Assembly: GCF_003318165.1 (NCBI RefSeq)
Contig: NZ_QOCB01000014.1
Span: 1 to 64,000, forward strand
Direction: 5' to 3'
Length of the DNA: 64,000 nucleotides
From: Psychromonas sp. B3M02
GTDB taxonomy: Bacteria > Pseudomonadota > Gammaproteobacteria > Enterobacterales > Psychromonadaceae
The translations under genes were made by a program, and so were the position numbers. Of this stretch, positions 1 through 64,000 are shown one piece after another (the first letter of the stretch is position 1; every line of letters begins with the position of its first letter). A model generated the notes under the pieces. It did no database searches and was not told where the DNA came from. It saw only the letters and a list, made by a program, of their open reading frames with translations.

Positions 1-240
1 TTATTTAATATAATTGGTATTACTGCAGACAAAGAGTGATAGCCTCTGTCCAATATCTTTCCAAACGCTAGAAACATAGAACACTCAGCTATATATTTTA
101 TAATGATGTTGGATAGCAGCAAGCGACACAGAAGTTATTAAACAGACTAGTTGTGTTTTCTTGATTGAAGTTAATTGATCAGTTGTCATACAAGAATAAG
201 CAGTTGTATTAAGGTAGGGGCGTTAAAGAAGGTTATGCAG

Positions 241-286
241 AATAAAAATAACCCCTGGCAACCAGATAGCTTGTTGACCAGAGGTT
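241..286 (-). terminator. Rho-independent terminator of the PL7 alginate lyase gene
   Basis: On the minus strand a 9-bp stem (AACCTCTGG with CCAGGGGTT, one G-T pair) continues into an inner CAAC/GTTG stem after a one-base bulge and is followed by ATTTTTATT. It lies 39 bases past the lyase stop codon. I see nothing else in bases 1-240. Confidence 0.7.
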
Positions 287-324
287 ACTAACATTTGTTT
301 AGTATAGGTTTTATGAGTTATTAA

Positions 325-2082
325 TTAATGACGGTTGTTTAGGTAGTAGAAGGTGGCTTGTGCAGCTTCGTCATCTTCCCCTGAGTTATTTTGATTATAA
401 GCACCGGCTTTGAAATACATGTACTGGCCTGTTTCATCATAGCCGCTATCGCTCATATCCCAGGTTTCAATTACATCATCTTTATCATCGCGCATGATGG
501 TTACTGTTAATGTGTTACCCACCACTTTAATTTGATAGGAAAAAGGTTCATCTAAGGCAATACCATCGCTTGGATTACTGGCGTTATTATCACGACTGCC
601 AATCATATCAACCCAAACTTCATCGCCATAACCATCGCGTGGCTCGTGTGCAAAGTAAATAGACCCTTTATCATTTCCCGGCAGCTTACGGTAATAAAGG
701 CGAACTGGCTCGTCATCATTAGCGTGTATTTGACCGATAATAACGCGACCAATTTGATAGCTTTCACCGGTAGTTGAAACCTGGTTAACGGCAACGGTTG
801 CATCTAAAATACCATCAACACCGCCTGCTTTCTCTTGTTCGCTGGTGGGGGCTGATGAGAATACCCAGTTATTTTCATTAACCCCTTTTGTTGAAATACT
901 GGTATCACCTTCACGTAACATTTCACGCAGTTCTGTACGTGTGTAAGAGGTATTTGTTGAGGTTTTATAACCGTCTACTTCAACATAAAACACCATGCCA
1001 CCATCTTCTGTATCGGTATAAAAGTATTCAAAGTCTTCATAACCATCGCTTAAGTCATCTTCACTAATGGTATCTGCTGTTCCGCTATTGTCATCATCGG
1101 TTGGGATACTTAAATTCCAGTCATTAAGTTCAAAGTTATCAGAGGACGCTGAAGAGGCATCTAGCTCTGCGCTTGGTAGTGTTGTTCCATTATAAGTGAG
1201 GCTTTTAAATTGTACCGTGCTGGTACCATCTTCATATTGATTATAAACACCGGCTTTAAAGTAACTGTATAGGTTATCCCAGTAGGTAATATCGATATTA
1301 ACTTTTTCATCACCATCAACATTGATTATTAAGGTGCTATCACCTGCTTCAATTTCAAACTCTGTTGCATTACTTTCGTCGTAATCAGCTAAATAATAAA
1401 AATCATATGAATCAGGGCAGTTATCATTGTAGTTAGGGTTGCTATCGTCTTTACATTCGTAGGCATTGGTTTTGATGATTGCCCAATATGCATTACTGTA
1501 GGAATCTCCTGTATCATCATCTGTACGGCTTTCACCATCCCAAACAATACGCAGTAATGGATGAGATAAGACGGTGTCATCGGTTTCTCCATTTTCGCCT
1601 TTATTATGCACCTGCATTAATGTCATCTCTTGTCCATCACCACTGGCCGCAACAGATTGTTCAGGTGAAATAGGTAATATTTCTGCACTTAATGTCGATA
1701 TTTCAGAGGTATTGGTTCTAAAGTTTTCAACAAAGCGCAATTCAGATCGTTTGCTATCCCCCGTCATCTCAAAGGTTAACCAGCCAGTGCTTGAGTCTAC
1801 ATAAAAGTAATCATTATCAAACCCATTATACTCACCAGCATCCACCACCTCGGAAGTTGAGGCGCTTGTTGATGGGTTGTTCTGCTGCAATTTGGCATTG
1901 TTAAGTGCATTGATATATTGCACATAGTCGTAAGGTACACCAGAGTATGAGCCTGTTGAACTTGCGTTATCTGAATTAGATGAATCTGTATCCGTTACGC
2001 TGTTGCTAGCACTACCGCCGCTACCACCACACGCACTAAGGAATACTGACAATATGGCACTACTTATTAATTTATATTTCAC
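325..2082 (-). CDS. Tandem-domain PL7 alginate lyase, lipoprotein
   Basis: A 585-residue secreted lyase that should cleave alginate by beta-elimination. The N-terminus is a lipoprotein signal (lipobox LSAC, Cys18) followed by a Ser/Gly/Asp-rich linker to about residue 80. Two PL7 jelly-roll domains follow. Domain 1 (about 85-300) carries RSELR (112-116), QVH (157-159) and YFKAGVYNQ (274-282). Domain 2 (about 316-584) carries RTELR (382-386), QIH (451-453) and YFKAGAYNQ (556-564). These three motifs hold the catalytic Arg, Gln, His and Tyr of PL7, so both domains look active. In the family QIH usually goes with polyG or mixed substrate and QVH with polyM, so the halves may be complementary. 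The gene has its own terminator and probably forms a single unit. Outer-membrane anchoring is inferred. Confidence 0.9.
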   Translation of the reverse strand: MKYKLISSAILSVFLSACGGSGGSASNSVTDTDSSNSDNASSTGSYSGVPYDYVQYINALNNAKLQQNNPSTSASTSEVVDAGEYNGFDNDYFYVDSSTGWLTFEMTGDSKRSELRFVENFRTNTSEISTLSAEILPISPEQSVAASGDGQEMTLMQVHNKGENGETDDTVLSHPLLRIVWDGESRTDDDTGDSYSNAYWAIIKTNAYECKDDSNPNYNDNCPDSYDFYYLADYDESNATEFEIEAGDSTLIINVDGDEKVNIDITYWDNLYSYFKAGVYNQYEDGTSTVQFKSLTYNGTTLPSAELDASSASSDNFELNDWNLSIPTDDDNSGTADTISEDDLSDGYEDFEYFYTDTEDGGMVFYVEVDGYKTSTNTSYTRTELREMLREGDTSISTKGVNENNWVFSSAPTSEQEKAGGVDGILDATVAVNQVSTTGESYQIGRVIIGQIHANDDEPVRLYYRKLPGNDKGSIYFAHEPRDGYGDEVWVDMIGSRDNNASNPSDGIALDEPFSYQIKVVGNTLTVTIMRDDKDDVIETWDMSDSGYDETGQYMYFKAGAYNQNNSGEDDEAAQATFYYLNNRH

Positions 2083-2306
2083 TGTATGACATCCATTTTC
2101 ATAATAGTTAATAAAGATTCTCTGTTATTAATTCGCTTTGTATTGACTCGGTTTAACAATAGAATCTAATTATAATACAAATGAAACTTCTTCCTAAAAG
2201 CAACGTTCAAAATTGATAACTAGGCACTGCATATTGATGTAATAATGATGGTTTTCGGAGGTATGTTTGAGGTGCGATGGTTACTAATAAATAATATGAC
2301 TCCCAT

Positions 2307-2337
2307 AAAAAAGGCCGAACTTCTAAAAGTTGGCCTT
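2307..2337 (-). terminator. Rho-independent terminator of the tandem-repeat lipoprotein gene
   Basis: On the minus strand AAGGCC plus AACTT pairs with AAGTT plus GGCCTT across a one-base bulge and a four-base loop, followed by a run of T. It lies 31 bases after the stop and separates this gene from the downstream lyase gene. The rest of the 2083-2367 gap shows no gene. Confidence 0.8.
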
Positions 2338-2367
2338 GATATAGTTTTATTAATTTTTTGTTACTTA

Positions 2368-3768
2368 TTACTCTGGTTGTGCCGCTACAGTTGCTTCAGA
2401 ACTGTTTGAGTGATAAGCACTATCTGTTACTTCATCAAGCACAGCACCAACCTCGTAGTCTTCAAAATCATCAGAAAAACTAACGGTTGTGCCTGAGTCA
2501 CTGTAAAGCGTTAAATCATCTACATACAATACAAAATCAGTCGTTGCTGAACCACCTGCATAACGAATTTGAATATCCTTTGCACCCGTATCATCATTAC
2601 CGTCAGTGCTGTAAGTATTCTCGTAAGTACCGATTTCTTGTTCATCAATTGTAATTGTAACATCAGCTGAAGATGTTCCATCTGTAGTCCAATTGATTTG
2701 TAAGTCTACCCATTCACCAGGTGTAAATGTTGAGATATCTCCATGGTTTCTTAGTGATACAGTCCCTTCGTCTAATTGTAAGTCTACGATATGCTCACTA
2801 CTTGAAGTAGATGTTCCACCTGTAGAGAATACTGTAAGAGCTGCTGTTTGTGTTTCATTTTCATCGTATAAGAAAGATACGTTAACTTGTCCAACAGCGA
2901 TACCATCTGAAATTTGGTATCTTAATTCACCAGTATCAGATGTAAGAGTATCAGCTATAGCTGCTACTTGAGTTGAATCTGTACTTGTATCTGTATCTGT
3001 ATCCGTATCTGTGTCGTCAGATGCTTCACCGCCAACAATGGCTGGTTGTGTTTCATCATTGTACGGGTCACCAGCACCATCTAATAATTCGTCAACTACA
3101 TAATCCTCATAATCATCAAAGAAGACTTCTGTTGTACCTGCTTCGTCCGAGTAAATCGTAAAGTCATCTACTAAGAATTCTTCTGAATCTGTTAATGCAT
3201 TATTACCAATTTTAAAGCCAACCGTATCAACACCTGTTGCTGCTGAATTATGGAAATCATAAGTGCCGATCTCAGTGCCGTCTACTGTTACCGTATAAGT
3301 GCCGGCAGTGACATTCCAAGTGACGTTAACGTTAACCCATGTACCTGTCGTGAAAGTGCCTACAGTAGTAGAGTCTCCAGATCTGATTTTAATGTTGCCA
3401 TCATCTAGTTGTACTTCACCTACTAGGCCGGCTGTATTTGTATCTGCATTGAACAATGATATATAGGCAGTTTCAGTTTCTGATGATGCATAAAATACGT
3501 TTACATCAACTTGCCCTTCAGTTAATTCAGCACCTTCAACGGCAGCAACATCGTAACGCAATTGACCACTAGAACCTGCTTCTATATTAGTTAATACAGC
3601 ATACTGGCCTGCATCAGTTGAACCTGTATCTGTTTCACTTCCAGAGTCAGTGTCATCTGTAGAACTCGTACTTTCTTTAAATTCAAGATCATCACAACCA
3701 AAAATTAGTGCTGCGCTTAAAGTGACGGCTGCAATTTTAGTGAGTTTCATTTTTTGTCCGTTTTTCAT
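2368..3768 (-). CDS. Lipoprotein with two tandem beta-rich (concanavalin-like) domains
   Basis: A 466-residue predicted lipoprotein (lipobox IFGC, Cys25) with no enzyme motif I recognise. After an acidic Ser/Thr/Asp linker it holds two similar domains of about 180-195 residues (about 50-245 and 265-466), joined by a DT-dipeptide linker. Both have a start of the form G-L-R-Y, a central W-V-(N/D) strand, a D-G/D-E-x-E-I-G-T-Y strand and an end of the form VDD-T-YS...FDD-EDY-V. This is an internal duplication of a jelly-roll fold of the LamG or carbohydrate-binding kind. The ATG at 3768 has AAAGGG upstream; a second ATG at 3750 is possible. Next to an alginate lyase, polysaccharide binding at the cell surface is a reasonable guess and no more. 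Confidence 0.7.
   Translation of the reverse strand: MKNGQKMKLTKIAAVTLSAALIFGCDDLEFKESTSSTDDTDSGSETDTGSTDAGQYAVLTNIEAGSSGQLRYDVAAVEGAELTEGQVDVNVFYASSETETAYISLFNADTNTAGLVGEVQLDDGNIKIRSGDSTTVGTFTTGTWVNVNVTWNVTAGTYTVTVDGTEIGTYDFHNSAATGVDTVGFKIGNNALTDSEEFLVDDFTIYSDEAGTTEVFFDDYEDYVVDELLDGAGDPYNDETQPAIVGGEASDDTDTDTDTDTSTDSTQVAAIADTLTSDTGELRYQISDGIAVGQVNVSFLYDENETQTAALTVFSTGGTSTSSSEHIVDLQLDEGTVSLRNHGDISTFTPGEWVDLQINWTTDGTSSADVTITIDEQEIGTYENTYSTDGNDDTGAKDIQIRYAGGSATTDFVLYVDDLTLYSDSGTTVSFSDDFEDYEVGAVLDEVTDSAYHSNSSEATVAAQPE
2986..3015. repeat. Hexanucleotide tandem repeat encoding an Asp-Thr linker
   Basis: Five consecutive six-base units (TGTATC three times, then CGTATC and TGTGTC) encode the DT-repeat linker between the two domains of the lipoprotein. 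Because the unit is six bases, slippage would change linker length without shifting frame. Confidence 0.8.
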
Positions 3769-4420
3769 TTTTTTTTCCCTTTAAAGCTAAAAATAATTGG
3801 AGTTGATTTTGTTTACCTTTTTATTGTTCTGGAATCTGCTAAAAGGGGCAATTTTTCCATGCAAATATAATGATCTTGCTCTCATTAGGGCGTTATTTAG
3901 GTTCATAAAGTAGATCTGTACATCATTTTAAATGACAAATAGAAGGGTATTTGTATGTTTATTTGGGTGGGTTTTGATACTTTTAGTTTAATTTTTCGCC
4001 TAGGTTAGGTTGCTTTGTGTTGTTTTTATAAAAAGAAGACTTATCACGTAAACTGCTTGATTTTGAATTTAATTTATATAATTCAATGGCTTATGGTTTT
4101 GTTTGTTAGGTTCTTATTACTTTCAATTTCTTGCTTAATATTTTCAAGTAATTATTTTTATTTATAGTTTTGTATGAGTAATTGTGAGGGGGTTAAAATT
4201 TTTATGGGTGTCGATTTCTCTCATGGCTAAACGTTTATACAAAATAATCAGTGCTTTTTGTTAACGTTAATTTGAGAAGAAAAGTGAATGCTCTTCTCTT
4301 TTCATAAAGCTGAACGGATCAAAACTCGCGACGCTAATTGTTGGTAGGAGATGTTGTTTTTTGAAATATAGCTTGTTCATTGGTAAACAATGGTGGTTCG
4401 AGAAAAGGTTAAAATAAAAT
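3769..4420. other. Long A/T-rich intergenic region
   Basis: About 650 bases between the lipoprotein start and the gor terminator hold no convincing gene on either strand. The part nearest 3768 must contain the lipoprotein promoter and leader. Bases 4005-4029 resemble a stretch upstream of the OmpA gene (see findings). No RNA gene was recognised. Confidence 0.5.
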
Positions 4421-4458
4421 AGAAAAAAGGCGCACTACACAATGAATGATAGTACGCC
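4421..4458 (-). terminator. Rho-independent terminator of gor
   Basis: On the minus strand GGCGTACTA pairs with TAGTGCGCC (one G-T pair) around a 12-base loop, directly followed by TTTTTT. It lies 21 bases after the gor stop. Confidence 0.85.
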
Positions 4459-4478
4459 CATAAAGTATTGAACCGCGC

Positions 4479-5843
4479 TTAGCGCATTGTCACAAACTCT
4501 TCAGACCCGGTTGGGTGGATAGCCACAACATTATCAAAATCAGCTTTAGTTGCTCCCATTTTCATTGCCACACTAAAGCCTTGAATCATTTCATCAACAG
4601 CAAAGCCAATTCCATGCAAACCAACAACGACTTCATCATCTCCGGCACAAACTAGCTTCATTTTACATGGCTGGCGGTGTTTAGTGATTGCCGAGTACAT
4701 AGCGGTAAACCCAGATTGGTAAACCTTAACATTTTCCTTGCCATACTGTTCGATGGCTTCAGGTTCCGTTACGCCAATGGTTCCGATAGGTGGGTGGCTA
4801 AATACAACGGTAGGAATTAAGTCGTAATCCATTTTTGCTTCTGGTTTATTATTGAATAGACGTTCCGATAATTGACGGCCTGCTTTTACTGCAACTGGTG
4901 TTAGTTCCACACCATTTTCCATTATATCGCCGACACAGTAGATGCCTGGTATGTTTGTTTCTTGGTATTCATCTACTTTAATATAACCAGCATCGTTGGT
5001 TTCAACGCCTGTTACCGCTAAGTTGATCTTATCAGTGGTTGGGTGACGACCAATAGCCCAAATTAACGTATCAACATTGTGGCTTTGCCCATTTTCTAAG
5101 TGCAGAGTAATCGAGCCATCATCTTCTTTAGTCACTTCTTTGGGCGTAGAATGTGTATGTAGAGTCGGACCTTCTTCAGCCATTACTTCTACTAATGTAT
5201 CGACAATTAATGGATCAAAACTACGCAGAGGCGACTCTTTACGCACGAATAAATGCGTCTCTGTACCCAAGGCACTTAATACCCCTGCTATTTCAACAGC
5301 GATATAACCGGCACCCACAATTGCAACACGTTTAGGTTGTTCAACAATATCAAAGAAACCATTAGAGTCGATGCCTAACTCTGCCCCCGGAATGTTAGGA
5401 ATAGTAGGGCGGCCACCTGTTGCGATAGTAATGTGTTGTGCTGTGTATTGTTTTCCATCGACTTCAACAGTATTTTTGTCTACAAAGGTAGCAAACCCTT
5501 TTATGACTTCTACTTTATTATTACCTAAAACACGATCGTAAGATTCATGAATGCGGCCAATGTAAGCTTGGCGATTTTCTACCATTCTTGCCCAATTAAA
5601 TGCTTTTACATCTACGTCAAAACCATAATCTTCAGAATAAAGGTTAATTGCCTCGGCAACTTGTGCACCATGCCACATCACTTTTTTAGGAACACAACCT
5701 ACATTGACACAAGTGCCACCTAAATCTTTGGCTTCGATGATCGCTACTTTAGCACCGTGCATAGACGCTCGATTTGCAGAAGCGATACCGCCGCTACCAC
5801 CACCGATACAGATGTAATCAAAATCAAATTGTTTGTCGCTCAT
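4479..5843 (-). CDS. gor: Glutathione-disulfide reductase
   Basis: A cytoplasmic FAD flavoenzyme that reduces glutathione disulfide with NADPH. It has 454 residues, close to the 450 of E. coli Gor. The N-terminal FAD site reads GGGSGG, followed by the redox-active disulfide motif [13 protein letters not shown]. The NAD(P) Rossmann motif is [14 protein letters not shown], with the arginines expected for NADPH in [11 protein letters not shown]. The C-terminus carries the catalytic His-Glu pair in HPTGSEE, contributed across the dimer. The start has GAGG upstream. It is a single-gene unit with its own terminator. Confidence 0.97.
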
Positions 5844-6182
5844 GGAGACCTCATTTTTATTCTGGAAAATTAAACGGCTAATACTTTGTTTTTCTTAGTC
5901 GTTAAGTTACAGCATTGCTTGTACAAACCCTAGAGTTTGTATGGAGTTTTTTGATTGTTGTGGGTAAATACAGTCATCACATCAATTCATCTACTATCTT
6001 ACGCTATCAGGATAAGAATAGGATCGCTCTACGTCGGAGATGATAAATTTTTAATATGTTGAAAACACGATCATTATCATATATCTATTTATTATCAATA
6101 ATTTAGGACGTATAAAAGAGGGAGGTAACAGCTAGCAACCAGTCAGGCTGATAGCTGTTTTTAAGCTGGGGTTAATCAAAGC
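5844..6182. other. Intergenic region with a stem-loop downstream of serC
   Basis: This 339-base gap holds the gor promoter region and, at 6127-6162, an 8-bp inverted repeat (AACAGCTA with TAGCTGTT, plus some inner pairing). The T-rich side of the hairpin faces the plus strand although both flanking genes lie on the minus strand, so it is not a textbook serC terminator. No gene is seen. Confidence 0.5.
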
Positions 6183-7307
6183 TTATTGTGTGACTGTTTT
6201 ATAAGCCCACGTTAACCATGGCATTAATGCTTCCAAATCACTTTGTTCAACTGTGCTACCACACCAAATACGTAAGCCACTTGGCGCATCTTTGTAGGCA
6301 CCAATATCAAAGGCGACGTTTTCAGTGGATAGTAGTTTGATGAACTGTTTAAGCTGCTCAGCAGATAAATCAACAGATAAACACACACTGGTATTAGAAC
6401 GAATACTCTCTTTTTCTGCTAAGAAATTAATCCATTCGTTGTTTTCAACAAACTCTGCTAACACGGCTAAGTTTTGTTGTGATTTATTAATACAAGCTTC
6501 AACACCACCAATTGAACGTACCCAGTTCAGTGCATCTTGGTAATCCGCCACACACAACATCGACGGTGTATTAATGGTTGCACCAGAGAAAATACCCTCT
6601 ATTAATTTACCACCCGCCGTTAAACGGAATATTTTAGGTAAAGGCCACGATGGAGTATAACTTTCTAAACGTTCCACCGCGCGAGGGCTTAAGATAATCA
6701 CGCCATGACCACCTTCACCGCCTAATACTTTCTGCCAGCTAAATGTCGTGACATCTAACTTTTCCCATGGCATTGGCATAGCAAATACAGCTGAAGTTGC
6801 ATCACAAATGGTTAATCCTTCACGATCGTCACTAATAAAGTCAGCGTTTTCTACTTTAACGCCAGAAGTGGTGCCATTCCACGTAAAGATACAATCATTT
6901 TCTGGGTTAACTAAACTCATGTCAGGTAGTTGGCCATAGTCAGCTTTAATCTCATTGACATTATCTAGTTTCAACTGCTTAGTAATATCAGCAAACCAAC
7001 CTTGCCCAAATGACTCCCAATAACAGATATCAACTGCACGAGGGCCAAGTACTGACCACATGATCATCTCCATCGCGCCAGTATCTGAAGCCGGCACAAT
7101 GCCAACACGATACCCCTCAGGTAACTGTAAAATGTCAGCTGTATCTTCAATCACTTTTTGTAAGGCTGCTTTACCTACATCCGAACGATGTGAACGACCT
7201 AATGTTGTTTGATCTAAGCTTAATAAATCATATCCTGGGCGCTTAGCACATGGACCAGAAGAAAAGTTAGGAGTAGTCGGTTTAAGCGAAGGTACAGCGG
7301 CCGTCAT
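6183..7307 (-). CDS. serC: Phosphoserine aminotransferase, Methanosarcina/alphaproteobacterial type
   Basis: A PLP enzyme of serine synthesis converting 3-phosphohydroxypyruvate and glutamate to phosphoserine. The 374-residue protein matches the second SerC family (TIGR01365 type, as in Methanosarcina and Alphaproteobacteria): [13 protein letters not shown] at the N-terminus, LGRSHRS, and the PLP lysine in [15 protein letters not shown]. It differs clearly from the E. coli type, which starts with NFSSGPAMLP and has VMEVSHR. The open frame extends to a TTG at 7313, but AAGGA lies seven bases before the ATG at 7307. It stands alone, not in the usual serC-aroA pair. The family assignment is from memory of its motifs. 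Confidence 0.88.
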
Positions 7308-7538
7308 TGGCAAATCCTTTTATAAACAAGTAGGGGATGATAATGATATTGAAAATACACCAGAGGCGGTTGGTTATCAAACAAATCCGTCTCTTATTCA
7401 TTACAATATTCTAATATGTACAAAAGGAAGATAGATTGTCCTTAAAGCTAAAATTTAGCCTAATAATAAGCAATTTTATTAAAATCATTTGATTTTGCCT
7501 GTTTTGTAAACAATCAACCAATTTTTAGCAAAAGTTAC

Positions 7539-7566
7539 TTTACATTAACGCTAGCTTCGGTATTAT
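7539..7566 (+). promoter_or_regulatory. Probable sigma-70 promoter of tRNA-Trp
   Basis: TTTACA (7539-7544) and TATTAT (7561-7566) are separated by 16 bases and lie 14 bases before the mature tRNA start. The short G/C-containing stretch after the -10 element is typical of stable RNA promoters. Confidence 0.65.
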
Positions 7567-7579
7567 CCGCAACGTCTGC

Positions 7580-7655
7580 AGGGGTGTAGTTCCAACGGCA
7601 GAACGACGGATTCCAAATCCGTATGTTGGGAGTTCGAATCTCTCCACCCCTGCCA
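7580..7655 (+). tRNA. tRNA-Trp (CCA anticodon)
   Basis: A 76-base cloverleaf with CCA encoded. The acceptor stem is AGGGGTG with CACCCCT, discriminator G, and CCA at 7653-7655. The D stem is GTTC/GAAC. The anticodon stem ACGGA/TCCGT encloses the loop TTCCAAA with anticodon CCA. The T arm contains GTTCGAATC. It is very close to E. coli trpT. No copy of its 3' end was noticed downstream that would mark an island attachment site. Confidence 0.97.
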
Positions 7656-7665
7656 CATTTAGATG

Positions 7666-7700
7666 AAGCCTCAGCAATTTATTGTTGAGGCTTTGTTGTT
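7666..7700 (+). terminator. Rho-independent terminator of tRNA-Trp
   Basis: AAGCCTCA pairs with TGAGGCTT, with inner CAA/TTG pairs, followed by TTGTTGTTT. It starts 11 bases after the tRNA CCA end. Confidence 0.75.
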
Positions 7701-8010
7701 TCTACTGCTATAAAAACCTTAATTACCTACGCCACCTCTACCTTATTCTTTTTAGTCTTTTGTGAGTTCAGTTTTCTTTGTATGCCTTGATCTTTAGATT
7801 AAACATGAAAATGAATATTGATAATTCGAACGTTATAATTCCTCTTAGGTTACTGGAGGCTGTTCATTTACGTAAATTTATTTTTTTAATCGTTGGCTAA
7901 GTGGTTTTATGGCAGTTGCTAATATAGAGGGAGATAATATTGTCATGTTTTTATTCTGGCAGGATTTCGACCCCATTGCGAGTTAGAAGGGATATCATGG
8001 TTCCTTATTT
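7701..8010. other. Gene-poor stretch after the tRNA
   Basis: No full gene is visible. A 25-codon open frame at 7909-7986 (beginning MAVANIEGD) has a plausible ATG but no clear ribosome binding site or family. It may be a remnant or chance. Confidence 0.4.
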
Positions 8011-8088
8011 TTAAAGTCCGCTATGAGTCTAAAGCTGACATTAAATAAGTTGGTGCTCTGGCTCGCTAAGGGGCACATAACGCCCTAG
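8011..8088. repeat. Two adjacent inverted repeats, REP/MITE-like
   Basis: The first (8011-8044) pairs TTAAAGTCCGCT with AGCTGACATTAA, 10 of 12 positions, around a 10-base loop. The second (8066-8088) pairs CTA plus GGGC with GCCC plus TAG across a two-base bulge. Both lie just beyond the terminator of the KAP gene, in otherwise unassigned DNA, and look like remnants of dispersed palindromic elements. Copy number elsewhere cannot be tested here. Confidence 0.45.
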
Positions 8089-8106
8089 GAAATTTACTAC
8101 TAAACA

Positions 8107-8132
8107 CAAAAAAGGCCACCATCTAGGTAACC
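8107..8132 (-). terminator. Rho-independent terminator of the KAP NTPase gene
   Basis: On the minus strand GGTTACC pairs with GGTGGCC (two G-T pairs) around a five-base loop, followed by TTTTTTG. It lies 55 bases after the stop. Confidence 0.7.
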
Positions 8133-8187
8133 TCCAAGTTCTGCATTTGACGGTGATTATTGTAAATGGTTAGATAATGACCTGTTT

Positions 8188-11100
8188 TTAATACTTAATC
8201 AGCATACTTATTTGTCTCTCTTTCTCGCCATCAGCTAACTTTTGAAGTTCCCTTAATTTTTTGTTAATTCCCGACTCTTTAGTTAATTTTTTATTCTTCA
8301 ACCATTTTTTCAATTTTTGTAAATTATCAACATCTGTATTGATATCACAAACATCGACAAAGTGAGCTTTGATAACATTTAAAAGCGAGGATGAGCTATT
8401 TACTTGTAATTTGAATTTATCAATTAAAGCAAGTGAAAGGTTTTTATTATCCATATTATCTTTCAATAGCTCTGTTAGTAGCTTTTCAAACTCACTTTCA
8501 ATTTCAAGAATATTAAAATGGCAAATAATGTTGTTGTCTAAAGAATTAATAAAAGAGGCTTTAGCGAAATCGAGGCTTTCTGCAACACGGTTTACTGAAC
8601 GTTTGCTGATATCTCCCCAATTAAGGTATGTAGATGTTTTTCCATGTGCTTTCGTAATTAAAGCTTTATCTTGCTGTTCAAATATTAAGTATTCGATCAA
8701 TGATTCATATTTATCTATTTCATTATTAATATTACTTAATATCAATTCCCATTGATTAGAATCTGAAATGATAGTTAGAGCCTTATGCATGTCAGGTTTT
8801 TCAAAAAATCTAATATTATTTGCTAAAAGGTTAAGTAGCTCAGGATGTTCCTCGGCAGACCAAAGTAACAACTCATTATAAGATTTTTGTTCAGCCTCAG
8901 TCTCAAAAGGCAATAATTTAGCTAAAACTTTAACGATATATTTTTGATGGTTCCCTTTAAAATAGCTTTCCTTATGGGGGATATTAGTGAAAATATATTT
9001 ACCAACGGTTGTTTTCAGGGACGCTAATGAACTATCAATTGATGCAATTTTTTCAATCCATTGCCACGCTAGTAAAACATAGTCTTCATTACCAGGGTGA
9101 CTTGCAATTAATGAGTAGCATACTGATATCATTTGAGTGAGGTATTTTTCGGATAGATCATCCTTTACCAAATCAATAATGTTCAAATAATCTCGATAGA
9201 TTGTTAATTGAACATTATTTACTGCTAGTTGAAGAACTGCACTTTCAACCCATTTTGCAAGGTTTCTGCTAACACTCTCTGCTCCATTCAGAATATTTAT
9301 AAATTCAAATAGTGCGGCTGAAATCTCAGTGTTCGCTTTCTTTTGATTAATATGGATTTGCATTTGTTTCAATAAAACATGCATTAACTCTGTCGATTTA
9401 TCATCGTCCGTAATTAAATCCCCTCGAACGATAAAGTTAGCTAGCATCTTACTTTTTTCAAACTCAACCGAATTAATAGGCTTATTAATCAAGTTAATTT
9501 TAAGAAATGGGGTAATTAAATCAAATAACAAATGCAGGTAGTTATATTTGGCAACTGTTTCGTGAGTATAAATAAATTCAAAAAGAAACTCTAAAAACTC
9601 AACACTTGCATCATTGATATGCTTTATATACAAAGCGATTAAACTTTTGAATTCAGGTGTATTTTTAGACGTAAAATTCTGAAGTGCATACGAGTCTAAC
9701 TGAGCAAATTGAGTAATTGTGTTGGTGAGTAATTTCTTATTATCCGTAAATGCTTCCTCTGTTAAATACCTGTCAAATATGTTCTCTTTAATCAACTTAG
9801 ATACTTTTAATAAATGTTGCTTTTCTTTGAAATATTCTTGATTAATTGTGACTAAATGTATGAACCATTCATTTAGCATATGATTCTCATAACATGAAAT
9901 TTTATTGATTGCTGAAATAGTGACTTTTTTATCAAGTTCAATAAAAATTAAAATTAGTTTTTCAAAAACGCTCTTAGCAAGTTCAAAATCAATACTCTCG
10001 GCTAAATATTTATCTAATTCATCTGTAAACCTTGATAAAATTTCAGCGGAAAATAGATTAGTAATCGTCTTCTGTTCAAGTGAATTTAAAATTTTAACGT
10101 ACTTGTCTCGCTGTAAGAATTCGTGACCTTCATTAGCAGGGATATTAACAAAACCTTTGAGTAATTCGATAGTTGCTTTATCTACATAATTGGCACGCTT
10201 ATCTATATTTTGAATTAGCATCATAACAATTTCAAATAATCGTTCTGGTGAGCAATAATCACTTATTGATTCTTGTTCATTACTCAATACACTAAAATAT
10301 CGTTTTTTTGCTTTAAGGATACTGGAGTTCGCTAAAGAAAAAACGTTATCTATTATTTCAGGATCAAAAGAATATAAAGTTGTTTCGTTAATTCTGTCAA
10401 AGTGCTCAATAATGAATTTCACTATTTTTCTTTGGTGCTGAGGGGATATTAATGGAGCTAACTCCACGAGACTTGGAAGGAAAGTGGTAAAATCAGAACT
10501 GTAACTTAAGTTATCTGTAATTTTGCTAATGACTTCAGATATTTCGCCTTTCTCTTCATCAAGGAAACTATTTAACGCTACCATATTCCTAGTTTTTAAA
10601 GCGTTGGACACTTTGTTATAGATTTCATTACCTACTACACCACTGTACGATATTTCATCTAAGTAAATAAAAGCTTTAATTAATGATGAGTCGTAAATTT
10701 CTGTTCGGCTGACAAACTCCTCAACTTCCAAATTTACGACACCTTTTTTAATTAAACCTTTAAAATATTGATGTGCGTATTTTGGAACATTGTCTTCTAA
10801 GTCAATAGACACTACTTCTGGGTCAACCAACTCGAAGTGATTTTTTCTTGTTCTAAAATAATTAACAATCCAAGTTGGAAGTTCTGGGAATTTTAGGAGG
10901 TTATTTTCCAGTCCATAATAGATAGATAACATATATACACGGGCATACGGCAAAATATTTTTTGAAATTGTACCCGCTTTTAACCTTATTTCTTTTTTTT
11001 CTAATTTTAAAGCATGCTCAAGCTGTAGCGTAAAGCGATTGAATATATTGATAGCCTCGCGAGGAGTCTTTATTGAGCTAACAAGTAAAATATCAATTAA

Positions 11101-12285
11101 TGACTCCATCTCATCAGTAGTTTCCAACAGGTTATTTAAAGGGTGATATTGACTTTCGTTATTGATCTTTGCAATTAAAAATTCTCTTAAATCTAACTGA
11201 CTTTGTGGCGGAACACTTATAGTGTGTGAGAATATTTTTGAACAAAAATCTTTTGCTTTCCATTGAACTTCTTTTTCATCTATTCCTTCAGATTTATCAA
11301 TTGCAGATTCATAGAATGCGCGTTGAATGTTGTTTAAATCACATGGGATAATAAATATAGCTTTACCCAAATCAATGAATGTTCGTAATTCATTTAAAGT
11401 ATGAATAATTTCATCATTATGCTTTCTATCAACATCTTCAATAACAATAACTAAATTTTGGCAATCAGGATTCCCATTATGCTTACTTAAAATATTTCTA
11501 AATACTGACTGTAATTGCTCTGTATTAGAAATCGAAGGAAGTGAAATTGATTTCTCTGAGGGCGAGATATGAAATTTAAAAAGTGTAGGTAGGCTTTTAA
11601 ATATGTTCTTTGATAATACTGAAATTAAGGATGTGGACGTTAGCGATATTACAAACATTTTCAGCGCAAACATAAAGCTACTGTCAAGGTTTCTTTCCAT
11701 GATAAAATCAATTAACCCCGCTAAAGACCCGACAATAAGACTGCCCCATAGAATGGTTTTGATAATTCCCCAAGTTAATAACTTGGTGTACTTAGGGAGC
11801 TCTTCAATAAAACTTGAAATACCTTCATCGAGCTTTTTTTGATTAACTTCTTTTTTGGTAAAACTTGAATACACTAAGTCACTAAACTCTTCGTCTAACG
11901 ATGATATTTCATTTTCATAAACTAATGTTTCTAAAAACTTTTTATCTCTAAAATCCCTGTTTTTTTTGTTTTGCAATGCATAAAAAACGTTGCGAAACAA
12001 AGCATAATATGTATTTTCTTTTTCGTGTCGCCAAATATTAAAATGAATAACTTTTTTATTTGTAGAGCCGTTCCATCTTTCAAATAACAAATTTGTGATG
12101 GTTGACTTGCCACTACCGTACTCACCATTCAAACATATACAGCTAGGAATATTATCTTCTTTAAATAAACCATCAATTTTTTCATCTAATAATTCAGAAA
12201 TAACATCATGTGATAATTTATCATCATTAACAGTTGAAACTGGTACCGTTTTGATTTGCCAACTACTTTGAAGCCGATTATCCAT
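8188..12285 (-). CDS. Giant KAP-family membrane P-loop NTPase
   Basis: A 1365-residue protein of the KAP NTPase family, a STAND-related group typically tethered to the inner face of the membrane. Walker A is GEYGSGKST (residues 54-62). Two hydrophobic segments (about 170-196 and 204-225) lie between Walker A and Walker B, the insertion typical of KAP. Walker B is LVIVIEDVDR (278-287), followed by a sensor-like strand FIIPCDLNN. The remaining 900 or so residues are Lys/Glu/Asn/Leu-rich, probably all-helical, with no domain I can name. The frame opens at GTG 12297 without a ribosome site; ATG 12285 has GTGAG upstream and is preferred. It is visibly more A/T-rich than its neighbours, stands alone beside a tRNA, and is flanked by repeats, all suggesting acquisition. 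F-plasmid PifA, which excludes phage T7, is a KAP protein, so phage defence is possible but unproven. Confidence 0.85.
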   Translation of the reverse strand: MDNRLQSSWQIKTVPVSTVNDDKLSHDVISELLDEKIDGLFKEDNIPSCICLNGEYGSGKSTITNLLFERWNGSTNKKVIHFNIWRHEKENTYYALFRNVFYALQNKKNRDFRDKKFLETLVYENEISSLDEEFSDLVYSSFTKKEVNQKKLDEGISSFIEELPKYTKLLTWGIIKTILWGSLIVGSLAGLIDFIMERNLDSSFMFALKMFVISLTSTSLISVLSKNIFKSLPTLFKFHISPSEKSISLPSISNTEQLQSVFRNILSKHNGNPDCQNLVIVIEDVDRKHNDEIIHTLNELRTFIDLGKAIFIIPCDLNNIQRAFYESAIDKSEGIDEKEVQWKAKDFCSKIFSHTISVPPQSQLDLREFLIAKINNESQYHPLNNLLETTDEMESLIDILLVSSIKTPREAINIFNRFTLQLEHALKLEKKEIRLKAGTISKNILPYARVYMLSIYYGLENNLLKFPELPTWIVNYFRTRKNHFELVDPEVVSIDLEDNVPKYAHQYFKGLIKKGVVNLEVEEFVSRTEIYDSSLIKAFIYLDEISYSGVVGNEIYNKVSNALKTRNMVALNSFLDEEKGEISEVISKITDNLSYSSDFTTFLPSLVELAPLISPQHQRKIVKFIIEHFDRINETTLYSFDPEIIDNVFSLANSSILKAKKRYFSVLSNEQESISDYCSPERLFEIVMMLIQNIDKRANYVDKATIELLKGFVNIPANEGHEFLQRDKYVKILNSLEQKTITNLFSAEILSRFTDELDKYLAESIDFELAKSVFEKLILIFIELDKKVTISAINKISCYENHMLNEWFIHLVTINQEYFKEKQHLLKVSKLIKENIFDRYLTEEAFTDNKKLLTNTITQFAQLDSYALQNFTSKNTPEFKSLIALYIKHINDASVEFLEFLFEFIYTHETVAKYNYLHLLFDLITPFLKINLINKPINSVEFEKSKMLANFIVRGDLITDDDKSTELMHVLLKQMQIHINQKKANTEISAALFEFINILNGAESVSRNLAKWVESAVLQLAVNNVQLTIYRDYLNIIDLVKDDLSEKYLTQMISVCYSLIASHPGNEDYVLLAWQWIEKIASIDSSLASLKTTVGKYIFTNIPHKESYFKGNHQKYIVKVLAKLLPFETEAEQKSYNELLLWSAEEHPELLNLLANNIRFFEKPDMHKALTIISDSNQWELILSNINNEIDKYESLIEYLIFEQQDKALITKAHGKTSTYLNWGDISKRSVNRVAESLDFAKASFINSLDNNIICHFNILEIESEFEKLLTELLKDNMDNKNLSLALIDKFKLQVNSSSSLLNVIKAHFVDVCDINTDVDNLQKLKKWLKNKKLTKESGINKKLRELQKLADGEKERQISMLIKY

Positions 12286-12513
12286 TGATGTGCTCACTTA
12301 TAAAACATGAAAAAAACAGCAAAAGCTGTGCATAATTTAATATACCATTATAAATCATCTGGTTACTAACTAATGCTACCTAACAATGTTTTTATACTGA
12401 TAAATAATTTTTCTTGTACTGAATAACATTGCCAGTTGATATAAATGAAATAGCTGGATATACGTTATTCTGATCACTCATATAATTTTCGTAGCAGTTA
12501 AATTTATAGTGGC

Positions 12514-12615
12514 CTAAGGCGCAATGGGGGCGGTAGCGACTTTTAGTAATGTCTGCTTTGTTGGAGCTACTGACGCTACCTACCTCAAAAATACACATAA
12601 ATTCTAAGGCGCAAT
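12514..12615. repeat. Composite repeat element: 12-bp direct repeats around an inverted repeat
   Basis: CTAAGGCGCAAT occurs at 12514-12525 and again at 12604-12615, a 90-base period. Between them GGTAGCG (12532-12538) and CGCTACC form a 7-bp inverted repeat enclosing 36 bases. The unit lies in the otherwise empty gap upstream of the KAP gene. A 101-codon minus-strand open frame (12392-12697) runs through it but looks like chance. The rest of 12286-12790 shows only A/T-rich DNA. Confidence 0.5.
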
Positions 12616-12792
12616 TTGTCCCTAGAGACTTATAAATAAGTACATTAAGGCTAATCACTTTGATTTGAAGAATCGAATAAGAATTAGATTTAATCATTAT
12701 TACCTTTGAAGATAAAATGAGTATTCTACTGTTTACTACTTATCCTTATTTAGCCTTGTATTTTTTATTATTTAACATTTATACAAGGCAAT

Positions 12793-12817
12793 AAAAAACC
12801 TGCCATAGGCAGGTTTT
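12793..12817 (-). terminator. Rho-independent terminator of the 222-residue lipoprotein gene
   Basis: A perfect 10-bp stem, AAAACCTGCC with GGCAGGTTTT, around a three-base loop and with a T run on the minus strand. It lies 24 bases past the stop. Confidence 0.9.
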
Positions 12818-12840
12818 GATAGCTGAGTCGTTATCGCTTT

Positions 12841-13509
12841 CTATAATTTGCTTAGCTTAAACTCATCAATACGGACTTCTGTTTGTTTACCAATATCACC
12901 TGATGAATCGATTTGTGATGGGTCGGTAATATGCAGTTTTGCGTAAATAGTAACTGAAACATTAGAGCCAGAATTAAAGTTAACTGCGGTTTGTTTGAAG
13001 CGTTTTTTGACTGCGCCTTGTGGGGCATTAGTTAATTCTGAAACATGGATGGTTTTGCTGACTAATGATTCGCCTGTCATGCCATCGACACCAAACACTA
13101 ACTCGCTGATTGAGTCATCGCCTTTTTTATCATTGTAATACAGCGATAACTGGTAATCGGTATTAGGTTGAAGGCCAAGTACTTGTTGCGTTAAGCCTGG
13201 TTGTGCGCTGAAGTCATCATTGGCTGATACAAAGCGTAAACGTGAAGAGCCTTCTTCATCAAAGGCGGTATCTTTTGAGCTACCTGCGTCGCCTAAACCT
13301 GCATTTTTATTGGCGCTTTTTTTCCATACATCACTCTTACCACTGTTACTTCTAAACTCAGTTAGCTGTGGGTCGGCAATGAGATTATCTCCAGATGCTA
13401 CAGCGACTACAGTACTCGCATTATTTGATGCAGTTGAAGTGGTTTGTGCTGTATTGGCACAACCCGTTAATAGTGCTGCGATAGTTAATCCTAAGTAAAT
13501 TCTTTTCAT
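12841..13509 (-). CDS. Predicted lipoprotein with carbohydrate-binding-like beta-sandwich
   Basis: A 222-residue lipoprotein (lipobox LTGC, Cys17) with a Ser/Thr/Ala-rich linker to about residue 40. The mature part reads like a CBM-type beta-sandwich: NLIADPQLTEF opening strand, SSRLRFVS, PGLTQQVLGLQPNTDYQLSLYY, a VSVTIYAKL strand and a closing EVRIDEFKLSKL. This order is common in carbohydrate-binding modules of the CBM4/9/22 kind, but no catalytic motif is present and the exact family is unclear. It lies downstream of and in the same direction as the LysR gene, beside the alginate uptake operon, so alginate capture at the cell surface is a plausible role by context only. Confidence 0.65.
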   Translation of the reverse strand: MKRIYLGLTIAALLTGCANTAQTTSTASNNASTVVAVASGDNLIADPQLTEFRSNSGKSDVWKKSANKNAGLGDAGSSKDTAFDEEGSSRLRFVSANDDFSAQPGLTQQVLGLQPNTDYQLSLYYNDKKGDDSISELVFGVDGMTGESLVSKTIHVSELTNAPQGAVKKRFKQTAVNFNSGSNVSVTIYAKLHITDPSQIDSSGDIGKQTEVRIDEFKLSKL

Positions 13510-13755
13510 ACCTTACCCCTAAACGTCTATTTATTAATGGTATCGATACTTTATAGTGCTATTGTATTATTTTATGTGATTGCTAAAACATTTTATAAAT
13601 CGGCGATCGAGATACGCCTTAGTATTTTTATTTCTGTGATACGCGTTACTTGAAGTCGCCTATTTTTGACGTGATAAAAACTGGCTGGTTAATGCTAACT
13701 ACCTAATAATAAATGGAAAAATAACCTTTGTAAGATAACATAAAATAGTTGTATG

Positions 13756-14661
13756 TTAACTTATATGATGTCCTAGGGTGATATCTTTAGAGGCACAAAA
13801 ATCTACAAATTGAGTAATATGCGAAGGGCAGTTTGCAGCACAATGATATAAGTTCAATTTCAATGTCATATTGAGTTCTTGCATTGAAATAAACTGACAT
13901 CCATTCAACCCTAAGTATTTGACGCACGTTGGGACAAATGAGATTCCTAATCCCGCAGACACGACTGTCATTAAACTGCGTATATTGCCATGGTGCGAAG
14001 TAATATTAGGGTAAAAACCATTTTTCTCGCAATTGGATACCACATGGTGATGTAAATCCATCGCTTCTTCTGGTTTAAATAAGATAAAGTTTTCGCTTTT
14101 TAAGTCTTGAAACGTAATTTTTTTTTGTTTTAGTAACGGGTGCCCATCTGGAATCGCTGCGACTAAAGGGTCAGTATAGATTTCGGCACAAGAGAAACGC
14201 TCTTTTTCCAACAAAGGTTGAGGGCGTGAAAAGCTCACATCGATTTTATTTTCTAATAGGGCATTTAACTGCTCTTTTGATGTCATCTCTTGAATGGATA
14301 TCTTAATACGTGGGTAACGGGCCGAAAACTGACTCACTAATTGCGGAAAAAAAGTAGAGCAAGCGGAAGCAAGGTATCCGATTCGTAGACTTTGTTGTTT
14401 ATCTTCGGCTGCTCTCACCAATTCTGTGACACGTGTATTATTTGCGACAATTTCAATGGCTTCGGGTAATAGGATTTTCCCTGTTTCCGTTAAATTTACT
14501 TCGCGTGTGCTTCTTGTAAAAAGCTTTACGCCAAGCTCTTTTTCTAAGTCTGAAATTTGTCGGCTAACATTAGGTTGTACCGTATATAGCTGCTTTGCGG
14601 CCGCTGAAAAGTTTTTTAAAGCGGCGACTGCGATGAATGTTTTCAGTGATTTTATTTCCAT
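13756..14661 (-). CDS. LysR-type regulator, probably of alginate oligosaccharide use
   Basis: A 301-residue LysR-family regulator. The N-terminal winged helix-turn-helix (about 1-60) reads MEIKSLKTFIAVAALKNFSA, then AAKQLYTVQPNVSRQISDLE and LGVKLFTRS. Residues from about 90 form the LysR substrate-binding domain, beginning LRIGYLASACSTFFPQLV. The ATG at 14661 has GGGA upstream. It is transcribed divergently from the symporter-acyltransferase-lyase operon across 171 bases, the usual arrangement of a LysR protein with its target. The effector is unknown; an alginate-derived sugar would fit the context. Confidence 0.88.
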   Translation of the reverse strand: MEIKSLKTFIAVAALKNFSAAAKQLYTVQPNVSRQISDLEKELGVKLFTRSTREVNLTETGKILLPEAIEIVANNTRVTELVRAAEDKQQSLRIGYLASACSTFFPQLVSQFSARYPRIKISIQEMTSKEQLNALLENKIDVSFSRPQPLLEKERFSCAEIYTDPLVAAIPDGHPLLKQKKITFQDLKSENFILFKPEEAMDLHHHVVSNCEKNGFYPNITSHHGNIRSLMTVVSAGLGISFVPTCVKYLGLNGCQFISMQELNMTLKLNLYHCAANCPSHITQFVDFCASKDITLGHHIS

Positions 14662-14832
14662 TCAACAGTCCCTTTTATTACAAATATGTATTAATGCTAT
14701 ACATTATCAGTATTTCTCCAGCCCACCAACGGCACGTATATTTATTTGTGTAGCGCGTATCAAAGCGCGATTAAATTAAATTGCTCATCGCTTTAATTGG
14801 GAATATCTCCCTCCACTAATAGGATGTTTAAA

Positions 14833-16653
14833 ATGGATATCGATGTCATTGTTGTACTGGTTTATTTTGTCTTTTTGCTTGGGATTGGTTGGATGTTTCG
14901 ATCGGCCGCTGATAATACTTCAGAGTATTTTCGAGGTGGTGGTCGAATGCTTTGGTGGATGGTTGGCGCAACGGCATTCATGATGGCATTAAGCGCGATG
15001 ACCTTTACTGGGTTAATGGGGAAAGCCTTAAACAGTGGTATGTCGGTGGCGATAGTCTTTTTTGCGAATGCGTTAGGTTACTTTTGTAATTACCTGTTCT
15101 TTGCTGCAAAAGCACGACAAATGCGTGTGATTAGTCCGTTACAAGGCGCAAGAATGCGTTTAGGTAAAGTCAATGAGCAAGTGTTCACATGGGCTAATAT
15201 TCCATTAAGTGTATTACAAGCCGCCATTTGGTTAAATGGTTTGGCGGTGTTTACCAGTGCGGTACTCGGCGTGCCATTAGAGCAAACTATTATTGGTGCT
15301 GGTTTAGTGGTGCTGTTTATGTCACTGGTTGGTGGGAGCTGGGCGGTAATTGCATCAGATTTCTTACAAATGGTGATCATTACGGTGATGTCATTTATTG
15401 CAGCAGCGGTAGCGGTCTGGAAATCGGGCGGTGTTGGTAATTTACTCGAAGTTGGATTACCTGAGCAATCATTAATGGGTGATGGATATAGCTACACTTA
15501 TCTGTTTGTTGGTTGGTTTGTTTGTATTTTTGTGAAGCAGTTCTTTAGTACCAATAATATGGTCGACTCTTATCGTTATATTAGTGCCAAAGATACAAAA
15601 AATGCACGTAAAGCGGCTTTATTAGCCTGTGGTTTGATGATCTTCGGGCCATTAGTTTGGTTCTTACCTGCATGGTTTGTTGCTGGTAACTACCCAGATG
15701 TAACGACTTGGGGGTTAGATGAGCTTGGTAAAAATGTATCCGATGCGACTTATTACATCTTTGTTAAACGTGAGATGCCAGCGGGTATGGTGGGATTAAT
15801 GTTAGCGGCGATGTTTGCTGCTACCATGTCATCGATGGATTCAGCATTAAATCGTAATGCAGGGATCTTAGTGAAAAGTGTATATGAACCCTACTTTTGT
15901 AAAAATCCAAATGAAAAAACGCTAATGCGTGCAAGTCAATTCTTCACGGCGATGTTTGGCATTATTGTCATCTTTACTGGTTTATTTTTAACTTCACTGC
16001 GCGAATTTGGATTATTTGATTTAATGATGCTGGTGGGGACGTTAGTGGGTTTCCCTGTGTTGATTCCATCAATCATGTGTTTCTTTATCCGTAAAACACC
16101 AGATTGGGCTGGATGGGGCACTATTTTAGTGGGAATGTGTGTATCAGGTATCATTGCCTTTGGTATTACGCCTGAGTTGATCGAATCTGTTTTCGGGTTA
16201 GATGCACCATTAACTGCGCGTGAATTTGCTGAAATGAAGTCGGTAACCTTAGGTGTTTCAGGCCACATGCTGATTACTTTACCTTTCTTTGTATTATCAC
16301 AATTCTTTTATAAAGGCTTGTCACCAGAGCGTACGGCTGAAGTTGAGAAGTTTTTCTCGAATGTTGATACGGAAGTGGTGGTGGAAGATACGCCGCTCAG
16401 TGTGACTATGGATAATAAGCAGCACACGATGTTAGGGCGTTTATTACTGACAGCTTGTGTGCCTTTGTTGTTATTAACCTTAGTGCCTAATCCTTTATGG
16501 GGGCGTTTATTGTTTGTTGCTGTCGCTGCGATTGTTGGCTTGATTGGTTGGTTATTAGTTAAATCGGTGAAAGATGTACCGACGGCGACCAGCCATGTAA
16601 AGACCTCTTCACCTGTCATTGATACCGATGCAAGCAAAGCGGTGGTTAATTAG
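14833..16653 (+). CDS. Sodium:solute symporter (SSS family), probable alginate-oligomer transporter
   Basis: A 606-residue membrane protein of the SSS family with about 14 hydrophobic segments. It opens with DVIVVLVYFVFLLGIGWMF and the RGGGRMLWWMVGATAFMMAL stretch, typical of sugar and uronate SSS carriers. AATMSSMDSALNRNAGILVK is the conserved sodium-site helix. The frame extends to 14797, but AGGA at 14821 is ideally spaced for the ATG at 14833. It is first in an operon with an acyltransferase and a PL15-like exolyase. Related carriers (ToaA-type) import unsaturated alginate oligomers in marine Vibrio; the substrate here is inferred from the neighbour. Confidence 0.85.
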   Translation: MDIDVIVVLVYFVFLLGIGWMFRSAADNTSEYFRGGGRMLWWMVGATAFMMALSAMTFTGLMGKALNSGMSVAIVFFANALGYFCNYLFFAAKARQMRVISPLQGARMRLGKVNEQVFTWANIPLSVLQAAIWLNGLAVFTSAVLGVPLEQTIIGAGLVVLFMSLVGGSWAVIASDFLQMVIITVMSFIAAAVAVWKSGGVGNLLEVGLPEQSLMGDGYSYTYLFVGWFVCIFVKQFFSTNNMVDSYRYISAKDTKNARKAALLACGLMIFGPLVWFLPAWFVAGNYPDVTTWGLDELGKNVSDATYYIFVKREMPAGMVGLMLAAMFAATMSSMDSALNRNAGILVKSVYEPYFCKNPNEKTLMRASQFFTAMFGIIVIFTGLFLTSLREFGLFDLMMLVGTLVGFPVLIPSIMCFFIRKTPDWAGWGTILVGMCVSGIIAFGITPELIESVFGLDAPLTAREFAEMKSVTLGVSGHMLITLPFFVLSQFFYKGLSPERTAEVEKFFSNVDTEVVVEDTPLSVTMDNKQHTMLGRLLLTACVPLLLLTLVPNPLWGRLLFVAVAAIVGLIGWLLVKSVKDVPTATSHVKTSSPVIDTDASKAVVN

Positions 16654-16710
16654 TTTTTAAATTATCAACATGAGAGTGAGTTTACGCACTCACTCTCTAA
16701 GGTTCGGAAT

Positions 16711-17262
16711 ATGTCTGTACAACAAGAGTTTGGTGGCGAATTAAGCGAAGAAGAGTTTCGTAAATTTACACTGTATACAACCCAAAGCAATAATTTTGAA
16801 GATGATAATAGCAGAGCTAAGATTTTAGGCTTTGTGAATGAACGCGTCAGGATTGCTCCCGGAGCAGTGGTTAGAATTGGTGATAACCAAATCGGTAAAT
16901 GTTCTTATGTTGGCTTATATAGCTATGTGAATGGTGATGTCAATATTGGAGAAAATGTATTAATCGGTCCACATGCCAGTATTGTTGCCTCTAATCATAT
17001 TTATTCTGTTGAGGATGATTTTTTTAGCGGCCGCAGCGATTTAAGCCAGGGTAAAGTCATCATTAAAGATGGTGTCTGGTTAACCTCTGGGGTGGTTATA
17101 ACACCTGGGGTGACTATTGGGCGATGCAGCTTAGTCTGCGCGAATTCAGTGGTCACAAGTGATGTTGATGATTATGCGATCGTGGGCGGCACACCGGCAG
17201 TCCCGTTAGGAAAGATAGACAGAGAAACAGGTCAATATACTTGGTTTAAACAGGAGAAATAA
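16711..17262 (+). CDS. Hexapeptide-repeat (left-handed beta-helix) acyltransferase
   Basis: A 183-residue protein of the LacA/Vat/xenobiotic acetyltransferase group. Imperfect hexapeptides run from about residue 47 to 150 (VRIAPGAVVRIGDNQIG, VNIGENVLIGPHASIV, VWLTSGVVITPGVTIG), and SNHIYS around residue 95 supplies the usual catalytic His. The end ...AIVGGTPAVPLGKI is the standard family C-terminus. It should transfer an acetyl or other acyl group from CoA. The stop is one base before the start of the exolyase gene, so the two are tightly coupled. An acyltransferase is an unexpected member of an alginate uptake operon; the acceptor is unknown. Confidence 0.85.
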   Translation: MSVQQEFGGELSEEEFRKFTLYTTQSNNFEDDNSRAKILGFVNERVRIAPGAVVRIGDNQIGKCSYVGLYSYVNGDVNIGENVLIGPHASIVASNHIYSVEDDFFSGRSDLSQGKVIIKDGVWLTSGVVITPGVTIGRCSLVCANSVVTSDVDDYAIVGGTPAVPLGKIDRETGQYTWFKQEK

Positions 17263-17263
17263 C

Positions 17264-19486
17264 ATGTTAGAGCTAAAACGACATCATGACTTTCAGCTGT
17301 TTTTATCACCTGAAGATCAGCAACCCGCGTTAACTAATCCACCTAGCTTTAATTGGCCGCAAGCAGATGCTAAGCAGGTTTACGACCTAGAGCTCATTTG
17401 TTGCACCACTGAACAAACTTGGCAGTGGCAAGGTGTTCAGTCTCCACTACAGTTGCCTTTTACTTTAGAGTCTGGCGAATTCCGTTGGCGTTTAACTGAT
17501 GCTATCGGGTTCAAATCTCAATGGTTTCATTTTGCCATTGAATGCGAAACCCCTGATTATATAGCGCCTACGGCAGAACAGTTGTTTGAGTTATGTGCAG
17601 ATAAAGATCAGTTTATGATGTATCTAGATGAAGACATTGAGATAGTCAAAGCTGGGGCAGAGCAGGCGTATCCTAAACTCAAAGCAACGGCTCAATTAGC
17701 GGCTAATGCTAATCAGATAACCTACCCCGACCATTATAAGCGTGGCAAGGAAGCAGGTAAAAGAACTGCGATTGCTAATGTGCGAGAATGGATTGATAGG
17801 GACTTAATTGCGCTGACATTGCTATATAAAATTTGGCAAGAAGAAGACAGTGGTGAGCACGCGGTTGAATTGTTACTGAGCTTAGCGCAATGGAGTCCGG
17901 AAGGCCCTGCTTCATTAGTGCGGCCTTTAACATGGGGCGACGAGGTAGGATTATCGCTATCACGTAATCTCTTTTTAGCTTATCACTGGTTATCGCCGTT
18001 AATGACTGAACCTGAAAAGTCATTTGTTCGACCTATGTTGATACGTATTGCTTATCAAATGGAAGAGCGTTTAACTGCTGATCAGTTTCATCAATTCCCA
18101 GGTCATTCTCATACCTCTCGTTTACCGGGATATTTAGGCGTTGCGGCACTGGTATTGCACAAAGAATTTGAACGAGATATTTGTGAGCGATGGTTAAATT
18201 ACTCCTTGATGATCTATCGGGGCATTTTTCCTTTTTATGGTGGTAAAGATGGCAGCTGGGCAGAAGGACCTTTTTACTCATCTTCTTACAGTAAGTGGCA
18301 CCATACTTTCTTTTTATCCGTTGAGCGCTTAAGTGATTTTTCTTTTTATGAGCATCCTTTCTATAAAAACTACTGTGATTTTGCGATGGACTTTGTTGCA
18401 ACAGAGCAGTCGATTCACCCGTTTGGTGACGGTTTTTGGTGTAAACGCGATAGCGTGGAATGGCCTGGTTTTTTTGCTCAAAACCCATTACGTATTTATG
18501 CGCACCGCTTTGGCGACCAACAGGCGATTCAAAAAAGTGCACAATTAGAAGCAACAATAACGCATTACAGTTTGCACTTATTAGATGTAGTGAGCACGGT
18601 TAAACAACTGGATTATGAGCGTCAATCTCAAGTCGAAGCAAAGCCAGCACGCGCTACCGCCAGTCATTTTTACCAGCATGCAGGTTTTGGTATCGTCAGT
18701 TATGAACAGCTTGATTTACTGTTTAGAGCCAGTCCTTTTGGGAACAGCTCTCACCGTCATGCTGATCAAGGTAACTTTGCTCTAATGGATAATGGGTTAG
18801 GGGTGCTGACTCCCTCAGGGAGCTATGGTTATTGCTTTGGGAGCAGCCACCATAGTGAGTGGACACAAACCACTCGTGCACATAATTTGCCCTTGATTGA
18901 TGGAAGAGGGCAGGTTATCGATGATGAGAGTGCAACTGCTGTAGTGACTTATTGGCAAGAAGGCGATACTTGGGCTTGTTACAAGGTTGACCTCACTCAA
19001 GCCTATCTTGATGCACACTCCTTTATACGCACCTTTGTACTCGTTAAAGGCAAGGGCGTGATTATCTGGGATGAGATTAAGTTATTTGAGGCAAAGCCAG
19101 TGCAGTGGCGGTTACATACTCATTTGCAAGCACATTTAACTAGTGGAGATATCCAACTTAGTTCATCTAAGCTCAATCATTATTATCACTGTGCTGTATT
19201 AGATAATGCAAAAAGTCACATCAAAGTACCTGCCGCATTAACGTTTGGTTACGACGAAGATATCCCTGTTTCAGGAGGAATAGAATCAGATGCGACGACT
19301 GACATTTATCATATGCAGTGGGAGCTTCCTTCTGCGATTGCGCATAATGTTGCAGTAAGTTGTTTGAAATCTCCTGTCCCAGTTAAGGTTAATGAATTTG
19401 GGGAGTTAGTCATTGAATTAGATGGGCGACAGTTATTGATTGATGACAAAGAGGTGAAAACGCGAGTCATCGAGCCTGTTGTATGA
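17264..19486 (+). CDS. Heparinase II/III-fold polysaccharide lyase, probable PL15 oligoalginate lyase
   Basis: A 740-residue enzyme without signal peptide, so probably cytoplasmic. It has a small N-terminal beta domain, FNWPQ and FRWRL being DUF4962-like, then an alpha/alpha barrel (about 130-440) with HQFPGHSHTSR, which probably holds the catalytic His. The C-terminal heparinase II/III beta domain contains NSSHRHADQGNFALM. This order matches PL15 exolytic alginate lyases such as Atu3025 (about 776 residues), which release unsaturated uronate from oligomers. AGGAGA precedes the ATG. Position after the symporter supports oligoalginate breakdown, but PL12/PL21-like activity on other uronic-acid glycans cannot be excluded. 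Confidence 0.8.
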   Translation: MLELKRHHDFQLFLSPEDQQPALTNPPSFNWPQADAKQVYDLELICCTTEQTWQWQGVQSPLQLPFTLESGEFRWRLTDAIGFKSQWFHFAIECETPDYIAPTAEQLFELCADKDQFMMYLDEDIEIVKAGAEQAYPKLKATAQLAANANQITYPDHYKRGKEAGKRTAIANVREWIDRDLIALTLLYKIWQEEDSGEHAVELLLSLAQWSPEGPASLVRPLTWGDEVGLSLSRNLFLAYHWLSPLMTEPEKSFVRPMLIRIAYQMEERLTADQFHQFPGHSHTSRLPGYLGVAALVLHKEFERDICERWLNYSLMIYRGIFPFYGGKDGSWAEGPFYSSSYSKWHHTFFLSVERLSDFSFYEHPFYKNYCDFAMDFVATEQSIHPFGDGFWCKRDSVEWPGFFAQNPLRIYAHRFGDQQAIQKSAQLEATITHYSLHLLDVVSTVKQLDYERQSQVEAKPARATASHFYQHAGFGIVSYEQLDLLFRASPFGNSSHRHADQGNFALMDNGLGVLTPSGSYGYCFGSSHHSEWTQTTRAHNLPLIDGRGQVIDDESATAVVTYWQEGDTWACYKVDLTQAYLDAHSFIRTFVLVKGKGVIIWDEIKLFEAKPVQWRLHTHLQAHLTSGDIQLSSSKLNHYYHCAVLDNAKSHIKVPAALTFGYDEDIPVSGGIESDATTDIYHMQWELPSAIAHNVAVSCLKSPVPVKVNEFGELVIELDGRQLLIDDKEVKTRVIEPVV

Positions 19487-19510
19487 AGGTAAGAGGAAAT
19501 AAGTAAAAGG

Positions 19511-19543
19511 TAACGTCAGTCATTTATAGCGCTACTGACGTTA
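19511..19543. terminator. Stem-loop between convergent genes
   Basis: A perfect 10-bp inverted repeat, TAACGTCAGT with ACTGACGTTA, around a 13-base loop, 24 bases after the lyase stop and 18 before the end of the convergent TetR gene. There is no strong T run, so intrinsic termination is not certain. Confidence 0.5.
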
Positions 19544-19560
19544 ATGCTTGTTGAGTAGCG

Positions 19561-20211
19561 TTACAATTTCACGCCGCAGCCTTTCAAAATGACATGCGTG
19601 ACTAATTCGATGCCTTTGGCAAAGTCTTCATCTGATAGTTGCTCTTTTTTCATTAAGATACTGATCTGTAAACCATGGTCAGCATAAGCTTGAGTACTTG
19701 ACCAGAGCATAAATAACATATGCTCTGGATCAATAGGATCAAGCCAACCTTTTTCTTGCCATGCGCGGAACACGTCACAGGTTTGTTCGTATTGTTCTCT
19801 TAATTCATTTTGCAGTGGCTCACGTAAGTAGTGTGCGCCGTGTAGGACTTCTGCTGCGAAAATACGTGAAGCATTAGGGTGCAGTCGCGATTGGTGTATT
19901 TTATTGTTAATATATTTTGGTAGTGCGTCACCGGGATGTTGCTCTGCATTCATTTCGTTCATATGTTGCATCCACAACACTAACAAACGATTAATGACCT
20001 CTTTGTATAAACCTTCTTTGCTCTTAAAATAATAAAGTACGTTGGCTTTTGGTAAGTTAACGGCTTCTGCAATAGCGGCAACGGTGGTGCCACGGTAGCC
20101 TCGTTCTGCAAATACATGTTCTGCTGCATCTAAAATTTGTTGTTCATTACCTTGGCGTATATCAGCTAATGATCCACGAGGTGATTGGCTTTTTTTCATT
20201 ACTTTTTTCAT
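19561..20211 (-). CDS. RutR-like TetR-family regulator of the xanthine dehydrogenase operon
   Basis: A 216-residue repressor. The helix-turn-helix (about 20-66) contains GYRGTTVAAIAEAVNLPKAN and then VLYYFKSKEGLY, very like RutR (LYYFPSKEALY). The ligand domain shares HPNASRIFAAEVLHGAHYL and DPEHMLFMLWSSTQAYADH with RutR. The gene is divergent from xdhA, and a perfect RutR consensus palindrome lies between them (20597-20612). E. coli RutR senses uracil and thymine; a purine or ureide ligand would make more sense here but is not shown. A similar paralogue lies at 49639-50271. Confidence 0.88.
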   Translation of the reverse strand: MKKVMKKSQSPRGSLADIRQGNEQQILDAAEHVFAERGYRGTTVAAIAEAVNLPKANVLYYFKSKEGLYKEVINRLLVLWMQHMNEMNAEQHPGDALPKYINNKIHQSRLHPNASRIFAAEVLHGAHYLREPLQNELREQYEQTCDVFRAWQEKGWLDPIDPEHMLFMLWSSTQAYADHGLQISILMKKEQLSDEDFAKGIELVTHVILKGCGVKL

Positions 20212-20596
20212 AAATAAAGCATACTCTTTTAGCGATTTATAGAATCAAAAACCAGACTAATGCAGCCTGACTTCTAACAACTACATATTAACCTTAGTGT
20301 TTATTTTCTATAGGTTAACAGATAATTATGATGGTGTATTTGATCTCATTGCAGAGATGAGTGATGTTAACGTTTGGTTAATAAAAGAAGGTGCCTAGTT
20401 AATTCTTTTTAAAGTGTTGCGTTATCACAATGTCGTAACACATCAATTTCATATTAGTTGATGACCATACCTATCATTTGTTGAATGCCATCGCTATAAC
20501 TGACTATATTTAATAGGTCGTCCTTTTTTAAAAAATCTAAGTCATTATTATTTTAGCTTATAGTTAATCTTGGTACACAGTATGCAATAGTATAAC
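20212..20596. other. Divergent control region between the RutR-like gene and xdhA
   Basis: No gene is seen. TTGGTA at 20570 and TATAAC at 20591 could form a weakly spaced promoter (15 bases) that would place the start of the xdh transcript inside the palindrome at 20597-20612. This promoter call is tentative. Confidence 0.35.
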
Positions 20597-20612
20597 TTGA
20601 CCATGTGGTCAA
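20597..20612. promoter_or_regulatory. RutR-type operator upstream of xdhA
   Basis: TTGACCATGTGGTCAA is a perfect 16-base palindrome identical to the published E. coli RutR consensus TTGACCA-N2-TGGTCAA. It lies 85 bases before the xdhA start, in the intergenic region shared with the RutR-like gene. Confidence 0.88.
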
Positions 20613-20697
20613 AACAGGCTTGAATAATAGTTAATAACATATCATTAACTTTTTGAGTCTTGATATACAAAGGATTGCAACATTAAGAGAGGTTTAC

Positions 20698-22233
20698 GTG
20701 ATTCAGTTTTTAATTAATAACGAAATGGTTCAATTGACACAGTTTGCGCCAAATTTGAGCATTTTGGACTGGTTACGCACCAATATGGGGAAAGTAGGCA
20801 GCAAAGAAGGCTGTGCCTCTGGTGATTGTGGTGCTTGTACTGTTGTGATTGGTGATCTTGTTGATGGGCAATGGCAGTATAAAAGCATTAATGCTTGTTT
20901 AATGTTAGTGGGTAATTTACACGGAAAACATTTAATTACAGTAGAAGCTCTCACGACTAAAGCCAACCCGAGCTTAGAAGAGTTGCACCCTGTACAAAGA
21001 GCGATGGTGGAATGTCATGGTTCTCAATGTGGATTTTGTACGCCTGGTTTTATTATGAGCTTGTTTGCCTTATATATGAATTATGCAAGCTATCCCGGAA
21101 AAGAAGCGGTTATTCAAGCTTTGGGTGGGAATTTGTGTCGTTGTACCGGATACCAACCTATCCTAGCTGCTGCTGAAAAGTGTTTTACCTATACCCATGA
21201 ATCCACACAAAATATCAGTAATAAAGATCATCGCTTTAGCCAACAAGTGAAAGCACTCACTCTCTCTTTAGAAAAAGATTTAGCATTAAATAGCATTCCT
21301 GCTATTGAGCATGGTGAACAATATTTTTATTTACCACAAAATTTAACGCAACTTTGCGAATTAAAAGCGGCGCACCCTGACGCTAAATTTGTAGCAGGTG
21401 CAACAGACTTGTCTGTAGAGTTTAGTCAACATTTAGCCTACAGCGAACAATTGATATCAGTACGTTACTGCCCAGAGTTAATGCAATTTACTCAAGATGA
21501 AACGGGTATACATATTGGGGCTGCTTTACCTTATAGCGAATTCATTGAAAGTTTTTGCGAAATATACCCTGAAGCGCATGAACTGTTTGAGCGTATTGGG
21601 TCGTTACAAATTAGAAATGCAGGGTCATTGGGTGGCAGTATTGCCAATGCATCACCGATTGGAGACCCAGCACCATTGTTGATTGCACTGGATGCAAGCA
21701 TTGAACTTCAAAGTACTCGCGGTACACGTACTATTCCGTTGGCTGAATTTTTTGTTGATTACCGTAAAACACAGTTAGCGAACGATGAAGTGATCGTGGC
21801 GATTCATGTCCCTCCACGTTTATCTAATCAACAATTGAGTTGTCATAAAATATCAAAACGTATTGAAGATGATATTTCAGCAGTCTGCTTAGTACTAAGT
21901 TACCAGCTAACCGATTACACCATGCACGCGGTTAAATGTGCAATGGGTGGGATGGCCTCTACACCTGCATTAGCTCACCATATTGCTGAAGCCTTAAATG
22001 GAAAACTATTTAGTTTAGAGAATCTTCAGGCCGCCGCTCAAAAAATGGAAGAGGATTTTCAACCGCTGTCTGATGTGAGAGCGACATCAGCTTATCGATT
22101 ACAAGTTAGTAAGAATTTGTTCGACCGAATTTGGTACCAAAGTGCCGGCAACATGATATTGAGCACAAGCAGTGCAGATTTAAATGCATCGGTACCCGCT
22201 ATTAAGACAAGGATTAATCATGCGTCACTTTAA
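20698..22233 (+). CDS. xdhA: Xanthine dehydrogenase, small (2Fe-2S and FAD) subunit
   Basis: Subunit passing electrons from the molybdenum site through two 2Fe-2S clusters and FAD to NAD+ during hypoxanthine and xanthine oxidation. It has 511 residues. Plant-type cluster cysteines are in EGCASGDCGAC (Cys39, 44, 47) and near Cys67. The second cluster uses Cys111, 114, 147 and 149 (CGFCTPGF, LCRCTGYQP). The FAD domain begins near residue 200, with FVAGATDLSVEF and RNAGSLGGSIANASPIGDPAP. The frame extends to a TTG at 20653, but AGAGAGG lies just before the GTG at 20698, where homologues begin. It overlaps xdhB by 14 bases. Confidence 0.95.
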   Translation: MIQFLINNEMVQLTQFAPNLSILDWLRTNMGKVGSKEGCASGDCGACTVVIGDLVDGQWQYKSINACLMLVGNLHGKHLITVEALTTKANPSLEELHPVQRAMVECHGSQCGFCTPGFIMSLFALYMNYASYPGKEAVIQALGGNLCRCTGYQPILAAAEKCFTYTHESTQNISNKDHRFSQQVKALTLSLEKDLALNSIPAIEHGEQYFYLPQNLTQLCELKAAHPDAKFVAGATDLSVEFSQHLAYSEQLISVRYCPELMQFTQDETGIHIGAALPYSEFIESFCEIYPEAHELFERIGSLQIRNAGSLGGSIANASPIGDPAPLLIALDASIELQSTRGTRTIPLAEFFVDYRKTQLANDEVIVAIHVPPRLSNQQLSCHKISKRIEDDISAVCLVLSYQLTDYTMHAVKCAMGGMASTPALAHHIAEALNGKLFSLENLQAAAQKMEEDFQPLSDVRATSAYRLQVSKNLFDRIWYQSAGNMILSTSSADLNASVPAIKTRINHASL

Positions 22234-24586
22234 AACAGACAAACCAACAGGGCAGAAAGGTAATGCTATCGGCCAATCTTTTATCCATGAAAGTGCGATT
22301 AAGCAAGTGATTGGTAAAGCGGTGTATGTTGATGATAAAGCTGAAGAAGTAAATAGTTTGCACGCCTATCCTGTGGTCTCGACTATTGCGCACGGTAACA
22401 TTGTTTCTATCGATACTACTCCGGCTTTTGCCGTGCAAGGTGTCGTCGATATTTTCAGTACCAAAGATATTCCAGGGACAAATGATATCGGACCTGTATT
22501 TTCGGGTGATATTTTATTAACAGATGAGTTAATTGAGTATCATGGTCAGCCGATTTTATTAGTCGTTGCAACCAGTTATAAAGCGGCAAGAATCGCTGCA
22601 CGTAAAGTGGTTATCGAGTATCAAACCTTGGCGCCAATGTTAGACATCAAACAGGCGATAAAAGAACAGCATTGGGTTCGCCCACCCCATGCTTTAAACC
22701 GAGGTGATGCGAAACAAGCGATTGATAATGCGCCACACAAGATTTCAGGTGATTTAGATATTGGTGGCCAAGAGCATTTTTATTTGGAAGGACAAGTCAG
22801 TATTGCGACCCCCACTGAAGAAGGTGGCATGTTTATCCAATGTTCAAGCCAGCACCCTAGTGAAGTCCAGCATTTAGTCGCAAAAGTATTAAAACAACCT
22901 TTCAATTATGTAACCGTAGAAATGCGCCGTATGGGTGGTGGGTTTGGTGGTAAAGAAACACAGGCTGCACCTTGGACATGTTTGGCTGCACTCGCGGCTT
23001 TCCATACGGGTAAAACAGTAAAAATTCGTTTAGCCCGAAGTGATGATTTTAAGAGTACAGGTAAGCGCCATCCATTTTACAATACCTATCAGGTTGGTTT
23101 TGATCAGCAGGGATTAATTGAAGGCGTTGATATCAATATCAATGGTTACTGTGGGTATTCTCCTGATTTGTCCGATGCGATCGTTGACCGAGCTTTGTTC
23201 CATGCTGATAACGCATACTATTATCCTAATGCACACATTAACGGTAATCGTTGTAAAACCAATACCGTTAGTCATACCGCATTCCGTGGTTTTGGTGGCC
23301 CGCAAGGGATGATCATGGCCGAACAGCTGGTGGATGACATTGCTTACTACTTGAAAAAAGATCCGCTTGAAATTCGTAAACTTAATTTATATAAGCCAGG
23401 TCGTGATTTAACGCCATATAAACAAAAAGTAGAGCAATTTATTTTAAAAGATATGATTGCGCAAATGGAAGAAGAGGGGGATTACTGGGCACGTAAAGAA
23501 GCGATTGCTGCCTTTAATAAAACGTCTCCGATTATTAAAAAAGGGTTGTCATTAACACCGGTTAAATTTGGTATCTCTTTTACCGTTCAGCATTTAAATC
23601 AAGCTGGTGCATTATTGGTGATCTATTCCGATGGTTCTGTACATGTAAACCATGGTGGCACTGAGATGGGACAAGGGCTTAACACTAAAATAGCTCAAAT
23701 TGTTGCGCAGGCTTTCTCAATTGATATGGCGCATATTTTAGTGAATGCGACACGTACCGATAAAGTACCCAACACCTCGCCGACAGCAGCATCAAGTGGC
23801 ACAGATTTAAATGGGATGGCCGCGTTAAATGCAGCAAATACTATTAAACAACGTCTATTTGAATTTGCAGCTCAGCATTTTGATGTCAGTTTAGAGCAAA
23901 TGCAATTAAGCGATAATCAATTAGTGCATGAAAAAGGGCAGATTAGCTTTGCTGAATTAATTAATTTAGCCTATCTCAATCGTATTTCGCTTTCTACTAC
24001 CGGTTATTATGCAACACCTGAAATCTATTATGACCGTGAGAAAGCGGAAGGGCATCCTTTCTTTTATTACGCTTATGGCTTGGCATTAAGTGAAGTCGAA
24101 ATTGATATTCTAACGGGCGAAAATACAGTGACACGTACTGATATTTTGCATGATGTGGGTAGTTCCATTAACCCTGCCTTAGATATCGGTCAAATAGAAG
24201 GAGCATTTATTCAGGGAATGGGGTGGTTAACCACTGAAGATTTAAGCTGGAATGAACAAGGAGCATTAGCGAGTAACGCGCCTGCAACCTATAAAATACC
24301 GGCGATCGGTGATACGCCTGCGGTGTTTAATGTGAAGTTATATAACTCTCAGAACCCTGCGACGACCGTCTTTAAATCGAAAGCTGTTGGGGAACCTCCA
24401 TTTATGTTGGGCATTAGTGTATGGAGTGCGATTCGTAACGCATTAGCCAGCATCACTGATTATCAATATGCACCGAGTTTAAATCCACCTGCTACGCCAG
24501 AAGCGGTCTTGGAGGCAGTACAAGCAGCACAACAGTGGAATAAAACAACCATGCAAACGACAACGAAAGAGACAAGCCATGCTTAA
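22220..24586 (+). CDS. xdhB: Xanthine dehydrogenase, molybdopterin-binding large subunit
   Basis: A 788-residue catalytic subunit binding the molybdenum cofactor and hydroxylating xanthine to urate. Motifs seen include MGGGFGGKETQ, TAFRGFGGPQGM, GGTEMGQGLNTKIAQ, GSSINPALDIGQIEGAFIQG and KAVGEPPFMLG, whose Glu is the conserved active-site base. The open frame starts at 22184, but AAGGA lies before the ATG at 22220 and the first 12 codons lie inside xdhA. It overlaps xdhA by 14 and xdhC by 8 bases, which suggests translational coupling. Confidence 0.95.
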   Translation: MRHFKTDKPTGQKGNAIGQSFIHESAIKQVIGKAVYVDDKAEEVNSLHAYPVVSTIAHGNIVSIDTTPAFAVQGVVDIFSTKDIPGTNDIGPVFSGDILLTDELIEYHGQPILLVVATSYKAARIAARKVVIEYQTLAPMLDIKQAIKEQHWVRPPHALNRGDAKQAIDNAPHKISGDLDIGGQEHFYLEGQVSIATPTEEGGMFIQCSSQHPSEVQHLVAKVLKQPFNYVTVEMRRMGGGFGGKETQAAPWTCLAALAAFHTGKTVKIRLARSDDFKSTGKRHPFYNTYQVGFDQQGLIEGVDININGYCGYSPDLSDAIVDRALFHADNAYYYPNAHINGNRCKTNTVSHTAFRGFGGPQGMIMAEQLVDDIAYYLKKDPLEIRKLNLYKPGRDLTPYKQKVEQFILKDMIAQMEEEGDYWARKEAIAAFNKTSPIIKKGLSLTPVKFGISFTVQHLNQAGALLVIYSDGSVHVNHGGTEMGQGLNTKIAQIVAQAFSIDMAHILVNATRTDKVPNTSPTAASSGTDLNGMAALNAANTIKQRLFEFAAQHFDVSLEQMQLSDNQLVHEKGQISFAELINLAYLNRISLSTTGYYATPEIYYDREKAEGHPFFYYAYGLALSEVEIDILTGENTVTRTDILHDVGSSINPALDIGQIEGAFIQGMGWLTTEDLSWNEQGALASNAPATYKIPAIGDTPAVFNVKLYNSQNPATTVFKSKAVGEPPFMLGISVWSAIRNALASITDYQYAPSLNPPATPEAVLEAVQAAQQWNKTTMQTTTKETSHA

Positions 24587-25475
24587 TCAATCTACGCAAG
24601 GGTTACATGCTCATACTTGGTTGGAAGCGGCTACGGAATTAGAAGCTAGCGCAGCGACTTACGTTATTGTTACGCTGTTAGGCGCTGCAGGGTCTACACC
24701 CCGCGCTAGCGGTACTAAAATGGTGATCAGTGACGATAATATTTATGCCACCATTGGTGGTGGCCATCTTGAATTTAAAGCGATTGAGCATGCGCGTACT
24801 TTAATTCAGCGAGGTGAAAGTTGCCAAGAGGTTGAAAACCTTCAGCTTGGGGCAAGTTTAGGCCAGTGTTGTGGTGGCCAAGTGTTGGTTTTATTTGAAG
24901 TGTTTGCCAGTGATAAACTGCATTTGGATGTTTATGGAGCAGGGCATGTTGCCCATGCTTTAATACCTATTTTAGCGCAGTTACCGATCCAGATACGTTG
25001 GATAGATAGTCGAGCGGAACTGTTTCCTGAACAGATTCCTGCAAGCGTACAGAAAGTCATAGATGATGAACCCGTTGCACAGGTAAAAGCGGCGGCTAAC
25101 AACACCGCAACGCTGATTTTAACGCATAATCATCAATTAGATTTTGCGCTCTGCCAAGCGGTATTGAAACGTGATCAATCATTGTGGTTAGGGGTGATTG
25201 GCTCAGACACTAAAGCTAAAAAATTCCAATACCGTTTAGTGCAAAGAGGTTTCTCTGAGCAACAGATCGATAGCATGACGTGCCCCGTTGGACTAAGTGA
25301 AGTGAGTGGCAAATTACCCATGGAAGTGGCGGTTTCTATTGCAGGCCAATTAGTCGCTTTGTACCAAAGCTTACAAGATGATAAACCTAAACAAAAAGGT
25401 AAACAGTGGAAAGAGTTACAAGATAACTTAGTTCATTTAAGTCCTTTGCAGAGCAAAAAATCCAAAACTGGATAG
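24579..25475 (+). CDS. xdhC: XdhC, molybdenum cofactor insertion chaperone
   Basis: A 298-residue chaperone that binds and protects sulfurated molybdenum cofactor and inserts it into XdhB. The XdhC/CoxI N-terminal domain has VTLLGAAGSTPRASGTKMV and TIGGGHLEFKAIEHA. GASLGQCCGGQV is the conserved cysteine motif, and the C-terminal Rossmann part begins LDVYGAGHVAHALIPIL, with GVIGSDTKAKKF. It overlaps the end of xdhB by 8 bases. Its presence fits a bacterial-type XDH needing a dedicated chaperone. Confidence 0.95.
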   Translation: MLNQSTQGLHAHTWLEAATELEASAATYVIVTLLGAAGSTPRASGTKMVISDDNIYATIGGGHLEFKAIEHARTLIQRGESCQEVENLQLGASLGQCCGGQVLVLFEVFASDKLHLDVYGAGHVAHALIPILAQLPIQIRWIDSRAELFPEQIPASVQKVIDDEPVAQVKAAANNTATLILTHNHQLDFALCQAVLKRDQSLWLGVIGSDTKAKKFQYRLVQRGFSEQQIDSMTCPVGLSEVSGKLPMEVAVSIAGQLVALYQSLQDDKPKQKGKQWKELQDNLVHLSPLQSKKSKTG

Positions 25476-25494
25476 TAATAGCGCAGACATTAAA

Positions 25495-25518
25495 AAAACC
25501 ATCCAAATGGTCGGTTTT
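25495..25518 (+). terminator. Possible weak terminator after xdhC
   Basis: AAAACC and GGTTTT plus an inner CCA/TGG form an imperfect hairpin (9 of 11 positions paired, two-base loop) ending in TTTT, 20 bases after the xdhC stop. The core also faintly resembles half of the RutR-type operator. Confidence 0.4.
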
Positions 25519-25760
25519 GGTATGATATTAGCTTTGTAACACCTTAATATTGAAATTTAATTTTTGATTGAGCTGGGGTGATGTTTTCATAATCATTTAA
25601 AGTTTTACTAAACAATTAGTTACATCGCTGTGGTAGGTTTAATTAATTTACTAAAGCCAAGATATGTTTTATCAATCATCACGTACTGCACTATCAAGGT
25701 GCTTTATATGGGCGGTTGACTTTTATCTCATTAAAAGTGAATCGTAAAAAAGGAACAGGA

Positions 25761-26261
25761 ATGAGTTTAGATACAATTAATAATGCTAATACGGATAAAG
25801 GCTTCGATATTTTTGAAAGTTGTTGTTGTTCACCAAACTGGATTAAAAAAATGATTCAGGCGACACCATTTGCTGATAAAGCCGCATTGTTAGCTGCCTC
25901 AGACAAGGCTTTCTCTGAATTAGATGAGCAAGATTATTTGATTGCCTTTCAAGGGCATCCACAAATTGGGGACCTCAATACACTCCATAAAAAATACGCT
26001 AATACATCGGGCACAGCGAGCCATGAACAATCTGGAATGTCGGTAGCAGAAAGTGACGTATTAGAAGAGATGGTGGCATTAAATAAAGCTTACCTAGATA
26101 AATTTGGTTTTATCTTTATTGTCTGTGCTTCAGGTAAAAGTGCTGTTGAAATGTTGGCATTGATTAAAGCAAGAATAGACAATGATCGTGCTACTGAAGT
26201 TGATATTGCGGGTCAAGAGCAAGCCAAAATTACTGCCATTCGCCTGGAGAAATTATTATGA
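25761..26261 (+). CDS. uraD: OHCU decarboxylase (2-oxo-4-hydroxy-4-carboxy-5-ureidoimidazoline decarboxylase)
   Basis: A 166-residue enzyme (HpxQ/UraD type) converting OHCU to S-allantoin, last step of urate breakdown to allantoin. Family motifs are FESCCCSPNWI, where other members have an F-x-x-x-C-x-S-x-W stretch, the catalytic His and Asp/Glu in FQGHPQIGDL, EQSGMS, and LNKAYLDKFGFIFIVCASGKSA. The open frame extends to a TTG at 25716, but AAGGAACAGGA directly precedes the ATG at 25761. Its stop overlaps the start of the hydroxyisourate hydrolase gene (ATGA). Confidence 0.93.
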   Translation: MSLDTINNANTDKGFDIFESCCCSPNWIKKMIQATPFADKAALLAASDKAFSELDEQDYLIAFQGHPQIGDLNTLHKKYANTSGTASHEQSGMSVAESDVLEEMVALNKAYLDKFGFIFIVCASGKSAVEMLALIKARIDNDRATEVDIAGQEQAKITAIRLEKLL

Positions 26262-26620
26262 ACCATAACCCTATTACAACGCATATTTTAGATTCTTCGC
26301 TAGGTAAACCTGCTGTGGGTGTCACTATTAAATTATTGGTTTTAAAAAACAATGAGTGGCAATTATTGTCATCCGCTGTGACCAATAGCGATGGGCGAAT
26401 TGATGGCTGGGAGCAAACTGATTGGTATCAGGATAAAGAGGTTGAAGCCCTTTTTGCGACTTACAAAATCTGTTTTGAGTTAGAAAGTTACTGGGAACAA
26501 CAATCGCTTTCTGCGTTCTACCCGAGTGCTGAGATTTGCTTTAGATTACAAGATGATCGCCATCATCATATCCCTTTATTATTATCGCCTTACAGTTATT
26601 CAACTTACCGCGGTAGCTAA
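26258..26620 (+). CDS. hpxT: 5-hydroxyisourate hydrolase (transthyretin-like)
   Basis: A 120-residue TRP-family enzyme hydrolysing 5-hydroxyisourate, the HpxO product, to OHCU. The N-terminal signature THILDSSLGKPAVGVTIKL and the C-terminal YSYSTYRGS are hallmarks separating it from true transthyretins. H-R-x-H residues of the active site are represented by His8, Arg-containing strands and the YRGS end. There is no periplasmic signal. It overlaps uraD by four bases, so the two sequential enzymes are co-translated. Confidence 0.93.
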   Translation: MNHNPITTHILDSSLGKPAVGVTIKLLVLKNNEWQLLSSAVTNSDGRIDGWEQTDWYQDKEVEALFATYKICFELESYWEQQSLSAFYPSAEICFRLQDDRHHHIPLLLSPYSYSTYRGS

Positions 26621-26629
26621 CAAAATATC

Positions 26630-26662
26630 AAACCACTTCCTTCCGTATTGAAGTGGTTTTCT
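26630..26662 (+). terminator. Rho-independent terminator after the uraD-hpxT pair
   Basis: AAACCACTTC pairs perfectly with GAAGTGGTTT around a 10-base loop, followed by TTCTCCTT. It lies nine bases past the stop. Confidence 0.75.
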
Positions 26663-26801
26663 CCTTAATCTCACCTTTAAATAACGCTATTATTAATTTT
26701 TTTAAACTCTCCCTCAATGAATTGAATTTTATTCATACTCATCCTGATCAAGTTTCATTATGAATTTTTAGAAAATATGGTTAAATACGCATATATTATT
26801 T

Positions 26802-26817
26802 AGACGTATAGAAGTCC
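26802..26817 (+). promoter_or_regulatory. Tandem MetJ boxes before the homocysteine methyltransferase gene
   Basis: AGACGTAT and AGAAGTCC are adjacent 8-mers, each matching six of eight bases of the MetJ box AGACGTCT. MetJ binds two or more adjacent boxes. They end three bases before the ATG and so overlap the ribosome-binding region. Confidence 0.7.
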
Positions 26818-26820
26818 ATT

Positions 26821-27723
26821 ATGAAAAAATTAACACTGTTAGATGGCGGTATGGGGCGAGAGCTTAAGCGCATTGGTGCACCATTCTCACAACCACTGTG
26901 GAGTGCGCAAGCTCTAATTGAAGCGCCGCACTATGTTACTCAAACACATCAAAGCTTTATTGATGCTGGTGCAGAATTAATTACAGTTAACAGCTATGCT
27001 TGTGTGCCATTTCATCTTGGTGAGGCTTTGTTTGCAGAGCAGGGCGCTAAATTAGCAACACAGGCTGCTATCTTAGCCAAAGAGGTGGCTACGACTGCGC
27101 AGCATAAAGTGCAAGTGGTGGGGTCATTACCGCCTGCATTTGGTTCATATCGCCCAGATCTCTTTGATGCTGATAAAGCTTTTGATATTTTAAACACCTT
27201 GTTTATTGCGCAAGACCCTCATGTGGATGCTTGGTTAGGTGAAACCATTTCCAGTATTGCTGAAGCAAAGGTGATGTTAAAGGTGTTGGCTAACTCAACA
27301 AAACCTTGTCATTTCTCTTTTACATTAAGTGATGATTTAACGGGTGAGGCTAAATTACGATCTGGTGAATCAGTAGCTGACGCGATTGCAGTATTACTCG
27401 CAGAAGATATTACTGGTATTTTCTTTAACTGTTCTATCCCTGAAGTGATTGAGCAAGCACTTAAAGATACTGATCAAGTATTAGCTAAAACGGGTAAAAC
27501 GCATTTAGATATTGGTGTATTTGCTAATAGCTTCACACCTATTCCTAAGGACTATAAAGCTAACGAACAGGTACAAGGTTACCGTGATTTATCACCACTT
27601 GATTATTTAGGGTATGCAAAACAGTGGTATGCACTAGGGGCGAATATTATTGGTGGTTGTTGTGGTATTAGACCTGACCATATTAAAACGCTAGCTAACT
27701 GGCAGGCGAGTTTAATAAACTAA
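26821..27723 (+). CDS. mmuM: Homocysteine S-methyltransferase
   Basis: A 300-residue cytoplasmic enzyme that methylates homocysteine to methionine, probably from S-methylmethionine. It begins LTLLDGGMGRELKR, and the zinc-binding cysteines are FFNCS near residue 205 and the GGCCGIRPDHI pair near 280. Length fits MmuM/YbgG-type proteins, which lack the cobalamin domains of MetH. Tandem MetJ-like boxes directly upstream support a methionine role and set the gene apart from the purine genes on either side. The methyl donor is not determined. Confidence 0.87.
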   Translation: MKKLTLLDGGMGRELKRIGAPFSQPLWSAQALIEAPHYVTQTHQSFIDAGAELITVNSYACVPFHLGEALFAEQGAKLATQAAILAKEVATTAQHKVQVVGSLPPAFGSYRPDLFDADKAFDILNTLFIAQDPHVDAWLGETISSIAEAKVMLKVLANSTKPCHFSFTLSDDLTGEAKLRSGESVADAIAVLLAEDITGIFFNCSIPEVIEQALKDTDQVLAKTGKTHLDIGVFANSFTPIPKDYKANEQVQGYRDLSPLDYLGYAKQWYALGANIIGGCCGIRPDHIKTLANWQASLIN

Positions 27724-27738
27724 TTACTGCTTTAACGT

Positions 27739-27783
27739 AAAAAGGCCTGAAATGAATTAACTTCATCTCAGGCCTTTTGCTTT
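27739..27783. terminator. Bidirectional terminator between mmuM and the ABC transporter operon
   Basis: AAAGGCCTGA (27741-27750) pairs perfectly with TCAGGCCTTT (27768-27777), with inner ATGAA/TTCAT pairing. A T-rich flank lies on the plus side and an A run on the other, which suits both convergent units. Confidence 0.88.
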
Positions 27784-27807
27784 TAGCGTTGCTTTACAGA
27801 TTAATGC

Positions 27808-28773
27808 TTAACGTGATTTAACGTAAGGGACACCAATCGATTTTGGACCAACGGCGCGACCAATAAACCCAGCCAATAATAGAACTGTTAATACATAAGG
27901 TAGTATTTCAATCGCTTGTACTGGCACTTCACCAATAAATGGTAATTCAGCACCTTGTAAGCGGATCGCCATAGCATCTAAGAAACCAAACAGTAAACAA
28001 CCAAATAAGACTGGAACAGGTTTCCACTTACCAAAAATAAGCGCTGCTAATGCGATATAACCTTTACCTGCACTCATATTGGGTACAAAACCCGCACTAT
28101 GAGCTGTTGATAGGTAAGCCCCCGCGATACCAGTTAATATACCTGCACAAATCAAGGCGCGGTAACGTAACCAAGCAACAGAGATACCAGCAGTATCTAC
28201 TGCATGTGGGTTTTCACCGGCAGCACGCAAACGTAAGCCGAAGCGTGTTTTAAAAATAATCCACCAACAGACAGGTACTAAAGCTAAGGCCAGATAAACT
28301 AAAATGTTATGACCAGAAATTAATTCACTGTAGAGTAATCCAATCACTGGTACATCAGCCACTGCATCGGCTCCCGGTAAAGTGATTGATGTGAAACGCT
28401 CATCGTTTGATAAAGGAGGTGTTTGACCACCTAAACCGAACCAGTAACGACCTAACGTTACGGTTAAGCCTGCCGCCAACATGTTGATAGCAACACCTGA
28501 TACAATTTGATCGCCTCGGTGTGTGATACAGGCAAAACCATGTAACAAAGACAGTAAAGTAGAGGTCATCATCGCCGCTAATAACCCTAGCATAATAGAG
28601 CCTGTCACTGAGGTAGTGGCTGCCGCTGCAAATGCAGAGGATAAGATCTTACCCTCTAGCGCGATATTGACGATTCCAGAACGCTCTGAAAATAGACCGG
28701 CTAATGCCGCTAAAATCAGAGGAGCAGATACTCTTAATGTTGCATCGAGTATTAAAATTATATTCTCGTACAT
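27808..28773 (-). CDS. ABC transporter permease, BMP/nucleoside family
   Basis: A 321-residue inner-membrane permease of the BPD_transp_2 type, with about eight to ten hydrophobic segments. ERSGIVNIALEGKILSSAFA near the N-terminus and LRAAGENPHAVDTAGISV are the conserved permease signatures of nucleoside transporters of the NupQ/YufQ type. It is the last gene of a permease-permease-ATPase-binding protein operon. Between xdh and ureide genes, uptake of purine nucleosides or related purines is the likely role, but the substrate is inferred. Confidence 0.85.
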   Translation of the reverse strand: MYENIILILDATLRVSAPLILAALAGLFSERSGIVNIALEGKILSSAFAAAATTSVTGSIMLGLLAAMMTSTLLSLLHGFACITHRGDQIVSGVAINMLAAGLTVTLGRYWFGLGGQTPPLSNDERFTSITLPGADAVADVPVIGLLYSELISGHNILVYLALALVPVCWWIIFKTRFGLRLRAAGENPHAVDTAGISVAWLRYRALICAGILTGIAGAYLSTAHSAGFVPNMSAGKGYIALAALIFGKWKPVPVLFGCLLFGFLDAMAIRLQGAELPFIGEVPVQAIEILPYVLTVLLLAGFIGRAVGPKSIGVPYVKSR

Positions 28774-28776
28774 AAT

Positions 28777-29907
28777 TTAAGCCTCCGCAGCGTTAGTGTT
28801 GTTAGACTTTTTCTTTTCGTCTAAATAAACAAATAATCGCTCAGTTGGTTTAACTAACATTAATGACAGCGCACCACTAAATAATACAACTAATGCTTGT
28901 ACTACTTGGATCATCTCACGGTCAATATTTGGGAAATCAAAAGATAGCTCGGCGCCACCTTGGTATAAAATCCCGAATAAAATACTGGCTAAAACAATAC
29001 CAAAGGGATGATTTCGGCCAATCAAACACACGGCGATACCAGTGAAGCCATATCCTGCAACAAAGCCTAGTTTAAGCTGTTGCGCATAGCCTTGTACTTC
29101 ATTTAAGCTTAATAAACCCGATAAAGCCCCAGAAATAAGCATTACAATAATGATTAAGCGTTTACGGTTAATCCCGCCATATTCAGCAGCAGAAGGGCTT
29201 GAACCCATTGCGCGAATGGCATAACCCCAACGTGTTCTCCACAGTAATACCCACACTAAAACACAACAAAGTAGGGCGATTAAAAAGCTTAGGTTCATTG
29301 GCGATTCGGCAAAACCATAACCAAACCATCCAGCAATAGTGTGGAAACCGGGTAAACCTGCAGAGGCTTCAAAAACACGTGATACCGGTGCCATTTGGCC
29401 TTTTTGGTTAAGCACGTTTACCATTAAATACACCATCAATGATGAAGCAATAAAGTTAAACATGATGGTGGTAATAACAATATGGCTGCCACGGTAGGCT
29501 TGAAGGTAAGCTGGGATAAATGCCCATAATGCGCCAAATGCCATACTGGCGAACATAGTGATTGGTAACAGCGCCCAAAACGGTAGCGTATGATCTAAGC
29601 CTAAACAGACTAAGCCTACACCCAGTCCGCCAATGTAAGCTTGTCCCTCACCACCTATGTTAAATAGACCAGCAGAGAAGGCGACTGCTACCGCTAACCC
29701 TGTAAAAATAAAGTTAGTCGCATAATAAAAGGTATAACCAATCCCTTCTTGATAGCCAAAGGCACCATTAATCATGGTTTGTGCGGCTTCAATTGGATTA
29801 ACATCTACTGCCAAAAATATAATGGCAGAAAAAGCAAAGGCAAACAGAATATTGATTAGTGGAAGAACAATAATGCTTACCCATGCTGGAATCTTTGAGT
29901 CATTCAT
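28777..29907 (-). CDS. ABC transporter permease, BMP/nucleoside family
   Basis: A 376-residue inner-membrane permease of the NupP/YufP type. It carries FSAGLFNIGGEGQAYIGGLG, the conserved substrate-path signature, and IRAMGSSPSAAEYGGI, the loop contacting the ATPase. It partners the 321-residue permease, whose gene starts three bases after this stop. Its start overlaps the end of the ATPase gene by four bases. Confidence 0.87.
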   Translation of the reverse strand: MNDSKIPAWVSIIVLPLINILFAFAFSAIIFLAVDVNPIEAAQTMINGAFGYQEGIGYTFYYATNFIFTGLAVAVAFSAGLFNIGGEGQAYIGGLGVGLVCLGLDHTLPFWALLPITMFASMAFGALWAFIPAYLQAYRGSHIVITTIMFNFIASSLMVYLMVNVLNQKGQMAPVSRVFEASAGLPGFHTIAGWFGYGFAESPMNLSFLIALLCCVLVWVLLWRTRWGYAIRAMGSSPSAAEYGGINRKRLIIIVMLISGALSGLLSLNEVQGYAQQLKLGFVAGYGFTGIAVCLIGRNHPFGIVLASILFGILYQGGAELSFDFPNIDREMIQVVQALVVLFSGALSLMLVKPTERLFVYLDEKKKSNNTNAAEA

Positions 29908-31487
29908 AATTGCTCTCCAGGAGTTGTCGCTGTGGTTTGTTGTAGTTCATCTGGCATTATATTGGCCATCATCATACCGAGGATCTTTTCATTGGCTTGT
30001 TGTGCGCTGACTTCCCCTACGATATTGCCATCAAACATCACGATGATACGGTCCGATAAAGCCATGATTTCATCGAGCTCAACGGAAACCAATAGAATAC
30101 CTTTGCCTTGGTCGCGTAATTCAATAATACGTTTATGAATTAACTCAATAGCACCAATATCAACACCACGTGTAGGCTGGCCAATTAATAGAATATTAGG
30201 GTCTTTATCGACTTCACGGGCGATGATTAATTTTTGTTGGTTACCGCCAGAAAATAAAGAACTGCGTAATTTTGGATCACGTGGACGTACGTCCCAGTCT
30301 TCCATTAAACGCGCGCACTCTTGGTTGATCACTTTAGGTTTGTTTAATAATTTTCCATTATAGGTATCGGAGTTTTGGTAGCCTAAAATAGCTGATTCTT
30401 CTGCAGTAAAAGATTTAATTAAGCCCATTACCAAGCGATCTTCTGGAATATGTCCAACACCTAAGTCTCGGACTTGGGCTGCTGAACTTGGACTTTGTGC
30501 ATCAATACAGGTATCGCCAATATTAATTTGCCCAGAGTTTGGTTTGATTAATCCTGCAAGGGCACTCATTAATTCCGATTGCCCATTGCCCGATACGCCT
30601 GCAATGCCAACGACTTCACCGGCTTTAACAGAGATAGACACATTTTTTAGACGGTCAACACCGAGTTCATCGGTATAAGTTAGGTTGGAAGTAGAGAGCA
30701 GTTCTTGTTGTGCAACAGCCTCTGTTTTTTCTACTTTTAGACGTACTTTACGGCCAACCATTAATTCCGCTAACTCTTCTTTATCTGTGTCTGCAGTTTT
30801 ACGGTGAGCAACCATTTCACCTTGACGCATCACAGATACATTATCGGTTGCCGCTAGAATTTCACGTAATTTATGGGTGATTAATAGGATCGTTACACCT
30901 TGATTGCGTAAGGCATCAAAGATTTTAAATAGGTGATCTGTTTCTTGTGGTGTTAACACGCCTGTGGGTTCATCTAAAATAAGGATTTTTGCACCACGAT
31001 ACAGTGCTTTTAGAATTTCAACTCGTTGTTGTAAGCCAACGGGAAGGTCTTCAATTAATGCATCTAATGGCACATTTAATTGGTACTCTTTTGCTAAACG
31101 TTCTAATTCTTTTCGTGCTTTTCGTAAGCTAGGTTTTAACAGGCCGCCTTCTTCTGCGCCTAAAATAACATTTTCTAATACACTAAAATTATCTACTAGC
31201 ATGAAGTGTTGATGAACCATGCCAATACCATAACTAATTGCTTCTTTAGAGCTCGTTAACTTTCGGATTTCACCTGATATTTTAATATCGCCAGCGTCTG
31301 CAACATAAAACCCATAGATGATATTCATTAGGGTTGATTTCCCTGCGCCATTCTCTCCAATGATGCCATGGATCGTCCCTGCAGGTACTTTTAAATCGAT
31401 ATTGCAATTAGCGTGTACTGCACCGAATTTTTTATCGATGCCACAAAGCTCTAAAGCAATGTTCTCTTGATTGTGGGGTTGAGACAT
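29904..31487 (-). CDS. ABC transporter ATPase, two nucleotide-binding domains
   Basis: A 527-residue sugar/nucleoside-type ATPase with two ABC domains. The first has Walker [10 protein letters not shown] and Walker [10 protein letters not shown]; its signature motif is changed, [12 protein letters not shown] instead of LSGGQ. The second has a Walker A-like GVSGNGQSE with no Lys, signature FSGGNQQK and a [11 protein letters not shown] in place of Walker B. Such asymmetry is normal for this family (RbsA, YufO). It should power purine or nucleoside import with the two downstream permeases. Confidence 0.9.
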
Positions 31488-31525
31488 AAATTAAGTTTCT
31501 CTATTCTGTCCATTGATAAAGATCG

Positions 31526-31564
31526 GTAAAAAATGCTCCCTTACTAATGACAGCAAGGGAGCAT
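31526..31564 (-). terminator. Intra-operon terminator after the binding-protein gene
   Basis: On the minus strand ATGCTCCCTT pairs with AAGGGAGCAT around a 12-base loop and is followed by TTTTT. It lies between the binding-protein and ATPase genes, so it probably attenuates the downstream transporter genes relative to the binding protein. Confidence 0.85.
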
Positions 31565-31584
31565 CAATTTTCTCAGGGGAGATA

Positions 31585-32589
31585 TTAGTAGTTACAAGTA
31601 TTATCCATCATGTAATCGTGTACTTTGATTTCACCAGAAATAATTTTAGCTTTAATACCGGCAATTTTTCCTTCCATTTCAGGCGTCACTAAATCACGGT
31701 TATATTCGTCTAATGCCCAATCTACACCGTTCTCTTTTAAGCCAAGGCTTTGGATACCTGCTGTAAATGTACCTGCTTCAGCTGCTTTGAAAGCATCTAC
31801 TGTTGCAACACCTACACGCTTAACCATAGATGTCAGCATGACGCCTGGGTGAATGTAATTTTGGTTTGAGTCTACGCCAATAGCATATTTACCTTCATCA
31901 GCCGCTGCTTGGTAAACCCCTACGCCAGTACCACCTGCCGCAGCAAATACGACATCAGCACCTTTACTGAATTGGCTTTTAGCCAGTTCTGCACCACGAG
32001 CTGGATCTGACCATGCTGCGTTAGTAGAACCTGTCATATTTTGGAAAACTTCTGCATCTTTATTAACGTATTTAGCACCTTGCTCATAACCACAAGCAAA
32101 TTTACGGATTAATGAAATATCCATGCCACCAACGAAACCCACTTTATTGGTTTCAGATTTCATAGCAGCCATTGCACCAACAAGGAAAGAACCTTCATGC
32201 TCTTTGAATAAGATTGATTTTACATTTGGTAAATCAACCACAGCATCGATGATTACGAATTGGCTATCAGGGTATTTTGCTGCGATTTTTTGTAGTGGTG
32301 TTGCATATAAGAAACCAACAACAAGAATAGGGCTAAAACCTTTACGCGCAAGACGCTCAAGGCCTTGTTCACGTTGAGCATCACTTGAAGGTACTAATTC
32401 ACGTACTTTAGTATCAGATTGCTCCATGAATTTAATCACACCGTTTTCAGCCACCGCTTGCCCGAAAGACTTATCAAACTTACCTGTTGAATCATAAGCA
32501 ACAGCAGGTTTGAAGTCTGCAGCTTGTGCGACAAATGAACAAAGCGCAATTGACACTGCTGCCGCTGTGGTGGTTAATATCTTCTTCAT
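31585..32589 (-). CDS. BMP-family periplasmic substrate-binding protein
   Basis: A 334-residue PF02608 (BMP/Med) binding protein. A Sec signal of about 23 residues ends in FVAQA, and there is no lipobox, so it is free in the periplasm. Family features are GKFDKSFGQAVAENG near the N-terminus, LFKEHEGSFLVGAMAAMKS, KVGFVGGMDISLI and the FACGYEQGAKYVN segment. Homologues bind nucleosides such as guanosine or adenosine. It is first in the ABC operon. Position in a purine region suggests purine nucleosides or bases; ligand identity is not visible. Confidence 0.87.
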   Translation of the reverse strand: MKKILTTTAAAVSIALCSFVAQAADFKPAVAYDSTGKFDKSFGQAVAENGVIKFMEQSDTKVRELVPSSDAQREQGLERLARKGFSPILVVGFLYATPLQKIAAKYPDSQFVIIDAVVDLPNVKSILFKEHEGSFLVGAMAAMKSETNKVGFVGGMDISLIRKFACGYEQGAKYVNKDAEVFQNMTGSTNAAWSDPARGAELAKSQFSKGADVVFAAAGGTGVGVYQAAADEGKYAIGVDSNQNYIHPGVMLTSMVKRVGVATVDAFKAAEAGTFTAGIQSLGLKENGVDWALDEYNRDLVTPEMEGKIAGIKAKIISGEIKVHDYMMDNTCNY

Positions 32590-32745
32590 AAATTGTCCTT
32601 AATTTTGATTGGTTGTAAAATATATCGTTATTTTTGTATGAAAACTGTTACCTACTTAAATATTCTTAGTGATATATAAAGTATAGATAACATTACAGTT
32701 ATTTATGTAATTCACTGAACTTATTGTGATTACCTAAATAGATAA

Positions 32746-32847
32746 GGCGCTTTCCTAGGTAGCTATCTTTAGGAAAGCGCCATGTCAGTTTTATTATTTA
32801 AAACTGTTTTTTCACATCAAGTGGATTAAGCCATAAAGCACTTGATG
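32746..32847. repeat. Three consecutive hairpins between the NCS2 and ABC transporter genes
   Basis: Within about 100 bases are three perfect inverted repeats: 12 bp (GGCGCTTTCCTA, 32746-32757 with 32770-32781), 7 bp (CAGTTTT with AAAACTG, 32786-32806, T run on the plus side) and 9 bp (CATCAAGTG with CACTTGATG, 32815-32847). They lie just past the NCS2 stop and in the path of any transcript running into the ABC operon. At least one is probably a terminator. Confidence 0.65.
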
Positions 32848-32856
32848 AATGAAACG

Positions 32857-34293
32857 CTAGCTTTTAACTTTCTCTGAATGTTCCTCATCCAGTGGGAAAT
32901 CTTGAATAATAGGGTTGTACTCTTCAGGGTACTCGCCTAAAAATAGTGTTAATACGATGACGCTTAAACCACTAGCCGTGATAGGTGAACCAAAGATACT
33001 TTTAACAATCGCACCTAAATCACCACCAATATTTGCAGATACGGTGTTGACCACTTCTGGTACTAGTAACACGCCTAGGCCCATGCCAAATGAAACGGCT
33101 AAGGTCAGCATATTTTTTCTGTTTAATTCAACGTGAGTTAAAATTTTCACACCGGCTGTTGCAACAGTGGCAAACATAATGATAGTTGCGCCACCTAATA
33201 CCGAGTTTGGTACTGCACGAAATAGGGCGCCAATGTGTGGGAATAAGCCCATGACGATTAAAATACCACCAATCCATACACCTATGTAACGACTTGCAAT
33301 ACCTGTTAATTGAATAACACCGTTGTTTTGACTGAACGTTGTGTTAGGGAAGGTATTAAATAATCCAGCAATTAATGAATTAACACCATCGCCTAAAATA
33401 CCTTGTTGAATACGTTTTATATATGACTTACCTGCAATTGGTTGCTTCGAAACCATACAGTTTGCAGTGATATCACCTGATGTTTCAATGGCTGTAATTA
33501 AGTAGATTAAAGCGATTGGGATAAAAGCGGCAATATCAAAAGAGAAACCATATTTAAAAGGAACAGGTAAGCTGATGATAGATTCCACTTGATTAATGGC
33601 GCTGAAATTAACTTTACCCATTAATATTGCTGCAATCATACCGATGATCATGCCGATAATAATCGATGATAATCGTACCCATTGATTACCGTATTTATGA
33701 GCTGTAATAATTGAAGCCATCACTAGGCCACCCAAAAATAGGTTATCAAAACTAGCAAATAACTCTGGTTTGTTAGTGAGTAACCACTGACCACCGGCTA
33801 AGTCGGTGAAGCCTACTTTGATTAAACTAATACCAATAACAGTAATAACAGTACCTGTTACAACCGGCGTAATGACTCGCTTTAATTTATCTAAAAATTG
33901 ACTGACGGCTATTTCTACAAAGGCACCTAACACACACACACCAAAAATAAGTGATAGGATTTGGTCTGGACCACCTCCATTCGCTTTAGCAATGAAACCT
34001 GCTGCTAATACTGAGCTTAAAAAAGCAAAGCTAGTGCCTTGAACACAAATCATCCCTGCACCAATGCCCAGCGGACGCTTTGCTTGAATGATCGTACCTA
34101 CACCTGAGACCATTAAGGCCATTGAAATAAGATAAGGAATTTCATCACCTAAGCCGAGTACACCACCAATGATTAAAGTGGGTGTGATAATGCCGATAAA
34201 ACTCGCTAATACATGTTGTATCGCGGCAAAAAAAGATTCCTTATTTGAAGGATTATCATCGAGTTTATAAATTAGCTCTGAGTTGTCGCTCAT
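32857..34293 (-). CDS. NCS2-family purine permease (xanthine/urate type)
   Basis: A 478-residue proton symporter with about 14 hydrophobic segments. The NCS2 signature appears as QNNGVIQLTG, within FSQNNGVIQLTGIASRY, the form typical of the xanthine/urate branch (UapA, XanQ, PucJ types) rather than of uracil carriers. Upstream are two RpiR-type operator sites, so it probably belongs to the regulon of the ureide operon. AGGAAGT precedes the ATG. Xanthine against urate cannot be settled by eye. Confidence 0.87.
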   Translation of the reverse strand: MSDNSELIYKLDDNPSNKESFFAAIQHVLASFIGIITPTLIIGGVLGLGDEIPYLISMALMVSGVGTIIQAKRPLGIGAGMICVQGTSFAFLSSVLAAGFIAKANGGGPDQILSLIFGVCVLGAFVEIAVSQFLDKLKRVITPVVTGTVITVIGISLIKVGFTDLAGGQWLLTNKPELFASFDNLFLGGLVMASIITAHKYGNQWVRLSSIIIGMIIGMIAAILMGKVNFSAINQVESIISLPVPFKYGFSFDIAAFIPIALIYLITAIETSGDITANCMVSKQPIAGKSYIKRIQQGILGDGVNSLIAGLFNTFPNTTFSQNNGVIQLTGIASRYIGVWIGGILIVMGLFPHIGALFRAVPNSVLGGATIIMFATVATAGVKILTHVELNRKNMLTLAVSFGMGLGVLLVPEVVNTVSANIGGDLGAIVKSIFGSPITASGLSVIVLTLFLGEYPEEYNPIIQDFPLDEEHSEKVKS

Positions 34294-34315
34294 TGGGACT
34301 TCCTTATTCGATATC

Positions 34316-34361
34316 TGGAACGATTGTGGCTTTGTTTTTTATTTTTGCAACGATCGTGCCA
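34316..34361. promoter_or_regulatory. Pair of RpiR-type operator sites upstream of the NCS2 permease
   Basis: Site A is TGGAACGATTGTGGCT (34316-34331) and site B is TGCAACGATCGTGCCA (34346-34361), in the same orientation and 30 bases apart, about three helical turns, with a TTTTTTATTT spacer. Nearly the same pair precedes the RpiR regulator gene. A further inverted repeat, AGTGCA with TGCACT, lies at 34457-34473. Confidence 0.7.
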
Positions 34362-34536
34362 TTATTATTTAAAAGAGAAATCCATATATAAAACATAAGT
34401 TTAATGAACATTTAAAGTATATTAATAAAAGATGAATTTAAAACAGAGGCGTTATTAGTGCAGTACTTGCACTTTAAATGGGCGAGTTATCAATACAATG
34501 TAGCGGTAAATCAGGGGGAAGGTTTGGTAGGTGAGG

Positions 34537-34572
34537 AATAAGCAAAGCCGCGTTATGCGAGCTTTGCTTATT
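34537..34572 (-). terminator. Stem-loop after the NCS1 permease gene
   Basis: AATAAGCAAAGC pairs perfectly over 12 bp with GCTTTGCTTATT around a 12-base loop, 21 bases past the stop. The T-run is weak, so it is a terminator of moderate certainty. Confidence 0.65.
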
Positions 34573-34592
34573 ATGTCGAATAAAATAACTGC

Positions 34593-36032
34593 TTACTTAA
34601 CTAAACCAGCTTGCATTTGCTGTGTACTAGTACGCTCTTTAGACATTAATGTTCTATAGGTAATAGCAGCAATAAATCCACCAATAAAGATCGCATAGTT
34701 AGCTAAACCATCAATAAAGAAAGTCGCATAGACAGCGATCAGACCTGCAATGACTAATGCGTAAACACTCTTCATATTAACCCCATTTTGATACCAATAG
34801 ATACCGCTAGGCGATTCGGTATACAAAGAGTCGATATCAATATGGCCTTTCTTGATGAAGTAATAATCAACAATAATAATCCCATATAACGGCCCGATCA
34901 TCGCGGCTAATACATCAACAGTATAATGAATAACTTCAGGGTTATTAAACAGGTTCCAAGGTGTTAACAGTACTGAACCAAAGGCGGCAATAAAACCACC
35001 TGTTTTAAAGCTAATTTTTTGTGGTGATACATTAGAAAAATCGAAGGCGGGAGCAACAAAGTTAGCAACAATATTGATGCCCACAGTGGCGAAGATAAAG
35101 GTTAATGCGCCAAGAATCGTGATCATTCCTGAATCCAGTCGTTTTACTGTTTCAACCGGGTCAGTAATCATTTCGCCAAACACAGGAATAGAGGCTGATA
35201 CAATCAAGACACTAAATAGAGAGAAGATAATAAAGTTAACGGGTAAACCTAAGACATTACCGATTTTTAATTGCTTATAACTGGTGCAATACCGAGAGAA
35301 ATCACTAAAATTTAATGTCGGACCTGCAAAATAACCTGCTACTAAACAGGCCGCAATAAACATTTGAATAATAGCATCCCAGCCAACCAACTCTTCAGAG
35401 CTCAGGTTAAAGCTAATATTTTCCCAACCAGCTAAATTAACTAAGTAAACACATAGTGCAAACATGGCGATATAGATTGCCGGACCTGACCAGTCGATGA
35501 CCTTACGTATCATATCCATACCAAACATAAAGATAATGGCTTGTAAGATCCACATCGAGCTAAAACCAATCCAACCTAAGTAGGATAACCCTAGGAATTC
35601 ACTGTCAGCTAAGCTTTCTGCACTAGGGAAAAAGTACAGAATCAAAATAATAAATGCACTAGAAGCAAGGTAAGTTTGAATACCGTACCAAACGACCGCA
35701 ATCAAACCACGAATAACGGCAGGAATATTTGCACCAAACACACCAAATGACATACGTGCCACCACAGGAAAGGGGGCACCACATTTTTGTCCTGGTTTCC
35801 CCATTAAGTTTGCAAATAGTAAAACAATAGAAATACCTACCAGTAAACTGATAAATACTTGGATACCGTTTAATCCCAGTGCAAATAAACTGGCGGCGAA
35901 CACATAACCACCAACACTATGTACGTCTGACATCCAGAACGCAAAAATACTGTACCACCCCCATTTTTGTTGTTTTTCTGGTAATAGATCCTCATTGCTA
36001 AGGCGTGGGCTTATTGTTAATTTATCTGACAT
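34593..36032 (-). CDS. NCS1-family permease, probable allantoin transporter
   Basis: A 479-residue symporter of the nucleobase-cation-symport 1 family (PucI, AllP and Mhp1 group) with 12 hydrophobic segments. WGWYSIFAFWMSDVHSVGGY near the N-terminus holds the conserved Trp and substrate-loop residues. The open frame extends to a TTG at 36044, but GGAGG lies seven bases before the ATG at 36032. It is divergent from the GntR-hpxA-puuE operon, and a GTATAC-centred palindrome lies 21 bases upstream. Allantoin is the natural substrate given the neighbours, but hydantoins or purines remain possible. Confidence 0.87.
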   Translation of the reverse strand: MSDKLTISPRLSNEDLLPEKQQKWGWYSIFAFWMSDVHSVGGYVFAASLFALGLNGIQVFISLLVGISIVLLFANLMGKPGQKCGAPFPVVARMSFGVFGANIPAVIRGLIAVVWYGIQTYLASSAFIILILYFFPSAESLADSEFLGLSYLGWIGFSSMWILQAIIFMFGMDMIRKVIDWSGPAIYIAMFALCVYLVNLAGWENISFNLSSEELVGWDAIIQMFIAACLVAGYFAGPTLNFSDFSRYCTSYKQLKIGNVLGLPVNFIIFSLFSVLIVSASIPVFGEMITDPVETVKRLDSGMITILGALTFIFATVGINIVANFVAPAFDFSNVSPQKISFKTGGFIAAFGSVLLTPWNLFNNPEVIHYTVDVLAAMIGPLYGIIIVDYYFIKKGHIDIDSLYTESPSGIYWYQNGVNMKSVYALVIAGLIAVYATFFIDGLANYAIFIGGFIAAITYRTLMSKERTSTQQMQAGLVK

Positions 36033-36052
36033 GACAACCTCCAATGTTATTT

Positions 36053-36064
36053 ATTGTATACAAT
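36053..36064. promoter_or_regulatory. GntR-type operator before the NCS1 permease
   Basis: ATTGTATACAAT is a perfect 12-base palindrome 21 bases before the permease start, where it would cover the promoter. Two near-copies lie on the other side of the divergent region. Confidence 0.75.
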
Positions 36065-36255
36065 TTTATTTAGCAATTACTGATCCAATTTTTAATTGTT
36101 GAAGAAATACAGCCTGTTAAGCCGTTTTATTAGATTTTAATGGCCAAGAAAGGTCTATTTTTGCACTAATTTTAAACAAATTAGATCATTTTGGTGCGTC
36201 ATCTCACTTGAAATCCTCTCTTTCATGGATAAGATTAAGTAAGGATATAAATAAA

Positions 36256-36291
36256 GTTGTATACATTTGCTTGGGTTTTGTTGTATACAAT
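36256..36291. promoter_or_regulatory. Two GntR-type operator sites before the GntR-hpxA-puuE operon
   Basis: GTTGTATACATT (36256-36267) and GTTGTATACAAT (36280-36291) share the core TTGTATACA and are 24 bases apart. The second ends 18 bases before the GTG start of the regulator gene. Together with the site at 36053 they make three copies in one 277-base divergent region. Confidence 0.75.
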
Positions 36292-36309
36292 AAATAAGAG
36301 GGATTAGTA

Positions 36310-36990
36310 GTGAATAAAATGTTGAGTGATGAAGCCATCTATAAAAAAATATTGAAGTCGATTGTTGAGCATCAATTACCACCCGGGGCACGATTACCTG
36401 AAGATAAGTTATCAGAAGCCTTTGGTCGAAGTCGCACCAGTATTCGAAAAGTACTACAGCGTTTGGCCTTAGAGCGAATTGTCACCATTGAGCCTAATAA
36501 AGGAGCACATGTAAATCGCCCTAGTGAACAAGAAGCACAAGAGATCTTAGATAGTCGCATCATGCTAGAGCCATTATTAATCCCTGAAATAATGAAATAT
36601 TGGTCTAAAGCTAATTCCAAATATTTTCGCGCTATGCTCAAGGAAGAGAAACAAGCTGAAGCAAATGAAGATCAAGCTGCGTTAATTCAATTAACTGCAC
36701 AGTTTCATTATGAGTTAGCTGCATTATCAGATAACTCTGTGATGGCTGACTTTATTCAACAGCTATGTTATCGCTCATCATTAATCATTGCAGTTTTTGG
36801 CTCTCGCCATAGTGTGAGCTGTGATTGCGGTGACCATTTAGAGTTGATTGAGTTAATGGATAATGAACAAAATAAACAGGCGCAGGATTGGATGAAACAA
36901 CACTTAATTCATATTAAGTCATCTTTGAAATTAGGTGTAAGCGACGGCCAAAAAATCAATTTTCAACAACTGTTTGCTAATTCGGAGTGA
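36310..36990 (+). CDS. GntR-family (FCD type) regulator, HpxS-like
   Basis: A 226-residue regulator. The N-terminal winged helix (about 5-75) reads IYKKILKSIVEHQLPPGARL, then PEDKLSEAFGRSRTSIRKVL and LERIVTIEPNKGAHV. The C-terminal FCD domain runs from about 85 to 215, with ILDSRIMLEPLLIPEIM and FHYELAALSDNSVMADFI. The GTG at 36310 has GAGGGA six bases upstream; an ATG follows three codons later. It heads an operon with allantoin racemase and allantoinase, the same order as Klebsiella hpxSAB. Three palindromes in the upstream region are its likely operators, giving autoregulation and control of the NCS1 permease. Confidence 0.87.
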   Translation: MNKMLSDEAIYKKILKSIVEHQLPPGARLPEDKLSEAFGRSRTSIRKVLQRLALERIVTIEPNKGAHVNRPSEQEAQEILDSRIMLEPLLIPEIMKYWSKANSKYFRAMLKEEKQAEANEDQAALIQLTAQFHYELAALSDNSVMADFIQQLCYRSSLIIAVFGSRHSVSCDCGDHLELIELMDNEQNKQAQDWMKQHLIHIKSSLKLGVSDGQKINFQQLFANSE

Positions 36991-36993
36991 TCA

Positions 36994-37755
36994 ATGAAAA
37001 TCAACTTAATTAACCCTAATACCTGTATCGGTATGACAGAGAAAATAGCCGCTTCTGCACGATCAGCTGCACTGTCCAGTACTGATATTATTGCATCTAT
37101 GCCAACACATGGCCCCGAAAGCATTGAAAGTGCTTTTGATGAGGTGATCGCCTCAGCGGCTTTGTTAGATGTTATTAAACAGGGAGAGGAGAATCAAGTT
37201 GATGCACATATCATCGCCTGTTTTGGTGACCCCGCTTTAGATGCGGCTAGAGAGATTGCCACCGTGCCTGTGATTGGCATAGCTGGTGCTGCTTTTCAGC
37301 TCGCTAGTTTAGTGGCTTATCGATTTGGTGTAGTAACAACCATGACACGTACTTTACCAACCAGTGAACACTTGCTGCAGCGTTACGGTTATCAACATTT
37401 ATGCAGTGGTGTGAGAGCCACGGATATTGCTGTATTAGATCTTGAAAATGTCGCCGATGATGTTTATCGTGAATTAAAAGCAGAATGTGAAAGAGCCTTA
37501 TTTGAAGATGGTGCAGAGGCATTAGTATTAGGCTGCGCGGGTATGTCTGATTTAACTGAAAAATTGTCAGCAGATCTTAAGGTGCCAATCATTGATGGTG
37601 TTTGTGCTGCCGTTAAGTTAGCGGAATCATTACACCAATTAGGATTAAAGACCTGCAAGATAGGGCAGTATGGTTCACCTTTAGATAAAGCCTTTGATGG
37701 GCGTTATCAACACTGGAATAGTAATAAAAATATAACAAAGGAGCGTTACATATGA
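36994..37755 (+). CDS. hpxA: Allantoin racemase (Asp/Glu/hydantoin racemase family)
   Basis: A 253-residue cofactor-independent racemase that interconverts S- and R-allantoin, supplying the R form to PuuE-type allantoinase. It begins MKINLINPNTCIGMT, typical of HpxA and hydantoin racemases. The two catalytic cysteines are in IIACFGDPALDAAR and LVLGCAGMSD. It starts three bases after the GntR gene and overlaps the allantoinase start by ATGA. Gene order S-A-B as in Klebsiella supports allantoin over hydantoin as the substrate. Confidence 0.9.
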   Translation: MKINLINPNTCIGMTEKIAASARSAALSSTDIIASMPTHGPESIESAFDEVIASAALLDVIKQGEENQVDAHIIACFGDPALDAAREIATVPVIGIAGAAFQLASLVAYRFGVVTTMTRTLPTSEHLLQRYGYQHLCSGVRATDIAVLDLENVADDVYRELKAECERALFEDGAEALVLGCAGMSDLTEKLSADLKVPIIDGVCAAVKLAESLHQLGLKTCKIGQYGSPLDKAFDGRYQHWNSNKNITKERYI

Positions 37756-38681
37756 GTAAAGATAATCCTCGTGATTATAGAGGTTACGGTAGGCATGATG
37801 TGCCCGATGCAAATTGGCCGAATAAAGCAAAAATTGCGGTGCAATTTGTTTTAAATTTTGAAGAAGGGGGGGAAAACTGCGTATTACATGGTGATACCCA
37901 CTCAGAAACGTTTCTATCTGAAATTGCTGGTGCAGAGGCTTATCCTGAACGTCATATGAGCATGGAATCTTTATATGAATATGGATCAAGAGCCGGTGTT
38001 TGGCGTATTTTAAATGAGTTTAAAGCGCGCAGTTTACCTTTAACTATTTTTGGTATTGCCACTGCATTACAACGTAACCCAGACGTTACACAAGCCATTA
38101 TCGAAGATGGGCATGAGATTGCCTGCCATGGTTTAAAGTGGATTCATTACCAGCATATGTCTATCGAAGAAGAGCGAGAGCATATGACACAAGCCCTAGA
38201 TATTATTGAAAATTTAACCGGGAACCGCCCAATGGGGTGGTATACAGGTCGTGATTCACCAAACACTCGTGGGTTAGTGGCTGAACAACAAGGTTTGCTT
38301 TATGACTCTGATTATTACGGCGATGACTTACCCTTTTGGATGCAAGTACCTAGTTCAGAAGCAGGTAAAACACGCCCTCATTTAGTGATCCCTTATACAC
38401 TTGATAATAATGATATGCGTTTCTCATCACCATACGGCTTTAGTCATGGGGAAGAGTTCTTTCAATATCTAAAAGATAGTTTTGACTGTTTATACGCAGA
38501 AGGTAATGAGAAACCAAAAATGATGTCGATTGGTTTACATTGTCGTGTGATTGGTAAACCTGGTCGTTTTGTGGCACTGAAAAAATTCTTAGATTATGTT
38601 CAATCTCATGATGATGTGTGGATTGCGCGTCGTGATGAAATAGCGCAACACTGGATTGAAAATCATCCTTGCCCTGAATAA
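37752..38681 (+). CDS. puuE: Allantoinase, polysaccharide-deacetylase-like (PuuE/HpxB)
   Basis: A 309-residue cofactor-independent allantoinase opening the ring of allantoin to allantoate. It belongs to the NodB/polysaccharide deacetylase fold. The family start RDYRGYGRHDVPDANWPN, LNFEEGGENCVLHGD, IACHGLKWIHYQHM and the GWYTGRDSPNTRGLV segment are all typical of PuuE. It has about the length of the Pseudomonas PuuE and Klebsiella HpxB proteins. The ATGA overlap with hpxA indicates coupling. Confidence 0.95.
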   Translation: MSKDNPRDYRGYGRHDVPDANWPNKAKIAVQFVLNFEEGGENCVLHGDTHSETFLSEIAGAEAYPERHMSMESLYEYGSRAGVWRILNEFKARSLPLTIFGIATALQRNPDVTQAIIEDGHEIACHGLKWIHYQHMSIEEEREHMTQALDIIENLTGNRPMGWYTGRDSPNTRGLVAEQQGLLYDSDYYGDDLPFWMQVPSSEAGKTRPHLVIPYTLDNNDMRFSSPYGFSHGEEFFQYLKDSFDCLYAEGNEKPKMMSIGLHCRVIGKPGRFVALKKFLDYVQSHDDVWIARRDEIAQHWIENHPCPE

Positions 38682-38705
38682 GCTATGTTCATTTTTATAC
38701 TAAAT

Positions 38706-38742
38706 AAAAGGCGCTTAAATAAAATATTTAAGCGCCTTTTTT
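38706..38742. terminator. Bidirectional terminator between puuE and allC
   Basis: A perfect 16-bp stem, with GGCGCTTAAATA on one side, around a three-base loop, with A and T runs on its two flanks. It serves the two convergent ureide operons. Confidence 0.92.
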
Positions 38743-38759
38743 ATAATATGAACTATTTT

Positions 38760-39992
38760 CTATTTCGAAAGTTTTTTAATCATATCAACTAAGCAATCTA
38801 ATGCGACTGCTACGTCTGATTCAATGACTTGTTCTTTAGGGTTGTGGCTAATCCCTTTTTCACAACGTACAAATAACATCGCGATATTAGTAATGTTTGT
38901 CATTACCATGGCATCATGTCCTGCACCACTTGCAAGAAAGCACGGTGTTTTTTGAGTATGTTGCTGGACGATTTCACCCCATTGTTTTTGCAAGGTGTCA
39001 TCACATAATACTGCTTCTGCTTGATAGAGCTTTTCATGGCTGAGTTGTAATTGACGCTGTTCAGAAATATGCGCTAAGTCTTTCAACAGCTGTTCACAGC
39101 AACGCTCTAAAGTTGACTGAGACTGACTACGAATATCGACGGTAAAGTGTACTTCGCCAGCAATAACGTTCACTGCTGATGGAAATACATCACAACGGCC
39201 TACTGTCGCTACAATTTGGTTCTCAAAGGCAAACTGTTCAATATGCGAAATCATTTGAGCTGCACCTGACATAGCATCTTTACGAAGTGCTAGCGGCACT
39301 GTACCAGCATGTCCTGCCATTCCTTTAAGCTTAAATTGGTAACGTTTTGCACCGGCGATACCGGTCACCACACCAACAGGTAAATCTTGATCTTCTAATA
39401 CAGGACCTTGTTCAATATGCACTTCTAAATACGCTAATGTATCCTCTGTGTTTTTTTGGTCTTTACCTGCTAATTCAGGATCTAAACCAAAATCACGCAT
39501 TGCTTGTGCCATGCTGATACCTTGTGCATCTTCAATTGCTAACCAATCAGATTGGAAACACCCTGCAACAGCACTTGAGCCAATTAATGTTGTGTTAAAT
39601 CGTGTACCTTCTTCATCGGCAAAAGCCACAATATCAACGTGGAAGGGTAGTGTTTCACCTTGTAGTTGATACATGGCTTCCAGTGCGAGTAATACACCAA
39701 GGTTACCGTCATATTTACCCGCATTTGCTACGGTATCACTGTGTGAACCGATTAAGAGAGTTGGCATGGTTGGGTTAGGGGAGACTTTACGTCCCCATTG
39801 ATTCCCCACACTGTCTTCCCAAGTGGTTAGGCCTGCTTGCTCCATCCACTCTGCTAGTTGTTGATGCGCTAACTTATGCTCAGGCGTTAAGTAAGCTCTT
39901 AATAAACCGTCAGGCATCGCACTAAAGCTGGCTAACTTATCTGCCCATTGCATGATTTTTGCAGCACTTTGCTGAGTATTGTTTATTGACAT
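38760..39992 (-). CDS. allC: Allantoate amidohydrolase
   Basis: A 410-residue M20-family amidohydrolase (AllC/HpxK) converting allantoate to ureidoglycine, CO2 and ammonia. Metal ligands appear in GSHSDT, KYDGNLG, ADEEGTRF and LEVHIEQGP, with GAGHDAM and a C-terminal ISHNPKE. Beta-ureidopropionases and carbamoylases share this layout, but its position directly after the ureidoglycine aminotransferase gene, 17 bases apart, fixes allantoate as the likely substrate. GGAG precedes the ATG. It is the last gene of the RpiR-headed operon. Confidence 0.9.
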   Translation of the reverse strand: MSINNTQQSAAKIMQWADKLASFSAMPDGLLRAYLTPEHKLAHQQLAEWMEQAGLTTWEDSVGNQWGRKVSPNPTMPTLLIGSHSDTVANAGKYDGNLGVLLALEAMYQLQGETLPFHVDIVAFADEEGTRFNTTLIGSSAVAGCFQSDWLAIEDAQGISMAQAMRDFGLDPELAGKDQKNTEDTLAYLEVHIEQGPVLEDQDLPVGVVTGIAGAKRYQFKLKGMAGHAGTVPLALRKDAMSGAAQMISHIEQFAFENQIVATVGRCDVFPSAVNVIAGEVHFTVDIRSQSQSTLERCCEQLLKDLAHISEQRQLQLSHEKLYQAEAVLCDDTLQKQWGEIVQQHTQKTPCFLASGAGHDAMVMTNITNIAMLFVRCEKGISHNPKEQVIESDVAVALDCLVDMIKKLSK

Positions 39993-40009
39993 AAATGCTC
40001 CTACTACCG

Positions 40010-41242
40010 TTAGACGCTAAAGTATTGCATAGCCGTGGTGACTGCTTGGCCTGGATTAATTTTCACTTTATGTTTGAGTAATACAGACTCCAATGCTGCA
40101 AGCGTAGTGAGCACACACTCTTGTCTCGCGTTAAAGCCCATGGTGCCGATACGCCAAATTTTACCGTGTAACGGACCAAATGAAGTGCCGATTTCAATAC
40201 CAAAGCACAGGAGTAATTCTTGACGTACTTTATCGCCGTCTAACCCTTCAGGAATGTAAACGCCTACTACATTATTCATTTTGTAAGCTTGGTTACCAAA
40301 CAAGGTTAATCCCATTGCTTGTAAACCTTTTGCCATTGCATCACCTGCTTGCTTATGACGAGCAACAACATTGCCACTGCCTTCTTCTAAGAAGATGCGT
40401 GCACATTCGCGAGCCGCATATAACATGCTGGTCGCTTCAGTGTGGTGGTTTAAACGCTCTGGTCCCCAGTAGTCCATTATCATGGCTAGGTCGAAATAGT
40501 TAGACTGGATAATGGCATCACTGCCTGCTGTATGATGGTCTGCGCGGATACCTGCTTCAATATGCTTGCGTCGTGTGATCACCTCTGCACATTTATCACT
40601 TAGTGTGATAGGTGCGCTACCTGATGGACCACCTAGACATTTTTGTAACCCTGCTGATACTGCATCTAATTTCCACTCATCTATTTTCAGTTCATTACCG
40701 GCGATTGAAGCGGTAGCATCACAATAAAACAACACATCATAACGATCACAAATCTCACCGATTTCTGCTAATGGTTGGTTCATGGTCGTTGATGTGTCAC
40801 CTTGTACCGTTGCTAGCATTTTAGGGCCAAACTCTTTAATCGCTTTTTCTACTAATTCTGGCGGGCACACTTCACCCCACTCGATATCAATGGTTTTAAC
40901 CACGGCGCCAACACGTTGCGCAATTTCACACAATAGATGGCCAAAACGCCCCATTACTGGTATCAGTACCTTATCGCCTGGTTGAAGTACTGACACTAAT
41001 ACTGCTTCGATGCCTGCGCGTGCAGTACCATCGACTAACATTGTCTGTTTATTTTGTGTTTCAAATACCTCTCGGTATAACGATTGCACCTGGTTCATGT
41101 AACCTGTCATCACTGGATCGTATTGACCAATTAATGCCGATGAAATCGCTTGATGCACTCGTGGGTAGGCATTGATTGGACCTGGCCCCATTAATAGACG
41201 AACGGGTGGATTTAGCGTTTCAAATAAAGTGTTAGTTGTCAT
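40010..41242 (-). CDS. pucG: Ureidoglycine-glyoxylate aminotransferase (PucG/HpxJ type)
   Basis: A 410-residue class V PLP aminotransferase that moves the amino group of ureidoglycine to glyoxylate, giving oxalurate and glycine. It begins LMGPGPINAYPRV, has TMLVDGTARAGIEAVL, the PLP Asp stretch FYCDATASIAGNEL and the PLP lysine in SAGLQKCLGGPSG. The frame runs to 41326, but GGAGA precedes the ATG at 41242 and the extra N-terminus lies inside hpxW. It overlaps the end of hpxW by 11 bases. Related alanine-glyoxylate aminotransferases are excluded mainly by context. Confidence 0.9.
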   Translation of the reverse strand: MTTNTLFETLNPPVRLLMGPGPINAYPRVHQAISSALIGQYDPVMTGYMNQVQSLYREVFETQNKQTMLVDGTARAGIEAVLVSVLQPGDKVLIPVMGRFGHLLCEIAQRVGAVVKTIDIEWGEVCPPELVEKAIKEFGPKMLATVQGDTSTTMNQPLAEIGEICDRYDVLFYCDATASIAGNELKIDEWKLDAVSAGLQKCLGGPSGSAPITLSDKCAEVITRRKHIEAGIRADHHTAGSDAIIQSNYFDLAMIMDYWGPERLNHHTEATSMLYAARECARIFLEEGSGNVVARHKQAGDAMAKGLQAMGLTLFGNQAYKMNNVVGVYIPEGLDGDKVRQELLLCFGIEIGTSFGPLHGKIWRIGTMGFNARQECVLTTLAALESVLLKHKVKINPGQAVTTAMQYFSV

Positions 41243-42809
41243 GATTGTCTCCAAGTAAGCTTTGCCCATCACTACGCGGATCGCTAGTTGCCTGCGCTTT
41301 ACCGTGTTTATTGAGCATAATGGCACCAGCGTGCCCCATTAATTCATTATTATCGGCAACGGCTGTAACGTCATGCCCTAAGGCTTTGAGTGTTGCGCCA
41401 TATTGCTTATAAAGTTGGTTTTCTAAACGTAGATTGTTGGTTGTATCGCCCCAAGTCCTGCCTAATAGCCAACGTGGTTTCGCCACGGCACTGGATAGAC
41501 TTTGGCCTTGATAAAGGTAACGACTAAAGAGGCAAGCTTGCGTTTGTGGTTGACCTTCTCCACCCATCGAGCCATAGACAATACGTCTACCATCATGCAA
41601 TTCTGCATAGGCAGGATTCAGGGTATGAAAAGGCTTTTTACCCGGGGCTAACACATTATGGTGATTAGCGTCTAGGGTGAAACTTTTGCCTCGGATGTTC
41701 CAAGTAATACCTGAGTTAGGTAAGACAACACCTGAACCAAATTCCCAGTAAATACTTTGTATAAAGCTGACCATAGTGCCGTATTGATCACAGGCCCCCA
41801 TCCAGACGGTATCACCTGGTTTTGCTATGTGTGGCCAAGGTAATGCTTTGTCTAAAGCAATGTTATTAACACATTGATCGATCACTGAGTCTTTTAACCA
41901 ATCTTGTAATGGCTGATTTAAGCAATCTGGGTCGGTAATTTGCTGGTCACGGATAATAAAAGCTTGTTTTGTTGCTTCAACTAGCAAATGAATATGTTCA
42001 ACTTCGCTACTAATTTTATCTGCTAATCGGTCGTAAATGGCTAAAATCAATAAAGAGGCTAAGCCTTGTGTTGGGGCATCTAAATTGTATAAATGTCCTT
42101 TTGAAATATCCGTGGTTAAAGGTGTTATCACTTTAGCTTGATGTTGATTAAAATCGACTAAGGTGATTGGACTACCTGCTGCTTTTAAGTCTGCTGCCAT
42201 TTGTTCAGCTAATTGACCGCGATAAAAGTCTTCTAAGCCGGCATCTGCTAAGTGTTTAAAAGTGTTAGCTAAAGCTGGATTGGTAACCATATCACCGACT
42301 TTTAAAGTCTTACCTTGCTTTAAATAAGTTGCTGCAAAGGTTTCTAGTTGCTGTAGTCTCCCCAGTGTTTTTTCACTGGCATCCACTAGACTTTGTGTTA
42401 CTTCGATACCCTGTTGTGCTGCATCTATAGCCGGTTGTAATAGTTTGTTAAGTGTTAACTCTCCACCATTAATCTCTAAAGCTGCTTGCCAACCAGAGAT
42501 AGTGCCGGCCATGGTTAGCGCTGCTGAGCCACCACTTTCAGGGAGTTCACTAGCCTGTTGACGATAATGGTCGGCATCAATATTAACAGCGGCTGCGCCA
42601 CAGGCATCAATGGCAACAGGTTTCTCGCCGGCTTTACTGATTAACCAGAAACCGTCACCGCCGATACTGTTCATGTGCGGGTATTGCACTGACACCATTG
42701 CTGCCGCAGCAACCATAGCTTCGCTGGCTGTTCCGCCTGCGTCGAGTATCGCTTGTCCAGCTGCTGCTGCTTTATGATGAGGAGCGGTAAAAGAGGTTTG
42801 ATAAGTCAT
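41232..42809 (-). CDS. hpxW: HpxW-like oxamate amidohydrolase (gamma-glutamyltransferase family)
   Basis: A 525-residue Ntn-hydrolase of the gamma-glutamyltransferase family. It lacks a signal peptide, unlike periplasmic GGT. It opens SFTAPHHKAAAAGQAILDAG, and the probable autocatalytic site is the Thr of PGDTVWMGACDQYGTMVSF, matching the T of the GGT small subunit. GSMGGEGQPQTQACLFSRYL is the usual late motif. Klebsiella HpxW hydrolyses oxamate to oxalate and ammonia. The ATG at 42809 overlaps the amidase stop by one base; the longer frame reaches 42896 inside the amidase gene. Oxamate as substrate is inferred from family and operon. Confidence 0.85.
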   Translation of the reverse strand: MTYQTSFTAPHHKAAAAGQAILDAGGTASEAMVAAAAMVSVQYPHMNSIGGDGFWLISKAGEKPVAIDACGAAAVNIDADHYRQQASELPESGGSAALTMAGTISGWQAALEINGGELTLNKLLQPAIDAAQQGIEVTQSLVDASEKTLGRLQQLETFAATYLKQGKTLKVGDMVTNPALANTFKHLADAGLEDFYRGQLAEQMAADLKAAGSPITLVDFNQHQAKVITPLTTDISKGHLYNLDAPTQGLASLLILAIYDRLADKISSEVEHIHLLVEATKQAFIIRDQQITDPDCLNQPLQDWLKDSVIDQCVNNIALDKALPWPHIAKPGDTVWMGACDQYGTMVSFIQSIYWEFGSGVVLPNSGITWNIRGKSFTLDANHHNVLAPGKKPFHTLNPAYAELHDGRRIVYGSMGGEGQPQTQACLFSRYLYQGQSLSSAVAKPRWLLGRTWGDTTNNLRLENQLYKQYGATLKALGHDVTAVADNNELMGHAGAIMLNKHGKAQATSDPRSDGQSLLGDNHDN

Positions 42810-44005
42810 CAGTTCACTTCTCCTTGTACTAACTGTAAACCAGTTGTGATTAAGTCCGTTTCTGTATTGGCTAAGCCCATTAATGAGAAACCACAAGGGC
42901 CTTCTTCTAAACCTGCCATTGGCAAGTGCAATTGTGGTAAACCGCTTAAACCTGCAATACTGGTTAATCCCATTAATTGCGATCGATAATCAGCCAATTT
43001 TTCACCAGTAAGGGTTAAAGAAGGAGCACCTGAAGGAGTTGTCGGTAGTACAAGTAGCCCATTCAGTTGCTGCAAATAATCAGTCACTTTTGTAGTGAAA
43101 TCTTGTTGTTGTACTTTCGCTTGCTTATATTCTTCTGTGGTGATGGTACGAGCCCACTCAACACGTAACATGATAGAAGGATCTAAGGACTCACCGTATT
43201 GGGTTAACCATTGGTTGTGTTCTTGAATGATTTCATAACCTTGAATGGTACGAAATAATAGGCTCAAGTCATCCAGTGTGATGGCTAATTCAGTTAACAA
43301 ATTACAGCCGAGTAACTTAATAGACGATTTTTTACACCAAGCTTGTAATCTATTTAAACGCTCTTCACTGAGTGACTTAGCTAAGGTGTCATCAAGATAA
43401 ATATGTGAAGCTACTTGTCCTGTGTTGCTATCTTCTGAAAGTGTTTTAAATACTGCTTGTAGCAGTGATAAATCTCGACTGAAAATCCCGGCAGTATCAA
43501 AGCTTGTTGATAAAGTAAATGCGTTGCTTAAATCCAACTTACCCAGCGTTGGACGTAATCCAAATAATCCACAGTAACTTGCAGGTACGCGCACAGAGCC
43601 ACCTGTGTCAGTGCCAATGGAAAAGTCTGCATGTTTACTTGCTACAGCTACTGCGCTGCCACTAGATGAACCACCAGGCAGACAGTTTGGCGCTGCCGGA
43701 TTAGTCGGGGTGCCGTAGTGAATATTTTGTCCATTTAAGCTATAAGCAAGCTCATCGGTCTGAACGCGACCAACACAATCAGCTCCCTGTGCTAACAGCT
43801 TGTCGATTAAAGGTGATGTCTTAGCTGCTTTGTCATGGCTACTTAACCAAGCTGGGTTACCAGCTCCAGTGACATAACCTTCGACATCAAATAGATCTTT
43901 AAATACAAAGCTTTTACCGGTTAACTTCCCTTGTGTGGTAGCGGCTAGCAATTCAGGGCCTTGTAGGCAATAAACGCTACTATCTCTTGTTGTGTTGTTA
44001 CTCAT
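42809..44005 (-). CDS. Amidase-signature family hydrolase (HpxY-like?)
   Basis: A 398-residue amidase-signature enzyme with an intact Ser-Ser-Lys triad: Lys in KSFVFKDLFDVEG, the cis-Ser in IGTDTGGSVRVPASYCG and Ser in LPGGSSSGSAVAVAS. AMI enzymes hydrolyse amide bonds; in Klebsiella hpxWXYZ an amidase (HpxY) accompanies HpxW. It lies between the SBF-like carrier and HpxW, overlapping the latter by one base. Because no FdrA-type oxamate carbamoyltransferase is seen, this amidase could hydrolyse oxalurate or a related ureide. That is a hypothesis. Confidence 0.8.
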   Translation of the reverse strand: MSNNTTRDSSVYCLQGPELLAATTQGKLTGKSFVFKDLFDVEGYVTGAGNPAWLSSHDKAAKTSPLIDKLLAQGADCVGRVQTDELAYSLNGQNIHYGTPTNPAAPNCLPGGSSSGSAVAVASKHADFSIGTDTGGSVRVPASYCGLFGLRPTLGKLDLSNAFTLSTSFDTAGIFSRDLSLLQAVFKTLSEDSNTGQVASHIYLDDTLAKSLSEERLNRLQAWCKKSSIKLLGCNLLTELAITLDDLSLLFRTIQGYEIIQEHNQWLTQYGESLDPSIMLRVEWARTITTEEYKQAKVQQQDFTTKVTDYLQQLNGLLVLPTTPSGAPSLTLTGEKLADYRSQLMGLTSIAGLSGLPQLHLPMAGLEEGPCGFSLMGLANTETDLITTGLQLVQGEVN

Positions 44006-44017
44006 GTCCAGATCCTT

Positions 44018-45016
44018 CTAAAGTGAGGAGTTAGTTGCTGGTTCAGCTTGTGCGGCATAACGACTGGCTAAAATGGCACAGTAAAAAATCTGAATTGGGT
44101 GATACAGCATGATTGGCAATAGGATCATGCCAAGCTTAGGGTCACTGCCAAAGATAACGGTGGCCATCGGAATCCCCGCCGCTAGGGTTTTTTTAGTACC
44201 ACAAAAAACGGCGGCCACTTCATCGGCTAAGGCAAACTGGCTACGACGCGCACCCCACTGAATCAGGTGAACCATGATCAGCAAGATAGCGACACATAGC
44301 ACAAATGAAGTGATGAGCATTTCTAGTGAGAATGAACTCCAAATACCATTAACAATTGAGTTACAGAAGGCGTTATACACAATTAATAAAATCACATATT
44401 TATCGACTTTATTAACAACGGCTTTATGTCTCTCGGCAAACTTCAATAATAGTGGACGTGCTAACTGACCTAAAATCATAGGGAGAAGCAACAGTTTTGA
44501 GATGGAAATAATAGACGCCATTAAGTCCAGTTCAACCCCTTCAAATCCCATAAATAATTGAATTAAAAGTGGGGTAATAAAGATGCCTAATATGCTTGAT
44601 AATGACGCATTAAAAATAGCCCCGGGGACATTACCTTTACCCACACTAGTCATAGCCACTGAAGAAGAGATAGTACTTGGCAAAACAAACAGATAACAAA
44701 AACCAAAAGCGAGTGCCGCTGGCATGTACGCTAAGAATAGATCTCCGAATACGACCCACAATAAAGGGTAAGCAACAAAGGTCGCCACCTGAATGTAGAT
44801 GTGCATGCGCCAGTTACTTATTCCGGCCTTAATAGCAGCAGGTGATAACCCTAAACCATGTAGAAAGAAGACAATCGCGACACCGATTCCTGTCAGTTTG
44901 TCGAGATGAATAACGCCCCCACTTTTACCAATATCGGCACTGACTGTCGCGAGTGCTATCGCGATCACCATACCAACTAAAAACCATTCTTTTTTAAGCT
45001 TATTTATAATATTCAT
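44018..45016 (-). CDS. SBF-like (bile acid:sodium symporter, YfeH type) carrier
   Basis: A 332-residue inner-membrane protein with about ten hydrophobic segments, of the SBF-like group (PF13593, YfeH). GVAIVFFLHGLGLSPAAI, YLFVLPSTISSSVAMT, GNVPGAIFNASLSSILGIF and FCGTKKTLAAGIPMA are its diagnostic stretches. It sits 12 bases before the amidase gene and 37 after the RpiR gene. Substrates of YfeH-type carriers are poorly known. Here it might move a ureide end product such as oxalurate, oxamate or oxalate across the membrane; this is inferred from position only. Confidence 0.82.
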   Translation of the reverse strand: MNIINKLKKEWFLVGMVIAIALATVSADIGKSGGVIHLDKLTGIGVAIVFFLHGLGLSPAAIKAGISNWRMHIYIQVATFVAYPLLWVVFGDLFLAYMPAALAFGFCYLFVLPSTISSSVAMTSVGKGNVPGAIFNASLSSILGIFITPLLIQLFMGFEGVELDLMASIISISKLLLLPMILGQLARPLLLKFAERHKAVVNKVDKYVILLIVYNAFCNSIVNGIWSSFSLEMLITSFVLCVAILLIMVHLIQWGARRSQFALADEVAAVFCGTKKTLAAGIPMATVIFGSDPKLGMILLPIMLYHPIQIFYCAILASRYAAQAEPATNSSL

Positions 45017-45053
45017 ATTAATTTTAACGACCTTGTTTTTATCATGTTATTAA

Positions 45054-45872
45054 TTACTCTAATTCATTGAGATTAGCGTAATTGGCACTTATTTTACTGC
45101 TTACTTTAGTAGCGTTTCCTTTTAAAAGTTGGTAAGTATTATTCACTAGATGAGCGATTAAACTACTCGGTACAGCATAGCTATCTAGGGGTGTTTCGTT
45201 ATTCATGTGGCACACTAAAAGGTGCGTTGCTTGTTCGGCGTATTTTTGTCCGGATTGATCTGTGATCAGTAGCACTTTATTGTGCTGTAATTGTTCAAGT
45301 AATTTAGAGAATTTTTTTACTCGACGACGAATGCCGATTATGACCACGAAGTCATCTTCATCGATAGACGCTAAATCTTCCCCTATTGTCTGCCCAGGGA
45401 CTGGTAATAGTTCTACATGTCCTCTGCATTGCATCAGTTGCTGACGCAAATGCATGGCTAATGGATAACTATTGCGGTAGCCAATTACTTTTATGCGCGG
45501 GGCTGTGGCAAGTAGTGTTGTAATAGGTTGTAAAGAGGTACTTTCTAACTGCTTCTTTAGTTGTTGTAGTCCTTGGATATCTTGATGAAAATCACAATCC
45601 TCTTGAATCGCTGTCAAAACAGGCTCACCACTTTCTCGCACTTCTAATAACTCATTACGCAAAGAGACATGGTCCGCATAACCTAAACGTCGTATGAAAC
45701 GGCTTACACTGGTCTTTGAGACTGCGCAAGATTCCGCTATTTCATTAGTAGACATAATCAATACTTTTTCTGGGTTAAGCAGTAAATAATCGGCTAAGCG
45801 ACGACTATTTGCTGTTAAATCAGCATAATGGCGATTAATACGATCTGTGAGAGAGTGGTTATTGTTTGTCAT
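45054..45872 (-). CDS. RpiR-family regulator of the ureide operon
   Basis: A 272-residue regulator with an N-terminal RpiR helix-turn-helix (about 1-78, with NSRRLADYLLLNPEKVLIMS and EIAESCAVSKTSVSRFIRRL) and a C-terminal SIS sugar-isomerase-like domain (about 110-250, with RIKVIGYRNSYPLAMHLRQQ and DFVVIIGIRRRVKK). It heads the minus-strand operon RpiR-SBF-amidase-hpxW-pucG-allC. A pair of matching sites upstream, repeated before the NCS2 permease, suggests it controls both units and itself. SIS domains in this family usually bind phosphosugars; the ligand here may be a ureide or glyoxylate-related compound. Confidence 0.87.
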   Translation of the reverse strand: MTNNNHSLTDRINRHYADLTANSRRLADYLLLNPEKVLIMSTNEIAESCAVSKTSVSRFIRRLGYADHVSLRNELLEVRESGEPVLTAIQEDCDFHQDIQGLQQLKKQLESTSLQPITTLLATAPRIKVIGYRNSYPLAMHLRQQLMQCRGHVELLPVPGQTIGEDLASIDEDDFVVIIGIRRRVKKFSKLLEQLQHNKVLLITDQSGQKYAEQATHLLVCHMNNETPLDSYAVPSSLIAHLVNNTYQLLKGNATKVSSKISANYANLNELE

Positions 45873-45962
45873 TGATTACCTTACAGCTGCAAGAAAGCTT
45901 TTTAACTCTTCCGTTTGTGGGTTTGCGAACATTTTATTTCGATATTTATACGAAATATTGCA

Positions 45963-46007
45963 TGAAACGATCGAACCATTTTTATTTATATTGCAACGAT
46001 TGTGCCA
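45963..46007. promoter_or_regulatory. Pair of RpiR-type operator sites before the ureide operon
   Basis: TGAAACGATCGAACCA (45963-45978) and TGCAACGATTGTGCCA (45992-46007) are 29 bases apart in the same orientation, joined by a TTTTTATTT spacer. The layout and spacing match the pair at 34316-34361. Both pairs lie upstream of minus-strand genes. Confidence 0.72.
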
Positions 46008-46101
46008 TTTGATGCGGCGTTTTAAAAGATCTTTTAAAACATTAACTTAGTTTCTTCGCGCTTAAAAAATAAATAAATAGTTATCAATACCTCTTAATCT
46101 G

Positions 46102-46116
46102 GTGCAATCGTTGCAC
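46102..46116. promoter_or_regulatory. Palindromic RpiR-type site before the GNAT-nitrilase gene
   Basis: GTGCAATCGTTGCAC is a perfect palindrome with a three-base centre. Its reverse strand contains TGCAACGATTG, identical over 11 bases to the site at 45992. It lies 217 bases before the GNAT-nitrilase start and 230 from the RpiR start, so it could serve either promoter. Confidence 0.65.
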
Positions 46117-46332
46117 TGTTTAAGGGCAATATATGGCGGTTATTTGAGCGCTATTATGATTTTTGAATAGAGGCTATATAAGGTGTGTTTATTAATGTAT
46201 TTCAATAGTATATTGAAGTTTATCTGTCGATTTAAGTTATAAAATAAGTGCTCTTCATGGCGTTTTTATATTCACTGCATATGTCAGTTGAGCAAATTCG
46301 AATTAAGTATTTATATTCAAGTAGGTCTTACG

Positions 46333-47853
46333 ATGCAAAATATAGAAAATATTGAATTGTCACTATTAAGCCTTGATGATTATCAAGAGCTTAAACAAAT
46401 TATGATTGAAGCTTATACCACATTAGATGATCCCTACCGAGAAGAGCATCAAATTAAATTTTTAATTGATAAGTTTCCTGAAGGGCAAGTTGTTATAAAA
46501 GTGAATGAACAGATTGCCGGATGCGCTCTGTCGATCAAAGTCGATTATGCGGCCTTTGATGATAGCCATACTTATAACGAAATCACTGGAAACGATACTT
46601 TTAATACTCATCGTAGTTATGGTGATACTTTATATGGTGTTGATGTGTTTATTAAACCTGAGTTTAGAGGATTAAGATTAGGTAGGCGTTTATATGATTA
46701 CCGAAAAGAGTTATGTGAAAGAGCAAACTTGAAAGGCATCACTTTTGGTGGACGTATCCCTAACTATCATAAGTATTCTGAACAGATTTCACCGAAAGAA
46801 TACATTGAGAAAGTAAAACGTAAAGAGATCCATGATCCAGTATTAAACTTCCAGATTTCTAATGATTTTTATCCTGCCAGAATTATTAAGGGTTACTTAG
46901 AAGGGGACAAAGGTTCCAATGATTACGCGGTATTGTTGAAATGGAGCAATATTTATTATGAGAAACCAAATAAACAAACCATTCCAACTAAAAAGTTAGT
47001 GCGTCTTGGATTAATTCAATGGCAAATGCGTCCTTATAAAGACTTTGATGAGTTGATGGAGCAAGCAGAGTACTTTGTTGATGCCGTTGCTAGTTATCAT
47101 TCTGATTTTGCATTATTCCCTGAATTTTTTAATGCGCCGTTAATGGCTGAAAATAATCATATTAGTGAGCCTCAGGCGATTCGCGAGTTGGCGAAGTATA
47201 CTGAAACGATTGTGCAGAAATTTACTGACTTAGCCATTAGTTACAATATTAATATTATTACCGGCAGTATGCCTGAGATTGTTGATGATCGACTTTATAA
47301 TGTGGGCTACTTATGTCGTCGAGATGGGACTAAAGAGCGCTTTGAAAAACTGCATGTAACACCTGATGAAACAAAAGTATGGGGTATGGAAGGGGGGCAT
47401 CAGCTTAAAGCCTTTGATACCGACTGCGGTAAAATCGGGATATTAGTTTGTTATGACTCAGAGTTTCCGGAATTAAGCCGAATATTAGCCGATGAAGGGA
47501 TGGATATTCTATTTGTGCCATTTTTAACGGATACGCAAAACGGATACTCTCGTGTGAGAGCTTGCTCTCAAGCCCGTGCTATTGAGAATGAGTGTTATGT
47601 TGCTATTGCTGGTGGAGTGGGGAATTTACCTAAAGTACATAATATGGATATTCAGTATGCTCAATCAGCCGTATTCACGCCATGTGACTTCGCTTTTCCT
47701 GCTAATGGTATCAAGGCAGAAGCGACACCAAATACAGAAATGATTTTAATTGCAGATGTAGATCTTTATTTATTAAGGGAACTCCATCAGTTTGGTAGTG
47801 TCAAAAACTTGAAAGATAGGCGTACCGACCTATTTAATTTAGAAAAACGTTAA
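46333..47853 (+). CDS. GNAT acetyltransferase fused to a nitrilase-superfamily amidohydrolase
   Basis: A 506-residue bifunctional-looking protein. Residues 1-215 form a GNAT domain, with the CoA-loop variant PEFRGLRLGRRLYDYRKELC. Residues 225-500 are a carbon-nitrogen hydrolase with a full Glu-Lys-Cys triad: Glu264 (LFPEFFNAP), Lys339 (FEKLHVTPDE) and Cys373 (LVCYDSEFPE). This fusion is branch 12 of the nitrilase superfamily, whose reaction is not established as far as I know. The TTG-initiated longer frame (46288) is rejected because AAGTAGGT precedes the ATG at 46333. It is divergent from the RpiR regulator and has an RpiR-like site upstream, which ties it to ureide breakdown. Confidence 0.88.
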   Translation: MQNIENIELSLLSLDDYQELKQIMIEAYTTLDDPYREEHQIKFLIDKFPEGQVVIKVNEQIAGCALSIKVDYAAFDDSHTYNEITGNDTFNTHRSYGDTLYGVDVFIKPEFRGLRLGRRLYDYRKELCERANLKGITFGGRIPNYHKYSEQISPKEYIEKVKRKEIHDPVLNFQISNDFYPARIIKGYLEGDKGSNDYAVLLKWSNIYYEKPNKQTIPTKKLVRLGLIQWQMRPYKDFDELMEQAEYFVDAVASYHSDFALFPEFFNAPLMAENNHISEPQAIRELAKYTETIVQKFTDLAISYNINIITGSMPEIVDDRLYNVGYLCRRDGTKERFEKLHVTPDETKVWGMEGGHQLKAFDTDCGKIGILVCYDSEFPELSRILADEGMDILFVPFLTDTQNGYSRVRACSQARAIENECYVAIAGGVGNLPKVHNMDIQYAQSAVFTPCDFAFPANGIKAEATPNTEMILIADVDLYLLRELHQFGSVKNLKDRRTDLFNLEKR

Positions 47854-47887
47854 GTCATTAGACTGCTTATTATTAACAGACGCGTAT

Positions 47888-47935
47888 AAATCAGTTCATA
47901 ACTGGCTTATGGACTGATTTATTTTATATTTTATT
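47888..47935 (+). terminator. Rho-independent terminator of the GNAT-nitrilase gene
   Basis: AAATCAGTTCATAA pairs over 14 bp with TTATGGACTGATTT (one G-T pair) around CTGGC, followed by ATTTTATATTTTATT. Confidence 0.85.
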
Positions 47936-48509
47936 TCAGCAAACGATCATAAAGGCTAACAAAAAAGGTCGTTATGTTTTGATGAAATATAGAAGTTAAT
48001 TACGTATATGTTTATTTTTAAGGTATTAGTGATCTAACTGGTATGTTGGTACGTATCTTTTCTGGGTTGGTTTTTTATATTGCTCAAAGTCGTTCAAATA
48101 TTATATAAAGTATTATGACTTTAAAGACTTTACTTTTATAATAGGTTGTTCTCGTAAAACAGTGCTTAGCTAACAGTTATGTTTTTGTTTATCATTCAGT
48201 TTTTTGGCGAAAATAGATGATATTTATTACCTATATTAGGTTGGTTTTGTGTTGTTTTATTAATATATTTTTTATTTTATAAAAGGGCATTCTTTAATAG
48301 ACCCTGTAGAATATTAAAGCATATGGAATAGTTTTAAAGAATCTTTGAGAAGCGTTATTCGCTTAACCTTCCCAGATATTAATTTGCAAAGAATTATACA
48401 ACATGATATTTTTTGTTAAATTTTTTATTTTTTTGTTGTGCTTATAATCACATTTAATTAACTATTTAAATGCTTTATCGGACAATTAACTAATCAAATG
48501 GATATAGAA
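47936..48509. other. Long A/T-rich leader region upstream of the OmpA gene
   Basis: No gene is visible. The region probably holds the promoter and a long untranslated leader of the OmpA gene. Bases 48236-48260 resemble 4005-4029 (see findings). Confidence 0.45.
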
Positions 48510-49580
48510 ATGATGAAACATAAAACCTCTCTTCTTGTTAGCACGCTTTTACTTACTCAATTCAGCGCGGTTAATGCTGCAGACCAACCAGATGCAGATA
48601 CTTTAGTAGGTAACTACTACGGTGGTATTCATGGTGCATACATGAAAGCTGATAATGACCGTTTAGATCCTTCAGATAATCAATTTACACGTTCTGGTGG
48701 TCTTGGTGTTGAATTAGGTTACCGTTTATCTGCACCTGTAGAGCTTCGTTTATCTTACACTCGTTTCGCTGCTGAACTTCATGAAGGCGATAACATTCAA
48801 GGTATTAATAAATATAACTTAGATGCGCTTTACTTCCCAACAGAGCAAAGCATCTACGTACTTGGTGGTGTTAACGCATTTGATTTTAATACAGATACGG
48901 AAGCTGCAGTTAATGCCGGTCTTGGTTACCGTCAATACTTTACTGACCAGTTTGCTGGTTACTTAGAAGGTAAAGCAAATTACCAATTCGAAGATAAACA
49001 AACAGATGCTATCGCACAAGTTGGTTTAGTTTATTTCTTTAGCACTAACGATAAAGTTGTTGCTGTTGAGCCTGAGCCAGCACCATACGTAGCACCTGCC
49101 CCAGTAGTTGTTGATACAGATAAAGATGGCGTTGCAGATGGTGTTGACCAATGTCCTGCTACACCGACGACAGATAAAGTAGACGAAGTCGGTTGTACTG
49201 TATTTGAACAAGAAAGATTGTCTTACCGTCTAGCAGTTAACTTCGACAACAATAAAGCGGTTGTTAAACCAGAGTACTACTCAGAGCTTGCTGACGTTGC
49301 TACTTTCCTTAAGCAGTACCCACATGTAGACATCACTGTTGATGGTTACACTTCTGTAGTAGGTAAAGCGAGCTACAACCAACAGTTATCAGAAAAACGA
49401 GCTACTGCCGTTGCTGAACTATTAACATCTGAGTTTGGTATTGCTTCATCTCGTGTAACTCCAGTTGGTCACGGTGAAACAAACCTAATCGATACAAGCA
49501 ACACTGCTGACGCTCACAAAATGAACCGTCGTATCGAAATCAACATTAACGAAACACGTAAAGTTGCTGTTGAACGTTAA
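48510..49580 (+). CDS. OmpA-family outer membrane protein with thrombospondin-type linker
   Basis: A 356-residue porin-like protein. A Sec signal (about 23 residues, ending VNA) is followed by an eight-strand beta-barrel (about 25-185, opening NYYGGIHGAYMKADN). A proline-rich hinge (EPEPAPYVAPAP) leads to a thrombospondin type 3-like calcium segment (DTDKDGVADGVDQCPATP). The C-terminal OmpA domain binds peptidoglycan (about 235-350, with DGYTSVVGKASYNQQLSEKR and HKMNRRIEI). The ATG pair at 48510 is preferred over 48498 because GGATA lies at a good distance. The many T-ending codons GGT, CGT and GCT suggest high expression. Confidence 0.92.
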   Translation: MMKHKTSLLVSTLLLTQFSAVNAADQPDADTLVGNYYGGIHGAYMKADNDRLDPSDNQFTRSGGLGVELGYRLSAPVELRLSYTRFAAELHEGDNIQGINKYNLDALYFPTEQSIYVLGGVNAFDFNTDTEAAVNAGLGYRQYFTDQFAGYLEGKANYQFEDKQTDAIAQVGLVYFFSTNDKVVAVEPEPAPYVAPAPVVVDTDKDGVADGVDQCPATPTTDKVDEVGCTVFEQERLSYRLAVNFDNNKAVVKPEYYSELADVATFLKQYPHVDITVDGYTSVVGKASYNQQLSEKRATAVAELLTSEFGIASSRVTPVGHGETNLIDTSNTADAHKMNRRIEININETRKVAVER

Positions 49581-49604
49581 TTTGACTTAGTCATTATGTT
49601 ATTG

Positions 49605-49633
49605 AAGCCCTCTCTTGTAGAGGGCTTTTTTTT
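49605..49633. terminator. Terminator between the OmpA and TetR genes
   Basis: AAGCCCTCT pairs perfectly with AGAGGGCTT around a five-base loop, followed by a long T run on the plus strand. The convergent TetR gene ends six bases further on. Confidence 0.95.
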
Positions 49634-49638
49634 GGCTG

Positions 49639-50271
49639 CTAATTAGTGTGGTCGCTTAAACCACAGCCGGATAACACCATAGCGCATAAAAACTCACTAA
49701 TTTCAGTGATATCCTTTTGCTGATATTGCTTTTTATCAGTAATTATTAACAGTTCTGCTTGGTAGGTCGCATAGTGCTGTGTGCTTGACCAAATCAAAAA
49801 GATTAACTTTTCAGGATCAACTTTTTTCATCTTGCCTTGTGCAATCCAGCTCTCTATTATTTTACAGCTGTTTTTTAACCATGTTCTTGTTTCTAGCTGT
49901 AAATACTCTTTAAGGTTAGGTGCGCCTTGAATTATTTCAGTAGCAAATATTTTTGAGGCATTAGGGTACTGAATAGCTTGCTGGACTTTACTGTGAATGT
50001 AGTTCTCTAATGTTTTTTTAGGATCATCCTGCTCAGTGATCTCGGTAAATGCTTGATTCCAAATTGAGATTATATTTTTTAGTAGGGCGGCATAAAGATT
50101 TTCTTTACTTGAAAAATAATATAAAAGGTTCGCTTTAGGTACACCAGCAGCATCAGAGATAGCTTGAATACTGGTGCCTCTATATCCGTGTTTAACAAAC
50201 TCTATTTCAGCGGCTTGTAATATTATTTGTGTCTTTTCAGCTCTTATTCTGCCTTTATTACTTTTCCTCAT
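49639..50271 (-). CDS. RutR-like TetR-family regulator, probably of hpxO
   Basis: A 210-residue regulator, paralogous to the one at 19561-20211. The recognition region reads HGYRGTSIQAISDAAGVPKA then NLLYYFSSKENLYAALL. Shared ligand-domain stretches are YPNASKIFATEIIQGAPNL and DPEKLIFLIWSSTQHYATY, the latter very close to RutR. It lies 222 bases downstream of hpxO in the same orientation. A palindrome related to the RutR site sits upstream of hpxO (51798-51813) and is its most likely target. The ligand could be urate or a related purine; no proof is visible. Confidence 0.85.
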   Translation of the reverse strand: MRKSNKGRIRAEKTQIILQAAEIEFVKHGYRGTSIQAISDAAGVPKANLLYYFSSKENLYAALLKNIISIWNQAFTEITEQDDPKKTLENYIHSKVQQAIQYPNASKIFATEIIQGAPNLKEYLQLETRTWLKNSCKIIESWIAQGKMKKVDPEKLIFLIWSSTQHYATYQAELLIITDKKQYQQKDITEISEFLCAMVLSGCGLSDHTN

Positions 50272-50493
50272 TGTTTTCCTTTTTAAATGAGTAGATGTGA
50301 ACGACCAATATCCGTTTGATTATATTATATTTGTTCTATAACTGCTTATGCTTACTCATTAATTCAAGCAAGTTAAAAGCGTCGATTAATTGGAGTAAAT
50401 AAGAGAGGTTTTACATAACGACAATAATTGATTGTTAATCATTGCCGTTAGATAAAGTAAGTGCTTGTTGAGGCTGGTTTTGATCGTAATCGT

Positions 50494-51648
50494 TTAACCT
50501 AGCGGACCACCTATAATGGTTTCCTTGAGACCTGCCATAATGTTATCACCAGTCTCTTGCTTAAGTTCTTTATACCAGGCTTGAGTTATTTGCATATCTT
50601 CACCATGAGTCACTTCACAACGTTTACGCGCTTTTAATACTAAGCCTTTCGCACGTTGATTACGTTGAGATTCATAATCAGATAAAGCAGCATGGATATC
50701 TTTTGTTGCTGAGAAGGCTTGCCCAAGTACCACAGCATCTTCCATTGCCGAGCAACCACCTTGACCAATATCTGGTGTAGTAGGATGCGCAGAGTCGCCT
50801 AATAGCGCAATACGTCTATCAACATAGGTTGTGAATGGATCGGCATCATGGATCTCAACGCGATTGGTGGTGGATGGATCAATTGCTTTAATCAATTTTT
50901 GTATTGGCTCAGCCCAATCGGTGAAATATCGAGTTAGATCTTCAGTTACTGTGCTACGATCTTGTGGTAAACCTGAAGGTAAAGGAACATCAAAAAAGAA
51001 ATAGAAGCGATTATCGGAGATTGGCATTAACGAAATACGTTTTCCATCTCCTACAAAGGTTGTCCATTGATCAACGGGAGCGATTGATGGGTCGGTGTCA
51101 ATTAAACCATTCCAGTTAACATAACCCGCATAGCGACGCTCTACCTTACGTCCTAACACAAAAGAGCGTGCGACAGAGTTTGCACCGTCGGCAGCAATCA
51201 TAAAATCACCATGTGCTACGCTACCATCAGTGAAGTAAGCGCTAACACCTTTCTCATCTTGTGTGATGCGCTCAATACGTTTATCGAATTGTATTTTTTC
51301 TTTGCCCCAGTAATCGATCATCATTGATTGCAAATCTGCACGAGAAACTGGGCATGGACGTTCACCTACTGCTTCAATTAACGGAGCTAGACTAAACTGA
51401 GTGAGTACTTCAGCCGTTTTACCATCTTGGTAAGCCATATTTAGCATTGGCCCACCGAGTTTGTCCATAATATGCCCCATGCCGAGGTGGTTCATACATT
51501 TCACACCATTTGACCAAACAGAGATAGCAGCGCCTACTGGCTTGATCTCTTTTACAGCTTCAAATATTTCACACTCAATACCTTGTTTTTTTAATGATAC
51601 AGCAGCTGAAACGCCGCCAATTCCTGCACCTATTATTAATGCTTTCAT
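50494..51648 (-). CDS. hpxO: FAD-dependent urate hydroxylase
   Basis: A 384-residue flavoprotein monooxygenase that turns urate into 5-hydroxyisourate with NADH and O2, replacing uricase. The length equals that of Klebsiella HpxO as I recall it, and long stretches match: YEAVKEIKPVGAAISVW type, RRYAGYVNWNGL, DQWTTFVGDGKR, NRFYFFFDVPLPSGL and LLGDSAHPTTPDIGQGG. The FAD site is GAGIGG (7-12), and the substrate region retains Arg in GDGKR and Tyr in FYFFFDV. The TTG-initiated frame to 51666 is rejected because AAGGGA precedes the ATG at 51648. The usual neighbours are 24 kb away, at uraD-hpxT. Confidence 0.94.
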   Translation of the reverse strand: MKALIIGAGIGGVSAAVSLKKQGIECEIFEAVKEIKPVGAAISVWSNGVKCMNHLGMGHIMDKLGGPMLNMAYQDGKTAEVLTQFSLAPLIEAVGERPCPVSRADLQSMMIDYWGKEKIQFDKRIERITQDEKGVSAYFTDGSVAHGDFMIAADGANSVARSFVLGRKVERRYAGYVNWNGLIDTDPSIAPVDQWTTFVGDGKRISLMPISDNRFYFFFDVPLPSGLPQDRSTVTEDLTRYFTDWAEPIQKLIKAIDPSTTNRVEIHDADPFTTYVDRRIALLGDSAHPTTPDIGQGGCSAMEDAVVLGQAFSATKDIHAALSDYESQRNQRAKGLVLKARKRCEVTHGEDMQITQAWYKELKQETGDNIMAGLKETIIGGPLG

Positions 51649-51797
51649 CTTATTTCCCTTTGTCAATGCGTTGCTATCGTCAACGATTAATACTGAGTAA
51701 TTACCATATTTGGCTATTTAAAATGCCTTATCAGGCTGTCAATATAGTAAGTACTGCAACGCTCATGCCAATTAGTAAGTTGTTCTAAACCATTTAC
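51649..51797. other. hpxO leader and promoter region
   Basis: TTGGCA and TATATT on the minus strand lie 19 bases apart, a poorly spaced promoter candidate. No gene is seen. Confidence 0.3.
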
Positions 51798-51813
51798 TTA
51801 CCAAGTGGTTAGT
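51798..51813. promoter_or_regulatory. RutR-related operator upstream of hpxO
   Basis: CTTACCAAGTGGTTAG is palindromic at six of seven paired positions around a two-base centre. It has the same CCA-N2-TGG core as the RutR consensus but different outer bases, which fits recognition by a paralogue. Confidence 0.65.
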
Positions 51814-51847
51814 TTTTTGTTGTGGTATTCTTAGGGATTTTTGCCTC

Positions 51848-51872
51848 AATATAGTGCGGTTTGCGCTATATT
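51848..51872. repeat. Inverted repeat between hpxO and the CHASE kinase gene
   Basis: AATATAGTGC pairs over 10 bp with GCGCTATATT (one G-T pair) around GGTTT. It may be an operator or a hairpin. The rest of 51814-52145 shows no gene. Confidence 0.45.
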
Positions 51873-52145
51873 TGTGCGCTTTGATAATAGTTAAACAGGG
51901 TGATTAGTAGAACTCAAACAAGCACGCTTTTTTATAGGCTCCGTATCAGCTAATGCTTTATAAATTTGTGATATGTGTATTTAAAACTTAGGTGAAAATA
52001 AACTTATACTATAAAATAGGTATAATTTTTAGTGCTATACTTTTAATTGATTAACCAAGTGGAACTTACTTTTGAGGTGACGTTGGTATTACTTTCCTCT
52101 TATGTTTATGCGTTAATTCCCTCTCCCTTATAAAAGGATTTTTAA

Positions 52146-54047
52146 TTGAAAAATATGTCTATTAAATCGTTTGTGGTGGCTGTAGTAGTCAGCTTGATCG
52201 GTGTTTTAAGTACTTACTCTGTTTCTTTGAAAGTAGCGAATCAATTAAAATCTGAAAACTCTTTAAAAATTGAGAACACTGCAAAACAAGTTTCCATTTA
52301 TCTTCAAGACTCAATAGATAAGTCCCTTAATGAGCTGCGTGGTTTGCAAGCCTTTTATAGTGTGGAGAGAGAAGAGTTATCGCAAGTTGAATTCAATCGT
52401 TACATGGATATTTTAGATATTAAAAGTCGTAACTATATCCAAGCCTTAAGTTGGGTCCCTTTAATTAAAGCGGATGAAAAGGAGGAATACTTAGCGCGTC
52501 TAAGAAGAGAACATCCTACTTTTAATATTGTAAAAAGAGATGAAAATAACCAATTAATTATCAGTCCAGATAAAGATGAATATACACCGGTGACTTACTT
52601 TAGCTCTATCCAATTAAATAAAAAAGCATTGGGTTTTGACTTAAGCAGTAATGATACCCGTCGTAAAACACTGGAGCTCGCTCGTAATAGTGGCAAGATG
52701 GCAACGACAGGGAAAATAAATTTGGTGCAGCAAGCGAAAAATTTAACGGGGGCATTAATTATCGCGCCTGTTTACAACAAAGGCTTAGCAACAGATTCTG
52801 TAGCAGAGCGTATCAACGCCTTGCGTGGTTATGTAACTGGTGTGTTTAAAATCAATGTTTTGATGGAAAATGCTGAAAGATATGCTGACATGAAAGGGTT
52901 ACAACTGACCCTATTAGATATTGAAGAGAATAAAATTGATTTGCTTTATGGCTCTGATATTACTGCTAACACCTTAAGCTTTGATCTAGCTGTTCCAGAA
53001 CGTCAATGGCAGTTACATGTTACCTTAAATACTGCGCTGTTAGAGAGTATCGAGTCTCCTTCTGTGATTAAATGGATTCTTGCTGGTGGTATTGTTATTA
53101 GCTTATTATTGGGTATTGCCATTTATAGTTTGCTAGTCTCTATTGTCCGCGCTAAAAATATCAGTCTCCTAAGTGAAGAATTACAAACTCAAAATAGCAG
53201 GTTAGAGGAAAAAGTTGATCAAAGAACCCAATCTTTAGCAGATAAAAATTCACAACTGAAAGAAAATGTTGAAGTATTAGAAAAACAAAGAGGCCTACTT
53301 TCAAGGTTAATGACCGAAGCTGAACAAGCTAAAATGGAAGCTCAATCGCGTGCAGTAGAGTTATCTAGATCCAATAAAGAGCTAGATGAGTTTGCTTATG
53401 TTGCATCGCATGATTTGAAAGCTCCATTACGTGGTATCGATCAGTTAGCCACTTGGGTGATAGAAGATATCGAAGAGGGAGAGTTAGAGGAGATCCCAGA
53501 ACACCTTAAGATGATGAGAAGTAGAATTGGTCGCTTAGAAAGTTTACTTAATGATTTATTGGAATATTCTCAAGTTAACCATCGCTCTGATAGCCTCTCT
53601 ATGATTGATAGTAAAGTTGTTATAAATGAACTTTTTGTCTTAGTTTCACCTCTTAATAGTTTTACTTTGATCTGTGATGGTGAAATGCCTGTTTTTTCAT
53701 CATTTAGAGCGCCTTTTGAACAAGTCGTTAGAAACTTATTGAGCAATGCGATTAAACATCACCACCAGAAGCAAGGAACGATTAACGTTCGCTGTGAAGA
53801 TTTGGGTGAGTTTTATCAATTTAGTGTTGAAGATGATGGACCAGGCATTTCAAAAAAATATCAGGAAGAAATTTTTAAAATGTTTAAAACGCTTAAACCA
53901 CGTGATGAAACAGAAGGAAGTGGTATGGGCTTGGCTTTAATTAAAAAAATAGTTGAGTACTATAACGGAGAAGTAAATATTCAGTCTCAAGAGGGAGAAG
54001 GCTGCACCTTTTACTTTACTTGGCCTAAACAAGTTATCGATAAGTAA
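52146..54047 (+). CDS. CHASE-domain sensor histidine kinase
   Basis: A 633-residue membrane kinase. Transmembrane helix 1 spans about 8-28. A periplasmic CHASE domain (about 75-270) includes YIQALSWVPLIKADEKEEYL and ALGFDLSSNDTRRKTLELAR. A second helix (about 308-336) leads to a coiled coil with KVDQRTQSLADKNSQL. The HisKA domain contains FAYVASHDLKAPLRG with His422 as phosphoacceptor. The ATPase has NLLSNAIKHHHQ, DDGPGI and EGSGMGLALIKKI. AAGGA seven bases upstream supports the TTG start; an ATG three codons on is too distant. CHASE ligands are small molecules; none is identified. It probably feeds the receiver encoded 28 bases later. Confidence 0.93.
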   Translation: MKNMSIKSFVVAVVVSLIGVLSTYSVSLKVANQLKSENSLKIENTAKQVSIYLQDSIDKSLNELRGLQAFYSVEREELSQVEFNRYMDILDIKSRNYIQALSWVPLIKADEKEEYLARLRREHPTFNIVKRDENNQLIISPDKDEYTPVTYFSSIQLNKKALGFDLSSNDTRRKTLELARNSGKMATTGKINLVQQAKNLTGALIIAPVYNKGLATDSVAERINALRGYVTGVFKINVLMENAERYADMKGLQLTLLDIEENKIDLLYGSDITANTLSFDLAVPERQWQLHVTLNTALLESIESPSVIKWILAGGIVISLLLGIAIYSLLVSIVRAKNISLLSEELQTQNSRLEEKVDQRTQSLADKNSQLKENVEVLEKQRGLLSRLMTEAEQAKMEAQSRAVELSRSNKELDEFAYVASHDLKAPLRGIDQLATWVIEDIEEGELEEIPEHLKMMRSRIGRLESLLNDLLEYSQVNHRSDSLSMIDSKVVINELFVLVSPLNSFTLICDGEMPVFSSFRAPFEQVVRNLLSNAIKHHHQKQGTINVRCEDLGEFYQFSVEDDGPGISKKYQEEIFKMFKTLKPRDETEGSGMGLALIKKIVEYYNGEVNIQSQEGEGCTFYFTWPKQVIDK

Positions 54048-54075
54048 CCCTTATATAAACACAGGACGAATTTTT

Positions 54076-54495
54076 ATGGATTATAGTGAAGTAAGCATCT
54101 TATTGGTTGAAGATGATGATATTGATGCTAAAGCAGTAGAACGAGGCTTTAAAAAGTTAAAATTTGCTAATCCTATTATTAGAGCAAAAAATGGGCTTGA
54201 TGCATTAGCAATATTACGAGATACAAGTACTTTACCACGCCCTTATCTGATTTTATTAGATTTAAATATGCCAATCATGGGGGGGGTAGAATTTCTTAAG
54301 GAGATACGTCAAGATAGTAAGTTAAGAGATTCAATTATCTTTGTATTAACCACTTCCTCAGCAGATCAAGATGTCGTGGCGGCTTATAATGAGAATATAG
54401 CTGGGTATATTGTTAAGTCAGATGTAAAAGCTGGGTTCGATAAGGTGATTAAGTTATTGGATTGTTATTGGCGTGTAGTGATGTTGCCAAAGTAG
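54076..54495 (+). CDS. Single-domain response regulator (Rcp1-like)
   Basis: A 139-residue stand-alone receiver with no output domain. Acidic residues lie in LLVEDDDIDAKAV, the phosphoacceptor is Asp62 in LLDLNMP, the switch Thr is in VLTTSSADQDV and the Lys in GYIVKSD. The spacing and the tail match Rcp1-type partners of phytochrome-like and CHASE kinases. It lies 28 bases after the kinase gene and probably relays phosphate to it or to downstream signalling proteins. Confidence 0.93.
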   Translation: MDYSEVSILLVEDDDIDAKAVERGFKKLKFANPIIRAKNGLDALAILRDTSTLPRPYLILLDLNMPIMGGVEFLKEIRQDSKLRDSIIFVLTTSSADQDVVAAYNENIAGYIVKSDVKAGFDKVIKLLDCYWRVVMLPK

Positions 54496-54569
54496 CGATA
54501 ATTAAAAAATGAGTTTTTATATAATAAGGCTCTCTTTAATAACTAACATTAAGCTAGAAAGAGGTTTTG

Positions 54570-57155
54570 TTGAAATTACAGCAAATTACGAAATCCAATA
54601 ATTATATTTTGGAACATTGTGTTGAAAAACTCGCAAGAATTAATCAATCCGATTATGCCTTGGCTTTTTTGGTTGATAATGAGTTAAACACGCACCATGT
54701 GAATTTACAGTCACGGGTTGTTATCGCTCCAGATATGCTGTTTGAACCTATTAAAAATGAACTGACTAAAGATTTAACAGAGTATTTTTTAACTAAAGAT
54801 TGTATAGCTACCCCTTACTTTTATGATAAAAAAGTAGAGCAGGTTAATGATGGCTTATTGAATAATAAATACATCGATAATTTACGTTATATTCCGATCG
54901 GTGAAGCTGATAATATTTATGCCATTATTGTTTTAGTTAACATAGAGCTATCTGTCCGTTCTAATGATTTAATTGATGTTACTCCTTTTTTACTCGCCAC
55001 AATTACTCTATTAAAAAATCAAAAACAACACGCTAAATTATCCACACCTAAAACGGTTGAGAGTAAACTCACTATCTCACCAGATCACCAAAGCCAACTA
55101 ATTTTAGAGTCTCTGCTCAAGAATACCTTCCACCCCGCTTTTATCTTTAATGATGAGTTTAAAGTCTTGAAATCAAACCTTGCTGCGCAAAGTTTATTTA
55201 ACTCGAACTTAGAGCGTGGTTGGCCCTCTATGGAAAAGCTGATTAATAGGACTTTACCTAGTATTGCTTTTCGTTTGTTAACCGCAATTACTAAATTTTT
55301 CTTTTTAGGGCATTTAGAAAAGCAGCAATGGTCGAATGTTCAATTAGTATTGAATGAACACCAGTCAATTCATGTGGATATTCATTTGTTTGATGTTAAT
55401 TATTTAAACGAACATTGCTTTGGTTTAATGATTAACGAAAAAACTGAAGTCTCTGTAAATCAAGAGATTTACAACGCGAGTGTGCAACGTTTCAATGCGT
55501 TAACTAGCGTAGTGCCTATGGCCATTTTGCAAACAGATAAAGACTTTAATTGCTCATATATCAATAAAACCTGGGAAAAATATACTGGGCAAAGTGAAGA
55601 GCAATCTTTACGACAGGGCTGGCTTTCTGCGATTAAAAACTTGGATACCAACGACCTTTTATTAGAAATAATTCGTTCTATTTCGCATTCTAATAACTTT
55701 AAAAGTGAAGCTGAGTTAGTGACCATAACTGGGCAAAGTTTATGGGTATCAATTAATGTTGTTGGCTTGTTTAATGACCGTTTTGAAGTGACTGGTTTTA
55801 TTTTTACCATGTTAGATATTTCAGCGGAACGATCCCACTCTAAAAAATTACAAAGAATGGCTAATTATGATCATTTAACTGGGTTGTCTAATCGAGCATT
55901 TTTCACCGATAGGTTAACATTAGCCTTAGCGCGTGTGCCACGTCACGGTATTAGTGCCTTAATGTTTTTAGACTTAGACAGGTTTAAAAATATTAATGAT
56001 ACGTTAGGGCATCATGTAGGTGATTTAGTTATTCAAGAGGTCGCAAAACGATTAAAATCAGTGGTTCGAGACGAAGATTCTATTGCGCGCCTAGGTGGAG
56101 ATGAATTTGCCATTATCTTTACAGACTTAATGACTGAAAAGGTGATTGCACCTATTGCGAACAAAATAGTTAGTGCGGTTAACCTTCCTTTTAATATTGA
56201 AGGAAAGTCCATGATGCTTTCCTGTAGTGTAGGTGTTGCGATTGCTACTGAGCATAATATGGAACCCAGTGATATTTTAAGAAAGGCTGATTTAGCCTTA
56301 TATCGAGCCAAAGACTCAGGCAGAAACCAATATTGTTTTTATGAATCTGCACTTGAGAAAGACCTGTCATTATTAAATTATTTAACCACTGATTTAAATA
56401 ATTTACACCATTCAGGTTTTTCATTTGTATTACAGCCTTTAATCGAAGCAACCACAGAAAATGTTATGGGATTTGAAGCATTAGCTCGTTGGTCGAATAT
56501 TGAGCTAGGCCCCGTAGGCCCAGATACTTTTATTCCGACAATGGAAGACAATGGCTTAATTCAAGCATTTTCAGAATGGTTATTTTATGAAGTTATTGCT
56601 CAAGCTAAGGCATGGATAGATGAGAAACTATTAATTTTCCCACAAAAAATCAGCATTAACTTATCGGTGAAACAACTGCATTTAGTGGAGTTTGCTGACT
56701 CTGTTATTGCACTGTTTGAAAAAGAGAAAATACAACCAAGTTGGTTTACATTAGAAGTTACTGAGACAGCCTTTATTCAAGATCCTGCACTAGCAGGTCA
56801 GAATTTGAATAAATTGAAAAATGCTGGTTTCTTGATTGCACTTGATGACTTTGGAACGGGTTACTCATCGTTAGGTTTGTTACGACAAATGCCATTAAAC
56901 TATATCAAGATAGATAAAAGCTTTGTGATGGATATTTTACGAGATAATGAAGCGGAAAAAATAGTTCTCGCCATCATTGGGTTAGGAAAAATGTTGGGGC
57001 TAGGTTTGGTTGCAGAAGGGGTTGAGGATATCCAAACTAAGGATTGGTTAGTCGAGCAAGGTTGTTTATGCCATCAAGGGTATTATTTTCATAAGCCGCT
57101 GACTCAAGTCCATGCGAGTCAATTATTGAAAAAAATAAAGATATCGAAATGTTAG
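54570..57155 (+). CDS. PAS-GGDEF-EAL c-di-GMP signalling protein
   Basis: An 861-residue cytoplasmic protein without clear transmembrane segments. An N-terminal part (about 1-150) looks GAF-like, followed by PAS-like regions (about 175-285 and 300-425, the second with ILQTDKDFNCSYINKTWEKY). The GGDEF domain has an intact RLGGDEFAIIF and an inhibitory RxxD site (RDED) five residues before it. The EAL domain has GFEALARW and DDFGTGYSSLGLL. Both catalytic motifs look intact, so synthesis, breakdown or both are possible. GAGG lies five bases before the TTG at 54570; another TTG lies at 54567. It follows the receiver gene by 74 bases. Confidence 0.9.
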   Translation: MKLQQITKSNNYILEHCVEKLARINQSDYALAFLVDNELNTHHVNLQSRVVIAPDMLFEPIKNELTKDLTEYFLTKDCIATPYFYDKKVEQVNDGLLNNKYIDNLRYIPIGEADNIYAIIVLVNIELSVRSNDLIDVTPFLLATITLLKNQKQHAKLSTPKTVESKLTISPDHQSQLILESLLKNTFHPAFIFNDEFKVLKSNLAAQSLFNSNLERGWPSMEKLINRTLPSIAFRLLTAITKFFFLGHLEKQQWSNVQLVLNEHQSIHVDIHLFDVNYLNEHCFGLMINEKTEVSVNQEIYNASVQRFNALTSVVPMAILQTDKDFNCSYINKTWEKYTGQSEEQSLRQGWLSAIKNLDTNDLLLEIIRSISHSNNFKSEAELVTITGQSLWVSINVVGLFNDRFEVTGFIFTMLDISAERSHSKKLQRMANYDHLTGLSNRAFFTDRLTLALARVPRHGISALMFLDLDRFKNINDTLGHHVGDLVIQEVAKRLKSVVRDEDSIARLGGDEFAIIFTDLMTEKVIAPIANKIVSAVNLPFNIEGKSMMLSCSVGVAIATEHNMEPSDILRKADLALYRAKDSGRNQYCFYESALEKDLSLLNYLTTDLNNLHHSGFSFVLQPLIEATTENVMGFEALARWSNIELGPVGPDTFIPTMEDNGLIQAFSEWLFYEVIAQAKAWIDEKLLIFPQKISINLSVKQLHLVEFADSVIALFEKEKIQPSWFTLEVTETAFIQDPALAGQNLNKLKNAGFLIALDDFGTGYSSLGLLRQMPLNYIKIDKSFVMDILRDNEAEKIVLAIIGLGKMLGLGLVAEGVEDIQTKDWLVEQGCLCHQGYYFHKPLTQVHASQLLKKIKISKC

Positions 57156-57227
57156 ATAATTAATAGTAAAGTTTATTATTAACAATTAGTTATAATATAA
57201 TTTATATACATAAATAGTGAGAACCAC

Positions 57228-60200
57228 GTGACCCAATCCGAAAATACACAAAATATACCACCATCACATGTCGTTGGTATTGGTACTTCAGCGGGCGGCT
57301 TAGAAGCGTTACAAGAATTTTTTGGTAATCTTCCTAGTGATACTGGTGCAACATATATTGTTGTTCAGCACCTTTCTCCTGATTATAAAAGCATGATGTC
57401 TGAGTTGTTAACCAAACATACAGACATGCCTATTTTTGAAGTGTCTGATAGCATTACCATTGAAGCCAATGCTATTTATCTAATGCCGCCTCGTAAAAAT
57501 ATGTTGATCACCGAAGGTAAGTTATTACTTTCAGATCAGATGCCAGATCGCCTTCCGCATTTATCGATTGATGTGTTTTTACGATCGTTAGCTGAGGATC
57601 AGCAACATAAAGGGATTGGTATTATATTATCGGGTACAGGTACAGATGGAACACGTGGTATTCGCGCCATGAAAGAAGCTGGCGGTCTAGTTGTTGTACA
57701 AAAGCCTGATTCAGCGAAGTTTGATGGTATGCCAACGAATGCCTACCAAACTGGGTTAGCTGATATGGTGCTGTTACCTAGTGAAATGGGTAAAAGTTTA
57801 GTCGATTTTATTAATCATCCTTCGATTAAAGGGGATGCACCTGTCAGCTCATTTACTGCCTCTGATGGTGACAGTAAAGTGCTTGACGACATTTTTGATA
57901 TTTTAAAAAAACAGTCTTCAATTAACTTTGCACAATACAAGTCATCTACAGTATCTCGCCGTATTGAAAGACGTTTAGGAATTAACCAATTAAAAACTCT
58001 TGATGCTTATTTACGTTTGTTAAAAGAATCATCAAGAGAAGTGTCTATTTTGAGTAAAGAGCTGCTAATTAATGTGACGCGTTTTTTCCGTGATGATGAA
58101 GCCTTCGAGAAGCTAACCACGGTTGCTGTACATAAAGTACTGACTTCTGGTAATGGTAAAGATCCTATTCGTTTATGGATTGCTGGTTGTTCTTCAGGTG
58201 AAGAAGCTTACTCAATTGCTATCTTGTTTGATGAAGCTAAAGAGAAATATCAAATAGACCGTAGAGTTAAAATATTCGCTACGGATGTTGATGAAGACGC
58301 TATCGCGGAGGCAAGTACTGGCGTTTATGCCGCTGAAATAGTACAAGATATTTCAAAAAGTCGTCTAAAGCATTACTTTGAACCAACGGGTAATGCCTAT
58401 GTAGTATCTGCTAAGCTACGTAAAATGGTTATCTTTGCTCAACACAATATGATTGAAGATCCACCTTTCTCTAATATTAATCTATTAAGCTGTAGAAACG
58501 CCTTAATTTATTTCCAACAAAATGCCCAACAGAAAGTCTTTTTATCTTTCTACTTTGCGTTACAGCAGAATGGCTACTTATTCTTAGGCAACTCTGAGTC
58601 CTTAGGTGATATGGCGGCACATTTTGAGACGGTTGATGAACGTACTCGAATTTTCCAAAAAGTTAGTGCGGCACGTTTACCGTTAAAACAACCAAGTTCA
58701 TTGAAACAAAATATCACTGCGCCAGTGGTATCACCTATCTCTAACAGTAATGTACACCAGTCTCGTATGGTGATTAATAATAAATACAATACCGTCATGG
58801 AGCGCCTAATTGAGCACTATGCACCTGATTGTGTGGTATTAAATGATAATTTTGATGCAGTACATGTTTATGGTGATATGACTCGCTATACCAAAGGTTT
58901 GGGCCGCGGTAAGGTGAGTTTAAATATCAAGGATATGATTTGTGATGATTTAGCGATTGCTGTTTCCACTGCCTTATACCGTAGTGAGAAAAACGAAGAG
59001 GATGTTTTCTATAGTGACGTGGCTTGTATTTTAGATGGTGAAGCTAGTTATATTGATTTAGCTGTGTTTATGGTGAAACAGAGTGATCATCAAAGTTCAC
59101 CTCGCTCATATATCTTACAGTTTATTGTTCATGAGCATGATAATGTTGTTAGAAAATCACCTAAGTCGATTACTTTTGATGGTGGTGAACAGTCATTACA
59201 ACGTATTCATGACTTAGAACAAGAGTTGGTTAAAAAACAAGAACATTTACAGGTCACCATTGAAGAGTTAGAAACCACCAATGAGGAACTACAGTCGGCT
59301 AATGAAGAGTTAATGTCTTCTAATGAAGAGCTGCAAAGTACTAATGAAGAACTACAATCAGTGAATGAAGAGTTATATACGGTTAATAGCGAATATCAAG
59401 AGAAAATTTCGCAGTTAACAGAAGCTAATATGGACTTAGATAATGTCATAAATTCAACGGATTTAGGGATTATTTTCCTTGATGAAAACCTAACAATCCG
59501 TAAATATACACCGCATTCAGCGAACTATATTAATCTACGCGCATCGGATATAGGTCGTCCTATTCATCATATTTCTCATGAATTAGATTACAGCGACTTC
59601 CTAACTCAGATAGGCAATGTAAGCACTAAAGGTGAAGTAGTTGAACAGGATATCCTCACTAAAACGGGACAAACTGCCTTACTACGCATGGCTCCTTATG
59701 CGGTTAATGATGATATCAGCACCACAGCACAACACGGTGTGCTAATCACTATTACCAATATATCAAGGTTGAAATTTGTAGAGAATGCATTGGTACAAGC
59801 ACAGGAGCAGTTTAAAACGCTATTGGTCAATCGCTCTAAGCGTTTACATCATCGTATTGAAGTTAATCAACATGTAACCGTGATGGTTGTTGATGACGAT
59901 GCCGTAGACCGTTTAAGAGTACAAAGGTACTTCAAAGAGTCTGAAGAGCGTACATTTACTATTGTTGAGGCTAAAACGCTAGAAGAAGCAATAGAACTAG
60001 CTGGGCGCATGAAGATCGATGTTTGTTTATTAGATTATCAGTTAGGTGCAAATACGGCTGAAGACTTTGTTAATGCAATGAAGGATAAGGATATAGATAC
60101 GCCTATTATCTTGTTATCGGGTCAAAAAGAATCGGTGATGGATAAGACCTTCTTATCTAATGAAATCATTGATGTGATCAGTAAAGACGATCTTTCTAAA

Positions 60201-60287
60201 CCTCTGCTGGTTCGTAGTATTGACTATGTCCTAGAGCGTAAAGAGATTAAAGATATTGTACAAAAGTTTGAAGTAGCTGAGCGATAA
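57228..60287 (+). CDS. CheB-CheR-PAS-receiver fusion protein
   Basis: A 1019-residue signalling fusion. The CheB methylesterase domain (about 14-195) has the triad Ser21 (GIGTSAGGL), His48 (VVQHLSP) and Asp140 (SGTGTDGT). The CheR methyltransferase domain (about 215-480) has [11 protein letters not shown] and the SAM site [13 protein letters not shown] long coiled coil of NEEL heptads (about 660-730) joins a PAS domain (about 735-850). The C-terminal receiver (about 882-1000) has VVDDDAVD, phosphoacceptor Asp936 (LLDYQLG) and the ISKDD lysine. No chemotaxis genes lie nearby, so its methylation targets are unknown. The GTG start has GAGA upstream. It is the fourth gene in line with the CHASE kinase. 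Confidence 0.92.
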
Positions 60288-60309
60288 TAAACTCACTGAC
60301 CTGGCTAAT

Positions 60310-60342
60310 AAGCGATTAAGTTATTTCTTAATCGCTTTTTTT
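60310..60342. terminator. Bidirectional terminator between the CheB-CheR fusion and the GGDEF-EAL gene
   Basis: AAGCGATTAAG pairs perfectly over 11 bp with CTTAATCGCTT around TTATTT, followed by a T run. It serves the convergent units. Confidence 0.92.
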
Positions 60343-60362
60343 ATGGCAATAATAGTAGAAGG

Positions 60363-62180
60363 TTAATGTTTAAATTTTAATAAGTCATTGAAAGTGATGG
60401 GGCGGCTGAAGTAGTAGCCTTGGAATTGATAGCAGCCTAATTCAATTAAACAACTCACCTCTTGTTCTTGCTCTACACCCTCTGCAATTACCTCCATATT
60501 GACGCTTTTGGCTAGCTGGATAATCATACTGATAATCGCTTTATTACTTTGATCTAGGTGTATGTCTGTCACAAAAGAACGATCTATTTTAAGTAAACTA
60601 GCAGGTATACGTTTTAAGTAAGCTAAGGAAGAGTAACCCGTTCCAAAGTCATCAATAGCGCAGGTTACACCAAATTTTAATAAGGTATTTAACCCATCGA
60701 TAGAGCGTTCCAAATTACCCATCATGATACTTTCAGTTATCTCTATTTTTAGCGATGAAGGCGGAATTTGGTATTTATTAACCATGCCGATAACGTTACT
60801 AACAAAGTCGCGTTTAGCAAGCTGTTTGGCACTAATATTAATAGATATTTGTTGGAAAAATGCAGGTAAAGTGCGTTGCCTTAAACGCTTTATATCACGA
60901 CAGGCTTGTTCTAGAACATAGTTACCAATATCGATAATTAAGTCACTTTCCTCGGCAATGGGGATATATACCGCTGGCGATTCATAACCACGAGTAGGGT
61001 GGTTCCAACGTAATAATGCCTCTGCCCCGACCATATTATATAAATGGTCGAATTGTGGCTGGTAATGCAATTCAAAGTCATTATTGATTAAGGCTTGTTT
61101 GATCTCTTTGGTATAACGAATATGGTCGTTGAGTTGCTCAGACATGATTGATTTATAGGCTAAGGCTTTATCTTTAGACTTTTTAAATGCTTCATACATT
61201 GCGATACTGGCATTTTTAATAATATCTTGAGCGTTTTTTTTGTTATCGGTAAATCGTTCATAACCAATAAAACAAGATAAAGAAAAGCTACCTTCAGATA
61301 GTTCAAAAGGGCGTTCAATGGTATGTATTATCTCGGCAATGATGTCACCGATGATAAGTTGAGATTTCATTTTATTAGCAGGTAAATGGTCGATAATTAA
61401 AATGAATTCATGGCCGTTAAAGATAGCAATCGTGGTTTTTTTATCTGTGGATTTTTTGATTCTATCGGCCACTTGTCGTAATACTTTGTCACCAACATGG
61501 TAACCAATGGCATCATTGATATTTTTAAAGTTCATTAAGTTGATAGATAATACATAACCGGTTTTTTTCTCTGTTACTGTATCTTCTATGGCCTTGGTCA
61601 GACAGCGCTGTACTTCCATTCTGTTATAAAGACCTGTTAAGTCATCATGCGTTGCTTGGTAACGAATCTGCTCTTCTACCTCTTTACGCATGTTAATTTC
61701 AAATAACATCGTGCGGTAATTAATAGAAGCAATACAGCTATTGGTTAGTTTATTAATAACCGGAGGCAGAGAGCTTTGGATTTCGCGACTAAGTGCGCTT
61801 TTGCGTTCGATAATAAACACACCGAAATGACCTAGTTTAAATACATAATATAATCCGCTGCTTTGTTCTATTATTCCCGATGTAGCGTCGCTTTCAAAAA
61901 ATTGATTGGCTAGCTGCTCTAAGTTTTGAGAAAGCAGTGTATTAATGCCATCTCTTCTACTTGGAAAGCTAAGGAAGTGCTGTAAGCTGTCTTCTTCGGT
62001 TAATTGATAAACAGGTGTATTTTGTTGATCTTGCATGATAAAAACATGGCTATTAGTCGCATTTAAGCATTGCCCAGCCAGGTGCAAGAATTGATAGATC
62101 ATTTTTTTTAAATCAGTCTCTTCACCAATCGCTAAGACGAGTTGGTGCTGAATAGACATGATGTTCATCGCGGTATTCAT
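60363..62180 (-). CDS. GGDEF-EAL protein with degenerate GGDEF, probable c-di-GMP phosphodiesterase
   Basis: A 605-residue cytoplasmic protein. The N-terminal 165 residues are GAF-like. In the GGDEF domain the active-site motif reads NGHEF, so cyclase activity is unlikely. The EAL domain is intact: AEALLRW, EITESIMMGN, DDFGTGYSSLAYLKRIP and EGVEQEQE. It therefore probably hydrolyses c-di-GMP, the GGDEF half perhaps sensing GTP. The ATG at 62180 has AAGGA 11 bases upstream; the longer frame begins at TTG 62192. It lies 15 bases after the FIST gene from this start, so it is probably controlled by that sensor. Confidence 0.9.
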   Translation of the reverse strand: MNTAMNIMSIQHQLVLAIGEETDLKKMIYQFLHLAGQCLNATNSHVFIMQDQQNTPVYQLTEEDSLQHFLSFPSRRDGINTLLSQNLEQLANQFFESDATSGIIEQSSGLYYVFKLGHFGVFIIERKSALSREIQSSLPPVINKLTNSCIASINYRTMLFEINMRKEVEEQIRYQATHDDLTGLYNRMEVQRCLTKAIEDTVTEKKTGYVLSINLMNFKNINDAIGYHVGDKVLRQVADRIKKSTDKKTTIAIFNGHEFILIIDHLPANKMKSQLIIGDIIAEIIHTIERPFELSEGSFSLSCFIGYERFTDNKKNAQDIIKNASIAMYEAFKKSKDKALAYKSIMSEQLNDHIRYTKEIKQALINNDFELHYQPQFDHLYNMVGAEALLRWNHPTRGYESPAVYIPIAEESDLIIDIGNYVLEQACRDIKRLRQRTLPAFFQQISINISAKQLAKRDFVSNVIGMVNKYQIPPSSLKIEITESIMMGNLERSIDGLNTLLKFGVTCAIDDFGTGYSSLAYLKRIPASLLKIDRSFVTDIHLDQSNKAIISMIIQLAKSVNMEVIAEGVEQEQEVSCLIELGCYQFQGYYFSRPITFNDLLKFKH

Positions 62181-62195
62181 GTTTGATTTCAATCC

Positions 62196-63311
62196 TTAAA
62201 ATACGCCAAGTACAGTTGACTTATTGAGTAAGCGAATCATTCCATTGTCAGTATTAGCTATTTCACCTAATACCATCGCTCCTATTAATGGGGTTTCTGA
62301 TAAAGTATTTTGTATAATTGCCAGTTCTTGCTCACTATCTGACTCAAGAAATAAATCACGGCTTATGCAATTAAATAATAGTAGGTTATTAAAAGGGCGT
62401 TGTTGTGCAATATTGTTGGCAACTTGCTGACTGGAGGCGAACATTTTATCTTTATCGCTGCTCAGTAAGTAGACCATGGAGTTATTCAATATGTTGCCAA
62501 CACATTCGAGGTAAGAAAAATTAGTTTGGATAGGATCTCGCACTAAGATTTCACCATCAATGGAAACGATACCAAGCGGATATTGTTTAGCGTATTGATT
62601 AAAGAACTTGTCATCAAGTGTTGTATTTACTTTGTTTTGAATGATTTCTTTGTAGAAAGTATAGGTAGATTGATAGTTTAAAGAGTGCACATAGTGCCCC
62701 TTTGCAGCGGTCACTAAATAAGGTCCATCAACAATATCCCAACCATGACCAATGTCGTTTATTAAGGGGCAAGGCAAAGCAATAACCTGGGTTAAGTCTC
62801 CTTTGATACCTTGATTAGTAAATATCACTGGGCGAGATACAAAATCTAAAGAACCAGCTCCTCCTCCGATACTAGTGACACCTGATCCCATAAAGTTATA
62901 AAAATGATCAACGAAGTCTTCACTGACTTTACACATGGCATCACTGATAATGATAAAGCTTTTATGGCGTTGGATAGGTTGGCTTTTATTTTCGATATAG
63001 TCGCTTAACTGGTCATCTATTTGACTCAGAGCTTCATAATTTACAATATCTGGTTTAACCTTTAAGCCAACAATAATCGCCCCATGCTGATAACTTTTTC
63101 CTTTGTATATAATTTTAGGGAACATGCCACCACAGATAGGTAACTGACAATCAAATAATATTTTATTGAGCTGAGTTTCTAGGTAGTTATTTTCAACACA
63201 GGCTATTAATAGCACGCCTTGAATATTTTCTTGGCAAAGACCTTTAATTGCTGTATTTAAATCTTGTAGAGAGGAACTGTCCGTAAATCGAACAATAGAG
63301 GCCTCTGCCAT
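62196..63311 (-). CDS. FIST-domain sensor protein
   Basis: A 371-residue protein of FIST_N plus FIST_C architecture. FIST_N (about 25-205) has GVLLIACVENNYLETQLNKI, LPICGGMFPKIIYKG and GSGVTSIGGGAGSLDF. FIST_C (about 210-360) has YPLGIVSIDGEILVRDP and LLFNCISRDLFLE. FIST domains are thought to sense small ligands, possibly amino acids, and commonly occur with GGDEF/EAL proteins. There is no signal peptide or membrane helix. AGGAGAAGG precedes the ATG. It heads a two-gene operon with the EAL protein. Confidence 0.9.
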   Translation of the reverse strand: MAEASIVRFTDSSSLQDLNTAIKGLCQENIQGVLLIACVENNYLETQLNKILFDCQLPICGGMFPKIIYKGKSYQHGAIIVGLKVKPDIVNYEALSQIDDQLSDYIENKSQPIQRHKSFIIISDAMCKVSEDFVDHFYNFMGSGVTSIGGGAGSLDFVSRPVIFTNQGIKGDLTQVIALPCPLINDIGHGWDIVDGPYLVTAAKGHYVHSLNYQSTYTFYKEIIQNKVNTTLDDKFFNQYAKQYPLGIVSIDGEILVRDPIQTNFSYLECVGNILNNSMVYLLSSDKDKMFASSQQVANNIAQQRPFNNLLLFNCISRDLFLESDSEQELAIIQNTLSETPLIGAMVLGEIANTDNGMIRLLNKSTVLGVF

Positions 63312-63718
63312 AACACCTTCTCCTCATTTAAAATTATTTAATATGGGGTGCTTCAATGACTAAATAATGGTTATCTGAAATAAAAATATAGCTTAGTTTT
63401 TGTAATATACCTAAGTGTTTTATAATCAATCTGTTACTTTGTGATTAGTTACACTTTGTTAAGTGGATAAACTCAACTTTATTTAGATTTTTGCTTGCTC
63501 GTATTTTTCTCTGGGAGGATTAAACTTTGTGGTGTTTATTAGGTCACACTGTTGGGCCGTCTTATTGCCAATAAAGGAATAATATTTGCATTCTTTTAAT
63601 ATGATTATCCAGTACAATAAAGCTATCAAAAAATAACTGAAAGACAGCATTCGACTGTTGCTCAACAAGCCTGCACCTCAATTATCATTTATTACAATAG
63701 AAGGAAATAAATTAGCTA
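63312..63718. other. Divergent intergenic region
   Basis: About 400 A/T-rich bases between the FIST and antiporter genes must carry both promoters. A short minus-strand open frame inside (63483-63668) has no recognisable ribosome site or family and was not called. No RNA gene or clear operator was seen. Confidence 0.4.
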
Positions 63719-64000
63719 ATGTCATACCAACTTATCCTGATCTGTATTGCGGCCTTAATTGGAATTGGTATTCTCCTCCATCACCCATCGCGTACCTTTG
63801 GTATTCCATCTTTACTTATTTTTATGGGAGTGGGGTTATTATTTGGTAATGGCGAATTTGATTTTGTCTACGATAATTTTGCCTTAACCTCAGTAGTTGG
63901 CAATATTGCTCTTAATATTATTGTATTTGTTGGGGGATTAAATACCTCCAAAAGAAGCGTGCGCGTTGCTTATCGTGAAGGGAGTGTGCTATCTACCTTA
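63719..64000 (+). CDS. Cation/proton antiporter, N-terminal part (CPA family, NhaP2/CvrA-like)
   Basis: The first 94 codons, cut by the window edge. The protein begins MSYQLILICIAALIGIGILL. Three hydrophobic helices are visible, with SRTFGIPSLLIFMGVGLLFG and NIALNIIVFVGGLNTSKRS. The order matches potassium or sodium/proton antiporters of the NhaP2/CvrA type, where G-I-P-x-L-L-x-F and GGL-T-x-x-x-x-x-R are conserved. The ATG has AAGGA about 14 bases upstream, slightly far. Ion specificity cannot be told from this piece. Confidence 0.78.
   Translation, partial: MSYQLILICIAALIGIGILLHHPSRTFGIPSLLIFMGVGLLFGNGEFDFVYDNFALTSVVGNIALNIIVFVGGLNTSKRSVRVAYREGSVLSTL

Follow-up and report, generated by a model that had tools for sequence, protein, structure and literature searches.

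A predicted allantoate-to-oxalate operon of Psychromonas with an amidase as the candidate substitute for oxamate carbamoyltransferase

Gene content of the ureide operon

We analyzed a 64,000-nucleotide stretch of the Psychromonas sp. B3M02 genome (positions 1 to 64,000 of contig NZ_QOCB01000014.1; hereafter, the window). A run of minus-strand open reading frames (ORFs) at positions 38760-45872 forms a single operon, in which the genes overlap or are at most 37 bases apart. The first gene (45054..45872) encodes an RpiR/SIS-domain regulator (PF01418 and PF01380) and is followed by the genes for an SBF-like carrier (44018..45016; PF13593, 329 bits), an amidase of the PRK08310 branch (42809..44005), HpxW, a member of the gamma-glutamyltranspeptidase superfamily (41232..42809), a ureidoglycine-glyoxylate aminotransferase of the PucG/HpxJ type (UGXT; about 40010..41242), and an AllC-type allantoate amidohydrolase (38760..39992; NF006775, 524.9 bits, cut-off 479). 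The amidase stop codon and the HpxW start codon have one base in common (TGATG), and the UGXT gene starts within the 3' end of HpxW. Just 3' of AllC, between this gene and the convergent PuuE gene, lies a terminator-like hairpin (38706..38740, minus strand) with a 16-pair stem and a 3-base loop, which we read as a consensus match only because 7 terminator-like sites were found against 8.4 expected; promoter-like sites are no more common than in shuffled sequences (18 versus 26.4).

Other purine genes are found on both sides of the operon. The plus strand encodes XdhA, XdhB and XdhC of xanthine dehydrogenase (20653..25475; TIGR02963, TIGR02965 and TIGR02964, all above cut-off), OHCU decarboxylase and 5-hydroxyisourate hydrolase (25716..26620; NF010372/TIGR03180 and TIGR02962, above cut-off), a GntR/FCD regulator of the divergent allantoinase unit (36310..36990; PF00392 and PF07729), an Asp/Glu/hydantoin racemase-family protein (36994..37755; PF01177) and the allantoinase PuuE (37752..38681; TIGR03212, 494.3 bits, cut-off 424.6). 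An allantoin-permease-like protein of the NCS1 family (34593..36044; TIGR00800 and NF008476, both below cut-off) and the FAD-dependent urate hydroxylase HpxO (50494..51651; NF033623, 599.9 bits, cut-off 500) are encoded on the minus strand.

Among proteins of solved structure, the closest relative of HpxW is 5hft, which we take to be Klebsiella HpxW and which is matched through both chains, A and B (E 1e-72 and 2.4e-69; 248.6 and 237.4 bits), followed by 2nlz (9.3e-57, 195.9 bits), 2i3o (8.5e-53) and the gamma-glutamyltranspeptidase 2e0w (6e-41). The higher score of 5hft led us to reject an ordinary gamma-glutamyltransferase. The predicted nucleophile T333 (initiator Met uncounted) is matched to the first residue of 5hft chain B, and all six rows of the respective alignment (A3) conserve it. 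The closest solved relative and the match to the threonine that starts the small subunit together predict an enzyme of the oxamate amidohydrolase type. For UGXT, none of the NCBIfam models scores above its cut-off; the best solved relatives are the UGXT structures 3nnk (605.2 bits, E 5e-181) and 3isl, that is, PucG (437.0 bits, E 6e-130), followed by 1vjo (271.2 bits), so an alanine- or serine-glyoxylate aminotransferase was rejected. The ORFs as placed and these family matches bear out the preliminary description, according to which the operon reaches oxalurate through AllC and UGXT and later takes oxamate through HpxW.

The missing carbamoyltransferase and the occupants of its slot

The preliminary description also recorded no FdrA-like carbamoyltransferase or carbamate kinase in the window, and this absence extends to the entire genome. 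AllG (PF06545), the partner of FdrA by which the genome-wide absence of the carbamoyltransferase was judged, has no match in this 99.99% complete genome, and carbamate kinase (TIGR00746) has none at E 1e-40; controls were positive in both searches (E. coli for AllG, E. coli and L. lactis for the kinase). A carbamoyltransferase encoded elsewhere in the genome was rejected given the absence of AllG, which is also missing from all 24 genomes of the genus, this one included. Whole-genome family searches were run on 51 HpxW-bearing genomes, namely, the window's own and those fetched for 50 of 80 HpxW loci. In these 51 genomes, neither AllG nor an above-cut-off HpxY (NF006631; control genome G228 positive) was detected, and carbamate kinase is present in four, the window's genome not among them. 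The gap is not, however, peculiar to this operon: in a 2024 paper (PMC11326118), Klebsiella is described as lacking both AllFGH and carbamate kinase.

The amidase gene is located directly upstream of HpxW, on the same strand, in 77 of the 80 HpxW loci, all 77 with UGXT; UGXT and AllC are present in 78 loci, and the amidase in 77 of these 78. Both HpxW loci that lack UGXT (L108 and L122) lack the amidase as well, and a genome-wide amidase search at E 1e-10 yielded no match for L108 and one 79-bit match for L122. The single UGXT-bearing locus without the amidase, L146 from Alteromonadaceae M269, contains the RpiR, HpxW, UGXT and AllC genes. In its genome, we found no AllG and no HpxY above cut-off, and the only amidase matches are two weak ones (116.5 and 99.4 bits); either the step is performed otherwise or the operon is incomplete. 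None of the 48 amidase-bearing genomes among the 51 searched carries AllG or an above-cut-off HpxY. Within Psychromonas, the amidase, HpxW and UGXT occur together in 12 of 24 genomes and are jointly missing from the other 12 (two of them less than 90% complete), co-occurrence counts of this kind being clustered by descent.

In a sample of 398 genomes, UGXT was identified in 25. The UGXT locus contains a PRK08310 amidase in 11 of these, beside HpxW in 9, and in 11 other genomes, all from a single family, HpxW is followed by HpxY in an enterobacterial-type arrangement; HpxY exceeds the cut-off in each of the six such loci checked by HMM, HpxZ is present in all 11, and HpxX is above cut-off in one (L314). 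The slot is likewise occupied by HpxY with HpxZ in G228, where an HpxX candidate scores 23.1 (cut-off 24). In G272, an AllC-AllG-FdrA-UGXT array adjoins HpxW, with AllG and FdrA above cut-off, and in G152, UGXT has a carbamate kinase gene and an FdrA fragment beside it. G742 encodes UGXT but none of the three solutions inside its 20-kb locus. Amidase alignment at E 1e-60 recovered 45 genomes, and neither the eleven HpxY genomes nor G748 or G742 are among them. G050, with AllG and a 41% HpxW, was rejected as a case of replacement given the stop codon in its HpxW reading and the failure to find a UGXT match. As judged from these gene neighborhoods, no other gene is as good a candidate for replacing the carbamoyltransferase as the amidase: it tracks UGXT, with which it also stays in G329 and G751 where HpxW is not adjacent, occupies the slot of HpxY, and is found where AllG and HpxY are absent.

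Family, structure and possible substrates of the amidase

The 398-amino-acid amidase passes the cut-off of NF006169 (PRK08310) with 408.5 bits (cut-off 391), as do three amidases from Marinomonas/Alteromonadaceae operons (434.7, 420.7 and 427.6). Assignment to HpxY/AtzE was rejected: the scores with NF006631 (182.6, cut-off 461) and TIGR02715 (170.5, cut-off 425.75) are low, genuine HpxY score 673-787, and in the tree, which included 10 of 13 HpxY candidates (L310, L311 and L313 were left out owing to a stop in the extended reading), the operon amidases and HpxY form separate groups (97/99 and 100/98). The amidase alignment (A4) comprises the window's protein and 44 of the 77 operon amidases, the 33 omitted including one truncated at the edge of its contig and five whose reading contains a stop. 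The predicted triad, K36, S113 and S137, presumably the Lys, cis-Ser and Ser of the amidase-signature enzymes, is invariant in 29 of 29 operon amidase rows. The AF2 model (mean pLDDT 94.5) has the complete amidase-signature fold and, in structural comparison, lies near malonamidase E2, AtzE, GatA and allophanate hydrolase, all within about 3 Z units of one another and thus too close to single out a substrate. The triad and the modeled fold place the protein in the amidase-signature superfamily.

Malonamidase E2, which is among the best matches to the model (Z 46.0), is a compact amidase-signature enzyme for a small half-amide dicarboxylate; the PDB titles of its matched structures name malonamate and malonate. 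It is only 20% identical to the window amidase and acts on another substrate, and we know of no purine context for it. The substrate of malonamidase E2 is a close analogue of oxamate, so the roles could conceivably be reversed, with the amidase hydrolyzing oxamate, as malonamidase E2 does malonamate, and HpxW or another enzyme cleaving oxalurate. We regard this as quite improbable, given that, according to a review (PMC5270733), the HpxW of Klebsiella hydrolyzes oxamate, and that the slot is taken in G272 by AllG-FdrA, AllFGH being the system that, according to PMC11326118, turns oxalurate into oxamate.

The search for a specificity signature was negative, the invariant residues of the operon amidases being largely common to PRK08310 amidases from other contexts. 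Of 20 inspected PRK08310 loci, 13 have no UGXT or HpxW within about 8 kb, and an AllC-like gene is present in 2 of those 13. We found no paper in the open-licence literature that gives a role for the PRK08310 amidase. Also weighing against the role proposed below, across eight Psychromonas loci the amidase is the fastest-changing gene of the operon (67.9% mean identity, versus 89.8% for UGXT). The lack of a signature, the other contexts and the retention of UGXT and HpxW in L146 would all fit an amidase that acts on a different ureide or a by-product, with an unrecognized enzyme taking oxalurate; this is unlikely in view of the linkage to UGXT (77 of the 78 HpxW loci that carry UGXT) and the replacement of the amidase elsewhere by HpxY-HpxZ or AllG-FdrA.

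The proposed route to oxalate and its relation to known systems

We favor as probable an allantoate-to-oxalate operon that dispenses with the carbamoyltransferase. AllC would produce ureidoglycine from allantoate, and UGXT would transaminate it to oxalurate. The amidase, a candidate oxalurate amidohydrolase, would then hydrolyze oxalurate, most likely by the chemistry of AtzE and allophanate hydrolase, removing ammonia from the terminal carbamoyl group to leave N-carboxyoxamate, which would decarboxylate to oxamate (net, oxalurate + H2O -> oxamate + CO2 + NH3, with neither carbamoyl phosphate nor ATP formed). HpxW would convert oxamate to oxalate and ammonia, and oxalate would leave the cell through the SBF-like carrier. 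A bypass in which the amidase might hydrolyze oxalurate directly, forgoing ATP, was envisaged in the preliminary description; the missing carbamoyltransferase and kinase and the association of the amidase with UGXT in the slot of HpxY speak for the bypass, with oxalurate as the inferred substrate, and the loss of ATP gain is consistent with the lack of carbamate kinase in this genome.

AtzE and allophanate hydrolase share the fold and the triad with the window amidase and release ammonia from the carbamoyl end of small carboxylated ureides, although they belong to another branch and use other substrates. According to PMC6219798, AtzE, which requires AtzG, splits ammonia from the terminal carbamoyl group in 1-carboxybiuret, with the HpxZ-like partner AtzH aiding the loss of CO2. 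Neither the window nor any of the 80 HpxW loci yielded an HpxZ-like gene, and the tight packing of the operon leaves no room for HpxX or HpxZ; decarboxylation would thus be spontaneous or performed elsewhere. Two PRK08310 relatives do adjoin an HpxZ-like gene, one in G596 (195.9 bits, HpxZ cut-off 135), with HpxW and TauE nearby, and one in G436 (detected by tblastn), as expected if the PRK08310 branch also leaves an N-carboxylated product.

These HpxZ neighbors suit terminal deamination better than cleavage of the oxalyl-nitrogen bond, which would yield oxalate and urea and relegate HpxW to a side role. Urea would be usable because the genome encodes, on contig C66, urea carboxylase (1837.7 bits, cut-off 1303.85) and allophanate hydrolase (829.1, cut-off 487) together with UAAP1 and UAAP2, and two genomes, G329 and G751, retain UGXT-AllC-RpiR-amidase with no HpxW within the 17.5-kb stretch. 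We nevertheless consider this cleavage improbable: HpxW, which it would render redundant, is the next gene after the amidase in 77 of 80 loci, and G329 keeps an HpxW elsewhere in its genome.

Under the favored deamination route, oxalate would be an end product. Oxalyl-CoA decarboxylase is above cut-off in none of the 51 genomes; the 206-226-bit matches in 24 of them, this one included, may represent a putative acetolactate synthase. The SBF-like carrier probably exports oxalate. An SBF-like carrier gene is found near HpxW in 21 of the 80 loci, and a TauE/SafE carrier gene takes its place in 55; in 65 of these 80 related loci, an RpiR gene shares the strand of HpxW and lies within 6.5 kb on its upstream side.

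The operon resembles the Klebsiella-type hpxWXYZ system in the upstream enzymes (UGXT and AllC), in HpxW and in an amidase-signature enzyme within the cluster, Klebsiella being described as having no AllFGH (PMC11326118). It differs in that the amidase comes from a separate branch (PRK08310), the gene order is different, and HpxX and HpxZ are missing from the operon. The Klebsiella-type partners are AtzG-like (HpxX), AtzE-like (HpxY) and AtzH-like (HpxZ). HpxY is named oxalurate amidohydrolase in a 2025 paper (PMC12625717); in the open-licence papers that we found, this activity is a label and not a measurement. AllFGH of E. coli, with the carbamate kinase AllK, performs the oxalurate-to-oxamate step proposed for the amidase, but consists of unrelated proteins and makes carbamoyl phosphate.

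The absence of AllFGH from Klebsiella had already been reported. The family and context of the PRK08310 amidase make it a plausible candidate for a third solution to a poorly characterized step of purine breakdown. More tentatively, the conversion of oxalurate to oxamate might have been solved at least three times, by AllFGH with carbamate kinase, by HpxXYZ, and by the single-gene PRK08310 amidase with its uncharacterized activity, and coupled to dedicated end-product exporters interchangeable among three unrelated families, the SBF-like, TauE/SafE and AEC types, through which marine bacteria would discharge purine carbon as oxalate. With one gene and no partner subunits, the amidase makes the step directly assayable. 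If the proposed role is correct, a gap in marine purine catabolism would be filled and an ATP-free route identified, and marine Vibrio, Alteromonas, Marinomonas and Psychromonas would be predicted to release oxalate when growing on purines.

Layout of the ureide operon and absence of a carbamoyltransferase

The ureide genes are minus-strand ORFs at 38760-45016, where the preliminary description placed them, and the gene run continues past 45016 up to an RpiR regulator ending at 45872. The stop codon of the amidase (42809-44005) and the start codon of HpxW are merged as TGATG, the start codon of the ureidoglycine-glyoxylate aminotransferase (UGXT) lies inside the 3' end of HpxW, and a terminator-like hairpin is present downstream of AllC. 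Also in the window are genes for xanthine dehydrogenase, XdhC, OHCU decarboxylase, hydroxyisourate hydrolase, HpxO, PuuE and purine-type permeases; it thus holds a route from xanthine to oxalurate. The operon is adjoined (46288-47853) by the gene for a 521 aa GNAT and nitrilase (CN_hydrolase) protein; four of 11 further Psychromonas loci likewise have it close to the operon. Alteromonas and Marinomonas operons carry, 3' of AllC, a gene for a 121-122 aa protein (L118:6629-6994, L126:15140-15508) that is weakly cupin-like in L118 (26.8 bits, just below the Pfam cut-off) and has no match in L126. Elsewhere in the window (328-3768, 8191-12297, 16711-19486) lie ORFs that are large or lipoprotein-like, and by eye some resemble polysaccharide-lyase genes; none of the three at 2371-3768, 8191-12297 and 17264-19483 has an NCBIfam match at E 1e-20.

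That the operon lacks an oxamate carbamoyltransferase, as had been claimed, was borne out: AllG was not found in the genome of this strain (99.99% complete) or in 23 other genomes of the genus, and is present in 4 of the 60 genomes of the search covering Psychromonas. Genome contigs were further scanned for HpxW, and the best 80 of 195 confirmed loci, from Psychromonas, Vibrio, Alteromonas relatives and Marinomonas, were taken. Across 51 HpxW-bearing genomes (this one and 50 of those 80) searched with whole-genome family models, AllG is found in none, HpxY/AtzE exceeds the cut-off in none (the control genome G228 is positive) and carbamate kinase exceeds it in four, this strain not among them, so that the absence is genome-wide and general for this type of operon. 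The amidase is present in 48 of the 51, the other three being the genomes of loci L108, L122 and L146. The absence of the carbamoyltransferase has a precedent in Klebsiella, which, according to a 2024 paper, lacks AllFGH and carbamate kinase (PMC11326118).

Linkage and replacement of the amidase

The amidase lies directly upstream of HpxW in 77 of the 80 loci. All 77, and one further locus, have UGXT and AllC in the operon (78 in total). Both loci that lack UGXT (L108 and L122) also lack the amidase, and a search of their genomes for it at E 1e-10 gave no match in one and a single 79-bit match in the other. In L108, a Vibrio mimicus contig, a lone HpxW, with no other ureide genes in the locus, is adjoined by TetR- and MFS-like ORFs (by eye); possibly, it was transferred or rearranged. 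The exception is L146 (Alteromonadaceae bacterium M269), where UGXT, AllC and HpxW form a ureide operon without the amidase; this genome contains just two weak amidase-signature matches (116.5 and 99.4 bits), and searches for AllG, HpxY/AtzE and the amidase found no oxalurate-cleaving candidate in it. Amidase, HpxW and UGXT are all present in 12 of 24 Psychromonas genomes and all absent in 12, counts that leave out lower-scoring hits to other amidases and to Ggt relatives; apart from the strain's own lineage, three of the 24 (G001, G004, G013) are <90% complete.

In a survey of 398 genomes for replacements, UGXT was detected at E 1e-110 in 25, and amidase-HpxW lies inside the UGXT locus in nine of these. 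Genomes G329 and G751 show the order UGXT-AllC-RpiR-amidase, with HpxW not in the stretch. Eleven UGXT-bearing genomes from one family have HpxW followed by HpxY, with HpxZ in all 11 and HpxY over the cut-off in all six scanned, in the gene order described for Enterobacteriaceae in an earlier study (PMC6219798). HpxY-like and HpxZ-like genes lie 6-7 kb from UGXT in G748, an amidase and HpxW are on a contig other than that of UGXT in G596, and neither amidase, HpxW, HpxY nor HpxZ was found within 20 kb of UGXT in G742. Matches to the amidase-signature branch PRK08310 at E 1e-60 occur in 45 genomes, with none of the eleven HpxW-HpxY genomes, G748 or G742 among them. In the class-level sample, G228 carries PuuE-UGXT-AllC-HpxW-HpxY with an HpxZ-like gene and a weak AtzG-like ORF, and G272 carries AllC-AllG-FdrA-UGXT convergent with HpxW. 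Thus, three different enzyme sets accompany UGXT and HpxW: the amidase, HpxY-HpxZ and AllG-FdrA. Beside UGXT, G152 has part of an FdrA gene and a carbamate kinase that passes the cut-off of NF009007 but not the TIGR00746 one.

Amidase family and proposed reaction

The window amidase scores over the PRK08310 cut-off, as do three Marinomonas and Alteromonadaceae operon amidases; assignment to the AtzE/HpxY type was rejected, the score being far below both AtzE model cut-offs. A tree of 55 proteins resolves the 10 HpxY rows (100/98) and the 44 PRK08310 rows (97/99) as two separate groups; the operon amidases, those of G329 and G751, and one from another context group together (94/99). K36, S113 and S137 are unchanged in all 29 operon amidase rows, as is R281, which the 15 further PRK08310 rows and the 10 of HpxY also share. 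The AF2 model (mean pLDDT 94.5) has a complete predicted amidase-signature fold; its VIA-align scores against the nearest structures, 2dc0 (Z 46.3), malonamidase E2 (46.0), a GatFAB subunit (45.1) and AtzE 6c62 (45.0), and against allophanate hydrolase 4cp8 (43.5), point to no single substrate. In one Psychromonas, an additional copy of the amidase (L033, G006:C1:3623653-3624837) is probably inactive because, in the alignment, its predicted nucleophile serine is replaced by glutamate.

Comparison makes it reasonably probable that the candidate amidase acts on oxalurate, with oxamate as the eventual product; our confidence is lower for the exact bond cut and the cargo of the carrier. AtzE acts on 1-carboxybiuret by deaminating its terminal carbamoyl group, after which the product appears to be decarboxylated by AtzH (PMC6219798). 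By analogy with AtzE, terminal deamination of oxalurate by the amidase would yield N-carboxyoxamate, and loss of CO2, by analogy with the AtzE/AtzH pair, would give oxamate, the substrate of HpxW. HpxZ/AtzH-like genes adjoin PRK08310 relatives in G596 (L276:7990-8391), where HpxW and TauE are also close by, and in G436 (L273:9599-9970); such neighbors fit the same chemistry in the PRK08310 branch. No HpxZ-like gene was found in the window or in the 80 HpxW loci; therefore, decarboxylation there would be spontaneous or done elsewhere. This strain's genome also encodes urea carboxylase, allophanate hydrolase and UAAP1/UAAP2 (L327, G000:C66, 7752-14699), genes of a urea- or guanidine-type route.

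The carrier and the pathway

The carrier near HpxW is SBF-like in 21 of the 80 loci and TauE/SafE in 55, with neither in four and both in none; in G329 and G751, an AEC-type carrier (PF03547) follows the amidase. The operon carrier is exchanged among these three families (e.g. L118:3258-4076; L266:9549-10451). Of the 20 loci in the class sample that have no UGXT nearby, eight pair HpxW with TauE (L202, L204-L210), and, because HpxW-TauE/SafE pairs recur in this setting, HpxW with an exporter may serve another oxamate-producing pathway. Oxalyl-CoA decarboxylase exceeds the cut-off in none of the 51 HpxW-bearing genomes and in one control genome. We infer that the carrier exports an end product, most likely oxalate, an argument weaker than that for the amidase. 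The finding itself is real, the main reading of the amidase, drawn from comparison, is well supported, and the operon is a variant of the already known HPX pathway.
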